64,000 bases of DNA. Origin: Buttiauxella agrestis (GTDB lineage Bacteria; Pseudomonadota; Gammaproteobacteria; Enterobacterales; Enterobacteriaceae). The position numbers were made by a program, and so were the translations under genes. The notes beneath the pieces were generated by a model. That model ran no database searches and was not told the DNA's origin. It saw nothing but the letters and a program-made list of their open reading frames with translations. Below, piece by piece: positions 1 to 64,000 of the stretch. Within the stretch, counting starts at the first letter, position 1, and the number at the start of each line of letters is the position of its first letter. The stretch is from positions 2,134,763-2,198,762 of the forward strand of contig NZ_UIGI01000001.1 in assembly GCF_900446255.1 (NCBI RefSeq), given 5' to 3'.

Positions 1-586
1 ACCCAACCAACCTGCCGCAGGTAAGCACCTGGCAAAATTGCTTAAGCCGTTGATTGAAGCCAACAATGGCCGCTGCTTTATGCTGTGTACATCCCACGCC
101 ATGATGCGCGATTTAGCCGAGCAATTTCGCGCCACGATGACCTTACCGGTTTTACTGCAAGGTGAAACCAGCAAAGGCCAGTTGTTGCAGCAGTTTGTCG
201 ATGCGGGAAATGCTCTGTTGGTGGCGACCAGTAGTTTCTGGGAAGGGGTGGACGTACGTGGTGATGCACTTTCATTAGTGATAATCGATAAACTGCCGTT
301 TACCTCGCCGGAGGATCCCTTACTCAAAGCGCGTATGGAAGATTGTCGTTTGCGTGGCGGGGAACCGTTTGATGATGTGCAACTTCCGGATGCCGTTATC
401 ACCCTGAAACAGGGCGTGGGGCGCTTAATCCGCGATGTCGATGACCGGGGCGTGCTGGTGATTTGCGATAACCGCCTGGTGATGCGTCCGTACGGCGCCG
501 TGTTCCTTAACAGCCTGCCAGCGACGCCGCGCACACGCGATATTAATCGGGCAGTAGAGTTCCTTAAGTTCCGACCGGAGCAGTAA
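1..586 (+). CDS. yoaA: YoaA, DinG/XPD-family DNA helicase, C-terminal part (5' end outside window)
   Basis: This is the last ~194 residues of an ATP-dependent DNA helicase of the DinG/XPD-like superfamily 2. The reading frame is open from base 2, so the gene starts upstream of the window; the first ATG/TTG inside the window is not the true start. Visible helicase motifs are the LVATSSFWEGVDVRG block (motif V region) and the motif VI-like VGRLIRD, where the arginines contact ATP. The downstream gene is tsaB on the same strand, as in E. coli yoaA-yeaZ. In E. coli YoaA works with the HolC subunit of DNA polymerase III in replication repair (family knowledge). The iron-sulfur cluster region is not in the window. 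Confidence 0.93.
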   Translation, partial: PNQPAAGKHLAKLLKPLIEANNGRCFMLCTSHAMMRDLAEQFRATMTLPVLLQGETSKGQLLQQFVDAGNALLVATSSFWEGVDVRGDALSLVIIDKLPFTSPEDPLLKARMEDCRLRGGEPFDDVQLPDAVITLKQGVGRLIRDVDDRGVLVICDNRLVMRPYGAVFLNSLPATPRTRDINRAVEFLKFRPEQ

Positions 587-600
587 TTTGTGCCAGACTA

Positions 601-609
601 TGGTATGAT
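601..609 (+). promoter_or_regulatory. possible extended -10 promoter element for tsaB
   Basis: The sequence TGGTATGAT matches an extended -10 hexamer (TGN followed by TATGAT) about 48 bases before the tsaB ATG. No clear -35 box at 17-base spacing is seen, which fits an extended -10 promoter. Assigned by pattern only. Confidence 0.4.
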
Positions 610-656
610 GCGCGCCGATTTTTGACCCTATTTTCCCGCCAGAGGTTGGCAATACC

Positions 657-1352
657 ATGCGAATTTTAGCCATCGACACTGCGACAGAAGCTTGTTCAGT
701 TGCCCTGTATAACGAAGGGAAGTCTAGCGCCCATTTTGAACTCTGCCCACGCGAACACACGCAACGTATTCTTCCGCTGGTGCGTGACATCCTCAATGAA
801 GGTGGAGTTGGTCTGACCGCATTGAATGCGCTTGCTTATGGCCGTGGCCCAGGTAGTTTTACCGGTGTGCGCATTGGCATTGGCATTGCTCAAGGGCTGG
901 CTCTGGGTGCTGAATTACCGATGATTGGTATTTCGACTCTGGCTACCATGGCGCAAGGTGCCTGGCGAGTGACGGGGGCAACCCGTGTACTGGCCGCAAT
1001 CGATGCGCGAATGGGTGAAGTCTACTGGGCTGAATACCAGCGCGATGAAAATGGCGTGTGGCACGGCGAAGAAACAGAAGCGGTCCTAAAACCTGAAGCG
1101 GTTGCCGAGCGATTGAAACAACTTCAGGGGGAATGGGCTACAGTCGGTACAGGTTGGCAAGCCTGGCCGGATATGGCGCAGGGAAGTGAGCTGGTCATCC
1201 GTGATGGCGAAGTGACTCTTCCTGCGGCTGAAGATATGTTGCCTCTGGCAATTCAGGCATTAAATGATGGTTGTACGGTGGCGGTAGAACATGCCGAACC
1301 GGTATATCTGCGTAACGAAGTGACATGGAAGAAACTTCCAGGCAGAGAATAG
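657..1352 (+). CDS. tsaB: TsaB (YeaZ), tRNA t6A37 threonylcarbamoyltransferase complex dimerisation subunit
   Basis: The 231-residue protein begins [17 protein letters not shown], the ASKHA-fold phosphate-1 signature of the Kae1/YeaZ family, and carries the [13 protein letters not shown] motif near residues 62-74. TsaB is the non-catalytic partner that holds TsaD and TsaE in the cytosolic complex transferring threonylcarbamoyl to A37 of ANN-decoding tRNAs. Length matches E. coli TsaB. The ATG is preceded by a purine-rich AGAGG about 8 bases upstream. It lies between yoaA and yeaY in the E. coli order and is expected to be essential. Confidence 0.97.
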
Positions 1353-1396
1353 TTCACAACGCTCGTGAGGCCGATACGGCGTTAAGGAGAAAGGAT

Positions 1397-1999
1397 ATGT
1401 CTGGTTTACCTGTCAGGATTGTTACCCGTTTAATGGCAGTGGCTGCCGTCGTGATGCTCAGCGGTTGTGTCACAGTCCCCGATGCCATTAAAGGCACGAG
1501 TGCGACACCGCAACAAGATTTAGTGCGGGTGATGAATGCGCCTCAGCTTTACGTCGGGCAGGAAGCGCGTTTCGGCGGGCGAGTGGTCAACATCGATAAC
1601 AGAAAAGGAATAACGCGTCTGGAAATTGCGACCGTGAACCTCGACGAAGGTGCACGTCCACAATTGGGTGAGCCATCGAAAGGGCGCATTTATGCAGATG
1701 TGAATGGTTTCCTGGATCCGGTCGATTTCCGTGGGCAGCTGGTCACAGTGGTCGGCCCAATTACCGGCACGGTTGAAGGCAAAGTAGGCGAAACACCGTA
1801 TAAATTTATGGTGATGCAGGTGAACGGCTATAAACGCTGGCGTGTCACGCAGCAAGTGGTGATGCCGCCTCAACCGATTGACCCGTGGTTCTGGGGCGGG
1901 CCATATCCCTATCGTGGCCGCTATGGTTACGGCGGCATGTGGGGCGGCGGATGGTATAATCCAGGCCCTGCGCAGGTGCAGACTATCGTAACTGAGTAA
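1397..1999 (+). CDS. yeaY: YeaY, Slp-family outer-membrane lipoprotein
   Basis: The 200-residue protein has a positively charged start, a hydrophobic stretch and the lipobox LSGC (Cys near residue 23), so it should be lipidated and exported. The Slp-family body follows, with a Gly/Tyr/Trp-rich tail ([17 protein letters not shown]). The frame is open further upstream, to 1325, but the ATG at 1397 has the strong ribosome site TAAGGAGAAAGG and puts the lipobox at the right distance, so it is chosen. Starvation lipoprotein Slp is the characterised relative; the exact role of YeaY is unknown. A hairpin terminator follows. Confidence 0.93.
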
Positions 2000-2017
2000 T
2001 AACGTGTTTTACCGAAA

Positions 2018-2054
2018 TGAAGAGGCAGCGGCATGTCCGCTGCCTCTTCATTTT
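2018..2054 (+). terminator. rho-independent terminator after yeaY
   Basis: A perfect GC-rich inverted repeat (AAGAGGCAGCGG / CCGCTGCCTCTT) with a short loop ends in CATTTTG. It separates yeaY from the fadD promoter region. Confidence 0.8.
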
Positions 2055-2113
2055 GTCATGGAATAAAAATAATTAGTGATGTGCTTCGCAACCTTAAATC
2101 AGTCTAATTAATA

Positions 2114-2130
2114 AACTGGTACGCTGAGTT
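2114..2130 (+). promoter_or_regulatory. FadR operator in front of fadD
   Basis: AACTGGTACGCTGAGTT resembles the 17-base FadR operator (consensus of the type AACTGGTCNGACNNGTT) and sits at the place of the E. coli fadD operator, about 73 bases before the fadD start. FadR, whose gene lies at 14927 in this window, represses fadD until long-chain acyl-CoA releases it (established in E. coli). Confidence 0.75.
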
Positions 2131-2202
2131 AATATTATGTTAACGGCGTGTTTCTATATTGGGGTTGTGATGACGACGAATAATAAATTCAGAGGTGGAT
2201 CC

Positions 2203-3888
2203 TTGAAGAAGGTTTGGCTTAACCGCTACCCAGCCGATGTTGCGGCTGAGATAAATCCTGACCGTTATCAGTCCCTGGTAGATATGTTTGAGCAAGCGAC
2301 GGCGCGTTACGCCGATCAGCCTGCGTTCGTGAGCATGGGCGAAGTGATGACGTTCCGCAAACTGGAAGAGCGGAGCCGTGCGTTTGCTGCTTATTTGCAA
2401 CAGGGTTTGGGCCTGCAAAAAGGCGACCGTGTTGCATTAATGATGCCTAATTTATTGCAATATCCGGTCGCGTTGTTTGGCATTTTACGTGCGGGAATGG
2501 TGGTGGTGAATGTTAACCCACTGTATACACCACGCGAGCTTGAGCATCAGCTCAACGACAGCGGTGCTAGCGCGATTGTGATTGTTTCGAACTTCGCGCA
2601 TACCCTGGAAAAAGTCGTTGATAAAACCCAGGTGAAGCACGTTATTTTGACGCGCATGGGCGATCAGCTTTCTGCGGCGAAAGGGACGTTGGTCAACTTC
2701 GTTGTTAAGTACATCAAACGTCTGGTGCCAAAATACCATCTGCCGGATGCCATCTCGTTTCGCAGCGCGCTGCAACACGGCTATCGCCTGCAGTACATCA
2801 AGCCGGAGATTATTAATACCGATCTCGCGTTCTTGCAATATACCGGCGGTACGACTGGCGTGGCGAAAGGGGCGATGCTGACGCATCGCAATATGCTGGC
2901 GAACCTCGAACAAGTCAGAGCGGCCTATAGCCCGCTGCTGTATGAACGCAAAGAGCTGGTGGTCACTGCATTACCGCTCTATCACATCTTCGCGCTGACC
3001 ATGAACTGCCTGCTGTTTATTGAGCTTGGCGGCCAGAACCTGCTGATCACTAACCCGCGTGATATCCCGGGCCTGGTGAAAGAGTTAGCGAAATATCCGT
3101 TTACCGCGATGACGGGCGTAAACACGCTCTTCAATGCGCTGCTCAATAACAAAGAATTCCAGCAGCTCGATTTCTCGAGCCTGCATCTTTCGGCGGGTGG
3201 CGGGATGCCAGTGCAGCATGCTGTTGCGGAACGCTGGGAAAAACTCACCGGACGCTTCCTGCTTGAAGGTTACGGTCTGACTGAATGCGCACCGTTAGTC
3301 AGTGCCAATCCACATGATATGGATTACCACAGCGGGAGCATTGGCTTGCCGGTGCCATCCACGGAAGTGAAACTGATTGATGACGAAGGCGAAGAGGTTC
3401 CAGCAGGTGAACCGGGTGAGCTGTGCGTGAAAGGGCCGCAGGTGATGCTGGGTTACTGGCAGCGCCCGGATGCGACCGATGAAATTCTGCAAGATGGCTG
3501 GCTGCGCACCGGAGATATCGCGGTGATGGACGAAGAGGGCTTTATGCGCATTGTCGACCGCAAGAAAGATATGATTCTGGTCTCCGGCTTTAACGTCTAT
3601 CCGAACGAAATCGAAGATGTGGTTATGCAACACAGCGGTGTATTAGAAGTCGCGGCTGTTGGCGTGCCGAGCGGCGCATCCGGTGAAGCAGTAAAAATCT
3701 TCGTCGTGAAGAAAGATGCGTCGTTGACCGAAGAAGCGCTGGTGGTATTTTGTCGCCGCCACCTCACCGGTTACAAAGTGCCTAAGCTGGTTGAGTTCCG
3801 CGAGGAACTACCAAAATCGAACGTAGGGAAAATATTACGACGAGAACTACGTGACGAATCGGTCAGTAAAGGCAACAATAACGCCTGA
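2203..3888 (+). CDS. fadD: FadD, long-chain-fatty-acid-CoA ligase
   Basis: An acyl-CoA synthetase of 561 residues, the same length as E. coli FadD, activating long-chain fatty acids to acyl-CoA at the inner membrane for beta-oxidation. The ATP/AMP signature [16 protein letters not shown] lies near residues 212-227, and the fatty-acyl-CoA signature ([16 protein letters not shown] onward to DRKKDMI) near residues 430-460. The start chosen is TTG at 2203 (protein [12 protein letters not shown]), preceded by AGAGGTGG. An in-frame ATG at 2137 would add 22 residues but ignores that ribosome site; E. coli fadD also uses TTG. A FadR operator lies upstream. Confidence 0.97.
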
Positions 3889-3907
3889 GCTCCGAGTCAG
3901 TCGCCCT

Positions 3908-3933
3908 AACGCCGGTTCGCCGGCGTTTTTTAT
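3908..3933 (+). terminator. hairpin with U-tract between fadD and rnd
   Basis: Stem AACGCCGG / CCGGCGTT with a TTCG tetraloop is followed by a T-run. It can end fadD transcription. In E. coli a similar stem and U-rich tract upstream of rnd has been reported to matter for RNase D translation, so the element may have two roles; here the U-run is only about six bases. Confidence 0.8.
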
Positions 3934-3958
3934 GGGCGCAAACCTATGAGAACTGAAT

Positions 3959-5080
3959 TTGACTTACCAAATGATTACTACCGATGAAGCCCTTGTCCGC
4001 GTTTGCGAAGCGGCTCGTCAATTTTCAGCCGTCGCGCTGGATACCGAATTTGTTCGCACTCGCACCTATTACCCGCAACTGGGCTTGATTCAGCTTTACG
4101 ATAGCGAAACCGCTTCGCTTATCGACCCGCTGACAATCACCGACTGGTCGCCGTTCAAAGCGCTGTTGCAAGACACCGCGGTGATTAAATTTCTGCATGC
4201 TGGCAGCGAAGATCTGGAAGTGTTCCTTAATGCTTTTGGTATGTTGCCCGATCCGTTTATTGATACGCAGATTCTGGCTGCTTTCAGTGGGCGTCCGCTT
4301 TCGTGCGGTTTTGCGACCATCGTCGAATCGTTTACCGGTATTGCGCTGGATAAAAGCGAATCTCGTACCGACTGGATTGCGCGCCCGCTGACTGAACGCC
4401 AGTGTGAATACGCAGCCGCGGACGTGCTCTATTTGCTGCCTATCGCGCATAAACTGATGGAAGAGACAAAAGCGGCGGGTTGGATGGATGCCGCGCTGGA
4501 CGAGTGCAATTTGATGGCTGCGCGTCGTCAGGATGTTCTGGACCCAGAAGAAGCCTGGCGTGAAATCGGCAATGCCTGGCAGCTTAGAACGCGTCAGTTG
4601 TCGTGCCTGAAGAAACTGGCATCCTGGCGTCTGCGTAAAGCGCGTGAGCGCGATATGGCGGTTAATTTCGTGGTGCGCGAAGAACATCTTTGGCAGGTCG
4701 CACGTTATATGCCGGGTTCCTTGGGTGAGCTTGAACACCTTGGCCTGAGCGGCAGTGAAATTCGTTTCCACGGCAAAGCTCTACTGGCAATGGTGGTGGA
4801 AGCGCAGGCTCTGTCGGACGATGAATTACCTGAGCCGCTAAGCAATCTTGTTGATATGCCGGGTTATCGTCGTGTCTTCAAAGCGATTAAAGCTCTGGTG
4901 CAACAGGTGAGTGAAACCAGCGGTTTAAGTGCTGAATTACTGGCGTCGCGGAGACAAATTAATCAGTTGCTGAACTGGCACTGGAAATTAAAAACGCAAT
5001 CAACGCAACCAGAATTAATCGTTGGCTGGCGTGGACGTCTTATGGGCGAATCGCTAAAAACGTTATTGGCTGATTTTTAA
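3959..5080 (+). CDS. rnd: RNase D, 3'-5' exoribonuclease for tRNA maturation
   Basis: The 373-residue protein trims 3' ends of tRNA precursors and other structured RNAs. The DEDDy catalytic set is visible: ALDTEF (D and E of Exo I), HAGSEDLE and DTQILAA (Exo II region), and CEYAAADVLYL (Exo III with its Tyr and Asp). An HRDC domain follows near residues 210-290. The start is TTG at 3959, as in E. coli rnd; the encoded M-YQMITTDEAL aligns with the E. coli start, and the later ATG would remove conserved residues. The gene stands alone after the fadD terminator. Confidence 0.96.
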   Translation: MTYQMITTDEALVRVCEAARQFSAVALDTEFVRTRTYYPQLGLIQLYDSETASLIDPLTITDWSPFKALLQDTAVIKFLHAGSEDLEVFLNAFGMLPDPFIDTQILAAFSGRPLSCGFATIVESFTGIALDKSESRTDWIARPLTERQCEYAAADVLYLLPIAHKLMEETKAAGWMDAALDECNLMAARRQDVLDPEEAWREIGNAWQLRTRQLSCLKKLASWRLRKARERDMAVNFVVREEHLWQVARYMPGSLGELEHLGLSGSEIRFHGKALLAMVVEAQALSDDELPEPLSNLVDMPGYRRVFKAIKALVQQVSETSGLSAELLASRRQINQLLNWHWKLKTQSTQPELIVGWRGRLMGESLKTLLADF

Positions 5081-5194
5081 TATTGGCTAAAAGGTTACTG
5101 GGAATAATTACAGTATTCGCTTCTGTAATAATGGAATAGAGAAATTAACCTTTAAGAATAGTCTGTATTAAGAAGTGTGTTAGCGCTAAAAATA

Positions 5195-5229
5195 AATAAT
5201 CCCCCTCGATAATTCCAGGGGGGGTTATT
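5195..5229 (-). terminator. bidirectional terminator between rnd and minE
   Basis: AATAATCCCCC pairs with GGGGGGTTATT around a loop of about 12 bases, A-rich on one side and T-rich on the other. It can end both rnd and the minCDE operon, which converge here. Confidence 0.65.
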
Positions 5230-5242
5230 ACACGAATGACCA

Positions 5243-5521
5243 CTACGCAGATTTTGTTGTGGCTTCCTGCGTCTCTGGTAACGTCACGTTAAGTTCCAGA
5301 ACAGAAATATCATCATCTTTTTGATCGAGAACGACGGTTAACATCTCCGGATCGATTTTGACATATTTGCAAATCACTTCCAGAATATCGCGTTTTAATT
5401 GCGGCAAATAGTGCGGTTCACTATCACCACGGCGGCGTTCTGCAACAATGATTTGCAGGCGTTCTTTTGCGATGTTGGCGGTGTTCTTTTTCCGTGAGAG
5501 AAAAAAGTCTAGTAATGCCAT
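5243..5521 (-). CDS. minE: MinE, division topological specificity factor
   Basis: The 92-residue protein begins [22 protein letters not shown], the membrane-binding and anti-MinCD N-terminus, followed by the dimerising specificity domain ending LNVTLPE. It stimulates the MinD ATPase and drives the pole-to-pole oscillation that keeps MinC away from midcell. It is the last gene of the minC-minD-minE operon, only 3 bases after minD. It is four residues longer than E. coli MinE (88), with a divergent C-terminus (TQEATTKSA). Confidence 0.97.
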
Positions 5522-5524
5522 AAC

Positions 5525-6337
5525 TTATCCTCCGAACAGGCGTTTGAGGAAGCCTTTCTTCTCTTCTTCAATGAAGCGGAAAGGGCGATCTTCGCCAAGC
5601 AGGCGCTCAACAGTATCTGCATATGCTTTACCAGCGTCAGCTTCCTGGTCAAGAATGACCGGCTCACCCTGGTTTGAAGCACGCAGCACAGATTGATCTT
5701 CAGGAATCACGCCAACCAGCGGAATGCGCAGGATTTCCAGCACATCTTCCATGCTAAGCATGTCACCGCGGTTTACACGGCCTGGGTTGTAGCGAGTTAA
5801 CAACAGGTGTTCTTTAATCGGTGCTTCACCATTTTCGGCGCGGCGCGATTTAGAAGAAAGAATCCCAAGAATACGGTCAGAGTCGCGTACTGAGGAAACT
5901 TCAGGGTTAGTGGTGATAACCGCTTCATCAGCAAAGTAGAGTGCCATCAATGCGCCAGTTTCGATGCCCGCAGGGGAATCACAAACGATAAATTCGAAGT
6001 CCATATTTTTCAGGTCTTCAAGCACCTTTGCCACGCCTTCGCGGGTAAGGGCGTCTTTATCGCGTGTCTGAGAAGCTGGCAAAATATAAAGCTGCTCAGT
6101 GCGTTTATCTCTGATTAATGCCTGGTTTAATGTGGCATCGCCTTGAATAACGTTCACGAAGTCATAAACCACGCGACGCTCGCAGCCCATAATTAAATCC
6201 AGGTTACGCAGGCCAATATCAAAATCGATAACGACGGTTTTTCTTCCCTTCTGGGCCAAACCCGTAGCGATGGCCGCGCTGGACGTGGTCTTACCGACGC
6301 CCCCTTTACCCGATGTAACAACAATAATGCGTGCCAT
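5525..6337 (-). CDS. minD: MinD, septum-site-determining ATPase
   Basis: The 270-residue P-loop ATPase has the deviant Walker A SGKGGVGKTTSSAA at residues 9-22 and the C-terminal amphipathic membrane-targeting helix (KKGFLKRLFGG). ATP-bound MinD dimers bind the inner membrane, recruit MinC and are released by MinE. Length equals E. coli MinD. It sits 24 bases after minC and 3 bases before minE, which implies coupled translation. Confidence 0.98.
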   Translation of the reverse strand: MARIIVVTSGKGGVGKTTSSAAIATGLAQKGRKTVVIDFDIGLRNLDLIMGCERRVVYDFVNVIQGDATLNQALIRDKRTEQLYILPASQTRDKDALTREGVAKVLEDLKNMDFEFIVCDSPAGIETGALMALYFADEAVITTNPEVSSVRDSDRILGILSSKSRRAENGEAPIKEHLLLTRYNPGRVNRGDMLSMEDVLEILRIPLVGVIPEDQSVLRASNQGEPVILDQEADAGKAYADTVERLLGEDRPFRFIEEEKKGFLKRLFGG

Positions 6338-6361
6338 AAAGGAATTCCTTGTTAAAAGGGC

Positions 6362-7069
6362 TTAATTCAAAGGTTGAACGGAGAGAGCACCACTCGCCAG
6401 ACTCAGGCGCGCCGCTTTCCCATAATAATCGGCTGGTATTTGCTCACTCAGCCAGTATTCACCCGCTATTGAGACCAACTCAGCAGCAAGATTTGTACAG
6501 AATATTTGTGCACCACGATCGCCACTGGCACCTGCCAGAGCACGGCCACGCATCATGCCGTAAACATGAATATTACCATCAGCGATAAGTTCTGCACCGG
6601 CACTGACATGATTGGTGATAATCAAATCACAGTTTGGTGCATAAATGCGCTGACCGGAACGAACCGGGGTATCAATCAAACGCGTTTTTGTGACAGGGTT
6701 AACAACTGGCTCGACGGAAGGCGCAATCTCAACAGGCGCGGCCTTCGTACGTGAATTTTTTTCTTTCCCTTCAGTCAGAAGCGGTAAGCCGGCGCGTTCA
6801 ATTTCTTTCTTCAACGCTTCGTCTTTACAGCCACTAATCCCTACGACGCGTAAACCCGAAGAAACCACGGCTTGCTGAATTTTCTTCCAGTTTACTGAAC
6901 CATCAAGGCCGGCAACATTCACCACCACCGGTGCATTTTTCAGAAAGGCGGGTGCCTGAGAAACTTTGTCCTGAAGGGCCTGGAGAATCACCTCGGGTTG
7001 CGCGTCATGTAAATGAAGCACTGATAAGGTAAAACTGCTGCCTTTTAACTCGATCGGCGTGTTTGACAT
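6362..7069 (-). CDS. minC: MinC, septum-site inhibitor of FtsZ assembly
   Basis: The 235-residue protein starts [20 protein letters not shown]. The N-terminal FtsZ-inhibitory domain is followed by a variable linker (residues ~105-130) and a C-terminal beta-helix domain containing [20 protein letters not shown] and [12 protein letters not shown], which binds MinD and the FtsZ tail. The frame is open to 7102, adding 11 residues, but the ATG at 7069 matches the E. coli start. First gene of the min operon, divergent from ycgL. Confidence 0.97.
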
Positions 7070-7195
7070 CCTGCCCTTACTCAATTCAGTTTTAATCCCC
7101 ACCCGTGTGGGACGATATTCCGAAGTACATCTGGCATGTTATAGTCACAGGTATATTCAGGCAAGCCACCATCTGGCGAAAATAGAGTAAAAAAA

Positions 7196-7471
7196 ATGTT
7201 TTGTGTGATCTACAGAAGTAGTAAACGTGACCAGACATATCTTTATGTCGAAAAAAAAGACGATTTCTCTCGCGTGCCGGAAGAATTGATGAAAGGTTTT
7301 GGTTTACCTCAATTGGCGATGATATTACCGCTTGATGGGAGTAAAAAACTGGCCAATGCTGATTTTGAAAAAGTGAAACAAGCACTCAAAGACGATGGCT
7401 ATTATTTACAATTACCGCCGCCGCCAGAAAGTCTGTTAAAAATTCATCTGGAAAATAGTCCGAAAAAATAA
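7196..7471 (+). CDS. ycgL: YcgL domain protein, function unknown
   Basis: The 91-residue protein [20 protein letters not shown] belongs to the small YcgL family of enteric and other gamma-proteobacteria. It has the conserved [15 protein letters not shown] and LQLPPPPE segments. No enzymatic motif is seen and the function is unknown. It is transcribed divergently from minC, as in E. coli. Confidence 0.93.
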
Positions 7472-7545
7472 CTTTAGGACTAGCGCCAAATCTTCTCTAT
7501 ACATAAAGGTGGATGATATTTACAACAAATAACCCGGGGAAAATG

Positions 7546-8613
7546 ATGAATACTCCAGCAATTTGTTTAACAGTCATCACCTTTATGCTCACCACTTGCA
7601 GCGCGACTTTAGTCAGTGCGCAGACGCAATCACTTGTAATCGCACCGGTTGCTGGGCAATCCGAGGCCAAACCTGTGCCCCAGACTCTTGCACAAGAAGG
7701 GCGTAACCCCGATGAGTTTCCCGCCTATCTCGAAACACTCAAAGCCCAGGCGAGAGTTCAGGAAATCAGCGAAAACACCATCAACAGCGCATTCGCGAAT
7801 GCACATTTTGTTGATCGGGTCATAAAATCAGACCAGAACCAGCTCGAAAAGAAAATCATGCTTGATGAATACCTGGCACGAGTGATCACGCCGGAAAAAA
7901 TTCAACAGGCGCGCGAGCAATTCAAGCAACATCAAAATGAATTAAACGCGATAAGCAACCGTACCGGCGTACAAAGCCAGTACATCGTTGCTCTGTGGGC
8001 AATGGAAAGTCATTTCGGTGAAATCCAGGGCAAAGAGGACATCGTTTCTGCGCTGGCCACACTGGCATTTGAGGGGCGGCGTGAGGCGTTCTTCACTAAA
8101 GAATTAATGTCATCATTAAAAATTCTCGACCAGGGACATATTACGGTTGATGAACTAAAAGGGTCCTGGGCGGGCGCGATGGGGCAGAACCAGTTTATGC
8201 CAAGTTCGTATCTTCGTTATGGCGCAGACGGAGACGGCGATGGGAAAATAGATATCTGGACAAACACCAGCGATGTCTTTGCCTCAACCGCCAACTACCT
8301 GGAAACCGAAGGCTGGAAAGCGGGCGGCAATTGGGGGAATGAGGTCACTTTACCCGATGGCTTTGATAATGCACTGGCCGGAACCAAAACCGGACTGAGC
8401 AAAACGGTGGGGCAGTGGCAAAAATTGGGGGTGACTTTTAAACCGGGAACCACGGCTCCAGCCAGTTCACGAAAAGCCTGGATAATCACACCCGATGATA
8501 ATCTGGGGCGCTCATTCCTTGTCTACAACAACTTCCGCACGATTATGCACTGGAACCGCTCTTACTACTTTGCGATAAGCATCGCGACTATGGCCGATGC
8601 AATCGCACAATAA
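7546..8613 (+). CDS. MltB-family lytic murein transglycosylase (SLT_2 domain), secreted
   Basis: A 355-residue protein with a signal peptide (ICLTVITFMLTTCSATLVSA) and an SLT_2/MltB-type catalytic domain. The catalytic glutamate lies in VALWAMESHFGEIQG, and GSWAGAMGQNQFMPSSY is the second family signature. It should cleave peptidoglycan glycan strands to 1,6-anhydromuramyl ends in the periplasm. DGDGDGKIDIW looks like an EF-hand-type calcium loop, as in MltB/Slt35. There is a Cys in the signal region (TTCSA) but no convincing lipobox, so a soluble periplasmic form is likely. The ATG at 7546 has GGGGA upstream; an in-frame ATG at 7513 is possible. E. coli K-12 has no gene here. Confidence 0.88.
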   Translation: MNTPAICLTVITFMLTTCSATLVSAQTQSLVIAPVAGQSEAKPVPQTLAQEGRNPDEFPAYLETLKAQARVQEISENTINSAFANAHFVDRVIKSDQNQLEKKIMLDEYLARVITPEKIQQAREQFKQHQNELNAISNRTGVQSQYIVALWAMESHFGEIQGKEDIVSALATLAFEGRREAFFTKELMSSLKILDQGHITVDELKGSWAGAMGQNQFMPSSYLRYGADGDGDGKIDIWTNTSDVFASTANYLETEGWKAGGNWGNEVTLPDGFDNALAGTKTGLSKTVGQWQKLGVTFKPGTTAPASSRKAWIITPDDNLGRSFLVYNNFRTIMHWNRSYYFAISIATMADAIAQ

Positions 8614-8691
8614 CTGATACTCATCAGTATTCAGTCGGGATTTTTTTCTCTAGTATCAAATGTAGTTAACACAACGACGCAGAGGAAAGGC

Positions 8692-9351
8692 ATGTATCAG
8701 CATCATAACTGGCAGGGCGCGCTGCTGGATTTTCCGGTCAGCAAAGTAGTGTGCGTAGGCAGTAACTACGCAAAACATATCAAAGAGATGGGCAGTGCAA
8801 CGCCCGATGAACCCGTATTGTTTATTAAACCTGAAAGTGCGCTGTGTGATATTCGCCAGCCGCTGGTTCTACCACAAGATTTTGGTTCAGTGCATCACGA
8901 AGTTGAACTGGCGATTCTGATTGGTTCTACCCTGCGACAGGCCACCGAAGATCACGTCACTAAGGCCATTGCGGGATATGGAGTAGCGTTGGACCTGACG
9001 TTGCGTGACTTGCAAGGCAAACTGAAAAAAGCAGGGCAGCCGTGGGAAAAGGCCAAAGGTTTCGATAACTCTTGCCCCATTTCAGGTTTTATTCCAGCCA
9101 GTGAATTTAAAGGTGACCCGCAAAACTCTCCGATAGCCTTAAAGATCAATGGTGAAGTGCGCCAGCAAGGTTCTACATCTGACATGATCCACAAGATCGT
9201 GCCGCTCATTGCCTACATGAGTCGATTCTTCACTTTGCGAGCGGGCGATGTGATCCTGACCGGCACCCCGGAAGGCGTTGGGCCGCTCAATAGCGGCGAT
9301 GAACTGGAAGTCAGTTTTGCCGATCGTAGTTTGACCACCCGCGTTCTATAA
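8692..9351 (+). CDS. ycgM: YcgM, fumarylacetoacetate hydrolase (FAH) family protein
   Basis: The 219-residue FAH-fold protein has the typical VCVGSNYAKHIKEMG start, the metal-binding VHHEVELAILIG (H-x-E-x-E) and the C-terminal GDVILTGTPEGVGPL. Members hydrolyse or decarboxylate acylpyruvates or isomerise related diacids. The E. coli orthologue is of poorly established substrate (an acylpyruvase-like role has been suggested). The ATG has AGAGGA upstream. Confidence 0.93.
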   Translation: MYQHHNWQGALLDFPVSKVVCVGSNYAKHIKEMGSATPDEPVLFIKPESALCDIRQPLVLPQDFGSVHHEVELAILIGSTLRQATEDHVTKAIAGYGVALDLTLRDLQGKLKKAGQPWEKAKGFDNSCPISGFIPASEFKGDPQNSPIALKINGEVRQQGSTSDMIHKIVPLIAYMSRFFTLRAGDVILTGTPEGVGPLNSGDELEVSFADRSLTTRVL

Positions 9352-9354
9352 TGA

Positions 9355-9381
9355 ATTTGCCGCCTGTGGGCGGCAAAACTT
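9355..9381 (+). terminator. hairpin after ycgM, weak terminator
   Basis: TTTGCCGCC and GGCGGCAAA pair perfectly around a three-base loop just after the ycgM stop. The following T-run is poor (ACTTG), so it may be an attenuator or an mRNA 3' end stabiliser rather than a strong terminator. Confidence 0.5.
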
Positions 9382-9441
9382 GCATCTGTAGCCCAGACTG
9401 TTTATAAGGTGCGCTTGTTTTTTTATTACCGGATAAACATT

Positions 9442-9888
9442 ATGACTACAGTACCGTTCTGGCAGTGCAAAACTCTGGACGAAATGAGTGACTCAGAATG
9501 GGAGTCTCTCTGCGACGGCTGTGGTCAATGCTGTCTCAATAAATTGATGGATGAAGACACAGACGAAATCTATTTCACCAACGTCGCCTGTAAGCAACTC
9601 AACATCAAAACCTGCCAGTGCAAAAACTACGAGCGTCGTTTTGAGTTCGAACCCGATTGCATCAAACTCACCCGTGAAAATTTGCCGACATTCGAATGGC
9701 TTCCGCACACATGCGCTTATCGCTTGTTAGCTGAAGGCAAAGACTTACCGGCATGGCATCCGCTGTTGACTGGCTCAAAAGCGGCCATGCATGGGGAACG
9801 TATTTCTGTGCGGCATATCGCTGTGAAAGAGTCGGAAGTGCGCGACTGGCAAGACCACATTTTAAACAAACCTGAGTGGGCTGATTGA
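9442..9888 (+). CDS. ycgN: YcgN, YkgJ/UPF0153-family cysteine-cluster protein
   Basis: The 148-residue protein has the hallmark cysteine cluster CDGCGQCC near residues 31-38, plus further Cys residues ([26 protein letters not shown]) that probably bind zinc or an iron-sulfur cluster. No function is established. An ATG at 9442 is chosen because [16 protein letters not shown] aligns with the E. coli start; the frame is open to 9409. The C-terminus matches E. coli YcgN almost exactly. E. coli continues with umuDC or hlyE nearby; here an AT-rich patch follows. Confidence 0.92.
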
Positions 9889-10187
9889 CCCTAAGGTGGA
9901 ATAGCGCTATAACAGTGGGGTATAGCGCTAAAATGTATTGTAGACCGCGTATTTCACAATATTTAATTCTTTAAAATCCCTTCAGATTTCCTTTTATTAA
10001 TATATATAAATATTAACGACACGCATTATTTTTGTATTTGATTTGATAAATTCTTGTAAAACAAAATGTATTCTAATAAATAATGTATCTTTCTCGAATT
10101 TGTATATAATTAGCGCCCGTTTTAACAATGTAGAACTATTTCTCAATTGAGAATGTGATTTTATTAGTGTTCATGGCGATTTTAGAA
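9889..10187. other. AT-rich intergenic region with a perfect inverted repeat
   Basis: The stretch contains a perfect 10-base inverted repeat, TAGCGCTATA / TATAGCGCTA at 9902-9911 and 9921-9930, separated by nine bases. It lacks a T-run, so it looks more like an operator than a terminator. The remaining 250 bases are very AT-rich and probably hold the promoter of the diguanylate cyclase gene. No ORF is convincing. Confidence 0.55.
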
Positions 10188-11711
10188 ATGAAGAAACTAT
10201 CGACAAACAAAGCCATAATAATCCACATGTCTGTCATGTTGATTCCTTTTATCTTTCTTTGCACTTGTGCATTTTTCTACATTAAATACGAGAAAGAAAA
10301 CGATTTTAGAGACACAATGAGAAGGTTTACCGATAACTCTGCCAAATCCTGCGTGGAGCGCCCGGTGGACGAGATGAAATTATTATTGCTTTCACTATCA
10401 GATAATATGAAAGGGAATGCAATTGAAAAGTATTTATCTTCAGAATACATCGATCTCAATATGGTTATCCCTTCAATTGTTGACTCGACGATGTTTTTTA
10501 GTTCTGCGTTGGTTTCTGATGTGTTTGAAAATTACAAAATTTACCCAGAAATTAAAATAAGTCCATTTGCTCCAAGTGCGAGGCCATGGTATCCACACGC
10601 AGGAATAAAAGATGAAATAATATTTTCTGACCCCTATGAAACATTGAAGCTGGATAGGTCTAAAGAACAGTCCAAACTTTCTGTCACTGTCAGTATGAAT
10701 ATATTCGACGCGCATTCGCAACAAGTAGGAAACGTTGCGTTCGATCTCGATATGAAGAACATGAGCAGAATGCTTCAGGAGGTCTCGATACCTTATGATG
10801 GCAGGTTTGAAATCGCCTCACGAAGCGGTGTTGTTGTCATGTACTCAAATACCGATGATGTGTTTAAGCGGACAATACCGAAGTCATGGCTACTTAAAAC
10901 CACCGAACGCTATGGCTCTTTTGTTGATGAGGAAACTGGGAAGATTGTTTATTACCGTGCATATAACAATCCTGGCTGGATAGCCTATACATCAGTAAAT
11001 ATAGCAACCTATACCAATACTTTTGAATCTGAATACAAACTACTGGCTTTGGTTATTTTTATATCATCAATTTTTTATTTTGTCGTGATTGCACTGTTTA
11101 GAATCTATTTCAAGCGTTTGATTAGCCTGTTATACATGAGTAGTAATGGTCTTGAGGTTAATAGCCAGGTTGAAAACTTTGAAAGTCTCTATGAAGGGAT
11201 GGTGCAAAAACATAAGCATCTTAAAGAAGTTGAAACGCTTTCTGTAACCGATACCTTAACTCAGGCAGGAACGCGTCGTAAATTTGAGCAAGATGCCGCC
11301 GATTTGCACAACAAGAATATCAACTTCCATCTCGCCATCATCGACCTGGATAACTTTAAGCAAATTAATGACACATTTGGACACCCTGTCGGTGACACAG
11401 TGCTTAAAAATGTCTGCCGCATTGGGACCAGAATAATGGGGGACGATTATTCAATTTACCGTTTTGGCGGCGAAGAATTGGTAGTCATTTTCCCAGGCAT
11501 CACCTTTAAACAATCTTACGAATTGATGGACGAATGGCGAAATGAAGTTGCTCAACGTATCTGGCGTGAAGAATCGCTCAAAGTGACGTTCAGTTGTGGA
11601 ATGGTAGAAACTGATTCTAAGCACGGCCTGGATAAAATGTTAGAGCAAGCGGATAAACTTCTTTATGAGGCGAAAAAGAACGGCAAGAATTGCATCGTAG
11701 CCGACATATAA
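10188..11711 (+). CDS. membrane diguanylate cyclase with periplasmic Cache-type sensor (GGEEL)
   Basis: A ~507-residue protein with a transmembrane helix near residues 12-32, a ~250-residue periplasmic Cache-like sensor region (contains SARPWYPHAG and WIAYTSVNIATY), a second helix near 288-308 (LLALVIFISSIFYFVVIALF) and a C-terminal GGDEF domain. The active site reads RFGGEELVV and the upstream substrate motif IIDLDNFKQINDTFGHPVGD is intact, so it should make c-di-GMP. No RxxD inhibitory site is at the usual place. Codon use is more AT-rich than its neighbours, which suggests acquisition. The start is uncertain: GTG 10155, ATG 10173 and ATG 10188 are in frame and none has a strong ribosome site. 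YcgR, a c-di-GMP receptor, is encoded at 23.5 kb. Confidence 0.88.
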   Translation: MKKLSTNKAIIIHMSVMLIPFIFLCTCAFFYIKYEKENDFRDTMRRFTDNSAKSCVERPVDEMKLLLLSLSDNMKGNAIEKYLSSEYIDLNMVIPSIVDSTMFFSSALVSDVFENYKIYPEIKISPFAPSARPWYPHAGIKDEIIFSDPYETLKLDRSKEQSKLSVTVSMNIFDAHSQQVGNVAFDLDMKNMSRMLQEVSIPYDGRFEIASRSGVVVMYSNTDDVFKRTIPKSWLLKTTERYGSFVDEETGKIVYYRAYNNPGWIAYTSVNIATYTNTFESEYKLLALVIFISSIFYFVVIALFRIYFKRLISLLYMSSNGLEVNSQVENFESLYEGMVQKHKHLKEVETLSVTDTLTQAGTRRKFEQDAADLHNKNINFHLAIIDLDNFKQINDTFGHPVGDTVLKNVCRIGTRIMGDDYSIYRFGGEELVVIFPGITFKQSYELMDEWRNEVAQRIWREESLKVTFSCGMVETDSKHGLDKMLEQADKLLYEAKKNGKNCIVADI

Positions 11712-11767
11712 ACTCTAAATTTATTCGCTAGCCCCAGTGAAATGGGGCGATACAGACTAAACTGCTA

Positions 11768-11811
11768 AGGTTTGTCCGACTTGTGAAAATAAATCGTACA
11801 AACCTGTTTTT
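11768..11811 (+). terminator. long hairpin AGGTTTGT/ACAAACCT followed by T-run
   Basis: A perfect 8-base inverted repeat closes a ~22-base loop and is followed by GTTTTT. It may end the cyclase transcript, or form part of the 5' leader of the following microprotein gene. Confidence 0.5.
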
Positions 11812-11855
11812 CCCTGATACAGTATCCTTTCAATAACAAATAAAAGTAGGTTTTT

Positions 11856-12032
11856 ATCCAATATTTATCATTTAAGTGTCCGTCATGTGGCGGTTCACAG
11901 TATCGCACTTCCCCCTACGATGTCCGAGAAACAAATCCCTATGGCGCTGTTTGTATCTTCTGTAAATCAGGGATGCACCTCCTTCATCGTCCGATGAGTG
12001 CGATTCATCAACATAATGCAGTGGCTCGCTAA
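11856..12032 (+). CDS. YmcF/YnfQ-like zinc-ribbon microprotein with probable ATC start
   Basis: A 58-residue reading frame encodes IQYLSFKCPSCGGSQYRTS and then VCIFCKSGM, i.e. two CxxC pairs of a small zinc ribbon. It resembles the E. coli cold-shock microproteins YmcF and YnfQ, which are reported to start on ATT. Here no ATG, GTG or TTG lies between the in-frame stop (TAG at 11847) and the first cysteine pair, but ATC at 11856 is preceded by AAAGTAGG five bases away, a good ribosome site. The first in-frame ATG is beyond the CxxC pairs. ATC is the near-cognate equivalent of ATT, sensitive to IF3 discrimination. Zinc binding and cold induction are inferred from the family. Confidence 0.72.
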   Translation: MQYLSFKCPSCGGSQYRTSPYDVRETNPYGAVCIFCKSGMHLLHRPMSAIHQHNAVAR

Positions 12033-12103
12033 GAGCTGATTCCGCTGGTTTTGCTTTTCCCACTCCTGCACTGTTACCATTCGGCCTCCATAACGGAGGA
12101 ATA

Positions 12104-12340
12104 ATGAAAAAAATAACAATACTGCTTGGGGCTATCATTCTCAGCGGTTGTTCATCACCTGAACCCACAGCACCCAAACCACCACAGGTTATCGGCATGC
12201 CGAACCCAGCGTCTGTTTACTGCCAGGCTAAAGGCGGGGAATTACGGACGGTGAAAACCGATTTGGGTGAGCGTGGCGATTGTTTGCTGCCGAGTGGAGA
12301 ACGGATGGACCAGTGGGAGTTATATCGACGCGACCACTAA
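12104..12340 (+). CDS. small DUF333 lipoprotein
   Basis: A 78-residue lipoprotein precursor: MKKITILLGAIILSGC has a clear lipobox with Cys at residue 16. The mature part is a DUF333 domain (NPASVYCQAKGGELRTV, then GDCLLPSGERMDQWELYR). Such proteins are often labelled putative hemolysin without evidence; the function is unknown. GGAGGA lies six bases before the ATG. A shared terminator separates it from the convergent dsbB. Confidence 0.88.
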   Translation: MKKITILLGAIILSGCSSPEPTAPKPPQVIGMPNPASVYCQAKGGELRTVKTDLGERGDCLLPSGERMDQWELYRRDH

Positions 12341-12344
12341 TAAT

Positions 12345-12369
12345 AAAAAACCCGCCAAGGCGGGTTTTT
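12345..12369 (+). terminator. bidirectional terminator between the DUF333 gene and dsbB
   Basis: AAAAAACCCGCC pairs with GGCGGGTTTTT around a very short loop; the flanking A- and T-runs let it work for both convergent genes. Confidence 0.9.
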
Positions 12370-12388
12370 GTATTTCTGGAAGATGAAA

Positions 12389-12919
12389 TTAGCGCCCGAA
12401 CAGATCACGACGCTTAGGTTTGAAAGGCTGAGCAATCAAGACCAGTACCGCAATCAGCAGGAAGATAGCAAAAATACCCACTAACCACTGCACCATATCC
12501 AGCGTCAGGAACTCCCACTGGCGCACGGAACAATCACCTGTTGCCACAAACACTGACGGCAGCCACTTATCGAGTGGGAGCCAGCTTGGGAAACGTGCGG
12601 CAAAATCGCAAGTTACGAATGGAGAAGGGTGAAGCTGAAGCATAGTGTGTTCCCATGCTAATTGCAGACCTTTCCCAGCGCTGTAAATCCACAGTGCAAT
12701 CCCGGCATAGCGCAGCGGTGTTTTTGGCGCAATCGCGCCGACAATCCCTGCACCCATAATGCCAAACAGCGCACAACGCTCATAAATACACATCACACAA
12801 GGTTTCAGCATCATCACGTGCTGGAACCACAATGCCACCATTTCCAGAGCGAAGGCTGTGAAGGCCAGAAGAAGCCAGGCACCGCGCCCGCGGGAGCATT
12901 GGTTTAAATATCGCAACAT
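12389..12919 (-). CDS. dsbB: DsbB, disulfide bond formation membrane protein
   Basis: The 176-residue protein has four membrane helices and two periplasmic cysteine pairs: KPCVMCIYE (the quinone-linked CxxC) and the pair in FVTCDF ... VATGDCSV, which reoxidises DsbA. Electrons pass to ubiquinone. The length equals E. coli DsbB. The frame is open 67 codons upstream (to 13120, into nhaB), but the ATG at 12919 ([15 protein letters not shown]) matches E. coli and is chosen. Confidence 0.96.
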
Positions 12920-13027
12920 AATCAGTATCCCTGCAACATGCGTTGAGTCGGCAGTGTAAACGAATTCGATTTCTGTGCCAGTAGGCACATCAAAATAACA
13001 CGCTAATTGAATGTTTATCAGACAAAA

Positions 13028-13061
13028 AACTAAACGGGCTGTAGACAACCCGTTAGTTTTA
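13028..13061 (-). terminator. terminator after nhaB
   Basis: On the minus strand AAACTAACGGG pairs with CCCGTTTAGTTT and is followed by TTTTGTC. It directly follows the nhaB stop and isolates dsbB. Confidence 0.8.
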
Positions 13062-13062
13062 T

Positions 13063-14649
13063 TTAGTGCGTTACGGCACCCATCACTGGCGACGAAATCC
13101 AACCGGCATGTGTCATCCACTCGGTTGCCGGGACCAAAGTAAATTCAACGCACAACAGACCGACAAGCGTCAGTACCAGCGTATACGGCAATGCCATCAA
13201 CACCATACGCCCGTACGAAAGACGAATGAGCGGAGCCAGCGCTGACGTTAGCAGGAATAAGAATGCGGCCTGGCCGTTTGGCGTGGCGACTGAAGGTAAA
13301 TTCGTGCCGGTGTTAATCGCCACCGCCAGTAACTCAAACTGTTTGAGATCGATAATACCGTGGGTAAGAGCGGCTTTCGCTTCGTTGATGTAAACGGTGC
13401 CGACGAACACGTTATCGGATATTGACGACAAAATGCCGTTGAACAGATAGAACAACGCCAACTGCGAATGCGGTTCAGCCTGCAATACAAAGTGGATAAC
13501 GGGCGTAAACAAATGCTGGTCGATTATCACGGCGACAACAGCGAAAAACACCGTAAGCAGAGCGGTGAAGGGTAGCGCCTCGGTAAATGCCTTTCCTATC
13601 TGATGTTCATCAGTCACGCCGCATAGCGCGGTAGCAAAGATAATCACCGACAACCCGATCAGCCCAACCTCGGCTAAATGCAGTGCCAGCGCAATCACCA
13701 GCCAGACGCCAATTAATGCCTGAACCACCAGTTTCACTTTGTCCTGACGGGTACGTTTTTGCGCACTTTGGGTATCGTAGTCCTGCAAAATACCGCGAAC
13801 TTTTTCCGGCAGCTTTTCGCCATACCCGAGGATCTTAGTTATCTCCAGTAGTACGCAGGTCGCTAAACCACAGATCAGAACAGGAATTGTCACTGGTGCC
13901 ATACGCAGAAGGAAATCGCCAAAATGCCAACCTGCACTTTTCGCGATAATCAGGTTCTGCGGCTCGCCGACCATCGTCATCACGCCACCCAGTGCGGTGC
14001 CGACACCGGCATGCATCATCAGGCTGCGTAAAAATGCGCGGAATTGTTCGAGAGTGGAGCGGTTATCGGAATCAAGGAGAGAGTCATCCTGGATATCATC
14101 GTCGAGACACCCGGTAGAGGCGACACGGTGGTAGATATCATAAAAACCAACCGCGACGCTGATGACGACCGCGACCACGGTGAGAGCATCCAGAAATGCG
14201 GATAAAAATGCCGCAGCGATACAAAAAGAGAGTGAAAGCAGAATTTTCGAACGGATACCCAGCAGCAACTTGGTAAAGACCAGAAGCAAAAGCTGCTTCA
14301 TAAAGTAGATGCCCGCCACCATAAATATCAGCAGCAGCAACACTTCAAGATTTGAGGCAATTTCTTCCCGCACATGATCGGCGCTGGTCATCCCAACGAA
14401 CACGGCTTCAATGGCCAGCAGGCCACCAGGCAGAAGTGGGTAGCATTTCAATGCCATTGCGAGGGTGAAAATAAACTCTGCAACCAACAGCCAGCCTGCA
14501 ATAAATGGGCTGACAAACCAAAAGACCAACGGGTTAATGACTAAAAAAGTCAGTAAAGTCAGTTTGTACCAGTTCGGTGATTGACCTAAGAAGTTGCGAA
14601 ATAGCGCGCGCCCGGTAGACATTTCCATCGTAGAATTTTCATGCTCCAT
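13063..14649 (-). CDS. nhaB: NhaB, Na+/H+ antiporter
   Basis: A 521-528-residue integral membrane protein of the NhaB family, exchanging cytoplasmic Na+ for H+ at the inner membrane. Conserved blocks include [36 protein letters not shown] and [18 protein letters not shown], typical of the ion-transporter superfamily. E. coli NhaB starts at a position equal to the ATG at 14628; the ATG at 14649 adds seven residues (MEHENST) and neither has a strong ribosome site. The C-terminus is somewhat longer than in E. coli (513). Divergent from fadR, as in E. coli. Confidence 0.95.
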
Positions 14650-14926
14650 TTATCCGTATTACCTCGAAGCCGGGTGAGGTGAAGCCATCTCCCCGATCTT
14701 AAAAGCGAAATAGTGCGGATAAATATAAAGTTGCGTTCAGTTGTGTCGTTTCAGGGTACTCGCGCACAAGATATCAATCAAGGCATAGGAATATTCTTTA
14801 GTTGTGTGATTGACCCACAAAATTAAACCATGATTCCAGAATTGGCGGTTGTCACCGCTACCTGCGCCGCAAGGCATCTGGTATGATGAGTCTCTTTAGC
14901 AAAACCTGTGTAATGGAAAGCATACT

Positions 14927-15646
14927 ATGGTCATTAAGGCGCAGAGCCCAGCGGGTTTCGCGGAAGAATACATCATCGAAAGTATCTGGAATAACCGCTT
15001 CGCGCCGGGAACTATTCTTCCGGCTGAACGCGAGTTATCCGAACTGATTGGTGTGACCCGTACCACATTGCGCGAGGTGCTTCAGCGTCTGGCGCGTGAT
15101 GGCTGGTTAACGATTCAGCATGGTAAGCCGACCAAAGTGAACAACTTCTGGGAAACTTCCGGTTTAAACATTCTGGAAACTCTGGCGCGTCTCGATCACG
15201 ACAGCGTGCCGCAGTTGATCGATAACCTGCTGTCAGTGCGAACAAATATCGCGACTATTTTTATTCGTACCGCTGTTCGTCAGCATCCGGATAAAGCGCA
15301 AGAAGTCCTGGCGACCGCGAACAGTGTTGAAGACCATGCTGATGCATTTGCAAAGCTTGATTACAACATTTTCCGTGGCCTGGCATTTGCTTCGGGAAAC
15401 CCGATCTACGGTCTAATCCTCAATGGAATGAAAGGGTTATACACCCGTATTGGGCGTCATTACTTCTCAAGTCCGGAAGCACGCAGCCTGGCGTTAGGTT
15501 TCTACCATCGTCTGGCTGAAATTTGCCAACAAGGTTTGCACGATCAAGTGTTTGATACCGTGCGTACCTATGGGCGTGAAAGCGGTGATATCTGGCATCG
15601 AATGCAGAAAAATTTACCGGGCGATTTGGCGATGCACAGCCGATAG
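14927..15646 (+). CDS. fadR: FadR, acyl-CoA-responsive regulator of fatty acid metabolism
   Basis: The 239-residue GntR-family protein is almost identical to E. coli FadR. The N-terminal winged helix ([20 protein letters not shown]) binds the operator and the C-terminal all-helical domain binds long-chain acyl-CoA. It represses fad genes, including fadD at 2203 whose operator is visible here, and activates fabA/fabB in E. coli. Preceded by a 277-base divergent region shared with nhaB; followed by a terminator. Confidence 0.98.
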
Positions 15647-15676
15647 GCGAACATTACCCATGCCGACAGCAAAACG

Positions 15677-15707
15677 AAAAACGCTTCCCGAAGGAAGCGT
15701 TTTTTTA
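15677..15707 (+). terminator. terminator after fadR (also serves ycgB)
   Basis: AAACGCTTCC pairs with GGAAGCGTTT around CGAA, followed by a run of seven T. It lies between the convergent fadR and ycgB genes and is A-rich on the other side, so it can act both ways. Confidence 0.9.
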
Positions 15708-15710
15708 TGC

Positions 15711-17246
15711 TTACAGACTATTGATCCTTGGAGGGCAGCGTTCAAGTAACTCAACACTGCCATCTTCATTTTGCTGCTCGAGAGTGACATCAAAGCCCCA
15801 AAGGCGATGAACATGCTTCAGAACTTCACGACGACCTTTATCCAGCGGGGCGCGGTTATGTGGGATGTATCGCAAAGTCAGCGAGCGGTCGCCACGTAAG
15901 TCAACGTTCCAGACCTGAATATTAGGCTCAAGGTTACTCAGATTGTACTGAGCAGAAAGCTCGGCTCGAATCTTACGATAGCCCTCTTCATTATGAATGG
16001 CGGCAATTTCAAGATAATTATTGCGGTCATCGTCCAGCACCGTAAACAGGCGGAAATCACGCATCAGTTTTGGGGACAAAAACTGGCTGATAAAACTTTC
16101 ATCTTTGAAATCGCGCATCGCGAAATGCAGCGTTTCCAGCCAATCTTTACCCGCAATATCCGGGAACCAATAACGGTCTTCTTCAGTAGGCGACTGACAA
16201 ATCCGCTTGATGTCCTGGAACATCGCAAAGCCGAGTGCATACGGGTTAATTCCGTTGTACCACGGGCTGTTATACGGCGGTTGGAACACTACATTGGTGT
16301 GGCTATGCAAGAACTCCAGCATAAACCTGTCGGTCACTTTTCCTTCATCATACAGATGGTTAAGAATGGTGTAGTGCCAGAACGTCGCCCAGCCTTCGTT
16401 CATCACCTGAGTCTGTTTCTGAGGGTAAAAATACTGGCTGACTTTACGCACGATACGCAAAATCTCACGCTGCCAGGACTCCAGCAACGGCGCATTTTTC
16501 TCCATAAAATAGAGTAAGTTTTCCTGCGGCTCAGAAGGATAACGGCGCGCTTCGGCCACCGTCTTTTCTTCTTCACGACGTGGTAGCGTGCGCCACAGCG
16601 TATTCACCTGGCTTTGCAGATACTCCTCGCGGCTTTTTTGTCGGGCGGTCTCTTCTTGCAGGGATATTTTTTGCGGACGTTTGTAACGGTCAACGCCGTA
16701 GTTCATCAACGCATGGCAAGAGTCGAGCAGACGTTCAACTTCGTCCACGCCGTAGCGTTCTTCACACTCGGTAATATATTTACGCGCGAAGATCAGGTAA
16801 TCGATAATCGAGCTGGCATCCGTCCAGCTACGGAATAAGTAGTTATTCTTGAAGAACGAGTTATGCCCGTAGCACGCATGAGCAATCACCAGCGCCTGCA
16901 TCGTGATGGTATTTTCTTCCATCAGATAGGCGATACACGGATTGGAGTTGATGACAATTTCGTACGCCAGACCCTGTTGCCCGTGCTTATACAACCGTTC
17001 CGTTTCAATGAACTTTTTACCAAACGACCAATGAGGATAGTTAATCGGCATCCCGACACTCGAATACGCATCCATCATTTGTTCGGAGGTAATCACTTCA
17101 ATTTGATGAGGATAGGTCTCCAGGCGATAGAGTTTGGCAACACGGTCTATCTCAGCGAGGTAGACATCAAGCAGCTCGAACGTCCAGTCAGGTCCATCAC
17201 TTAGACGTTTAGAATCCTTTGTGGCGGAATCAGTAACAATAGCCAT
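15711..17246 (-). CDS. ycgB: YcgB, SpoVR-family protein
   Basis: A 511-residue SpoVR-family protein, nearly the same length as E. coli YcgB (510). Conserved stretches include SFGKKFIETERLYK, YGHNSFFKNNYLF and VMNEGWATFWHY. The molecular function is unknown; the family is often RpoS-dependent and linked with YeaG/YeaH in E. coli. The frame is open 40 codons further upstream, but the ATG at 17246 has GAGGG upstream and matches the E. coli start. Its upstream region is shared with dadA. Confidence 0.94.
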   Translation of the reverse strand: MAIVTDSATKDSKRLSDGPDWTFELLDVYLAEIDRVAKLYRLETYPHQIEVITSEQMMDAYSSVGMPINYPHWSFGKKFIETERLYKHGQQGLAYEIVINSNPCIAYLMEENTITMQALVIAHACYGHNSFFKNNYLFRSWTDASSIIDYLIFARKYITECEERYGVDEVERLLDSCHALMNYGVDRYKRPQKISLQEETARQKSREEYLQSQVNTLWRTLPRREEEKTVAEARRYPSEPQENLLYFMEKNAPLLESWQREILRIVRKVSQYFYPQKQTQVMNEGWATFWHYTILNHLYDEGKVTDRFMLEFLHSHTNVVFQPPYNSPWYNGINPYALGFAMFQDIKRICQSPTEEDRYWFPDIAGKDWLETLHFAMRDFKDESFISQFLSPKLMRDFRLFTVLDDDRNNYLEIAAIHNEEGYRKIRAELSAQYNLSNLEPNIQVWNVDLRGDRSLTLRYIPHNRAPLDKGRREVLKHVHRLWGFDVTLEQQNEDGSVELLERCPPRINSL

Positions 17247-17466
17247 CAGCGCGCCCTCATTGTTGGCGGCTCTCTCTGAATGGAAAGCCTCACTTTCAAG
17301 AATAGACAACTCCTGAAACTTAGCTGCTGTAAGCAAAATTTTTTCCACGCGATTTACGTATTCCAATGACCCGTCATTAATCCAATAAGTAGCATAATAT
17401 TTTGTTGATAATATTGTACCAAGCAGGAGATTCTAATAATCATGAAGCTGCTATATCAGGCCGGGA

Positions 17467-17482
17467 TGTGAGGAAAGTCACT
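17467..17482 (+). promoter_or_regulatory. CRP-cAMP site in the ycgB-dadA intergenic region
   Basis: TGTGAGGAAAGTCACT matches the CRP core TGTGA-N6-TCACA at nine of ten positions, about 90 bases before dadA. E. coli dadAX is controlled by CRP and Lrp. The rest of the 326-base divergent region (17247-17572) is AT-rich and should hold both promoters; Lrp sites are too degenerate to mark by eye. Confidence 0.7.
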
Positions 17483-17572
17483 ATAACAAAGCCATATGTT
17501 GAATAACATTTTCATCTGAGTTATCAATTTGTAATCAGAAGATTATTCTTTTAGCTAAATGGTGGAATGGTT

Positions 17573-18871
17573 ATGCGTGTTGTGGTGCTTGGAAGTGGCG
17601 TAGTCGGTGTCAGCAGTGCCTGGTATTTGCGCCAGGCTGGGCATGATGTCACGGTTATCGACAGGGAAGCGGGGCCGGCAATGGAAACCAGCGCGGCGAA
17701 TGCCGGGCAAATTTCACCGGGTTATGCCGCGCCATGGGCAGCACCTGGCGTTCCGCTCAAAGCCATTAAATGGATGTTCCAACGCCATGCGCCGCTGGCT
17801 ATCAGCCTGGATGGCACACAATTCCAGCTCAAATGGATGCTGCAAATGTTGCGTAACTGCGACATGCGCCATTACATGGAAAACAAAGGTCGGATGGTGC
17901 GTCTCGCAGAATATAGTCGCGACTGCCTGAAAGAATTGCGCCACACCACCAATATTCAGTACGAAGGACGGCAGGGCGGCACGCTCCAGTTGTTCCGCAC
18001 CGCGCAGCAGTACGAAAATGCTGCCAAAGATATCGCTGTTCTCAAAGATGCAGGCGTGCCTTACCAGCTACTTGAAGCCAGTCGCTTAGCCGAGGTCGAA
18101 CCTGCCCTGGCTGATGTCGCCCATAAACTGACCGGCGGCTTGCGTTTACCCAATGATGAAACGGGTGATTGCCAACTGTTTACCCAAAATCTGGCGCGTA
18201 TGGCGGCAGAGGCGGGCGTTGAGTTTCGTTTCAACACGCCGGTCGATCGTTTGCTGTATGAAGGGCAAAGTATTTATGGCGTGCAGTGTGGTAAAGAGGT
18301 CGTCAAAGCGGATGCTTATGTCGTCGCTTTCGGCTCTTATTCCACTGGTTTACTGAAAAATATCGTTGATATTCCTGTCTATCCACTCAAAGGCTATTCG
18401 CTGACCATCCCGATTGCCGACGAGCAAGGCGCACCGGTTTCGACTATTCTCGATGAAACATACAAAATTGCTATCACGCATTTTGACCAGCGCATCCGCG
18501 TGGGCGGGATGGCAGAAATTGTTGGCTTTAACACTGAGTTGCTGCAACCGCGTCGTGAGACGCTGGAAATGGTCGTGCGCGATCTTTATCCGCGTGGCGG
18601 GCATGTGGAGCAGGCAACATTCTGGACCGGTTTACGTCCGATGACGCCAGATGGCACACCGATTGTTGGACGCACTCCGTTCAAGAATCTGTGGCTCAAT
18701 ACCGGCCATGGCACGCTGGGTTGGACGATGGCCTGTGGCTCAGGCCAGATGCTCAGTGACTTAATTTCTGGAAGAACGCCCGCCATTCCCTTTGATGATC
18801 TTGCGGTGGCGCGTTACTCACCGGGTTTCAGGCCGACAGGCTCGCAGCGTCTGCACAACGCTCATAACTAA
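17573..18871 (+). CDS. dadA: DadA, D-amino acid dehydrogenase small subunit
   Basis: The 432-residue membrane-associated flavoprotein oxidises D-alanine and other D-amino acids to 2-oxo acids and ammonia, giving electrons to the quinone pool. It starts [19 protein letters not shown], a Rossmann GxGxxG FAD motif, and ends with the FAD-binding [16 protein letters not shown] region. An in-frame ATG two codons upstream (17567) is less likely because GGTGGA sits right against it. It is followed 21 bases later by dadX; together they catabolise L-alanine via D-alanine. Confidence 0.97.
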
Positions 18872-18892
18872 ATTAAAACAAGGAGAGGACAC

Positions 18893-19966
18893 ATGTCCCG
18901 TCCGGTTGTTGCGACGCTGAACCTCAGCGCGCTGCGTAACAATTTAAACATTGTCCGCCAGGCTGCTCCCCATTCGCGTGTCTGGTCCGTCGTTAAAGCG
19001 AATGCTTATGGTCATGGTATTGAGCGCGTCTGGTCTGCATTAAGTGAAACCGACGGCTTTGCAATGTTAAATATTGAAGAGGCAATTTTACTGCGTGAGC
19101 GCGGGTGGAAAGGGCCGATTCTCATGCTCGAAGGTTTCTTTCACGCCGATGAATTGCCGCTGTTTGATGAGTATCGGTTAACCACCAGTTTGCACAGCAA
19201 CTGGCAGGTCAAAGCCTTAGCCAAGGCCAAACTGAATGCGCCATTAGATGTGTACCTGAAGATAAACAGTGGGATGAACCGTCTGGGGTTCAGCCCTGAC
19301 CGTGTTCACTCCATCTGGCAACAGCTACGCGTTATAGCCAACGTTGGGCAACTCACGCTGATGGCGCATTTTGCCGATGCAGAGCAACCCGACGGCATAG
19401 TCGAGCCGATGAAACGCATTGAACAAGCAGCAGAAGGGCTGGACTGTCCGCGTTCTGTTTCTAACTCGGCGGCCACGTTGTGGCATCCGGAAGCGCATTA
19501 TGACTGGGTTCGTCCGGGGATCATCCTGTATGGCGCATCGCCAAGCGGCCAGTGGTGTGATGTTGCCACCAGCGGCCTGCAACCGGTCATGAGTCTGCAA
19601 AGTGAAATTATCGGTGTCCAGAACCTGAAAGCGGGCGATACGGTTGGTTATGGCAGTCGTTATCGGGCAGACGCCGAACAGCGGATTGGTATCGTCGCCT
19701 GTGGTTATGCTGACGGCTATCCGCGCATTGCGCCAACAGGCACGCCGGTGCGTGTTGACGGTGTGCTCACTCGTATCGTTGGTGCCATCTCCATGGATAT
19801 GTTAACCGTAGACCTGACCCCTTGCCCGAATGCAGGAATTGGCAGTCCGGTTGAATTGTGGGGAAATGCGGTGAAAATTGATGATGTGGCGCAGGCGGCA
19901 GGTACGGTAGGGTATGAATTAATGTGCGCTTTGGCACCACGCGTGCCCGTAGTTACAACATCCTAA
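18893..19966 (+). CDS. dadX: DadX, catabolic alanine racemase
   Basis: The 357-residue PLP enzyme interconverts L- and D-alanine for DadA. The PLP lysine lies in VVKANAYGHGIERV near residue 34 and the second catalytic base tyrosine in GDTVGYGSRYRA. It has the usual TIM-barrel-plus-beta layout and differs from E. coli DadX (356) by one residue. Second gene of the dadAX operon, with GGAGAGG before the ATG. A REP element follows. Confidence 0.97.
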   Translation: MSRPVVATLNLSALRNNLNIVRQAAPHSRVWSVVKANAYGHGIERVWSALSETDGFAMLNIEEAILLRERGWKGPILMLEGFFHADELPLFDEYRLTTSLHSNWQVKALAKAKLNAPLDVYLKINSGMNRLGFSPDRVHSIWQQLRVIANVGQLTLMAHFADAEQPDGIVEPMKRIEQAAEGLDCPRSVSNSAATLWHPEAHYDWVRPGIILYGASPSGQWCDVATSGLQPVMSLQSEIIGVQNLKAGDTVGYGSRYRADAEQRIGIVACGYADGYPRIAPTGTPVRVDGVLTRIVGAISMDMLTVDLTPCPNAGIGSPVELWGNAVKIDDVAQAAGTVGYELMCALAPRVPVVTTS

Positions 19967-19988
19967 TCTTTTAACCTGGTCCCGCATT

Positions 19989-20022
19989 TGTAGGCCGGAT
20001 AAGCGTAAGCGTCATCCGGCAT
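19989..20022 (+). repeat. REP element between dadX and cvrA
   Basis: GTAGGCCGGATAAGCG followed by TAAGCGTCATCCGGC forms the classic imperfect palindrome of an enterobacterial REP (PU) unit. It lies in the 65-base gap of two convergent genes, where REPs protect mRNA 3' ends or bind gyrase or IHF. Confidence 0.9.
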
Positions 20023-20031
20023 AAACCTAAT

Positions 20032-21762
20032 TTACTCCGTTTCTTCGCTTTCTACGCGCACACCGATTTTACGCACCTGGTTATCTTCTTTTTCGGCGAC
20101 CGTCCAAATCATCCCGGCAAACTCCACCTGGTCACCGACAACCGGCGCGCCACCTAACATGCCGACCACAAATTCGCCCAGCGTTTGCTGGGTATTGACG
20201 TTGTCATCCAGTTCCAGCCCGTAAATCGTTGCCACATCGGCAAACTGCGCACTGGCTTCGAGAATAAAGTCACCAAAGAAGCGCTGATCGAGCGCCACGG
20301 GCGGCGACTGGCTAAACATTTTACCCAGGGCGGGTAAATCACGCTCGCGGCCAATCACACACAGCACATCGCCGACTTGCAAACGGGTGCGGTCATTCGG
20401 GTGCAGCAGCGTATTGTCCCGGAACAGCGCGGCAATTCGCGTGTCTTTCGGCATTTTCAGGTCGCGCAATGAAGCGCCAATACACCATTTGTCTTCACTA
20501 AGCTGATAAACAAACTGCTCCCACGGGTTTTCCGGGTGGATATCCAGGCCGACGCGAGAAACGGGCCAGCCGACGGGCGGCACCACAACTTTGGCTTTTT
20601 TAGCCGCCCAACCGAGCGATGTGCCCTGCAATAACAGCGACACCAGCACTACGAAAAACGCCACATTAAAGAATAACCGCGCGTTCTCAAGCCCTGCCAT
20701 CATCGGGAACACCGCGAGGATAATCGGCACCGCGCCGCGTAACCCAACCCAACTGATAAACACCCGCTCGCGCAGATTAAAGCCACGGAACGGAAGCAGG
20801 CCGAGGAACACAGAAAGAGGGCGCGCAAAGAAAATCATCCAGATGGACAATAACAGCGCCGGAATGGCAATCGGCAACAGATCGGTGGGATTAACCAGTA
20901 GCCCCAACACCAGGAACATGCCGATTTGTGCAAACCACGCCAGGCCGTCAAAGTTTTGCAGAATGCCAAAGCGGCTGCGAATAGGGCGGTTGCCGAGCAA
21001 GAATCCGCACAGATAAACCGCCAGAATCCCGCTACCGTCTAAAGCGGTGGTGATGCCAAACACCATAATCCCGCCGCTTAATGCAAGCAGGGGATACAAA
21101 CCCTGAGGCAGCGTAATACGGTTGATCATTTGCAACAGCAAGTAACCGCCGCCAAGGCCAAGCACAATCCCCAGACCAAACTGTTGAATGATATCCATGA
21201 GGAACATCCAGCTCAGGCCAGTTTGCCCATGCTGAATCATCTCGATGAGCGTGATGGTTAAAAACACCGCCATCGGATCGTTACTACCGGACTCAATTTC
21301 GAGCGTCGCGCCAACACGTTCGTTCAGCCCTTTACCGCCCAGCAAGGAGAACACCGCTGCCGCATCGGTCGAGCCGACGATGGCACCGATCAGCAGGCCT
21401 TCAATCAGGTTGAGGTTAAACAACCATGCCGCAGCCATGCCCGTTAACCCCGACGTGATCAGCACGCCAACGGTGGCAAGCGAAAGTGCGGGACCGAGGG
21501 CGACGCGAAACGAACTGGCCTGGGTGCGCATTCCGCCATCAAGCAGAATCACCGCCAGCGCCAGGTTACTGATTAAATACGCGAAAGGATAATTATCAAA
21601 CGGAATACCGCCAATTCCGTCAATCCCTGCCAACATGCCGATGGCGAGGAAGATAACCAGAATGGGGATACCAAGACGCGAGGAAAAAGAACTCAATAAG
21701 ATGCTACAAGTTACCAGAACGGAACCTAAAATAAACAGACTAACTATCGCCCCTGCGTCCAA
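20032..21762 (-). CDS. cvrA: NhaP2/CvrA, K+/H+ antiporter
   Basis: The 576-residue CPA1-family antiporter has about 12 membrane helices in the first ~390 residues, with the family motif [14 protein letters not shown] and [12 protein letters not shown]. These are followed by a cytosolic TrkA-C/RCK-C domain (around [20 protein letters not shown]) and a C-terminal CorC/HlyC domain. It exports K+ in exchange for protons and supports growth at low osmolarity in E. coli. The start is TTG at 21762 with GGAGAAAG upstream. Downstream REP is shared with dadX. Confidence 0.95.
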
Positions 21763-21853
21763 AATTATCTTTCTCCTTTGCGTGTGACTCTATTCGTGAG
21801 GCAAATTTTAACACGGAAAGCATTGATTCATTGTGCTTTCTGAGGGGCATATT

Positions 21854-22774
21854 CTACTTATTTTGTCTCATCACTGGATGACCGCTGATGGTGAGGCTCG
21901 CAGTCTGCCCGTCGTGTTGCAGTTCTCCATAAGCGCCTAATGGCAGGGTAACGGTTTCTGGTTCATGCCCAAACGGTAAACCGCGCAGCACAGGAATAGA
22001 CAACCGCTGCTGCAACATTCGACACATCTCATCGAAATTATAGTCGCCGTCATAATCGCTTAACGTTGCGCCATTGAAGCTACCTAAAATCAGCGCTTTC
22101 TGGCGCGCTAAAATTCCGGCGTGATGAAGTTGCAACAACAATCGTTCCACCCGGAATGGATGTTCGTTGATATCTTCGACCACCAAAATACCGCCATCAA
22201 TCACGCTCAGCCACGGCGAGCCAATCAGCGAAACCAGCATCGCCAGGTTGCCGCCCCAAAGGGTACCGCTCGCGGAGCACGCAGGCGTCGGACTTTGCCA
22301 GTTCAGCGTGAATTTCGGTTCAGTGATCGCCTGCCAGAAATGCTGCCAGGTAAAACTATTGAGCTCATCTGCACCAAAATTACCGGCCAGCATGGGGCCA
22401 CTAAACGTGATGGCTCCGGTCTGCGACAGCAGCGCGAGTTGAATAGCCGTGAAATCGCTATGCCCGCAGATAATCGGCGTGCGTTGGCGGAAGACCAGTC
22501 CGAGTCGGGAATAGTCGATACGTTCGAGCAGGCGTGTGGCACCGTAGCCTCCACGCACAGCCAGAACGATGTCGCATTCTTCAGGAAGTGCAGATAAATC
22601 CTGAATATCTGCCAGTCGTTGTTCGTCTGTTCCGGCAAAACGCTGAAAACGCCGTGGTACCACAGATTGGTTTTCTACCTGATGGCCCGAGGCTTTCAGA
22701 CGCTCGATACCGCGAGCCGCGGCGGCCTGATTAACACAGAAACCTGAAGGGGCAATTAAACGAATCGTCGACAT
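21854..22774 (-). CDS. ldcA: LdcA, murein tetrapeptide L,D-carboxypeptidase
   Basis: The 306-residue cytosolic serine peptidase of family S66 removes the terminal D-alanine from murein tetrapeptides during cell-wall recycling. The nucleophilic serine is in ICGHSDFTAIQ, and the catalytic Glu and His are in VVEDINEHPFR and GLPFGHEPETVTLPLG. Length agrees with E. coli LdcA (304). It is divergent from emtA, another murein-recycling gene, with about 97 bases between. Confidence 0.96.
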   Translation of the reverse strand: MSTIRLIAPSGFCVNQAAAARGIERLKASGHQVENQSVVPRRFQRFAGTDEQRLADIQDLSALPEECDIVLAVRGGYGATRLLERIDYSRLGLVFRQRTPIICGHSDFTAIQLALLSQTGAITFSGPMLAGNFGADELNSFTWQHFWQAITEPKFTLNWQSPTPACSASGTLWGGNLAMLVSLIGSPWLSVIDGGILVVEDINEHPFRVERLLLQLHHAGILARQKALILGSFNGATLSDYDGDYNFDEMCRMLQQRLSIPVLRGLPFGHEPETVTLPLGAYGELQHDGQTASLTISGHPVMRQNK

Positions 22775-22871
22775 GGCATTTCCTTGCTGAAAGTGAATTG
22801 GTTATCATGCCGCTTGAAACGGGCGTTGTCACCCGCCTGACGGCGATGAATATTAGTAAAGGATAATACGT

Positions 22872-23480
22872 GTGAATATAAGATGGCTGATTGTGTTGGT
22901 TCTGTTTATAGCTGGCTGTTCCAGCCACTCCACAAAACAACCCGAGTGGGATCCGACAAAACCGGTACAACGCGCATTAACATGGATGCCGATCACCGAT
23001 CAGGCTGCAAAAGAGTGGGGCGTTAGCCCGCGAGTCGTTACCGCGATTATTGCGGTGGAGTCAGGTGGCAACCCTACGCTGGTCAGTAAGTCCAATGCGG
23101 TTGGCCTGATGCAGATTAAAGCCTCAACGGCAGGCAAAGATGTGTATCGTCATTTAGGTTGGGGCGGGCAGCCGTCAACCAGCGAGCTAAAAGACCCGGC
23201 ACGTAATATCTCGATTGGGACGGCTTACTTAAGCATTCTTGAGCACGGTATTCTGGCTGGCATTGAAGATCCGCAAACGATGCAATACGCATTGCTGGCA
23301 TCTTATGCCAATGGTGCAGGCGCGTTGCTGAGAACATTTTCCTCCGATCGTAAAGAGGCCATTGACGAAATCAATGACCTCAGCCCGGACGAATTTTACG
23401 AATACATAGCGAAGAACCACCCGGCACCACAGGCGCCGCGTTATTTGTATAAGGTCTCTAAGGCGTTAAACGCCATGTAA
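22872..23480 (+). CDS. emtA: EmtA (MltE), membrane-bound endo-lytic murein transglycosylase
   Basis: The 202-residue outer-membrane lipoprotein has a short signal and lipobox (VLFIAGCSS) and one SLT domain. The catalytic glutamate lies in [15 protein letters not shown], with the following [12 protein letters not shown] motif, and [12 protein letters not shown] near the C-terminus. It cuts glycan strands internally. The start is GTG at 22872 with AAAGGAT upstream. Length is within one residue of E. coli EmtA. Confidence 0.95.
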
Positions 23481-24224
23481 TTATTTAACCCGGCCCGCTT
23501 TCTCACGAGCAGAACGCTCCAGCGCGAAAATAATGCGCTGTAATTCACGTTCCACGGCCGGGTTAACATTCAGAAAGCGGAAGCTCAGGCGCGGCGTGCT
23601 GACCGTCTGATTTTTGCTGTCGATCACTTTTCGTTCTGAAAGCGTTATCAACTGCATATCAAAGTGGAATTTTCCCCATTGCACTAAATCCATTTCCACC
23701 TGCGAGAAGCGCATTCCCGCGCTCAATCCGTCGGGTAATGGCCCGTCAAGCAGCGCCCCCATTCCGCCTAATGACAAATCACAAAGCCTGAACTGGAAGG
23801 GAGAGCCATCCGCAAGTGTGGTGCTGCAGTGGTAATACGGTTGCAGCGGGGCAGTGATGCGGAAATATTCCCTGCGCTGTACAAACCACAGCGCAGGCGG
23901 AAGCGGGGCGTGGAAGGCGGGCAAATTCAGGTAATTTACCGCCTGCATTTTAGGCAAAATAAATTCCACCTTTGCACCTTCGGTTTCGGCGATGAACTGA
24001 ATATTCGTTGCCTTTTGCGCCGCCTGGTTTTCCTGCGTCTGGCTACCAAAATCCACAATTAAGCCTGAAGCTGTGACCTCAAGAATCTTGCTAATAAACT
24101 GCCCGGATGACCAACTCAACCGTATTGGCACCTGGTTTTTATGAAGATCACGTAACACGCCTAATACTGCCAGAGGACTTTGTTTCAGAAACTGCTCGTT
24201 ATAGTTACTCAAGGCCAGGTCCAT
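23481..24224 (-). CDS. ycgR: YcgR, PilZ-domain c-di-GMP-dependent flagellar brake
   Basis: The 247-residue protein has an N-terminal YcgR domain and a C-terminal PilZ domain with both c-di-GMP motifs: RxxxR in RREYFRI and DxSxxG in CDLSLGGMG. In E. coli, c-di-GMP-bound YcgR slows flagellar motors through FliG/FliM/MotA. The stop directly abuts the convergent emtA stop. The ATG at 24224 (MDLALSNYNEQFLKQ) matches E. coli; the frame extends 15 codons upstream. It could read the product of the diguanylate cyclase at 10.2 kb (inference). Confidence 0.95.
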   Translation of the reverse strand: MDLALSNYNEQFLKQSPLAVLGVLRDLHKNQVPIRLSWSSGQFISKILEVTASGLIVDFGSQTQENQAAQKATNIQFIAETEGAKVEFILPKMQAVNYLNLPAFHAPLPPALWFVQRREYFRITAPLQPYYHCSTTLADGSPFQFRLCDLSLGGMGALLDGPLPDGLSAGMRFSQVEMDLVQWGKFHFDMQLITLSERKVIDSKNQTVSTPRLSFRFLNVNPAVERELQRIIFALERSAREKAGRVK

Positions 24225-24443
24225 GTTGTGTTTTTGATAGTTGTGCAAGCAGTTATCGGCATAAAGCAAAAAAACTTAAGATAAATCTCAGAGAGTTAAT
24301 GGGATAAATTCAATAACTTAGTGAGGTCAGTCACATTTTTCTAACACTTGATTATACTTAGCGTACCGACAAACAGAACCCGTTGCCAAACCAATGTGGA
24401 TTCTGGCTTGTTACCACACACAATAATGAAGAGGACGTTCAAT

Positions 24444-24695
24444 ATGGGTATTCTGGCCTGGATTATTTTCGGTTTGATTGCTGGTGTAATTGCAAAACTG
24501 ATTATGCCTGGTAAAGATGGCGGCGGTTTCATCGTGACCTGTATTTTGGGGATCATCGGTGCGGTTGTTGGTGGTTGGATTGCCACATTCCTGCATATCG
24601 GCGGCAGTGTGACGGGCTTTAATTTTCCAAGCTTCCTGGTCGCAGTGGCGGGGGCGATTATTGTGTTGATTATTTATCGCATGGTACGACGCTAA
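24444..24695 (+). CDS. ymgE: YmgE, GlsB/YeaQ/YmgE-family small membrane protein
   Basis: An 83-residue inner-membrane protein with three glycine-rich helices (GILAWIIFGLIAGVIAKL, TCILGIIGAVVGGWIAT, FLVAVAGAIIVLIIYR), of the transglycosylase-associated (Tag) family. Members are stress-induced; the function is not known. The ATG at 24444 has GAGGACG upstream and fits E. coli YmgE (84 residues); the frame is open to 24348. An ERIC element starts at the base after the stop codon. In E. coli the next genes are ycgY and treA; here ~12.7 kb intervene. Confidence 0.93.
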   Translation: MGILAWIIFGLIAGVIAKLIMPGKDGGGFIVTCILGIIGAVVGGWIATFLHIGGSVTGFNFPSFLVAVAGAIIVLIIYRMVRR

Positions 24696-24824
24696 CTATC
24701 CTCGTCATACTTGAAGTCGCCTCGGCGTTGGCTGCACTCACTCACCCCAGTCACTTACTCGAGTAAGCTCCTGGGGATTCCTGAGTTTGCCGCCTTGAAG
24801 CAGCTCCAATTATTTAGAGGATAG
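24696..24824. repeat. ERIC element, copy 1
   Basis: A 129-base imperfect palindrome bounded by CTATCCTC and GAGGATAG. Inside are the typical ERIC cores CTCACCCCAGTCACTTACT and GTAAGCTCCTGGGGATTC. It abuts the ymgE stop codon and marks the left border of the inserted ygj/ebg block. ERICs are non-autonomous miniature elements spread through enterobacterial intergenic DNA. Confidence 0.93.
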
Positions 24825-24840
24825 GTCTTAACCTATTTTG

Positions 24841-24866
24841 TAACGGCCCCTGTTGGGGCCGTTTTA
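24841..24866. terminator. bidirectional terminator between ymgE and ygjK
   Basis: AACGGCCCC pairs with GGGGCCGTT around a TGTT loop, with a T-rich tail on the plus strand and A-rich start suited to the convergent ygjK transcript. Confidence 0.8.
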
Positions 24867-24869
24867 CGT

Positions 24870-28346
<3,477 letters not shown>

Positions 28347-28373
28347 TTATCAGTCAGCGGAATGGTCGTCATG

Positions 28374-28392
28374 TTAGTTAATATTTTACTAA
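28374..28392. promoter_or_regulatory. putative EbgR operator upstream of ygjJK
   Basis: TTAGTTAATATTTTACTAA is an imperfect palindrome about 55 bases before ygjJ. It resembles the perfect palindrome TAGTAAATATTTACTA found before ebgA at 29739, and lies beside the divergent ebgR gene. A shared LacI-type operator is inferred. Confidence 0.5.
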
Positions 28393-28495
28393 AAAATACA
28401 CTTAGATTGATAAACCGATAACTGCGTCACAACTTCAAATTGCGACTACTCGGGTTAAACGCAGGGGTATACAGGGGCTCGCGATGCCATTAATC

Positions 28496-28622
28496 TATAC
28501 CCGTCATACTTCAAGCTGCATCATTGTTGGCTACGCTCGCTCACCCAGGCCACTTAGTTTACTAAGCTCCCAGGGACTCGCTCTCTTGCCGCCGCGATGC
28601 AACTCGAATTATTTTGGGTATA
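28496..28622. repeat. ERIC element, copy 2
   Basis: A 127-base ERIC bounded by TATACCC and GGGTATA, with the cores CGTCATACTTCAAG and GCAACTCGAATTATTTTG. It lies in the ygjJ-ebgR divergent region and ends only 30 bases before the ebgR ATG, so ebgR must be transcribed through or from it. Confidence 0.95.
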
Positions 28623-28646
28623 TTATTTTCATCGCATGATTATTAG

Positions 28647-29639
<993 letters not shown>

Positions 29640-29656
29640 AATCAATAACTAACAGA

Positions 29657-29697
29657 AAATCGTCCTGCTATCGTTGAAAACGACCAGGGCGATTTAT
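29657..29697 (+). terminator. hairpin after ebgR
   Basis: AAATCGTCCTG pairs with CAGGGCGATTT (one mismatch) around a loop of about 17 bases, followed by ATTGT. Probably a partial terminator between ebgR and ebgA. Confidence 0.5.
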
Positions 29698-29738
29698 TGT
29701 GATCCCATCATCATTTAGTAAACTTTTATTTTTAGCTT

Positions 29739-33285
<3,547 letters not shown>

Positions 33286-33300
33286 GGTGCGGACGTAACA

Positions 33301-34874
<1,574 letters not shown>

Positions 34875-34888
34875 AAGGTCAAATAAAT

Positions 34889-34960
34889 GGCGGATGACGC
34901 TGCGCTTATCCGCCCTACAACACCGTGCCGTAGGTCGGATAAGCGCAGCGTCATCCGACA
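34889..34960. repeat. BIME: two inverted REP units
   Basis: A unit GCGGATGACGCTGCGCTTATC and an inverted unit ending in GCGCAGCGTCATCCGAC face each other across about 10 bases, between the convergent ygjI and siderophore receptor genes. The same layout with a different stem occurs at 52905. Confidence 0.9.
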
Positions 34961-34973
34961 CCCGATTTACCGA

Positions 34974-37151
34974 TTAAAAATCATATCCCACGGTCGCAAT
35001 CACAGAACGCTCGGCGCCCCAGTAGCAGTAACCCGTTCCATAACAGCCCGCAACGTAATCACGGCCCGTCAGATTGGTGGCATTCACCTGCACGAAAGCG
35101 CCTTTCAGCGACGGAGTCCACGCGCCCATATCGGCACGAACCATCGCATCCATCAGGGTGGCAGAAGGCACGCGCAGGGTGTTTTCGTTATCCGCCCATT
35201 GCTTGCCGATGTAACGTACGCCCGCGCCGAAGCTAATACCCAAATCAGCCTTGAACATACCCCACAGGCTGGCCATCTGGTCTGGCGTCACGTATGGCGT
35301 GTTGCCGTCGTTACCGTCAATCGCATCTTTGAAGCGCACTTTATTGTAAGTGTACCCGGCGATGGTTGAGAAACGCTGCGTCCACTGGGAATGCGCTTCC
35401 AGTTCAACACCTTGCGAGTGAACTTTGCCCGCAGGTTCGTAGTAGCTACCCTGCACGATACGGTTGCCGACATCCTTCTGCGTCAGATCATACAGCGCCA
35501 CGGTATACATATCCGCGGTGCCCACTGGCTGATATTTCACCCCCGCTTCATACTGCTCGGCAGTGGTAGGTTTCAGCAATTTGCCATCGGCACCCGGCAG
35601 AACCTGCGGGGTAATGGCCTGGCTGTAGCTGATGTACGGCGAAACACCGTTGGTGAAGGCGTAGAGTAATGATGCCCGACCACTGAAATGGTCATCGGTA
35701 CGGTTATCCGTTACGTCGCTATCAATGGCTTCTGCCACAATATGGCTCTTCGTCACGATATGGTCGTAACGCCCAGACAGCGTCATATGCCACTGATTCC
35801 ACTTCATATCATCCTGCAAATAAACGCCGGTCTGTTCGTACTGGCGCTTGCCTGCTTTGGTCAGCAAACCCTGGTTGATGGTGGAGTAAGTCGGGTCACG
35901 CGGGTCGTAATAGTAGAAACCGCCAGGGCCGCCGGACTCGCCGGTCCATGGGTTGATATTGGTGGTATAAGCGGAATCATCAGACAGATTATTGGTGTAT
36001 TTATGGAACTCGCCGCCGAGCACCACTTTATGATCAAGCTCGCCGGTGGCGAAATCTGCTTCCAGCTGGTTATCAATGGCATAAGCATCAAGAGAGGAGG
36101 TTTCGCCGCTGTAGTAACGCATCAGTTCATTATGCTGCGCATCCGCCCAGCCAATCTGATAAGCCTGTTTCAGCCCGACGTTGGAATGGGTGTAACTGGC
36201 GTTTGAGCGGAATGCCCACACCTCATCGAATTTATGCGCAAACTCATAGCTGTAAATCTGCTGGTGGCGTTTGAACTCGTCATTACCCGGCTCGACGTCA
36301 GAGAATCCGGTGCTGATTTTGCGGCCTGTCGAAGAATAAATACTGCCGTCTGCCGGAACCGAACCGTGGAAACCGCCTGAAGGATCTTTTTCCAGATACG
36401 CACGCATCACCAGCGAAGTATTTTCGTCCGGTTGCCAGAGCAGGGACGGGGAGATGGCGTAGCGTTCATCACGGGTATTTTCATATTGGGTATCGGTATT
36501 TTTGGTCATCCCGATAATGCGATACGCCCATTCGTCGTTAATCGCATTGGTGTAATCAAACGCCGTGCCGTTGGTGCTGTTATTGCCGTACATCGCGCGA
36601 ACATGGCCTTCCTCGATGAACTGCGGGCGCTTAGAGGTTTCCATCACCAGGCCGCCAGGAATAGTCTGCCCGTAAAGTGCGGAAGAAGGCCCTTTGATAA
36701 CATCGATGCGTTCGAGGAACCACGGGTCAACCTGAACCACGTTGTAGCTGCCGCCGTCACTCATCAGACGCAGGCCATCAAGGAAAATGTTATTGACATC
36801 ACCGCCGTGGAAACCGCGCAGGGCAACGGTGTCATAACGTGTTGCGCCACCCGCAAAGCCGGTGAACACGCCAGGCGTGTAATTCAGTGCGCTGTTAACC
36901 GATAACGCGCCCTGGTCGTCCATTTGTTGACGTGTAATCACTGAAACCGACTGAGCGGTGGTGATGATGGGCTCGTCAGTTTTGGTCGCACCTTTGCTCA
37001 CCGGCGAGGTGTAGCCTTCCGTCGCGCTAGTGGAAGTGGGTGCAGGTGCCGCGGTCACGACGACGGTATCTTCCGCCATTACATAACTCGGCGCAGACAA
37101 AGCAAGCGCGCAGAGTAAAGCGGAGCGCTTTACGGTAAATACCAGTTTCAT
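34974..37151 (-). CDS. TonB-dependent ferric hydroxamate-type siderophore receptor (FhuA/FoxA family)
   Basis: A 725-residue outer-membrane receptor precursor. The signal peptide ends near SYVMAED, the TonB box is DTVVVTAA, and the plug domain carries LRGFHGGDVNNIFLDGLRLMS and RIDVIKGPSSALYGQTIPGG; the 22-strand barrel ends in VIATVGYDF. DYVAGCYGTGYCYWG near the C-terminus has the Cys pair seen in ferrichrome/ferrioxamine receptors, so a hydroxamate ligand is likely. The exact siderophore cannot be fixed. The start at 37151 begins the signal peptide; the frame is open 27 codons upstream. A Fur-box-like site lies ~50-65 bases before. Confidence 0.9.
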   Translation of the reverse strand: MKLVFTVKRSALLCALALSAPSYVMAEDTVVVTAAPAPTSTSATEGYTSPVSKGATKTDEPIITTAQSVSVITRQQMDDQGALSVNSALNYTPGVFTGFAGGATRYDTVALRGFHGGDVNNIFLDGLRLMSDGGSYNVVQVDPWFLERIDVIKGPSSALYGQTIPGGLVMETSKRPQFIEEGHVRAMYGNNSTNGTAFDYTNAINDEWAYRIIGMTKNTDTQYENTRDERYAISPSLLWQPDENTSLVMRAYLEKDPSGGFHGSVPADGSIYSSTGRKISTGFSDVEPGNDEFKRHQQIYSYEFAHKFDEVWAFRSNASYTHSNVGLKQAYQIGWADAQHNELMRYYSGETSSLDAYAIDNQLEADFATGELDHKVVLGGEFHKYTNNLSDDSAYTTNINPWTGESGGPGGFYYYDPRDPTYSTINQGLLTKAGKRQYEQTGVYLQDDMKWNQWHMTLSGRYDHIVTKSHIVAEAIDSDVTDNRTDDHFSGRASLLYAFTNGVSPYISYSQAITPQVLPGADGKLLKPTTAEQYEAGVKYQPVGTADMYTVALYDLTQKDVGNRIVQGSYYEPAGKVHSQGVELEAHSQWTQRFSTIAGYTYNKVRFKDAIDGNDGNTPYVTPDQMASLWGMFKADLGISFGAGVRYIGKQWADNENTLRVPSATLMDAMVRADMGAWTPSLKGAFVQVNATNLTGRDYVAGCYGTGYCYWGAERSVIATVGYDF

Positions 37152-37199
37152 GAAGTGTAATCCCTGAAGCCAAAATGTAATTGCTTGTAATAATGGAAT

Positions 37200-37218
37200 G
37201 CGAATTATTATCGTTATT
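37200..37218 (-). promoter_or_regulatory. Fur box upstream of the siderophore receptor
   Basis: Read on the minus strand, AATAACGATAATAATTCGC matches 14 of 19 positions of the Fur consensus GATAATGATAATCATTATC. It lies about 50 bases before the receptor start, consistent with iron repression. Confidence 0.7.
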
Positions 37219-37491
37219 GTTTGCGGTTTCAAGTACAGATATTGGCAGGGAGGAAATGAAAGACCATGAAAAGAAAGGGGATTGGGGAGGGAGGAGTCCC
37301 CACTCCTTTGACCTATCTCTTATACGTAACGTTGAGGGAAGGTTCCTGCCAATACGGAGAAGACTCCGTTCACTAAACGTTCACCGTTAACAACGGATGC
37401 AGAGATAACCAGACGTTCGGGTGAACGGAAAAACACCACAACTTCCAGATCTCACCCTGACAAAATTGCCAGGGTGAGGGCAGGAGGAAAA
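37219..37491. other. intergenic region between receptor and treA, with hairpin
   Basis: No convincing gene. Near the treA end CTCACCCTG (37451-37459) pairs with CAGGGTGAG (37470-37478); on the minus strand it follows the treA stop but lacks a T-run, so a transcript-end stabiliser is as likely as a terminator. The right border of the ygj/ebg/receptor insert lies here. No repeat marks it. Confidence 0.5.
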
Positions 37492-39204
37492 CTACTGCGC
37501 GGTTGCCGGAGCGGGCTTCGTCGCCTCCGTCACCGGACCAGGCGTTGCCGAAGGCAATTTGTCTGGCGTTGAATCACAAGGTTTCTCGCTACCACACAAT
37601 AAATCGAGCATTTTTAGCGTCACCCCGTTAGTCCAGCCGAAGCCATCCTGTAACGGATATTCGCCGCCACCGCCACCCGTACCGGTCGAAGAAACATCAT
37701 ATTTCTCCACCAGTTTTTTCTCCCGGTTGTAGGTGTGCTGCACGTTAGTCAGGAATCGCCAGCTCACTTCCATGGCTAAATCCTGATGCCCGTAGTTTTG
37801 CAAACCTTCTGTTGCCACCCATTGCAACGGCGCCCAGCCATTTGGCGCATCCCATTGCTGGCCAGTTTTCAGGTTGGTGGTGGCAAGGCCGCCAGCTTTC
37901 AGCAACTGCGCCCGGGTAATGGTTGCCATTTTATCGGCGTGTTCTTTCGATGCAGAATGGACATACAGCGGGAACAGCGACGCGGCAGTCAGCTGCGAAC
38001 GAACCGCGTTAGTTTTCAGATCGTAATCCGCGTACCAGCCTTGTTTCGCATTCCACAGATGCGTTTCCATGGCTTTCTGGCGAGCATCAGCCAGTTGCTG
38101 ATATTGTGCTGCGGCATTGCTGTCTTTCGCCACGCTGCTGGCGTGAGCGAGCGTTTTTTCCATCTGGAACAACAGCGCGTTCAAATCGACCGGCACAATC
38201 GAGGTGGTGCGAATCGAACCCAGTTGTTCCGGGTTATCCATCCAGCGCGAGCTGAAATCCCAACCGGACGCGGCGGCGGCACGCAAATCACGGTAGATTT
38301 CCGTCGCCGGGCGATTCGGGTTGTTTTTCGCCGTCGTCACATCGTCGAGATACGATTCAGTACGCGGTGTATCGCGGTCATCCCAGTAACGGTTCAGAAT
38401 GGAACCATCTTTGAGTTTTACCACTCGCAGATTCTGCGCCCCCGGTTCCAGTGCATCGCTGCCCTGCATCCAGTAGGCGTACTCTTTTTTCAGCTGCGGC
38501 AGGTAAGTGGTGTACGTATCATCGCCCTTGTGGCTGGCGAGCAGTTTGACCATAAAGGCGAAGAACGGCGGTTGCGAGCGGCTCAGATAATAGCTGCGGT
38601 TGCCGTTGGGAATATGTCCCCAGGCGTCAATCTCATGGGCGAAGTTATCGACCATATCCTGCACTTTGTCCCAGTGGCCGCTTTCCGCAAGCCCCAGCAT
38701 CGTAAAGTAGCTGTCCCAATAATAGACTTCACGAAAACGCCCACCCGGAACCACATACGGCTTCGGCAGCGGCAGCAAAGAATCCCATTTGCTCGCGCTA
38801 TCTGTGGTGCGCGTCAGCACCGGCCACAGGCTGTCGATATGTTCACGCAACGACTGGCCTTCTGGCGGAACATATTTTTCACCTTCTTTGGGCAGCACAA
38901 AATTCATATTCACAAAGTGGCGCAAATCGAAGCCCGACTGGTTTCTCTGCATCCGGTAATCGGCGAGGATCATCAGCGGATCGTTTTTCGGCACCGCATC
39001 GGCAAAGGTCTTTTGGTCAGGGAACAACTTTGCCGTCTGAACATCGGTAAACAACGGGCCAAGCAGAATATCAGGCGGTTGCGGCAGGGGTTGTAAACTC
39101 TCATCGGCTGTTGCTGGCAGGGTAAAACTCACGAAGGCACAACCGATAGCTATTTGAATCGCAATAAATAAAGTGCGAGGACGGCGCAAAACAGGAATCG
39201 TCAT
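37492..39204 (-). CDS. treA: TreA, periplasmic trehalase (GH37)
   Basis: The 570-residue secreted enzyme splits trehalose into two glucose in the periplasm. Both trehalase signatures are present: [15 protein letters not shown] and [10 protein letters not shown], plus the glycine-rich [17 protein letters not shown] holding the catalytic glutamate, and SGWDFSSRW with the catalytic aspartate. The signal peptide ends near LPATADE. The C-terminus has a Pro/Ala/Thr-rich tail. AAGGAGA lies before the ATG. In E. coli treA follows ymgE and ycgY and is induced osmotically through RpoS; here an insert separates it from ymgE. Confidence 0.96.
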
Positions 39205-39345
39205 TTATTTTTCTCCTTGTCAGGTTCGCGTGAAAATTTTCGCGATCAACCCTATGAAAACCTTAGACGATTTTCCGGGCTGTGGAAGGAGAGAAGTCGC
39301 ATCTTGCAACAAAGCAGATAATTTACCTGTACACGCCGTCGGGCC

Positions 39346-40734
39346 TTATCCCTGCGGATTGATCAGCCAGGTTCCCGCTTTTTCGACCGATAACGTCATG
39401 TTTCGCGTTTGATGGCTATCACTTAACGTAATGGTGTAGTTCCCCACCGGTAATTGCAGGAAGCCATAACCGTTCGCGCCCGGTGTCACTTTTTGTATTT
39501 TCCCGTTCACAGCCAGCGTTTCGCCATCGTTCATGCGCACATAAACTCGCGCCATCATCCCCTCGGCGGCAGGAACTGCGCTTTTTGCCGTGGCAGGTTC
39601 GGCTTTGTCCTGGGAGGCAGTCTGTTCCACTTTCGCGGTTTCAGGATGCGAACCCGCAGAAAAATGGCCGCCAAAAATCACGGCGCCAATGGCAATGCCG
39701 GCCAGCAAACTCGCGCCCGTCAGCAGAGGTAATTTATAGCGCTTTTTAAACGGCGAAAGCGGCGTTATCTCCGCGTCTTCGACGGCGACCAACATGGTAC
39801 CCGGCTGTTTGAGCGGCGCGAGGCCATGAATATTCGTCAAGGGGATTTCAGCCAGGGCGGCAAACTCCGCAATCGACTGCGGGCGGTCTTCCGGTTTCAA
39901 CGCCAGGGCGCAGTCAACGGCGTGCAACAGGCTGTGGGAATAACCTTCCGGGCGGTTTTTCGCAAGCTTAACGCACGGGTCCTGAATGGTGCGCGTCACG
40001 CTGGCGGGAGGGCAGGTGCCGGTAATCAGGGTATACAGAATGGCACCGAGTGCATAAATATCGGTCCAGGGGCCGAGCTGGTTTTCGAGGTCGTCGGCAT
40101 ATTGCTCAAGCGGCGCAAAACCAGGGTTCAGCGGCGTTTTTATCTCTTCACCGCTCTCAGGATGAGTCCGGCGTGGCGCTCCCGCATTGAGCAACAGCGG
40201 CGCTCCGTTGTCCTGAATTTGAATGCTGCGCAGCGACAAATCGCGGTGAACAAACCCTTCGTCATGTAACGTTGCCAGCGCGCTGCACAACATCGGTAAC
40301 ATGCGGCGGATCCACGCATCGTTAATGACTTCGGGTTGCTGCTGATGCAACTCGGCAAGCGTGATGCCGCTGGAGTAGGTCGTTGCCGCATACGCGGTTT
40401 CGTTTTGCGTCCAGAAACTCAACACCTGCAACAGATTCGGGTGGTTAAACTGTGCAAGCAGGCGCGCGGATTGCACAAAACGACTCATGCCGTTGTTGAA
40501 CGCCTGGCTATCTTGCTTGCTGCGCAGCACCAGTTGCATGTTATCGCTGCGCACGGTCAGCGCTCGCGGCATAAACTCGTGGATCGTCACCGGGCGCTCG
40601 AGCTGGTGATCCCACGCTTTATACACCACGTGAGTGTGGGTGGACTCGGTGACTTGCTGAATCTCAAATTCGTCGAAGCGGAAACCAGGCGGCAGAGCGT
40701 CGGGAAGTTCTGGGTCGTATTCTTTATCAGTCAT
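39346..40734 (-). CDS. membrane-anchored serine/threonine kinase-like protein, probable pseudokinase, with PEGA-like C-terminus
   Basis: A 462-residue protein with an N-terminal protein-kinase fold, one membrane helix near residues 336-356 and a periplasmic ~85-residue PEGA-like end (VYVRMNDGETLAVNGK ... LQLPVGNYTITLSD). The catalytic features are largely lost: the glycine loop reads VTESTHTHVV, the VAIK lysine is His (PVTIHEF, ~52), the loop after HRD (163-165) lacks the catalytic-loop Lys/Asn (HRDLSLRSI), and DFG is replaced by NAG (~183). GFAPLEQY and TDIYALG are kept. It is therefore probably a sensor or scaffold. Last gene of a three-gene operon with the two exported proteins upstream. 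The ATG at 40734 has AGAAAGG upstream. Confidence 0.8.
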   Translation of the reverse strand: MTDKEYDPELPDALPPGFRFDEFEIQQVTESTHTHVVYKAWDHQLERPVTIHEFMPRALTVRSDNMQLVLRSKQDSQAFNNGMSRFVQSARLLAQFNHPNLLQVLSFWTQNETAYAATTYSSGITLAELHQQQPEVINDAWIRRMLPMLCSALATLHDEGFVHRDLSLRSIQIQDNGAPLLLNAGAPRRTHPESGEEIKTPLNPGFAPLEQYADDLENQLGPWTDIYALGAILYTLITGTCPPASVTRTIQDPCVKLAKNRPEGYSHSLLHAVDCALALKPEDRPQSIAEFAALAEIPLTNIHGLAPLKQPGTMLVAVEDAEITPLSPFKKRYKLPLLTGASLLAGIAIGAVIFGGHFSAGSHPETAKVEQTASQDKAEPATAKSAVPAAEGMMARVYVRMNDGETLAVNGKIQKVTPGANGYGFLQLPVGNYTITLSDSHQTRNMTLSVEKAGTWLINPQG

Positions 40735-40774
40735 GATGGCCTTTCTCTGCACGAAATCGACGAAAAATCACAAA

Positions 40775-41725
40775 TTACTTCTGGGCGCGCCATGCGCCAA
40801 CAGCCGGGTCACGCAATTGCGGACGCAGGGAGTCAATCAACAGCAGCGTGATAGGGGTATCCGGGGCAAGCCATGCCGACCAGACTTTGCGCACTTCATT
40901 CAAACGCGCCTGAATGCTTGATTCGTCAATCGTCATTTCACGAGAGACTTCCACCGCTACGGTGCCGGTCGCTTGCCAGCCATTTAACTCAGCGTTATAA
41001 GGCAAAATCATCCAGCTTTGCGGCGCATGTTCATTGCTCACGACCATGCGTTCGTTATTCAGGCTGGTGATAAGCAGGCTGTCTGAACTTGCGTCATTGC
41101 TTAATCCGCTCACCGGGAAACCGTGTACAAACGTCATTTCATGGCGTTTTTCACCATGCACGCCGCTTTGAATGATTTCGCTGCGACCGTTGAGCCAGCC
41201 GCCTTTTTCGCATTTCCCGTTGGGGATAAACATTGCCGACGCGTTAGCATCACCTTGCCAGAAGGTGCGCAAATGGCAGCCATCTTGCAGCGTAAACTCC
41301 TGCCATGGGGTGCGGTCTGCCAGCGGTGAGTTTTCATCGGTTCGCGGCGTGGTGTTCGGTTCGCTCGAAATATCAGGGGCGACAATCACCGCCCAGTCGC
41401 TGCTTTTGGTCGCGGTGCCGACGGCCAGCGTGTCACCCTGCGGGCTTTCCAGCTTCCAGCTCACCAGTTGAACGGTGCTGCACTGGCTTTCAAGAAGCGT
41501 GCCGAGGCGCGGCATAAAAGTATTGAGTACCGTAGGTTTTTTATCGCCATTGGCCACAATTCGCAGCGGTAGCTCGGCGGCACACCAGCTTTGCGGGGTG
41601 TTATCAGCAACATTATCAATCCAGACATCCAGCTTTTGCGAGGGGGATTGGACGATACGATAATTCCCCGCCCACGCCGTAGAGGAAGCCAGCAGCAGCG
41701 CCAGACCCGAAAGCCAGAGTTTCAT
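40775..41725 (-). CDS. exported protein of unknown function
   Basis: A 316-residue protein with a clear signal peptide (LWLSGLALLLASSTAWAG). It has no family I recognise. Two Cys pairs are possible (SWCAAELP / ESQCST and DGCHLRTF / NGKCEKGG), suggesting disulfides in the periplasm. The start is ATG at 41725 with AAGGA six bases before. It lies between the SH3 lipoprotein (58 bases upstream) and the pseudokinase (40 bases downstream), all on the minus strand, so it is probably part of one envelope system. Confidence 0.8.
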   Translation of the reverse strand: MKLWLSGLALLLASSTAWAGNYRIVQSPSQKLDVWIDNVADNTPQSWCAAELPLRIVANGDKKPTVLNTFMPRLGTLLESQCSTVQLVSWKLESPQGDTLAVGTATKSSDWAVIVAPDISSEPNTTPRTDENSPLADRTPWQEFTLQDGCHLRTFWQGDANASAMFIPNGKCEKGGWLNGRSEIIQSGVHGEKRHEMTFVHGFPVSGLSNDASSDSLLITSLNNERMVVSNEHAPQSWMILPYNAELNGWQATGTVAVEVSREMTIDESSIQARLNEVRKVWSAWLAPDTPITLLLIDSLRPQLRDPAVGAWRAQK

Positions 41726-41783
41726 AAAAATCCTTGTTAGCCGAACAACTTTAAACAAAAGTCATGACGTTAAACGTCAACGA

Positions 41784-42278
41784 TTAATCAATAATCCACG
41801 TGCCGCTATTGGCGTTCTGGCAGGCTTTGCTGGCATCATCGACCGCAACACATGTGGTTTTCTTGGCCGCTTTGCGTGGACGCGGGCGATCTTTTTTCAG
41901 CGTTTGCGCATACAGCTCGCTTTTCACCAGCGCACGCATCGGCACATAACCCAGCAATTCGGTTTTATCCTGCTCGGCAATCGCCAGCCAGTTATGTTCA
42001 ACCTGGCCCAGCACGGTATAACTTTGTCCGTTCTCAAGGGTGCTGATGACTTTCCCGCCAAAGTCCGGTTTGCTCATAATCGAGCCTGGATACAGCGCCC
42101 GATAGCTGGCGTTTACAGGGGTAAATTCAGTGGGAGCCGCCACCGCGTATCGGTGAGTCAGCGTAACGCCATTGATTTCACTGGTCACGATTGTATCGTC
42201 CGTCATTTTTGGCGGTGGCGCTTTACAACCCACGACTGTGGCCACAACAGCAAGGATCAACAGGCTTCGCAATTTCAT
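41784..42278 (-). CDS. SH3-like domain lipoprotein
   Basis: A 164-residue lipoprotein precursor: LLILAVVATVVGCKAPPPK has a lipobox with Cys near residue 18. A bacterial SH3-like segment follows (YPGSIMSKPDFGGKVISTLENG, then NWLAIAEQDKTELLGYVPMRAL), the kind that binds cell-wall peptides, and then a basic segment (KKDRPRPRKAAKKT) with two Cys near the end. First gene of the operon with the exported protein and the pseudokinase. It is divergent from the CBS-domain gene, across a 287-base region with no other gene. Confidence 0.8.
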   Translation of the reverse strand: MKLRSLLILAVVATVVGCKAPPPKMTDDTIVTSEINGVTLTHRYAVAAPTEFTPVNASYRALYPGSIMSKPDFGGKVISTLENGQSYTVLGQVEHNWLAIAEQDKTELLGYVPMRALVKSELYAQTLKKDRPRPRKAAKKTTCVAVDDASKACQNANSGTWIID

Positions 42279-42565
42279 CGTAACTTTCCCTGAAAAAATG
42301 GTTCAAACCTGGTCGCCGGCGGGGATGAAAAGGGCGAAAGTGAAAGCCAGGTATTTGAAGAAGTATTCACAACAGTTATACATGGTAACGTTAATTTTAC
42401 ATCGCCTGATTAACAATTCAATGGTGATGTAACTGATTGACATTATTAAATGTTAAGCCGGTCAAGAACAGCGTGTACCAGGTTAATTGATATGCTGAAT
42501 AGTATGGCTATTTGGTCACCTGCCAGCCTATATTATGAAACAGGATTTCAACTTTAGGATAAATA

Positions 42566-44437
42566 ATGACGATGGAACCGTTATTGCCCAATATCTGCGA
42601 TTTTATCGCGCATGTTTCGCCACTCAACACCCTCCCTGCGGACGCGCAAAACGATATCGCACGCTCTATTAGCATCAGTTATCTGGCGGTAGGCGAAACA
42701 CTGGCTTTTGATATTGCGGCGCGTGAACGTTACCTCTACATCGTCCGTACCGGTTCGCTTGAACAGCGCTGGAGCGATGGCGTGCTGCGCGCCCGTCTGG
42801 GACCGGAAGATTTATTTGGCTTCACTTTTCTTGAAGGCATTCCGGGTAATCCTGAAGATTGTTACAACGTCACGGCGATTGAAAACACGCTGCTGTACCA
42901 AATTCCCCACAGCGTTCTGAAACAGGTGCTGCACGCACACCCGCAATACGCCACGCATTTTTCGATCAACGCCCATGACCGCCTGAATTCCGCGATGGAC
43001 GTCGTCTGGAGCGACGAAGACAAAGGCATGTTTGTGCGCAAAGTATCGGACCTCGCGAGCGGAACGGTGTCGGTCGTGGAAGCGTCCACCTCGATTCAGG
43101 AAACGGCGAAACAAATGCGCTGTGTCGATCGCTGTTCCACGGCGGTGATAATGGAAAATGATCACATCATCGGCATCATCAGCGATCGTGACATGACCCG
43201 GCGCGTGGTGGCTGAAGGGTTTGATATTACGCGCGCGGTCAAAGAGGTGATGACGGCCTCCCCGGTGACGGTTTCTTCAGGCGACCTGGTGATGCACGCC
43301 GTGTCGCTGATGATGAGCCATGGCGTGAGCAGTTTGCCGGTGGTCGATAATCATCAACCCGTCGGCCTGCTGACCGCCTCACATCTGGTACAGCATCACC
43401 GCGTGCAGGCCATTTTCCTGATTGAGCGCATTAGCCATTGCCAGTCGGTTGCAGAATTAGCGGCCCTGCAAGTGGAGCGCCAGGCCATATTTGAAGCGCT
43501 GGTGCAGGGCAACTTGCGCAGCGGCGTGGTCGAAATGGTGATGTCGATGCTGATGGACGCCTTCACGCGTCGGCTCATTGAACTCGCGCTCGTGGAATTT
43601 GGCGAGCCACCGTGTGAATTCTCCTGGGTCATCGCCGGGTCGCACGCCCGCAACGAAGTGCACGTTCATTCTGACCAGGATAGCGCAATTATTTTGCCGG
43701 ACGGCACCGGCCTTGAAGAGCAAATGTGGTTTTTGCGCTTTGCGAGAAGCGTCTGCCTGGGGCTTGATCAATGCGGTTATCCGCTCTGTAGCGGGCATTT
43801 TATGGCGTCAGAAAGACGCTGGTGCCAGCCGTTGTCGGTATGGCTGGCGTGCATTCGCAAATGGGTGACGAACCCGGAATATACCCAATTATTAAATGCC
43901 ACGGTGTTTCTGGAAACGCGTGCTTTCTACGGCAACACCTGGCTACATGACGCATTCCAGCAGGCTTTGTTAACCGAGATTGCCGCGCATCCAGGCTTTT
44001 TGCGCTCGCTCACGCGCGACGCCACCAGTACTTCGCCACCGTTGGGCATCTTCAATAATCTGGTGCTGGAAAAAAGCGGCAACGACAGCAAAACCCTGAA
44101 CATCAAACGCTACGCCTTAACGCTGATTATTGACCTTTCGCGCATTTATGCGCTGGCAGCCGGATGCAGTGAAACCCATACCGAAGCGCGTTTTCACGCT
44201 GCAAGAGACAAAGGACTTATGTCGGCAGAAGGCTGCACCGACATCATCGACGCCTTCCGTTTTTTAACCCGTCAGCGTTTTAACCATCAGCTTTCGCAAT
44301 TGCGTAAAGGTCTGGCACCGGACAACCACATCGACCCGCGCGAGTTCGGCAGCTTCGAGCGTAAACATTTAAAAGACGCGTTTCGCATTATTGCCCGCCA
44401 GCAAGAACTGGCCCGCATGCTGTTTGTGAAGGGATAA
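42566..44437 (+). CDS. cNMP-binding / CBS-pair / DUF294 nucleotidyltransferase-like protein
   Basis: A 623-residue cytosolic protein with four parts: an N-terminal cyclic-nucleotide-binding-like domain (~10-135), two CBS repeats (~155-280, including IMENDHIIGIISDRDMTRRV and HGVSSLPVVDNHQPVGLLT), a DUF294 nucleotidyltransferase (~330-460) and its C-terminal DUF294_C helical domain. The NTase signature is intact: AGSHARNEVHVHSDQD with GS, R/E and the paired Asp residues. The family resembles GlnD-type nucleotidylyltransferases, but the target is unknown. The next gene, an exonuclease, starts two bases after its stop, so they are coupled. Confidence 0.85.
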   Translation: MTMEPLLPNICDFIAHVSPLNTLPADAQNDIARSISISYLAVGETLAFDIAARERYLYIVRTGSLEQRWSDGVLRARLGPEDLFGFTFLEGIPGNPEDCYNVTAIENTLLYQIPHSVLKQVLHAHPQYATHFSINAHDRLNSAMDVVWSDEDKGMFVRKVSDLASGTVSVVEASTSIQETAKQMRCVDRCSTAVIMENDHIIGIISDRDMTRRVVAEGFDITRAVKEVMTASPVTVSSGDLVMHAVSLMMSHGVSSLPVVDNHQPVGLLTASHLVQHHRVQAIFLIERISHCQSVAELAALQVERQAIFEALVQGNLRSGVVEMVMSMLMDAFTRRLIELALVEFGEPPCEFSWVIAGSHARNEVHVHSDQDSAIILPDGTGLEEQMWFLRFARSVCLGLDQCGYPLCSGHFMASERRWCQPLSVWLACIRKWVTNPEYTQLLNATVFLETRAFYGNTWLHDAFQQALLTEIAAHPGFLRSLTRDATSTSPPLGIFNNLVLEKSGNDSKTLNIKRYALTLIIDLSRIYALAAGCSETHTEARFHAARDKGLMSAEGCTDIIDAFRFLTRQRFNHQLSQLRKGLAPDNHIDPREFGSFERKHLKDAFRIIARQQELARMLFVKG

Positions 44438-44439
44438 CG

Positions 44440-45165
44440 ATGGGCCTTTTGTCACGAATTTTTCCGCCATCACTCACTCAGCAAGTTGAGTCGCAACGCA
44501 AGAGATGGCGCAACATCCCAGGGCTGAGTCCGGCACTGCAACAGCTATTGGCGACACCTCTGCCGAACTTCACCGCAGACGTTTTTAGCGTCCCGTGGCT
44601 GGCTTTTGACTTTGAAACCAGCGGCCTTGATGCGAATCAGGACAGGATCTTGTCGATAGGCAGCGTGATGGTGCAAAGCGGCCAAATCCTGCTGGCGAGT
44701 GCGCAGCACCAGTACATTTCCAGTGATCCGCAGGTCAATGCGCACAGCGCGGTCATCAACCACATCACGCCGGAAATGCTGCGTGATGGTGAAGCGCTTG
44801 ACGAGGCGATGGAAACGTTATTCCTGCGCCTCGCCGGTCGCGTGGCTGTGGTGCATGGGAAAATGGTGGAAAGGGCGTTTATCAATGCCTGGCTGCAAAC
44901 CCGTTATGGTGCAGAAGACCTGCCGATTCTGTGGATAGACACGCTAGAGATTGAGCGGCGATATCAGCAGGCGAGGAGACAAATGCACAATGATTTGCGG
45001 CTTTCCAGTCTTCGCCGCGAATACCAGCTTCCTGATTACCCGGCGCACCATGCGCTGTGTGACGCGGTGGCGACCGCCGAGCTTGCGCTGGTGCAACTCC
45101 AGCCGCAGCGACAGGCTCGCGCTCAGGGGAAATGTTTGCCGCTGAACGCGTGTCTGTCTGATTAA
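44440..45165 (+). CDS. DnaQ-like DEDDh 3'-5' exonuclease
   Basis: A 241-residue exonuclease of the DnaQ/PolC-epsilon fold. Exo I is LAFDFETSGLDANQDRILSI with Asp and Glu, Exo II includes VVHGKMVERAFINAW, and Exo III is YPAHHALCDAVATAEL with the His and Asp of the DEDDh class. It follows the DUF294 protein at two bases. This pairing is seen in other proteobacteria, where the exonuclease is annotated only by fold. The substrate is unknown. Its last four bases overlap the end of the convergent aldolase gene. Confidence 0.87.
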   Translation: MGLLSRIFPPSLTQQVESQRKRWRNIPGLSPALQQLLATPLPNFTADVFSVPWLAFDFETSGLDANQDRILSIGSVMVQSGQILLASAQHQYISSDPQVNAHSAVINHITPEMLRDGEALDEAMETLFLRLAGRVAVVHGKMVERAFINAWLQTRYGAEDLPILWIDTLEIERRYQQARRQMHNDLRLSSLRREYQLPDYPAHHALCDAVATAELALVQLQPQRQARAQGKCLPLNACLSD

Positions 45166-46079
45166 GAGGCTGAATCAATCACGCCTGCACGACGCAGAAT
45201 ATGGCCAATCTCAACTTTCATCTCTTCGGTTAACGGCGTCGCGGGCGCCAGCGAATGCACCGGAATATTCACCCCGGTTAATTTAATGGCATATTTCACC
45301 GCGTTGTAAAACGGTAAATCCGTACTGTAAAGCGACGGGATCCATGAAAGCGATTGCTGTAATTCAATGGCGCGGGAGAGGTCTTGTTTACGCCAGGCGT
45401 CTAAAATCCCGCACGTCAGCTGCGGCGCAAAGTTGGCACTGGCGGGAATGCAGCCATCGCCGCCGAGAATCAACGTCCCGAGCAGATACTCATCATAACC
45501 GGCAAAAACAGCGAAGTCGGGGCGCTCGGGCTTCACCGCGTGCAGGGTTTCACGAATGTGCGACAGGGTATCTACGGTATCTTTCAGGCCGACAATATTC
45601 GGGCAGCTTAATGCCAGTTCGCGGATGACATTCACCGGAATAGACTGCCCGGTAAGCGCCGGGAAGTTATACAGAAGAATCGGCAACTCGAGTGCGCTGG
45701 CAATGGTTTTATAATGGCGCAACAGATTCGCTTCACTCAGCGGGTTGTACCACGGGTTAACCACCACGACGCCACTGGCACCAACCTTTTGCGCATGCAG
45801 CCCGGCATCAATGGTTTGCTGCGTGCCGCAGTGGGCGATGCCAATCAAAACCGGCTTTCTGCCCGCGACTTTCTTCACGCAAAATTCTGCTACCTGAGCG
45901 CGTTGCGCTTCAGACATATGTGCAAATTCCCCGGCGCTGCCTAAAAAAAACAGGCCGTTAATCGGGGAGGCGACCAGGTGCTCAATAAGTAACGCCTGCG
46001 CAGTGCCATCAAATTCACCGTGCTCATCAAATAAGGTAGGAACGGGGGGAATAACACCACTAAAACGAGGCTGATTCAT
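45162..46079 (-). CDS. DapA/NanA-family aldolase (YagE/YjhH-like)
   Basis: A 305-residue class I pyruvate-type aldolase of the dihydrodipicolinate synthase superfamily. The Schiff-base lysine is in NIVGLKDTVDT and the catalytic tyrosine in LPILLYNFPALTGQ; LFFLGSAGEFAHMS is the N-terminal binding loop. True DapA would differ, and the divergent MFS transporter of the sugar-acid (ACS) type points to a 2-keto-3-deoxy sugar acid aldolase instead (inference). GAGGAGAAG lies before the ATG. Confidence 0.85.
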   Translation of the reverse strand: MNQPRFSGVIPPVPTLFDEHGEFDGTAQALLIEHLVASPINGLFFLGSAGEFAHMSEAQRAQVAEFCVKKVAGRKPVLIGIAHCGTQQTIDAGLHAQKVGASGVVVVNPWYNPLSEANLLRHYKTIASALELPILLYNFPALTGQSIPVNVIRELALSCPNIVGLKDTVDTLSHIRETLHAVKPERPDFAVFAGYDEYLLGTLILGGDGCIPASANFAPQLTCGILDAWRKQDLSRAIELQQSLSWIPSLYSTDLPFYNAVKYAIKLTGVNIPVHSLAPATPLTEEMKVEIGHILRRAGVIDSAS

Positions 46080-46206
46080 TCACTTCTCCTCAGGGGTAAA
46101 TTAATTGTTCGTTGATTTAATTAGCGAATACCTTCAATTGTAGCGGAACAAAAAATTCTGTACGCCATCGATGTCTCATTATCGGACTGTCGTTTCAGTT
46201 TGCGGT

Positions 46207-46234
46207 TTTTCCGCGCCAACTTTTCCGCGCCAAC
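46207..46234. repeat. 14-base tandem duplication
   Basis: TTTTCCGCGCCAAC occurs twice head to tail without change, in the divergent region between the aldolase and MFS genes. It may be a recent slippage event or a repeated regulator site. Confidence 0.85.
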
Positions 46235-46293
46235 AAAGCAAATTATCTGGATTGAATACAGATCACAGAACAGTTCCTGAATTAGCCTCTATA

Positions 46294-46310
46294 TTCTTAT
46301 CATACAAGAA
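46294..46310. promoter_or_regulatory. palindromic candidate operator before the MFS gene
   Basis: TTCTTATCATACAAGAA has arms TTCTT and AAGAA across seven bases, and ACAATACAAGATGAG with a related half-site follows about 20 bases on. It may be an operator for the divergent aldolase and transporter genes; the regulator is not known. Confidence 0.4.
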
Positions 46311-46363
46311 AATAAATCTGACAATACAAGATGAGATATTCACCTGTGAAATGAGGGGTTATA

Positions 46364-47683
46364 ATGCAAGACGATCTCCAGAATTCGATAATCAAGCGCG
46401 TTAATAAACGCATCATTCCCTTTCTGATGTTGCTGTATCTGATTGCCTATATCGACCGCTCGAATATTTCTGTCGCCGCGCTGCAAATGAATGCTGACCT
46501 GGCGCTGACGGCTGAAATGTATGGCATTGCGGCGGGTATTTTTTATATCGCCTATATCATTTTCGAAGTGCCGAGCAATATCATATTAACGCGCGTGGGG
46601 GCGAAGCTGTGGATTGCCCGCATTATGGTGACCTGGGGAATCATTGCCGCGGGGATGAGCCTGGTACAAACGCCGACGCAGCTCTATGTGATGCGCTTTT
46701 TGCTCGGTGTTGCCGAAGCCGGATTCACGCCAGGCATTATCTATTACCTTTCTTGTTGGTATCCGCGCAGCGACCGTGCGCGAGCGATGTCGATGTTTTA
46801 TATCGGCGCGGCGCTGGCCTCCGTCATTGGCTTGCCTATTTCCGGCAGCATCCTGAATATGCACGGCTTTTTTGATATCGCCGGTTGGCGTTGGTTATTC
46901 TTGCTTGAGGGGATCCCGGCCATCGCGCTCGGGGTGGTGGTGTGGTTTTATCTTGATGACTCCCCGGCGAAAGCCCGCTGGCTGAGTGAGTCTGAACGAG
47001 AGTGGCTCCAGCAGAAATTAGCCAGTGAATCATCGGCCCTTGAAAACAACGGTAGCCACCAATGGCATAAAGCGCTCACCGATAAAAAAGTCTGGTTATT
47101 GAGTGCGATTTGGCTATTACAGGCATTTGGCACCATCGGTATCACGTTATTTTTACCGTTAATCGTCAAAGGTGTTGTCTCTGAGCAAAGTAATTTTATC
47201 GTCAGCGTATTGTCTGCGGTGCCATTTTTATTTGCTTGTATATTTATGTTTGCCAATGGCCGACACTCCGATATCACGCGCGAACGTCGCTATCATTTAG
47301 GGCTGCCACTTATTGCCGCGGGCATTTTGCTGATGCTGGCAATCTCAAGCGATAACTTATTGTTGGCATATATTCTTTTAGTGATTACGGTAGCCTTAAA
47401 CTGGGCGGTTACGCCTATATTCTGGGCGGCAACAACGGAGTCATTAACAGGTGTGGTGGCGGCTGCGGCAATTGCGTTGATTAACGCGGTGGCGAATATT
47501 GCCGGATTAATATTCCCACCGTTAATGGGGAGAATTAAAGATGTCACCGGCAGCTATGATATTTCGCTGATGATTGTCGCCGCTGCGTTGATATTGGGCG
47601 GCCTGTTAGGTTGTTATGTTCTGAGCACGCCGAAAGAAAGCCGTGGAACATCGGTAAAAGCGAAGGGCTCTCGATTGTCATGA
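46364..47683 (+). CDS. MFS transporter, anion:cation symporter (ACS) family
   Basis: A 439-residue transporter with 12 predicted helices. The N-terminus has the ACS motif RIIPFLMLLYLIAYIDRSN, then GVAEAGFTPGIIYYLSCWYP and EGIPAIALGVVVWFYLDDSP, typical of sugar-acid (galactonate, glucarate, tartrate) transporters. GAGGGG lies before the ATG. With the divergent aldolase it may form a sugar-acid import and cleavage pair. A small helix-turn-helix remnant overlaps its stop. Confidence 0.9.
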   Translation: MQDDLQNSIIKRVNKRIIPFLMLLYLIAYIDRSNISVAALQMNADLALTAEMYGIAAGIFYIAYIIFEVPSNIILTRVGAKLWIARIMVTWGIIAAGMSLVQTPTQLYVMRFLLGVAEAGFTPGIIYYLSCWYPRSDRARAMSMFYIGAALASVIGLPISGSILNMHGFFDIAGWRWLFLLEGIPAIALGVVVWFYLDDSPAKARWLSESEREWLQQKLASESSALENNGSHQWHKALTDKKVWLLSAIWLLQAFGTIGITLFLPLIVKGVVSEQSNFIVSVLSAVPFLFACIFMFANGRHSDITRERRYHLGLPLIAAGILLMLAISSDNLLLAYILLVITVALNWAVTPIFWAATTESLTGVVAAAAIALINAVANIAGLIFPPLMGRIKDVTGSYDISLMIVAAALILGGLLGCYVLSTPKESRGTSVKAKGSRLS

Positions 47684-47784
47684 TCGCTATTATCCATTAT
47701 CAGCCCAATGGGCTGACATGTGCGGTGATTGCGCAGCGGCTAAATGTCCCGGTCAGTTCTGCGAAAATTTATAGGGCAGGTTGA
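47680..47784 (+). pseudogene. possible truncated helix-turn-helix regulator remnant
   Basis: A 34-residue frame starts in an ATGA overlap with the MFS stop and reads IHYQPNGLTCAVIAQRLNVP followed by VSSAKIYRAG, then stops. The pattern GLT-x-x-x-IAQRLNVPVSSAK resembles the helix-turn-helix of IclR- or LuxR-like regulators, cut off after the recognition helix. It may be the leftover of a local regulator for the aldolase/MFS pair, or a chance frame. Confidence 0.45.
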
Positions 47785-47788
47785 AAGG

Positions 47789-47826
47789 CGCGCCGGAAGC
47801 CGTGATGATTCCGGCGCTTTTTTAAA
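47789..47826. terminator. terminator between MFS gene and zinT
   Basis: GCGCCGGAA pairs with TTCCGGCGC around a 10-base loop, followed by seven T. It serves the MFS transcript and, from the other side, zinT. Confidence 0.85.
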
Positions 47827-47836
47827 GGTCTGGTTA

Positions 47837-48484
47837 TTAGTGTTCAAGCATCTCGTGGACAACCTGATTTTTGCTTAACGAGTACTCGTAAAAAGTCGGC
47901 CAGTTGTCCATCTCTTTCAACAACGACTCTTGTGAGTCATTGCCCATGAAAATATGGAAGTGTTCAGATTTGCGCGGGCCAATAATATGATCGCTAAACT
48001 GCACGTATTTCGGCGCTTTTGACTGGCTGTCCATACACTCAAACAAATAACGCACGCCTTTTTTCCCAGAGGTGTAAGTCAGGATTTTAAAGCCAGAATA
48101 ATCGTACTTGCAGGAATTCACCGTTTTACCCACATGGAATTCAATCACATTGTTTTCGATACCAATGGTATCAACATCCGTCGCATAACCTTTCTTGTAA
48201 TACTCTTTGTATTGCGCCGCTGTTTTGCTGCCGTCTTTCTGCGCTTTTTTCTCCATCACCGGATCTAAATCGCCGTTTAACAGGTACGGATTCACCGACT
48301 GCCACATGCCGTCCCAGTCCGTCAGGGCGCGATCTTTGACCTGTTTATTCTCAAAAACTCCTTCGCTGGCTTTCTTTTCTGCGTCTGTAAGAGGCGTTCC
48401 GTGCGAATGACCGTGTGCCAGAGCGCTGACGCTACTGAGCAAAATGCCTGCGCCGAGCAGCAAACCAGGTATGCGTGATGTCAT
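47837..48484 (-). CDS. zinT: ZinT, periplasmic zinc-binding chaperone
   Basis: A 215-residue periplasmic protein whose signal peptide ends at ALAHGHSHG, leaving a metal-binding His-rich start. The ZinT domain is well kept: [43 protein letters not shown] and [17 protein letters not shown] with the metal-site His residues. It binds Zn (and Cd) and hands zinc to ZnuA under starvation. The ATG at 48484 has GGAG upstream; an ATG four codons earlier is possible. A Zur operator lies about 35 bases before. Confidence 0.95.
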
Positions 48485-48516
48485 GTGTGTCTCCATTATG
48501 GTGTTTGAAATTACGA

Positions 48517-48540
48517 GAAATGTTATAACGTAACATTATC
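48517..48540 (-). promoter_or_regulatory. Zur operator upstream of zinT
   Basis: GAAATGTTATA and its near mirror GTAACATTATC form the enterobacterial Zur palindrome (GAAATGTTATA-N-TATAACATTTC type). Zinc-bound Zur would shut zinT off when zinc is sufficient. Confidence 0.8.
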
Positions 48541-48585
48541 GAATTTCAACAACTTTGGAAACATGCGAAGCGACGGCGCGGGCTT

Positions 48586-50058
48586 TCAGGGATGGTGCTT
48601 AATCATTTTCACCAGGCGCAAAAAAGAGGGCAGCATGTCGTCGTCCTGAACACTGGCAAATCCAACTAATAACCCTTTTGATTTTTGCGCATTAAAATAG
48701 TAGCGCGACAGCGGCCTGACCAGAATACCTTCGGCATTCGCGAGTTTTGCAATGTGGATATCATCTACTTCGGCGGGAAGCTGAATGATTAAATGTAACC
48801 CGGCATTACTATTGTAATAACCGAGATATTCCTCCCCTAAATGCCGCTTAATTAACTCGACCAGTTGGTTGCGTCGTTTGCTATATAACTGGCGCATTTT
48901 GCGGATATGCGCGGCGTAATAACCTTCGCGAATAAACTCCGCAAGTGCCGCCTGAATCACCTGATGGCCGCTGCGATATAATTCGTTGTGAACTTTTTTA
49001 AGCGGAGCGGCGAGCACTTTGGGCAAAACCACGTAACCCAGACGCAGCGCGGGGTAGAGCGTTTTGCTGAACGTGCCGATGTAAATGACCGGGCTGTTTT
49101 CCTCAAGCCCCTGAAGCGATGGAATCGGCTGGCCCGAAAAACGAAATTCGCTGTCGTAATCATCTTCCACAATCCAGCTCTGGCATTCCCTGGCCTGCGA
49201 AAGTAATAACTGGCGGCGCGGCAGGCTCATCACAGAACCCAGCGGATACTGATGCGAGGGCGTAACAAAGATTAATTTTGGCTTTTCATCGGCATTGGCC
49301 TGCGGCATTAATCCCTGATCATCGACCTCCAGCGCCGAAATATTCACCGCATTCATGCGCAGAATATTTTTAATTCCCCAGTAACCGGGTTCTTCAATCC
49401 ACGCATTGTCGCCGGGATTACATAACGTGCGGGTGACTAAATCCAGCGCCTGGTGAATCCCTTCGGTAATGAGAATCTGGTCGGTGGTGCATTTTACGCC
49501 GCGTGCGGTGCGCAGATAATCCGAGAGCGCAGACTTTAACTCCTCCAGCCCGGATGCGGCGTCGTAGGTCAGATATTCAGGATTCGGGCGTCTGGCGACA
49601 CGGTCGTAGATTTTCTTAAACGTGCGATGCGGAAAGCTTTCGACATCCGGCACGCCGGGAATGAAGTCGCCCCATTGCGCCGGGCTGGCGCTGGCGTTTT
49701 CCAGCAATTCCAGGCAGCGCAGGGAAAGGCTGGCGCGGTCTTCTGGCGCAGTAGCGGGCACCGTGCGTGCGGCCAGCGTATTCAGGTTATCGAGCACGCT
49801 TTCGGTGACAAACGTGCCGCTGCTGGTGCGCGTTGAAATATACCCTTCGGCCTGCAATTGCTCATACACCCGCAGTACGGTGTTACGCGAAAGCGATAAC
49901 TCATTGGCCAAATCGCGGGTCGGCGGCATACGCGCCGCAGGGCGCAAACTTCCCTCAAGAATACAATTACATATCGCGGCATAAAGTTTCTTATGCAGTT
50001 TCTCGGCAGGGGTCTGGAGAAATGCCTGCTTGATCACATCTACGGTAAGTGAACGCAT
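48586..50058 (-). CDS. MocR/GabR-type GntR regulator with aminotransferase-like domain
   Basis: A 490-residue regulator with an N-terminal GntR winged helix (~10-80: ARMPPTRDLANELSLSRNTV) fused to a fold-type I aminotransferase domain. The PLP lysine is in YIGTFSKTLYPALRLGY and the Asp that holds the pyridine nitrogen in VEDDYDSEF. Relatives such as GabR activate GABA-use genes when GABA and PLP react in the domain. It is divergent from puuE and gabD-like genes with 110 bases between, so it very likely controls them. The ATG at 50058 is chosen; the frame is open 25 codons upstream. Confidence 0.88.
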   Translation of the reverse strand: MRSLTVDVIKQAFLQTPAEKLHKKLYAAICNCILEGSLRPAARMPPTRDLANELSLSRNTVLRVYEQLQAEGYISTRTSSGTFVTESVLDNLNTLAARTVPATAPEDRASLSLRCLELLENASASPAQWGDFIPGVPDVESFPHRTFKKIYDRVARRPNPEYLTYDAASGLEELKSALSDYLRTARGVKCTTDQILITEGIHQALDLVTRTLCNPGDNAWIEEPGYWGIKNILRMNAVNISALEVDDQGLMPQANADEKPKLIFVTPSHQYPLGSVMSLPRRQLLLSQARECQSWIVEDDYDSEFRFSGQPIPSLQGLEENSPVIYIGTFSKTLYPALRLGYVVLPKVLAAPLKKVHNELYRSGHQVIQAALAEFIREGYYAAHIRKMRQLYSKRRNQLVELIKRHLGEEYLGYYNSNAGLHLIIQLPAEVDDIHIAKLANAEGILVRPLSRYYFNAQKSKGLLVGFASVQDDDMLPSFLRLVKMIKHHP

Positions 50059-50168
50059 TTGGATCCTATGAATAAAACGATTTGGCTCTCGATTCAGGTA
50101 CCAGATACTGTCTAAATGAAATTCGACAATCAACCTGTAAATCTTAATTTCGTGTGAGGGATAAAAAA

Positions 50169-51434
50169 ATGAGCAATAACGAACTCCACCAACGTCGTCT
50201 GGCCGCTACACCGCGTGGCGTGGGCGTGATGTGTAATTTCTTTGCACAAACCGCTGAAAACAGCACCATTACCGATGTGGAAGGGAAGCAATATATCGAT
50301 TTTGCTGCGGGCATTGCGGTGCTCAATACCGGCCATCGCCACCCGCGCCTGGTTCAGGCCATCGAACAGCAGCTTCATGCGTTTACCCACACCGCTTATC
50401 AGATTGTCCCTTACGAAAGCTATGTCGCGCTGGCGGAAAAAATTAACGCCGCAGCCCCGATTGTTGGCCCTAAGAAAACGGCGTTTTTCACTACCGGCGC
50501 TGAAGCCGTTGAGAACGCGGTGAAAATCGCTCGTGCTTATACCGGTCGCCCGGGCGTGATTGCTTTTAGCGGCGGATTCCATGGCCGCACCTATATGACG
50601 ATGGCGCTGACGGGCAAAGTGGCTCCGTACAAAATTGGTTTTGGCCCATTCCCCGGCTCCGTATTCCATGCGCCATATCCGTCTGAGCTCAGTGGTATTT
50701 CCACCGAAGATGCGGTGAAAGCCATCGAGCGCCTGTTCAAATCAGACATTGAAGCGACGCAAGTTGCCGCGATTATCTTCGAGCCGGTCCAGGGCGAAGG
50801 CGGTTTTAACGTGGCTCCGCCAGAATTTGTGGCGGCTATTCGCCAGATTTGTAACACCCACGGCATCGTGATGATTGCCGACGAAGTACAAAGCGGTTTT
50901 GCCCGTACCGGCAAAATGTTTGCCATGAACCACTATTCCCATCAGCCCGATTTGATGACGATGGCGAAAAGCCTGGCGGGTGGAATGCCGTTATCCGGCG
51001 TGGTCGGCAAAGCAGAAATTATGGATGCGCCAGCGCCGGGCGGACTAGGGGGAACCTACGCCGGGAACCCGCTTGCCGTTGCTTCGGCTCACGCGGTGCT
51101 GGATGTCATTGCGGACGAAAAGCTCTGTTTACGAGCGCAAACACTGGGCGAACGCCTGACTTCACGGCTGCGTGAAATCACCGCCACATGCCCTGCGCTG
51201 GTTGAAATCCGTGGCCTGGGTTCCATGGTCGCGGCTGAGTTTTACGACCCGGCAACCGGAGAACCGTCTGCGGCCATCGCGCAACAGGTGCAAAAACGCG
51301 CGCTGGAGCAAGGCTTGCTGCTGCTAACCTGCGGGCAAAATGGCAACGTGATTCGCTTCTTGTACCCGCTGACGATTCCTGACGCGCAGTTCGATCAGGC
51401 GCTGGATATCATTAAAACCGCGACGCAGATGTGA
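50169..51434 (+). CDS. puuE: PuuE, 4-aminobutyrate aminotransferase
   Basis: The 421-residue PLP enzyme transfers the amino group of GABA to 2-oxoglutarate, giving succinate semialdehyde and glutamate. It begins MSNNELHQRRLAATPRGVGV, like E. coli PuuE and unlike GabT, and has the same length. The PLP lysine is in MTMAKSLAGGMPLSG; IADEVQSGFARTG is the cofactor-binding region. GAGGG lies before the ATG. In E. coli puuE is in the putrescine puu operon; here it is paired with a gabD-like gene, which starts eight bases after its stop. Confidence 0.93.
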   Translation: MSNNELHQRRLAATPRGVGVMCNFFAQTAENSTITDVEGKQYIDFAAGIAVLNTGHRHPRLVQAIEQQLHAFTHTAYQIVPYESYVALAEKINAAAPIVGPKKTAFFTTGAEAVENAVKIARAYTGRPGVIAFSGGFHGRTYMTMALTGKVAPYKIGFGPFPGSVFHAPYPSELSGISTEDAVKAIERLFKSDIEATQVAAIIFEPVQGEGGFNVAPPEFVAAIRQICNTHGIVMIADEVQSGFARTGKMFAMNHYSHQPDLMTMAKSLAGGMPLSGVVGKAEIMDAPAPGGLGGTYAGNPLAVASAHAVLDVIADEKLCLRAQTLGERLTSRLREITATCPALVEIRGLGSMVAAEFYDPATGEPSAAIAQQVQKRALEQGLLLLTCGQNGNVIRFLYPLTIPDAQFDQALDIIKTATQM

Positions 51435-51442
51435 GACTCAAA

Positions 51443-52894
51443 ATGATCAATCTGAAAAATAACGATTTGCTGCGCGATGCCTGCCTGATTGCAGGGGAAT
51501 GGAGCCATGCGCAGTCGGGCAAAACCATGACGGTAGTAAATGCTGCCACCGGGGAAAAAATAGCGGATGTGCCTTCAATGGCGCTGGCCGAAACGCAGCG
51601 CGCCATTGAGGCCGCTGAAGTCGCGCAAAAAGAGTGGAAGACGCAAACGGCGGCCAGTCGCGCCAAAATTCTCCACAGTTGGGTGAACCTGATTCAGGAA
51701 AACAGTGAAGATCTGGCGCGACTGATAACTCTCGAAGGCGGCAAACCGCTGGCTGAGGCGCGAGGTGAAATCAACTACGCCGCCTCGTTTATTACCTGGT
51801 TTGCGGAAGAGGCCAAAAGGGTAGACGGCGTTTTGTTGCAGCCAACCGCGGCGGATCAACGTTTTATCGTCTCCAGGCAACCGGTCGGCGTTTGCGCGGC
51901 AATTACACCGTGGAATTTCCCGGCGGCGATGATCACCCGCAAAGTCGCGCCTGCACTTGCCGCAGGCTGCGCGATTATCGTAAAACCCGCGGAGCAAACC
52001 CCGCTGACCGCGCTGGCGCTGGCAAAACTGGCCGAGCTGGCGGGCTTGCCGCAAGGACTGTTGCAGGTAATCACTGGGGACGCCAAAGAAATTGGCGGTG
52101 AGCTTTGCCGCAACGCGACGGTTCGTAAACTGAGTTTTACCGGCTCCACGGACACCGGACGTCTGTTAATGGCGCAATGCGCGCCGACCATCAAAAAATT
52201 GTCGCTGGAGTTAGGGGGCAATGCGCCCGTTATCGTCTTCGATGATGCGGATCTTGAGCTGGCCGTGAAAGGCATTATGGCGTCGAAATTCCGCAATAGC
52301 GGGCAGACGTGCGTGTGTGCGAACCGAATTTATGTGCAAAGCGGGATTTATCAGGCGCTCAGCGCGGAACTGGTCAAAGCGGTGGAAGCGCTGAAGGTCG
52401 GCAACGGCATGGATGACGGCATTACTCAAGGGCCGCTAATCAATGCCAAAGCGATTGAGAAGGTGGAGCTTCATATTCACGACGCGGTAGAAAAGGGCGC
52501 AACGGTATTAATCGGCGGCCACAAACACGGGTTGGGTGGAAACTTTTTCGCGCCGACGGTGGTGGCAAATGTCACACAGAATATGCGCTTTGCGAAAGAA
52601 GAAACCTTCGGGCCAGTTGCTCCGCTATTTAAATTTGAAACCGATGCCGAAGCGGTTAATTACGCCAACGACACCGAATTTGGTTTAGCCGCTTATATCT
52701 TCACTCAGGATGCAAAACGCCAGTGGCTAATCCCGGAGGCGCTGGAATATGGCATGGTTGGCGTCAATACCGGGCTGATTTCTAATGAAGTTGCGCCGTT
52801 TGGCGGGATTAAACAGTCAGGCCTGGGGCGAGAAGGTTCTAAGTTCGGAATAGATGAGTATCTGGAGATGAAGTATGTCTGCGTAAAACTCTGA
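51443..52894 (+). CDS. gabD: GabD-type succinate-semialdehyde dehydrogenase
   Basis: The 483-residue aldehyde dehydrogenase oxidises succinate semialdehyde to succinate with NAD(P)+. Catalytic residues are the Asn in TPWNFPAAM, the Glu in LELGGNAPVIV and the Cys in NSGQTCVCANR. It aligns with E. coli GabD (482) along its length, but many positions differ, so it may be a GabD paralogue. It lies eight bases after puuE, as a transaminase-dehydrogenase pair. The ATG at 51443 is chosen; a GTG four codons earlier is in frame. Confidence 0.88.
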   Translation: MINLKNNDLLRDACLIAGEWSHAQSGKTMTVVNAATGEKIADVPSMALAETQRAIEAAEVAQKEWKTQTAASRAKILHSWVNLIQENSEDLARLITLEGGKPLAEARGEINYAASFITWFAEEAKRVDGVLLQPTAADQRFIVSRQPVGVCAAITPWNFPAAMITRKVAPALAAGCAIIVKPAEQTPLTALALAKLAELAGLPQGLLQVITGDAKEIGGELCRNATVRKLSFTGSTDTGRLLMAQCAPTIKKLSLELGGNAPVIVFDDADLELAVKGIMASKFRNSGQTCVCANRIYVQSGIYQALSAELVKAVEALKVGNGMDDGITQGPLINAKAIEKVELHIHDAVEKGATVLIGGHKHGLGGNFFAPTVVANVTQNMRFAKEETFGPVAPLFKFETDAEAVNYANDTEFGLAAYIFTQDAKRQWLIPEALEYGMVGVNTGLISNEVAPFGGIKQSGLGREGSKFGIDEYLEMKYVCVKL

Positions 52895-52904
52895 CTTTGT
52901 AAAA

Positions 52905-52989
52905 TGGTGGATAACGCTTCGCTTATCCACCCTACAATTCATCGCGCCATAGCCTTTCGTAGGTCGGATAAGCGAAGCGTCATCCGACA
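52905..52989. repeat. BIME: two inverted REP units
   Basis: GGTGGATAACGCTTCGC and, inverted, GGTCGGATAAGCGAAGC face each other over about 27 bases after the gabD-like stop. The stems differ from the units at 34889, showing independent copies. Confidence 0.88.
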
Positions 52990-53054
52990 AAATCCCACCT
53001 GTTAAAATCTCGTCAAAATCTTTAACAATTATGTGACATTGAGCGTATACATAT

Positions 53055-53067
53055 AACATATTATGTT
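53055..53067. promoter_or_regulatory. palindrome AACATATTATGTT before the APC permease
   Basis: A 13-base palindrome, about 50 bases upstream of the permease ATG. A related inverted repeat AAAACATA ... TATGTTTT lies before the aldehyde dehydrogenase operon at 56381. A common site for the neighbouring GntR/FCD regulator is inferred. Confidence 0.45.
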
Positions 53068-53117
53068 TTATAAAATACACACACTGCCTGCCCTTATGCC
53101 ACATAAAGAGAAAAGAT

Positions 53118-54596
53118 ATGGAACAGACGACAGACAAAGAAAATCTTCAACATCAGCCAGTTAAAGGCGAGCAATTCAACCGCTCGATAGGGCTGATGTC
53201 TAACTTCGCATTGGGATTCACTTATCTTTCGCCGCTTACTGCGGTGTATTCGCTGTTCGCCCTCGCGGTGACGCTGGCAGGGCCTCCGGCAATCTGGTGG
53301 ATTTTAATTGTTGCCTGCGGTCAATTGCTGGTGGCATTAGTCTTTGGCGAAGTGGCTTCGCAATATCCGATTACTGGCGGTTTATATCCGTGGGCGAGAA
53401 GATTGTGGGGTAAAAAATATGCCTGGATTGCCGCGTGGATTTATCTCTGGGCATTAGTCGTGACAATCACTTCCATTGCCGAATATACCGCCACCTTTGT
53501 TGCGTCATTGTTTCACTACGCGACCAGCGCGGGCAACATGATGCTGACTTCCGTCGTCCTGCTGTTGATTATGATGGGGGTCAATATGTCCGGGACCAAA
53601 AACTTAGCCCGCGTCGCTAAAATTGGTTTTTGGTGCGAAATTGTCAGCGTGATTGCGCTGGGTATTTACCTGTTAATTTTCCACCGCGCCCAGCCGTTCT
53701 CTGTGGTATTTGACTCCATGGGCGTGCTCTCCGCAGACGGTAATTACACCACCGCGTTTATGTCCGCCTCGTTAATGGGCTTGTTTATGTTCTTTGGCTT
53801 TGAAGCCTGCGGCAATGTGGCGGAAGAGGTTAAAAACCCAGGCAAGAAGATTCCAGTGGCGATGATTTTAAGTATCGTGTTTGGGGCTATTTCAGCGGTT
53901 ATCTCAATCATGGGGTATTTACTCTCTTCCCCCGACTTGCAGGATATTGTTAACGGCAAAATCTCAGACCCGATCCCGACCATTCTTAACCAGGCGCTGG
54001 GTGAAACCGGGGCGACGATATTTATCGTGGTCGCTGTTATCGCCATGCTGTCGTGTATTCTTTCTTTGCAAGCCGCATTGAGCCGCCTGATCTTCTCTTT
54101 CTCCCGCGATAACATGCTGCCGGGCAGCGAGTGGATGTCGAAGATTTCCAAACACAGCGTGCCGGATAACGCGATGATGGTGAGCTGCTTATTGCCGGTG
54201 ATTATTTGTGTCTGGGTTTACTTCCAGCCGGATAGCCTGGCGCGAATCACAGCCTTTGCGGTTATCGGTATCTATATTTCTTTCCAGATGGTGGTGCTTG
54301 CGGCATTGCGTCAGCGCCTGAAAGGCTGGAAACCAGCAGGGGAATGGACGGTCGGCTCATGGGGAATTATCGTCAACGTGCTGGCGCTGGCTTATGGTTT
54401 GTGCGGGATTTGGTTACTGGCACAACCGGCGGCAGGCGAGAGTTTTGTGGATCGCTGGACGGTATTAGTCGGGCTGGCGATTGTGATCATTTCCGGTCTG
54501 CTTTACATGTTTATCACTAAACCGTTTGGCCGTTCGAATGCACCAGAAAACGATGCGATTGAATATGCTCGCAAGTTGAATGCGGAACAGTCATAA
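53118..54596 (+). CDS. APC-family amino acid/amine permease
   Basis: A 492-residue transporter with about 12 helices of the amino acid/choline transporter branch: FNRSIGLMSNFALGFTYLSP, ASQYPITGGLYPWARRLWG, FFGFEACGNVAEEVKNPGKK and SFSRDNMLPGSEWMS. Relatives move GABA, choline or polyamines. It sits between the puuE/gabD pair and the spermidine-type oxidation operon, so an amine or GABA is the likely cargo (inference). A terminator follows. Confidence 0.87.
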   Translation: MEQTTDKENLQHQPVKGEQFNRSIGLMSNFALGFTYLSPLTAVYSLFALAVTLAGPPAIWWILIVACGQLLVALVFGEVASQYPITGGLYPWARRLWGKKYAWIAAWIYLWALVVTITSIAEYTATFVASLFHYATSAGNMMLTSVVLLLIMMGVNMSGTKNLARVAKIGFWCEIVSVIALGIYLLIFHRAQPFSVVFDSMGVLSADGNYTTAFMSASLMGLFMFFGFEACGNVAEEVKNPGKKIPVAMILSIVFGAISAVISIMGYLLSSPDLQDIVNGKISDPIPTILNQALGETGATIFIVVAVIAMLSCILSLQAALSRLIFSFSRDNMLPGSEWMSKISKHSVPDNAMMVSCLLPVIICVWVYFQPDSLARITAFAVIGIYISFQMVVLAALRQRLKGWKPAGEWTVGSWGIIVNVLALAYGLCGIWLLAQPAAGESFVDRWTVLVGLAIVIISGLLYMFITKPFGRSNAPENDAIEYARKLNAEQS

Positions 54597-54601
54597 ACAT
54601 A

Positions 54602-54626
54602 AGGGCGGGTTTTACCCGCCCGTTTT
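54602..54626. terminator. terminator between permease and Cache-domain gene
   Basis: GGGCGGG pairs with CCCGCCC around TTTTA, followed by GTTTTA. It lies between the two convergent genes and overlaps the end of the Cache gene. Confidence 0.85.
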
Positions 54627-55317
54627 ACTTTGCCTGATATAAATTAAAGTAATCATTTTCATAAACCACAGATGCCAGTCTGACATCCAGCAAGTCACCC
54701 ACGCGGAATTTTGGATGGCTCGAAAATACAATTCTGCGCTCTTTATTGGTAAGAAAAACTTTATCATTCGTCGCGAAAGGTAATAACTCATCCTCAACAC
54801 GACTCACCAATAAATCAATCGCCGCCACGCCTAAGAATTGCTGGTTGAAATAAACCGGAACGGCGGAGGTAATGGTGTACGAAGTATTGCAGATATAATC
54901 AACGTAGGGACCATGAATAAACGCGTTACCCACAGCTGGCGCTTGTTTGAACCACTCAAAGGTTCTGAAATCCAGGCGCTGTTGGGTAGCCTGGTCTAAG
55001 TCAAGATTCACCTGTTTTACGCCGTCGGCCTTCTTATACCACCACTCCAGTAGCCAGAATTCCTTATTGTTTCCCGTGGCTTCGATATGGCTGGCAAACC
55101 CCGCGCCCGAACAATAAATATTGCTGTTTAATGTCTTTTTAATATGTTCCTGAATGGTCTTTCTGACGGAAGGTTCAAGCAGATGTTCAAGATTAACCCC
55201 TTCAATTTCAGCAAGTGTTGATTGAATATCTTTCGCCAGCATTCCGGTGGAATCAATCATCGAATTGATGATGCTGTCTATTTTTTCGCTTAGGTTACAG
55301 AGTGATGTTGTTAGCAT
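54625..55317 (-). CDS. soluble Cache/PDC sensor-domain protein
   Basis: A 230-residue protein consisting only of an N-terminal coiled region (~1-60) and a Cache-type (PDC) domain; no membrane helix, signal peptide or output domain is seen. In the ligand region it has RTFEWFKQAP, GPYVDYIC and GVAAIDLLVSR, including Trp, Tyr and Asp positions that bind the amino group in amine- and amino-acid-sensing dCache domains. It may sense a polyamine or GABA in the cytosol and act on the adjacent GntR regulator (inference). The ATG at 55317 is chosen because longer starts lie inside ERIC copy 3. Confidence 0.75.
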   Translation of the reverse strand: MLTTSLCNLSEKIDSIINSMIDSTGMLAKDIQSTLAEIEGVNLEHLLEPSVRKTIQEHIKKTLNSNIYCSGAGFASHIEATGNNKEFWLLEWWYKKADGVKQVNLDLDQATQQRLDFRTFEWFKQAPAVGNAFIHGPYVDYICNTSYTITSAVPVYFNQQFLGVAAIDLLVSRVEDELLPFATNDKVFLTNKERRIVFSSHPKFRVGDLLDVRLASVVYENDYFNLYQAK

Positions 55318-55334
55318 ATTTATGCCTGTTGTTA

Positions 55335-55461
55335 TATACCCGTCATACTTCAAGTTGCCTCTTTGTTGGCTGCGTTCTCGCACCCGAATCACTTACTTAT
55401 GTAAGCTCATCGGGACTTGTTCTCTTGCCGTCGCGATGCAACTCGAATTATTTTGGGTATT
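55335..55461. repeat. ERIC element, copy 3
   Basis: A 127-base ERIC that starts TATACCCGTCATACTTCAAG and ends TTTTGGGTAT. It fills the whole gap between the GntR regulator and the Cache gene: the regulator's stop codon lies in its end, and the Cache start is 17 bases past its other end, so it forms the leader of that gene if the two are co-transcribed. Confidence 0.95.
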
Positions 55462-56185
55462 ATTTTATATTGTTTATCAATTTATTTTCTATCAGATAGA
55501 AAGTAAACGTGTCGATTAACTTTTTGGCAAGGTTAACGGACTCCGCTTCATTGTGTGAAGCCAGAGTGTCAATTAACGTGGTATACAGCTCAACAATTTC
55601 GCGATGGATATTGTCTGAACGGAACAAAATCGCCACAAGCGATGACCATTCTGATTGCAAAATCAATTCCTGGTTCGCCAGGCGGGCTGATTGAGAACAC
55701 GCCGCAATCGCTAACAAACAGCGCATATCCGCCTGAGTGCGTGCTTCAGGAGATTGGGCTGAGTCGAGAACCGAAACAAAATCACGCAGGCGGGTAATAT
55801 CTGCCTGGGTCATTCTTCGCGAGGCTAATCTTGCACTGTGACTAATAATGGCGCAGTGCATTTCACCGAGATCGGAAAGGTAATCGGTGCTTAATGATTT
55901 AAAAGGATTAAGCGTTTGACTTAATTCCCAGGCTTGTTCGCAAACAAAACTTCCACCATTACGCCCACGTACCGTATGGATTAAATTATTGGCACGCAGA
56001 GTATTTAACGCTTCGCGGATAGTGATGTGAGAAACCCCCATCATTTTCGCCAGATCCGCTTCATTAGGAAGTTGCTCATTGGCCTCAAGCAGGCCGGTAA
56101 TAATGGCGTTGGAAAGTCGCTGAACGATTTGATCGGAACGGCTGGCCTGACCGATTGGCGCAAATATCACCGCATGAGTAATCAT
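55460..56185 (-). CDS. GntR-family regulator, FCD (FadR-type) subfamily
   Basis: A 241-residue regulator with an N-terminal winged helix (QLPNEADLAKMMGVSHITIR) and a C-terminal helical FCD ligand domain, with metal/ligand-type residues in EMHCAIISHSARLA and HNEAESVNLAKKL. FCD regulators bind small carboxylates or related metabolites. It is divergent from the aldehyde dehydrogenase-spdH-cytochrome operon and upstream of the Cache gene, so it probably controls this module. The stop codon is formed at the ERIC edge, so the C-terminal end may have been set by that insertion. Confidence 0.87.
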   Translation of the reverse strand: MITHAVIFAPIGQASRSDQIVQRLSNAIITGLLEANEQLPNEADLAKMMGVSHITIREALNTLRANNLIHTVRGRNGGSFVCEQAWELSQTLNPFKSLSTDYLSDLGEMHCAIISHSARLASRRMTQADITRLRDFVSVLDSAQSPEARTQADMRCLLAIAACSQSARLANQELILQSEWSSLVAILFRSDNIHREIVELYTTLIDTLASHNEAESVNLAKKLIDTFTFYLIENKLINNIK

Positions 56186-56380
56186 AATATTCCCTGGAGA
56201 GATAATCCCTGAAAAGAGCCTTTGAACATAGCATACAACCCCTTGTTAATGAAGGAAGCCTTAAGTATTCGTGTTCAGGCACTTCACTTTGATGAGCTGC
56301 GCAATTGCAGCGCAAAAAATCGTTTTGGAATGAGATGCATATCAAATTGTTAGTAAATTGTTATTGAATTTATCTCGCTC

Positions 56381-56411
56381 AAAACATATTACATAATAGT
56401 GTTTATGTTTT
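56381..56411. promoter_or_regulatory. inverted repeat before the aldehyde dehydrogenase operon
   Basis: AAAACATA and TATGTTTT, separated by 15 bases, lie in the region between the divergent GntR gene and the operon, ending 17 bases before the dehydrogenase ATG. The arms match the permease palindrome at 53055. Confidence 0.45.
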
Positions 56412-56428
56412 AACGAGCGGAGAGCGGG

Positions 56429-57856
56429 ATGAAAGTACTGAAGCACTTTATCAATGGGCAATACCTGGCCGGTTCGCAGGATAATCTTTTTGACCTGGTC
56501 AGCCCGGTCAATGGCGAAACTTACGCGCTGTCGCCGAGTGCAGGGCGAGAAGAAGTCGAGCAGGCATACCGCGCGGCGAAAAGCGCGTTTGCGGTCTGGA
56601 AACTTTCCGCGCCTGCGCAACGCCAGTTAGCGCTTCTGAAGCTGGCCGATGAAATCGAACGCAATGTTGACCGACTGGTGAGCGCCCAAAGTGAAGAGAC
56701 CGGGCAGTTGCGCCACTTCATTGAGAAAGAAGAGATTGCGGCTTCTTGCGATGCGCTGCGGTTCTTTGCGGGTGCCGCCCGTTGCCTTGAAGGGAAAGCA
56801 TCATACGAATATGCCGCCGGTTTAACCTCCACTATTCGCCGCGAACCGCTGGGTATCGTAGGCCAGGTCACGCCGTGGAATTACCCGTTCATGATGGCGG
56901 TATGGAAAATTGCCCCGGCGCTGGCTGCGGGCAACACGGTGGTACTCAAACCGAGTGACACCACACCAGTCAGCACCTTAATTCTGGCAGAACTGGCCGC
57001 ACCGCTATTCCCGCAGGGCGCCTTTAACGTGGTGCTCGGTAAAGCGGAAACCGGATCGCTGGTGGTTTCCAGCCCGGAAGCCTCGCTGGTGTCGATTACC
57101 GGATCGGTCCGCGCGGGTCTGCAAGTTGCGGCCTCGGCGGCAGCAAACCTCACCAAAGCGCATCTCGAACTGGGCGGCAAAGCGCCGGTGATTGTTTTTG
57201 CCGACGCCGACATTAATAAAGCCGTCGATACCATCACCACCGCCGGGTTCTTCAACGCCGGGCAAGATTGCACTTCTGCCACCCGCATCCTGATTGAAGA
57301 GTCGATTTACGCATCGTTTGTCGAAAAACTGGTGAGCAAAACCCGCGAAATTACCTTCGGCACGCCAGAAGACAAAAATGCGTTATACGGCGCGTTGAAC
57401 AGCCGCAGCCAGCTTGAACAGGTGAAAGGGTTCATCAGCCGCCTCCCGGCTCATGCCAAAATTGAAACCGGCGGCAAGCCTGGCGCAGGCCCTGGTTTTT
57501 ACTTTGAACCGACGATTATTTCCGGCCTTGAGCAGCGCGACGAAGCTATTCAGCACGAAGTTTTTGGCCCGGTCATGACGGTGCAAAAATTCTCCTCAGA
57601 AGCCGAAGCGCTCGAAAAAGCCAACGACGTGGAATACGGGCTGGCGTCCAGCGTCTGGACCACTAACCACGGTCGCGCCCAGCGCTTTAGTATCCGCCTG
57701 GATTTCGGCACCGTGTGGATTAACAACCACATTCCTCTGTGCGCTGAAATGCCCCACGGCGGCTTTAAAAAATCCGGCTACGGCAAGGATTTGTCCTCGT
57801 ACGCGCTGGATGAATACACCCGCGTAAAACACATCATGTGCGACGTTTCCGAATAA
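56429..57856 (+). CDS. gamma-aminobutyraldehyde-type aldehyde dehydrogenase (PatD/YdcW-like)
   Basis: A 475-residue NAD(P)-dependent aldehyde dehydrogenase, closest by eye to E. coli PatD/YdcW: GAARCLEGKASYEY, TPWNYPFMMAVWKIAPALAAG, HLELGGKAPVIVF with the catalytic Glu, and NAGQDCTSATR with the nucleophilic Cys; it ends EMPHGGFKKSGYGKDLS. PatD oxidises 4-aminobutyraldehyde to GABA, the product expected from a spermidine dehydrogenase. It has no signal peptide, so it is cytosolic. First gene of the operon with the NTF2-like protein, spdH and cytochrome c; AGAGCGGG lies before the ATG. Confidence 0.88.
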   Translation: MKVLKHFINGQYLAGSQDNLFDLVSPVNGETYALSPSAGREEVEQAYRAAKSAFAVWKLSAPAQRQLALLKLADEIERNVDRLVSAQSEETGQLRHFIEKEEIAASCDALRFFAGAARCLEGKASYEYAAGLTSTIRREPLGIVGQVTPWNYPFMMAVWKIAPALAAGNTVVLKPSDTTPVSTLILAELAAPLFPQGAFNVVLGKAETGSLVVSSPEASLVSITGSVRAGLQVAASAAANLTKAHLELGGKAPVIVFADADINKAVDTITTAGFFNAGQDCTSATRILIEESIYASFVEKLVSKTREITFGTPEDKNALYGALNSRSQLEQVKGFISRLPAHAKIETGGKPGAGPGFYFEPTIISGLEQRDEAIQHEVFGPVMTVQKFSSEAEALEKANDVEYGLASSVWTTNHGRAQRFSIRLDFGTVWINNHIPLCAEMPHGGFKKSGYGKDLSSYALDEYTRVKHIMCDVSE

Positions 57857-57868
57857 TAAGGTGATGAA

Positions 57869-58345
57869 ATGAAAGCAATAAAAGCCGCTGCGTTATCTTT
57901 TGTACTATTCTCAAATTTAGCGTTGGCCGACGTTTCTCCGTTAACCGTGGTTAAAGATTATATGTCCGCGTGGAACGCGCATGATGCTGCTAAAGCCGCG
58001 CAATATTTAGCGCCGGACGTGGTTTATTACGACGCCGCAAGCGGTACGCCAGTGAATGGCAAAAGCAATGCTGAAAAAGAGGTGATTGGGGCCTTTATTA
58101 AAGCCGTGCCAGATTTAACCTGGAAAATGACCAGTAAACCGGTTTATGACCACGACACCATCGCCTTTCGCTGGGAATTCAGCGGCAAAAATAGCGGCGA
58201 ATGGGCGGGAAGCCCGGCGACCAATAACCCGATTAAATTTGAAGGGGTGAGTTACATCACCGTCAATAACGGGAAAATTACCTGGCAGGGCGATTATTAC
58301 GACTCCAAAAAGCTCGATGAAGAATTAAAGCCAAAAAATAAATAA
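57869..58345 (+). CDS. exported NTF2/SnoaL-like protein
   Basis: A 158-residue protein with a signal peptide (AAALSFVLFSNLALADV) and a SnoaL/NTF2-like cone fold: VKDYMSAWNAHDAAKAAQYL, then AFIKAVPDLTWKMTSKPVYD and FEGVSYITVNNGKITWQGDY. Such domains bind small hydrophobic or amine ligands, or act as isomerases or cyclases. It lies 12 bases after the dehydrogenase and eight bases before spdH, so it probably acts in the periplasm with SpdH, possibly as an accessory or product-handling factor (inference). No function is known for this role. Confidence 0.78.
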   Translation: MKAIKAAALSFVLFSNLALADVSPLTVVKDYMSAWNAHDAAKAAQYLAPDVVYYDAASGTPVNGKSNAEKEVIGAFIKAVPDLTWKMTSKPVYDHDTIAFRWEFSGKNSGEWAGSPATNNPIKFEGVSYITVNNGKITWQGDYYDSKKLDEELKPKNK

Positions 58346-58353
58346 GGTCTTAT

Positions 58354-60246
58354 ATGTCGATTACCAGACGTGATTTTCTCAATGGGGTGGCAATTACTAT
58401 TGCCGCAGGGATGACGCCGCTCGATCTTGCTAAAGCCGCTGGAAAAGCCACCACGATAATGGGCGATGATTATTACCCGCCGCAGTTAACAGGCCTGCGT
58501 GGGAATCATCCCGGTTCATTTGAAATGGCCCACGCCGTGGGGCGCGACCATGAAAAATTCAGTGCCGACCATCTTCCCATCAAAGAAGAATACGATCTGG
58601 TCATTGTCGGGGGCGGGCTGAGTGGTTTAGCCGCCGCCAGCTTCTGGCACGATGTGATGGGTAAAGAGAGCAAAGTGCTGGTTCTCGACAACCACGATGA
58701 TTTTGGCGGACACGCCAAACGCAATGAGTTTAATGCCGGCGGCAAAAAAATCATCGGTTACGGTGGCAGCGAAGCCTTTCAGTCGCCGACACGAAATTTT
58801 AGCGAGGTCGTCAACGGGCTGATGTCCACGGTCGGCGTCAGCGTCACGCGCATGAAGCAAAGTTTTGATGTGAATTTCTACCCCGACTTACACCTCAGCC
58901 GGGGCGTATTCTTTGATAAAAAGAACTTCGGTGAAACGAAAATTGTGGGTGGCGACCCAGGGCGTGCGGTGGCTGATGACATTCCTCCGGACAGGCTCAA
59001 TGGCCGCCCGCTGGCTGAGTTTATCAACGATTTCCCGTTAAGCGAAAGTGACCGCAAAGCCATTCTGGACCTGTACGTGAACCCGGTTGATTACCTGAAA
59101 GGGATGACGCAGGACGAAAAAAACGCCTGGATGGACACCCACAGTTATCACGATTTCCTGACTGAGAAAGTGGGCCTGAGCAAAATGGCGATGATGTATT
59201 TCCAGCAGCGCACCAACGACTTTTTCGCCATCGGTATAGAAGGCGTGAGTTGTTCCGACGCCCGAACCTGCGCGCTGCCGGGGATGGATGCCATGGAGCT
59301 ACCGCCGCTGGATGAAGAAGCTCTCGCCGACCTCGAAGAGCCGTATGTTTATCATTTGCCGGATGGCAATGCGGGTCTGGCGCGTCTGATCGTTCGCCAT
59401 CTGGTACCTGAAGCGTTACCCGGAAATACCATGGAGGATTCTGTCACCTCGCGGCTCAATTACGAAAAGCTCGATCAGCCGGAAAACACCACCCGAATCC
59501 GTCTTAACAGTATTGTGATTAATTCCAAAAACAGCGAGGGCGGCGTGGTTGTGACCTACGTTAACGATGGCAAAGCGTACCGTGTGAAAGGGCGCAACGC
59601 GATCATGGCCGGTTACAACATGATGATCCCATACCTGGTGCCAGAAACGCCGGAAGAGCAAAAAGACGATCTGCGCCTGAACGTCAAAGCGCCGCTGGTT
59701 TACACCAATGTGGTGGTCAAAAACTGGCAGGCGTTCACGCAACTGGGTATTCACGAGTTCTATTCTCCGGCGGCCCCGTACAGCCGCGTGAAGCTCGATT
59801 ACCCGGTCAGCCTCGGCAGTTACCAGCATCCGCATAACCCGGATGAACCGATGTGCCTGCATATGGTTTATGTCCCAACCTATCCGGGCAGCAAATTGAG
59901 CGCGCGCGAGCAGTTCCGCCAGGGGCGAGCGTATTTATTGGGCACGACGTTTGATACTCACGAGCAAATGATTCGCTCGCAACTTCAGGAAATGCTCGGG
60001 CATACCGGCTTTGACCATCAACGCGATATCACGGCAATTACCGTTAACCGCTGGGCGCACGGCTATGCGTATTACGCCAGCGCATTGTTCGATGATATGG
60101 ACAAAATACCGCAAATTGTCGAGCGGGCGCGCAAACCGATTGGGCGCATTGCAATTGCCAACTCTGACTCAGACTGGGATGCCTACGCGCACACGGCGAT
60201 TGACCAGGCCTGGCGTGCGGTCAACGAACTTAAGGCAATGGGGTGA
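58354..60246 (+). CDS. SpdH-family FAD-dependent spermidine dehydrogenase, Tat-exported
   Basis: A 630-residue flavoprotein with the twin-arginine signal SITRRDFLNGVAITIAAG, so it should be folded in the cytosol and exported. The FAD site is LVIVGGGLSGLAAASF near residues 82-97, followed by LVLDNHDDFGGHAKRNEF; ITAITVNRWAHGYAYY near the C-terminus is typical of the family. Homologues called SpdH in Pseudomonas and Serratia oxidise spermidine to 1,3-diaminopropane and 4-aminobutyraldehyde. The adjacent triheme cytochrome is the likely electron acceptor and the first operon gene fits the aldehyde product. The substrate itself is inferred. Confidence 0.82.
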   Translation: MSITRRDFLNGVAITIAAGMTPLDLAKAAGKATTIMGDDYYPPQLTGLRGNHPGSFEMAHAVGRDHEKFSADHLPIKEEYDLVIVGGGLSGLAAASFWHDVMGKESKVLVLDNHDDFGGHAKRNEFNAGGKKIIGYGGSEAFQSPTRNFSEVVNGLMSTVGVSVTRMKQSFDVNFYPDLHLSRGVFFDKKNFGETKIVGGDPGRAVADDIPPDRLNGRPLAEFINDFPLSESDRKAILDLYVNPVDYLKGMTQDEKNAWMDTHSYHDFLTEKVGLSKMAMMYFQQRTNDFFAIGIEGVSCSDARTCALPGMDAMELPPLDEEALADLEEPYVYHLPDGNAGLARLIVRHLVPEALPGNTMEDSVTSRLNYEKLDQPENTTRIRLNSIVINSKNSEGGVVVTYVNDGKAYRVKGRNAIMAGYNMMIPYLVPETPEEQKDDLRLNVKAPLVYTNVVVKNWQAFTQLGIHEFYSPAAPYSRVKLDYPVSLGSYQHPHNPDEPMCLHMVYVPTYPGSKLSAREQFRQGRAYLLGTTFDTHEQMIRSQLQEMLGHTGFDHQRDITAITVNRWAHGYAYYASALFDDMDKIPQIVERARKPIGRIAIANSDSDWDAYAHTAIDQAWRAVNELKAMG

Positions 60247-60252
60247 TTTAAG

Positions 60253-61431
60253 ATGAAACAAACTCTATTGGCTATCGGATGTTTGATGGTTGCCGGAAAT
60301 GCTGCGGCTGATTCTTCACCCGGTAATTCTTCACCCGGTAAATACATAGCGCGGGCGTCAGATTGCGTGGCCTGCCATACCGCCGAAGGCGGGCAACCGA
60401 TGGCGGGCGGCAAGAAATTTTCAACGCCGGTTGGGGATATTTACGCCACCAATATCACGCCGGATAAAACCGCCGGGATCGGCAATTACTCTTACGAAGA
60501 TTTCGAAAAAGCCGTGAGGCAGGGGATTGCGAAAGACGGGCACGCGCTCTATCCGGCGATGCCATATCCTTCCTACGCCAGAATGACCGACAAAGATATT
60601 CATGATTTGTACGATTACTTTATGAATGAAGTCCCGCCGTCGGCGCAAAAGAATAAAGATAATGATATCCCGTGGCTATTATCCGCCCGCTGGCCGCTGC
60701 ATATCTGGAATTGGCTTAATGTCGATGACACTCAATCGGTTAATCACGCCAATAAGCCCGATGAACAGCACAATGTATTATTGAGCCGGGGCGAATATTT
60801 AGTCGAAGGGCCGGGGCATTGTGGCGCCTGTCATACTCCTCGCGGCGTCACGATGCAGGAAAAAGCCTATGACGCCTCCAGCGATGTTTATTTGAGCGGT
60901 GCGATGATTGACGGCTGGAATGCCCCGTCGCTCAGAAACATCTCGATGTCGCGGGAGGAATTAAAAGGCTTGCTGCGAACGGGCAAAAGCCAGCATGACG
61001 CGCTCTCCGGGCCGATGAGCGAAGTGGTGATGCAGAGTACGCAATATATGACCGACGGCGATCTGGAGGCGATTTCATATTATTTGCTCAATTTTAACCA
61101 TCCCGATGCGGGTGCGGTGTCTACAAGCGGGGCAATAACCTATTCGCCGAAAGACGGTAAAACGCTTTATTCCATGTATTGCTCGACCTGCCACGGCGAT
61201 GACGGCAAAGGCAAAGATTTTACCGTGCCAACGCTTGTGAATAACTCCATCGTCATGGCGAAAGATCCGGCGTCACTGCTTTCAGTCATTAATGACGGAA
61301 CCCAGACACCGCAGACGCAAGGGAATATTTCTTTCAAAATGCCAGCTTACAAACAGGTTATGTCTGAGGAAGAGCGAAATAACGTGGTGAATTACGTGCG
61401 CGGAACCTGGGGTAAACAAGCCGATAAATAA
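60253..61431 (+). CDS. periplasmic triheme c-type cytochrome
   Basis: A 392-residue protein with a signal peptide (LLAIGCLMVAGNAAAD) and three CxxCH heme sites: DCVACHTAEG, HCGACHTPRG and CSTCHGDDGKG. It resembles the cytochrome subunits of gluconate 2-dehydrogenase and membrane alcohol dehydrogenases, which pass electrons from a periplasmic flavoenzyme to ubiquinone. It follows spdH by six bases. The N-terminus has a repeated SSPGNSSPGK. It is the last gene of the operon. Confidence 0.92.
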   Translation: MKQTLLAIGCLMVAGNAAADSSPGNSSPGKYIARASDCVACHTAEGGQPMAGGKKFSTPVGDIYATNITPDKTAGIGNYSYEDFEKAVRQGIAKDGHALYPAMPYPSYARMTDKDIHDLYDYFMNEVPPSAQKNKDNDIPWLLSARWPLHIWNWLNVDDTQSVNHANKPDEQHNVLLSRGEYLVEGPGHCGACHTPRGVTMQEKAYDASSDVYLSGAMIDGWNAPSLRNISMSREELKGLLRTGKSQHDALSGPMSEVVMQSTQYMTDGDLEAISYYLLNFNHPDAGAVSTSGAITYSPKDGKTLYSMYCSTCHGDDGKGKDFTVPTLVNNSIVMAKDPASLLSVINDGTQTPQTQGNISFKMPAYKQVMSEEERNNVVNYVRGTWGKQADK

Positions 61432-61441
61432 AGGATTCAGG

Positions 61442-61537
61442 GTTGAAGAGGCCATCAAAACGCACCTGGCTTATAACGAGCGCGTCCAGGAAGAGAGGGA
61501 TCTGAAAAAATACTCTGACGCCGCTTCCGGCCAATGA
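61442..61537 (+). pseudogene. possible C-terminal gene remnant
   Basis: A frame without a normal start encodes VEEAIKTHLAYNERVQEERD then LKKYSDAASGQ and stops. The amphipathic, charged character and clean stop look like the tail of a lost gene between the cytochrome and the terminator. Chance coding cannot be excluded. Confidence 0.35.
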
Positions 61538-61570
61538 AGCTCATATCTTGAGGTTTATTGGCCCTTTTTT
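61529..61570. terminator. terminator at the end of the oxidation operon
   Basis: GGCCAAT pairs with ATTGGCC around a loop of about 22 bases, followed by CTTTTTT. It separates the operon from the convergent fimbrial genes. Confidence 0.7.
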
Positions 61571-61576
61571 AAATAC

Positions 61577-62278
61577 TTATTTCCTGGAAATATCCCGTTC
61601 GGTTTTCTCAAGAATACGCCCGTAATCGTTAATACTTTGCCAGCTTAAATGGCAGGTGTTTACCGTCGCACATCCGTTGATACTTCGCGTGCTAAACGGG
61701 GCCACCATCCCTGGGTTATCAATTTTTTTACCGTTAACCACCAGATTCACTAGCGTCACATAAAACGGCGTCGGGTTACTGACGCGGGCCTGCCCACGGC
61801 TTTTCTCCCATCTGAGCTGTTTATAAGCCTCCTGCGGGTTTCCTTTTAAATTGGCCGGGCGGTAAAAAAGCTTCATTCTGGAACGCACCGCAATTTGCAC
61901 GCTATTGGCTTGAGCCTGGCCCGAAGGGATTGCAGCGATACTCAAGGTAAACAAACTTTCGCGGTCAGGGGGCATGTTGGCGTGAGTTTTGAGTAAGCGA
62001 ACGCTGTTTTCTCGCCCTGGTTTGAGGGAGAAAAGCGGCGGTGTAGCGATAAACGGGGCAGGTTGTGTTGAAGGTGTCACCCCTTTCCATGTACCGCCAG
62101 AACTCACGGTGGTATTGATAAGCCAGGCGCTCTGGCTGGTATTGCGAAGCTCAACTTTCACCCCTTTTGCCTGCTCGTGATAGATAAATCGAGTGCCGCC
62201 AATGCTGACTCCCGCCATGCTTTGTGTGACGTGCCCAAAGAACACAATAGTGGCTGCTGCAATAAAAGTTTTATTCAT
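61577..62278 (-). CDS. periplasmic fimbrial chaperone (PapD/FimC-like)
   Basis: A 233-residue chaperone with a signal peptide ending near QSMAGVSIGGTRF. The two Ig-like domains carry family landmarks: TRFIYHEQAKGVKVELRN, the PLFSLKPGRENSVRLL region and VRSRMKLFYRPANL. It binds pilins in the periplasm by donor-strand complementation and delivers them to an usher. Here it is the last gene of the operon; it overlaps the preceding subunit gene by eight bases. No usher is inside the window. Confidence 0.92.
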   Translation of the reverse strand: MNKTFIAAATIVFFGHVTQSMAGVSIGGTRFIYHEQAKGVKVELRNTSQSAWLINTTVSSGGTWKGVTPSTQPAPFIATPPLFSLKPGRENSVRLLKTHANMPPDRESLFTLSIAAIPSGQAQANSVQIAVRSRMKLFYRPANLKGNPQEAYKQLRWEKSRGQARVSNPTPFYVTLVNLVVNGKKIDNPGMVAPFSTRSINGCATVNTCHLSWQSINDYGRILEKTERDISRK

Positions 62279-62792
62279 AAGTCAGTGTAAAAGTGATGGT
62301 GGCATTGGCCGCGCCAGCGCTGACATTACTGCCGTCAGCCACATAGCGGGCAAAAAAAGGCAGCGTTACATTTGCCTGGCGCGATGTCAGTGCGGTTCCG
62401 CCGCTTAGGTTATTAACCGGAACCAGCGTTTTATCGCTATCGTATAGCCCAATTCCTACGCCCTGAGCGCTTTGCGCTTGCGTTGTTACGGCGAGTAGCT
62501 GCGAATTTACGGAGTTCGGTGTGCCAATAAACGTGATGCTGACGCGACTGGCGGCGGCATCGCAACGTTCCAGATGAATGGTAAACGGTTCATAACGCGT
62601 GGCGGCACCCGCCCGGTAAAACTGCTTGCTGCTGACGTTTCCCATCTCCACCGTCAGGTTTTGTGAATCGGCGGAAACCACGCAGGTGTTGTCGGTTATC
62701 GTGCCGGTGATATTCATGGTTCCGTCATGGGCAAGCGCTGCGAATATACCGCCTGCCGATAGCGCCACCGTGAGCAAAAAATGGAGTTTCAT
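62271..62792 (-). CDS. minor fimbrial subunit (pilin fold)
   Basis: A 173-residue pilin with a signal peptide ending near AALAHDGTMNITGTI. The disulfide pair is DNTCVVSAD ... LERCDAAAS; the C-terminus ATITFTLTYE has the alternating pattern with the penultimate Tyr of chaperone-usher pilins. It lies between another subunit and the chaperone. Its role (adaptor, terminator or major subunit) is not clear. Confidence 0.9.
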   Translation of the reverse strand: MKLHFLLTVALSAGGIFAALAHDGTMNITGTITDNTCVVSADSQNLTVEMGNVSSKQFYRAGAATRYEPFTIHLERCDAAASRVSITFIGTPNSVNSQLLAVTTQAQSAQGVGIGLYDSDKTLVPVNNLSGGTALTSRQANVTLPFFARYVADGSNVSAGAANATITFTLTYE

Positions 62793-62801
62793 GCGGCCAC
62801 C

Positions 62802-63341
62802 TTATTGATACTGCAAATCAAAATACATGACGGAGGAGGCATCCCCGGCCGTCACCACATTTTGCGTGGCTTTATAGCGCAGATAAAACGGCAGAGAATT
62901 GCTCCCCGGCGAGAGTTCGTAAACGGCGGATGACAGGGTGTTAATCGCCAGCGGCTGTTGGTTGCTATCGAGGATTTCTATCCCAACACCGGTTGCCATA
63001 GCCCCCGTGCTTCCCGTGTCTGAAAGCGCGAGTAATGCCGGGTTGTCGCTGTCGTTCGTGCCAGAAAATGTCAGCTTAGTGCCGGTCGCGGCGGAGCCAC
63101 AATTGACCAAATCAATGGTGAACCGTTTGGCGGCCGTCGTGTCGCCTGCGGCGGCAAAGTGACTTACGGAAAACTGGCCGATGTTCACCGTCTGGCTTTG
63201 GCTACTGCTGACATCACAGGTGCGCGACAAAATCGTGCCGGTCATTTGCAAGTTGTAGGCATCCGCGGCGGCATACGGGGCAACCAGCAGGAAGAGTGCG
63301 GTGGATAATTCCTTCAGAGGGGGCTGTTTTATTTTCATCAT
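62802..63341 (-). CDS. fimbrial subunit (pilin fold)
   Basis: A 179-residue pilin with a signal peptide ending near VAPYAAADAYNLQMTGTI. The disulfide pair is SRTCDVSSS ... LVNCGSAAT, and the C-terminus VMYFDLQYQ is of the pilin type. It follows the adhesin-like gene by six bases and precedes the second subunit by nine, as one operon. Similarity to the next subunit suggests tandem duplication of minor pilins. Confidence 0.9.
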   Translation of the reverse strand: MMKIKQPPLKELSTALFLLVAPYAAADAYNLQMTGTILSRTCDVSSSQSQTVNIGQFSVSHFAAAGDTTAAKRFTIDLVNCGSAATGTKLTFSGTNDSDNPALLALSDTGSTGAMATGVGIEILDSNQQPLAINTLSSAVYELSPGSNSLPFYLRYKATQNVVTAGDASSVMYFDLQYQ

Positions 63342-63347
63342 AACTCC

Positions 63348-64000
63348 TCAGGAAAAATCCACGCGCAAGACGGCGAGGGCGGTAAAAGTGCCCTCGGCAG
63401 GAGCGTTGCCAGTGGTACTGACCGGATAAGCGCTAAGCATCACATTGGTCGAAAAGGTTTCGGTATTTATCTGATCGAGTGCCAGAGGAATGGAACTGGA
63501 GTCGTCATTAGGGCGCAGCAGGGCGCTATTCTGGTCGGTTATCGCCACGCCAACGTCCGGATTATCAGACTGGATGGCATCGCCGTTGGCGGTAGCAGTG
63601 CCTTTCAACGAAAGTGAGAGGTTTGCCAGAGACGCGCCGTAGTTGCACTCAACCGGCACGCTGAAAGTTTGCGGGGTAACGTTGTCTGCTTTCTGCCCCG
63701 CGGCGGTAAAATCGGTGTTGTACATCGTACCAAAATCAACATGTATGACCGCACCGGCATTCACGCTGCAATTTTGCGGGACGGAAATAACGCCATTGAG
63801 GAACACCTGCGCGATGGGTTCCGGGCTATACACGCCACTTTGCTTAGACAGGAAAATATCGGCCACATGGATGTTGTCAAATGAGGTGGTGCCGACGAAG
63901 GGTTTAATGATTTTTAAGTCCAGAAAGCCGGTGGTCCCTGCTGGCATGCTCGTCTGGCCTGCTGAGTCGTTGGCACCGCCTCCTCGTATATTTTTGAAAG
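63348..64000 (-). CDS. fimbrial adhesin-like protein, 5' end outside window
   Basis: At least 217 residues of a fimbrial tip-type protein whose N-terminus lies beyond the window; the frame stays open to base 64000 through GGGANDSAGQTS. The C-terminal half is a pilin domain (VISVPQNCSVNAGAVIHVDF, PVECNYGASLANLS, ending ALAVLRVDFS), and the part before (DLKIIKPFVGTTSFDNIHVA) may be a lectin-type domain. A two-domain layout before minor subunits fits FimH/SfmH-like adhesins. The ATG at 63947 is internal. Confidence 0.82.
   Translation of the reverse strand, partial: FKNIRGGGANDSAGQTSMPAGTTGFLDLKIIKPFVGTTSFDNIHVADIFLSKQSGVYSPEPIAQVFLNGVISVPQNCSVNAGAVIHVDFGTMYNTDFTAAGQKADNVTPQTFSVPVECNYGASLANLSLSLKGTATANGDAIQSDNPDVGVAITDQNSALLRPNDDSSSIPLALDQINTETFSTNVMLSAYPVSTTGNAPAEGTFTALAVLRVDFS

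Follow-up and report, generated by a model that had tools for sequence, protein, structure and literature searches.

The gene cluster described here raises the question of where the electrons of a periplasmic cytochrome c are destined in a bacterium without a cytochrome c oxidase. It lies in a 64,000-nucleotide stretch of the Buttiauxella agrestis genome (assembly GCF_900446255.1, contig NZ_UIGI01000001.1, positions 2,134,763 to 2,198,762), the whole of which is referred to as the window. The initial annotation had proposed a complete pathway from spermidine to succinate, with the electrons entering the respiratory chain in the periplasm. Most likely, the cluster breaks down spermidine outside the inner membrane and feeds the fragments and electrons to metabolism. 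Its features, numbered from the first position of the window, are as follows.

48586..50055, minus strand: mocR, a MocR-type regulator divergent from puuE-gabD (Pfam Aminotran_1_2 and GntR)
50154..51434, plus strand: puuE, 4-aminobutyrate transaminase (NF007308)
51431..52894, plus strand: gabD-like succinate-semialdehyde dehydrogenase (TIGR01780)
53049..53066, no strand assigned: degenerate copy of the palindrome at a fixed place before the APC gene
53118..54596, plus strand: APC permease (Pfam AA_permease_2, 155.4 bits)
54625..55392, minus strand: cache, a stand-alone dCache-like protein in a two-gene unit with gntR (dCache_1, 35.8 bits, below the gathering score of 45)
55460..56185, minus strand: gntR, a GntR/FCD regulator divergent from patD (Pfam GntR 59.1 bits, FCD 36.9 bits)
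56391..56408, no strand assigned: palindrome ACATAATAGTGTTTATGT, lying upstream of patD at a conserved position and a candidate operator for its operon
56429..57856, plus strand: patD-like gene for an aldehyde dehydrogenase without a visible signal peptide (NF010000, above cut-off)
57869..58345, plus strand: snoaL, an exported SnoaL/NTF2-fold protein (Pfam SnoaL, 74.7 bits)
58354..60246, plus strand: spdH, a predicted Tat-type exported spermidine dehydrogenase with FAD and heme b (match to PDB 7d9f)
60253..61431, plus strand: cytC, an exported triheme cytochrome c of the AdhB/FAD-GDH beta/fructose dehydrogenase kind (match to 8gy2_B)

All ten genes named in the initial annotation are intact open reading frames at these positions, with families assigned by Pfam and NCBIfam, and the operon that it claimed for SpdH, the cytochrome, the PatD-like enzyme and the NTF2-like protein is borne out by the order patD-snoaL-spdH-cytC with intergenic gaps of 12, 8 and 6 bp. 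The puuE and gabD frames overlap by 4 nucleotides. To judge by orientation and spacing, the APC gene, cache-gntR, mocR and puuE-gabD are units separate from the patD operon. The assignment of signal peptides to SpdH (Tat), CytC and SnoaL, and of none to the PatD-like protein, rests on visual inspection.

SpdH aligns over query residues 1–626 of 630 with the crystallized Pseudomonas aeruginosa enzyme (PaSpdH; PDB 7d9f; E = 1.3e-231). D289 and Y450 correspond to PaSpdH D282 and Y443, the residues altered in 7d9i and 7d9j, which presumably have a role in the substrate site. Y450 is kept in 59 of 60 distinct full-length homologues and D289 in 51, the nine without it being relatives at about 40%. 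All 60 retain H60 and H569, the heme-b axial ligands predicted by alignment; the ligands in PaSpdH are given as His54 and His562 (PMC12564564, in excerpt). The products of SpdH are 1,3-diaminopropane and 4-aminobutanal, according to excerpts of PMC7576179, PMC12564564 and PMC9397018, the last of which names a spermine/spermidine dehydrogenase pathway. The core reading of the gene as one for an exported spermidine dehydrogenase thus holds, and the Buttiauxella enzyme would be expected to oxidize spermidine.

The probable recipient of the electrons, CytC, has three CxxCH motifs and matches AdhB (8gy2_B; E = 5.4e-94) in an alignment that stops at residue 421 of 478, while that with 8hdd_B stops at residue 414 of 482. 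Across five solved relatives the alignments end 30 to 68 residues short, so that the C-terminal tail of these proteins is absent from CytC. This tail, which follows the third heme domain, we take to be the membrane anchor of AdhB-type subunits; after residue 30 of CytC the highest 19-residue hydropathy is 1.06. Three exits were considered in 11 genomes. Cytochrome bc1 was discarded as the route, cytochrome c1 having no match in seven of them, including all three of genus g1. NrfA, present in just four and without a match in G001, G127, G297, G229, G219, G316 and G372, was discarded as a general electron sink. The NapC/TorC family, found in ten and missing in G219, was likewise discarded as a general partner; it is a possible partner of CytC in Buttiauxella. 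The nearest genome examined (G001) has one COX1-family oxidase and no match to cytochrome c1 or NrfA, so that the sink would be the quinone pool or something yet unnamed. Since CytC has no tail and the nearest genomes have no visible cytochrome c oxidase route, the electron exit is a guess.

The remaining product of the operon with an export signal, SnoaL, has an AlphaFold model with a mean pLDDT of 85.5, for which the best Foldseek match is AclR (2gey; E = 4.1e-12); this search returned the general SnoaL/NTF2 fold and indicated no function. Its D142, which falls opposite an Asp of AclR in the alignment, is invariant across all 18 aligned copies and both copies of f39, a family taken as Pseudomonas-like. 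An exported SnoaL-like protein also adjoins spdH in two genomes that do not have the cytochrome.

The PatD-like enzyme exceeds the cut-off of the aminobutyraldehyde dehydrogenase subfamily NF010000 (639.5 versus 615 bits), falls short of the PatD equivalog TIGR03374 (508.8 versus 909.3 bits), matches 1wnb with E = 1.6e-137 and shares 226 of 471 aligned residues with the canonical PatD of locus L074. The APC permease matched 17 NCBIfam models, every one below its cut-off. In six loci of other lineages spdH is preceded instead by ydcSTUV-patD, which ties SpdH independently to PatD and a transporter; in G001 the YdcS equivalog sits on a different contig.

Conservation was assessed in 33 named spdH loci. 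APC, cache, gntR, patD, spdH and cytC occur jointly in 28 of these (in L012 the APC match is split into two pieces), and cytC adjoins spdH in 32. A spdH-cytC pair with no patD or permease match nearby is found in Atlantibacter (L026, L027), Duffyella, G219, G429 and G309. Remoter SpdH homologues (about 40%) mostly stand without the cytochrome and other partners; in the four loci of family f39 the triheme cytochrome is found in none, ydcSTUV-patD precedes spdH in three and snoaL follows it in two.

The joint control of these genes is suggested by the palindrome, whose pattern is ACATAA-N6-TTATGT. It occurs with at most one mismatch 37–39 bp upstream of patD in 29 of 29 loci, which are kin and not independent; in locus L079 it is placed at −40 with one mismatch. 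Of five genomes of this type searched, four (G001, G127, G297 and G343) contain the exact palindrome once each, and the fifth (G229) a copy with one mismatch. A degenerate copy precedes APC by 69–70 bp in 29 of 29 loci, with one mismatch in 11, two in six and three in 12. The count of three-mismatch sites is no better than chance (three or fewer mismatches in 1183 of 5800 shuffles), so that what speaks for these 12 is their fixed place; the random-window control includes real sites and overstates chance. Taken alone, the 64 kb window has five matches with up to two mismatches against 2.27 expected, which is not significant.

The divergent cache-gntR unit provides a candidate regulator. GntR/FCD scored above the cut-off of no NCBIfam model among the 25 matches listed. 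The true start of cache is probably near 55317, and no membrane segment is seen in its product (highest 19-residue hydropathy 1.29). At the dCache_1AA amino-acid sensor positions Y121 and R126 of PctA the protein has L121 and F126, while W128, F129, Y144 and D174 are retained. In comparison with the dCache_1AM residues of PctD (W155, F188, R103, S217, M215 and D235), W128/F129 and D174 fit, and nothing further upstream aligns reliably (PctD chain 7prq; E = 0.29).

In the GABA half, PuuE exceeds its equivalog cut-off (NF007308; 839.6 versus 747 bits), and the GabD-like enzyme exceeds that of the succinate-semialdehyde dehydrogenase subfamily TIGR01780 (707.1 versus 646.35) and falls short of the GabD equivalog PRK11241 (724.4 versus 828). 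The MocR-type protein exceeds the cut-off of the PdxR model NF052282 (426.3 versus 320 bits) and scores 309.5 against the 600 bits of the GabR model; its position beside puuE-gabD points to a link to GABA despite the PdxR fit. Whether this half belongs with the spermidine genes is evenly balanced: mocR and puuE-gabD may form an independent GABA unit that adjoins the spermidine module by chance in Buttiauxella, with GABA mainly coming from elsewhere, a reading whose first half is common to our best explanation. It agrees with the adjacency of puuE with gabD to spdH in only nine of the 33 loci, all from Buttiauxella. In 12 Citrobacter-type loci mocR-puuE lies at the opposite end of the module, without gabD, in two Kluyvera-type loci it is about 6 kb off and cut by the locus end, so that gabD cannot be judged, and ten loci, five of them of Cedecea type, have no puuE within the locus. 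The palindrome before puuE also carries 3–6 mismatches (24 loci). However, 23 of the 33 loci have mocR-puuE no further than about 11 kb from spdH, on differing sides, which suggests selection for closeness.

The earlier interpretation consequently stands in part. The identity of SpdH as a Tat-signal FAD enzyme, its export, its linkage to PatD and the cytochrome and the co-conservation in relatives are upheld, whereas puuE-gabD, which had been counted into one pathway cluster, is a separate unit. The pathway is not complete, because no gene for 1,3-diaminopropane is recognised among the cluster genes and because the aldehyde arises in the periplasm, with its import unaccounted for, whereas the PatD-like enzyme shows no signal peptide; the C4 half alone is covered. 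Electron entry into the respiratory chain is unproven, with CytC tailless and G001 as described above.

The best explanation of the whole, which we regard as likely, is a catabolic module for periplasmic spermidine oxidation under GntR/Cache control, with separate MocR control. SpdH would cut periplasmic spermidine to 1,3-diaminopropane and 4-aminobutanal, the latter in equilibrium with 1-pyrroline, and electrons would pass from FAD through heme b and the triheme cytochrome to the quinone pool. A product may then enter the cell through the APC permease, to be converted in the cytosol to GABA by the PatD-like enzyme; PuuE and the GabD-like enzyme would carry GABA on to succinate. GntR would control patD-snoaL-spdH-cytC and APC through the palindrome and would probably be tuned by the soluble Cache protein on binding an amine, while the MocR-type regulator would govern the GABA half. 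Points against this explanation are the missing diaminopropane gene, the missed strict PatD, GabD and GabR models, the guessed electron exit, the spdH-cytC pairs without patD or permease and the remote homologues without partners; moreover, mutation of spdH in P. aeruginosa reportedly had little effect on growth on spermidine.

More tentatively, the cluster may represent a self-contained periplasmic amine respiration, in which SpdH passes electrons through an anchorless triheme cytochrome to quinone or another acceptor in bacteria lacking cytochrome c oxidase, the exported SnoaL-fold enzyme acts on 4-aminobutanal or 1-pyrroline, PatD is supplied by exchangeable importers (APC here, YdcSTUV in other lineages), and GntR acts together with the Cache protein as a cytosolic amine sensor. 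It is rather unlikely that spermidine is merely the tested substrate and that spermine, norspermidine, homospermidine or a plant amine is the natural one: many positions differ between the Buttiauxella enzyme and PaSpdH, and the PatD-like enzyme scores below the PatD equivalog, but D289 and Y450 are retained and the C. freundii enzyme, whose genus contributes the 12 Citrobacter-type loci with the same cluster, is named for spermidine in the excerpts available. Least probable is periplasmic clearance of toxic extracellular spermine or spermidine with metabolic feeding as a secondary role, which would suit the spdH-cytC pairs of Atlantibacter, Duffyella, G219, G429 and G309 and the oxidation of spermine by PaSpdH (PMC7576179, in excerpt), but not the company of patD and a transporter in 28 APC-type and six ydcSTUV-type loci or the toxicity of the aminoaldehyde products themselves (PMC10648994, in excerpt).

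Spermidine oxidation in Enterobacterales is not novel, since spermidine dehydrogenases of Serratia marcescens (1970) and Citrobacter freundii (1992) are cited as earlier reports in excerpts of PMC12564564 and PMC7576179. The enzyme kind is old, being known from Serratia, Citrobacter and Pseudomonas, whereas the genes that accompany it, the control site they share and the way out for the electrons seem not to have been described. In the open-licence literature on spermidine dehydrogenase we found no description of the gene set, an absence that is weak evidence, and no open-licence paper joining spermidine, dehydrogenase and triheme cytochrome. New are the joint APC/Cache/GntR/PatD/SpdH/CytC set, the palindrome, the ydcSTUV-patD alternative and the exported SnoaL-like neighbour. 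Gene context, with the cytochrome, SnoaL-fold protein, permease and GntR/Cache as partners, is thereby supplied for an enzyme whose purification from enteric bacteria dates back over 50 years.

Compared with known systems, the cluster resembles PaSpdH (PDB 7d9f–7d9j) in its full-length match, heme-b ligands, substrate-site residues and twin-arginine start, but PaSpdH is described as an enzyme alone in the excerpts available, and the Pseudomonas-like f39 loci are without the triheme cytochrome. With the S. marcescens and C. freundii enzymes it shares the same kind of enzyme within Enterobacterales. CytC is homologous over nearly its whole chain, with all three CxxCH motifs, to the triheme subunits of AdhB, FAD-GDH beta and fructose dehydrogenase, but is tailless and has a heme-b flavoenzyme of a different family as its partner. 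The PatD-like enzyme belongs to the subfamily of E. coli ydcSTUV-patD, a unit that itself stands beside spdH in the six other loci, whereas the Buttiauxella cluster relies on a PatD paralogue further removed and on an APC permease. E. coli gave no DNA match to spdH, and some YdcSTUV transporters may serve periplasmic polyamine oxidation. Finally, the lone Cache protein, which has no visible membrane segment and shares a two-gene unit with a regulator, recalls the actinobacterial operons of intracellular dCache_1AM proteins and transcription factors excerpted from PMC10104139, from which it differs in phylum and in having GntR/FCD as its partner.

The ten genes form a real, conserved spermidine-oxidation cluster, whose central enzyme is well known and for several of whose partners we found no description in the literature.

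48586-61431: ten intact genes of the cluster (mocR, puuE, gabD, APC permease, cache, gntR, patD-like, snoaL, spdH, cytC)

The B. agrestis ATCC 33320 locus (L001) matches the ten proteins at 96-100%; genome-wide statements rest on G001, the genome nearest to the window. The genes patD, snoaL, spdH and cytC run in the same direction, separated in turn by 12, 8 and 6 bp; the puuE and gabD frames overlap by 4 bp, and mocR and gntR each diverge from the adjoining unit. Fimbrial-type genes, recognized by eye, follow cytC on the opposite strand (61577-63947); that at 61577-62278 has a match (E 1e-8) in L001 only among 33 named loci. Elsewhere in the window, a GC-poor patch (10001-12000; 38% GC) holds a gene whose translation, by eye, resembles a dCache-GGDEF diguanylate cyclase (10155-11711).

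SpdH (630 residues) matches the solved P. aeruginosa spermidine dehydrogenase 7d9f over its whole length (E 1.3e-231), and its N-terminus, MSITRRDFLNG, reads by eye as a twin-arginine signal. Residues H60 and H569, the counterparts of the heme-b ligands His54 and His562 reported in an excerpt of PMC12564564, are invariant across 60 distinct full-length homologues; D289 and Y450, equivalent to D282 and Y443 (altered in 7d9i/7d9j), are present in 51 and 59 of the 60, respectively. This kind of enzyme is old: representatives from S. marcescens, C. freundii and P. aeruginosa, yielding diaminopropane and 4-aminobutanal, are already cited in an excerpt of PMC7576179, and in an excerpt of the review PMC6472588 spermidine dehydrogenase appears as one of the membrane-associated enzymes that have a c-type cytochrome.

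The 33 named loci come from a short-peptide-pattern scan of genome contigs, which favours close relatives. Co-conservation in relatives, set as a test in the initial annotation, was borne out for part of the gene set: in 28 loci spdH and cytC are preceded by APC, cache, gntR and a patD of the window's type (APC-type; in L012 the APC match is in two pieces). These loci belong to Buttiauxella, Citrobacter, Cedecea and Kluyvera or are labelled Enterobacter or Enterobacteriaceae. The cytochrome gene follows spdH in 32 of 33, the exception being Spirobacillus L033. At E 1e-50 spdH is patchy (16/394 genomes of the order, 14/398 of the phylum and 2/369 of the class, with G001 belonging to all three sets). 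Against E. coli, a near-mode search with 56200-61500 found nothing, and a distant-mode search found no site where 80% of patD-snoaL-spdH was covered, the best 20 of 5387 matches touching the patD part only. Three Duffyella plasmids, each of about 0.57 Mb, carry spdH; the one read has spdH-cytC with neither patD nor permease within 10 kb. On D. gerundensis plasmid pEM01 (571 kb) the pair lies about 6 kb from an annotated streptogramin acetyltransferase gene. No triheme cytochrome was found beside spdH in genome G231, and one is present in five other genomes of its family, f25.

The claim of a complete spermidine-to-succinate pathway is too strong. Its GABA half adjoins the module as puuE and gabD in nine of the 33 loci, all Buttiauxella, and is otherwise loosely attached: mocR-puuE occurs without gabD in 12, farther away and cut off by the locus end in two, and ten have no puuE within the locus. 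This half seems to be a separately controlled unit.

A second arrangement places ydcSTUV and a canonical patD beside spdH in Franconibacter L030, in G287 and G316 (family of G001), and in G448, G530 and G695 (family f39, judged Pseudomonas-like); spdH and patD are 93-303 bp apart in five and about 2.5 kb apart in L030. YdcS passes its equivalog cut-off in loci L074 and L064, PatD in L074. YdcS does so in 10 of 24 spdH genomes searched, near spdH in five; in G001 it lies on another contig. A 53-row tree unites every APC-type spdH in a single 32-row clade (support 100/100), which also includes Atlantibacter, with the spdH-cytC pair alone; the ydcSTUV-type genes lie outside it. YdcSTUV is a putrescine importer in the excerpted list of PMC8674398, and we infer that both transporter types would supply PatD with the products of SpdH or with amines resembling putrescine.

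The small exported SnoaL protein has a predicted SnoaL/NTF2 fold (pLDDT 85.5), with AclR as best solved match. It is not essential, because 5 of the 28 APC-type loci lack it; it is present in 23 of 33. At E 1e-15, 6 of the order's 394 genomes have a homologue; in 5 of them, all among the 16 spdH genomes, it adjoins spdH (Fisher p 3.3e-7, kinship of genomes ignored). G060 alone of the 394 has a homologue (45%) and no spdH match. G448 and G530 carry a copy (54-55%) on the opposite side of spdH, the cytochrome being absent; two further f39 loci lack a copy. Residue D142, which lines up with an AclR Asp, is conserved in all 18 copies compared and in those of G448 and G530. One guess is that the protein acts on the aminoaldehyde or pyrroline.

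CytC groups with AdhB and the FAD-GDH beta and fructose dehydrogenase subunits; the alignment stops at residue 421 of 478 in AdhB, 414 of 482 in 8hdd and 424 of 486 in 7w2j, short of a tail that we take to be the membrane anchor in AdhB-type relatives. The copies examined have 83-107 residues after the third heme motif, except Neisseriaceae L031 (132, with a hydrophobic end). Seven of eight spdH genomes of G001's family have a single COX1-family frame (664-677 residues), taken by its length as a putative bo3 quinol oxidase; none of the seven gave a cytochrome c1 match, and six gave no NrfA match. Electrons should therefore presumably reach quinone or another acceptor. CcmF/NrfE-family proteins exceed the cut-off in 13 of 13 genomes, and NapC/TorC-family proteins occur in 10 of 11 (absent from G219). 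The APC-type genome G343 differs from the other seven: it has a cytochrome c1, and its COX1-family frames number two, of which one is 755 residues long.

All 29 loci examined have the palindrome ACATAA-N6-TTATGT 37-39 bp ahead of patD, exact in 24 and with one mismatch in five, and all 29 have a degenerate copy 69-70 bp ahead of APC (one mismatch in 11, two in six, three in 12); before puuE the best matches in 24 loci have 3-6 mismatches. G001, G127, G297 and G343 each have a single exact copy, immediately before patD on the contig that carries spdH; as a control, the reversed pattern gave 0, 1, 0 and 0 hits in them. G229, with the same module, has a one-mismatch copy 40 bp before patD and no exact one; G219 and G316 have no exact copy, and G287 has two at other places. 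By position only, GntR likely binds the palindrome. Two residues typical of amino-acid sensors (PctA Y121 and R126) are missing from the Cache protein, which retains the shared aromatic pair and Asp; the comparison with the amine motif covered part of that motif. An excerpt of PMC10104139 reports, in Actinobacteria, intracellular stand-alone Cache domains that sense amines and share operons with a regulator, and the cache-gntR pair looks similar to these.
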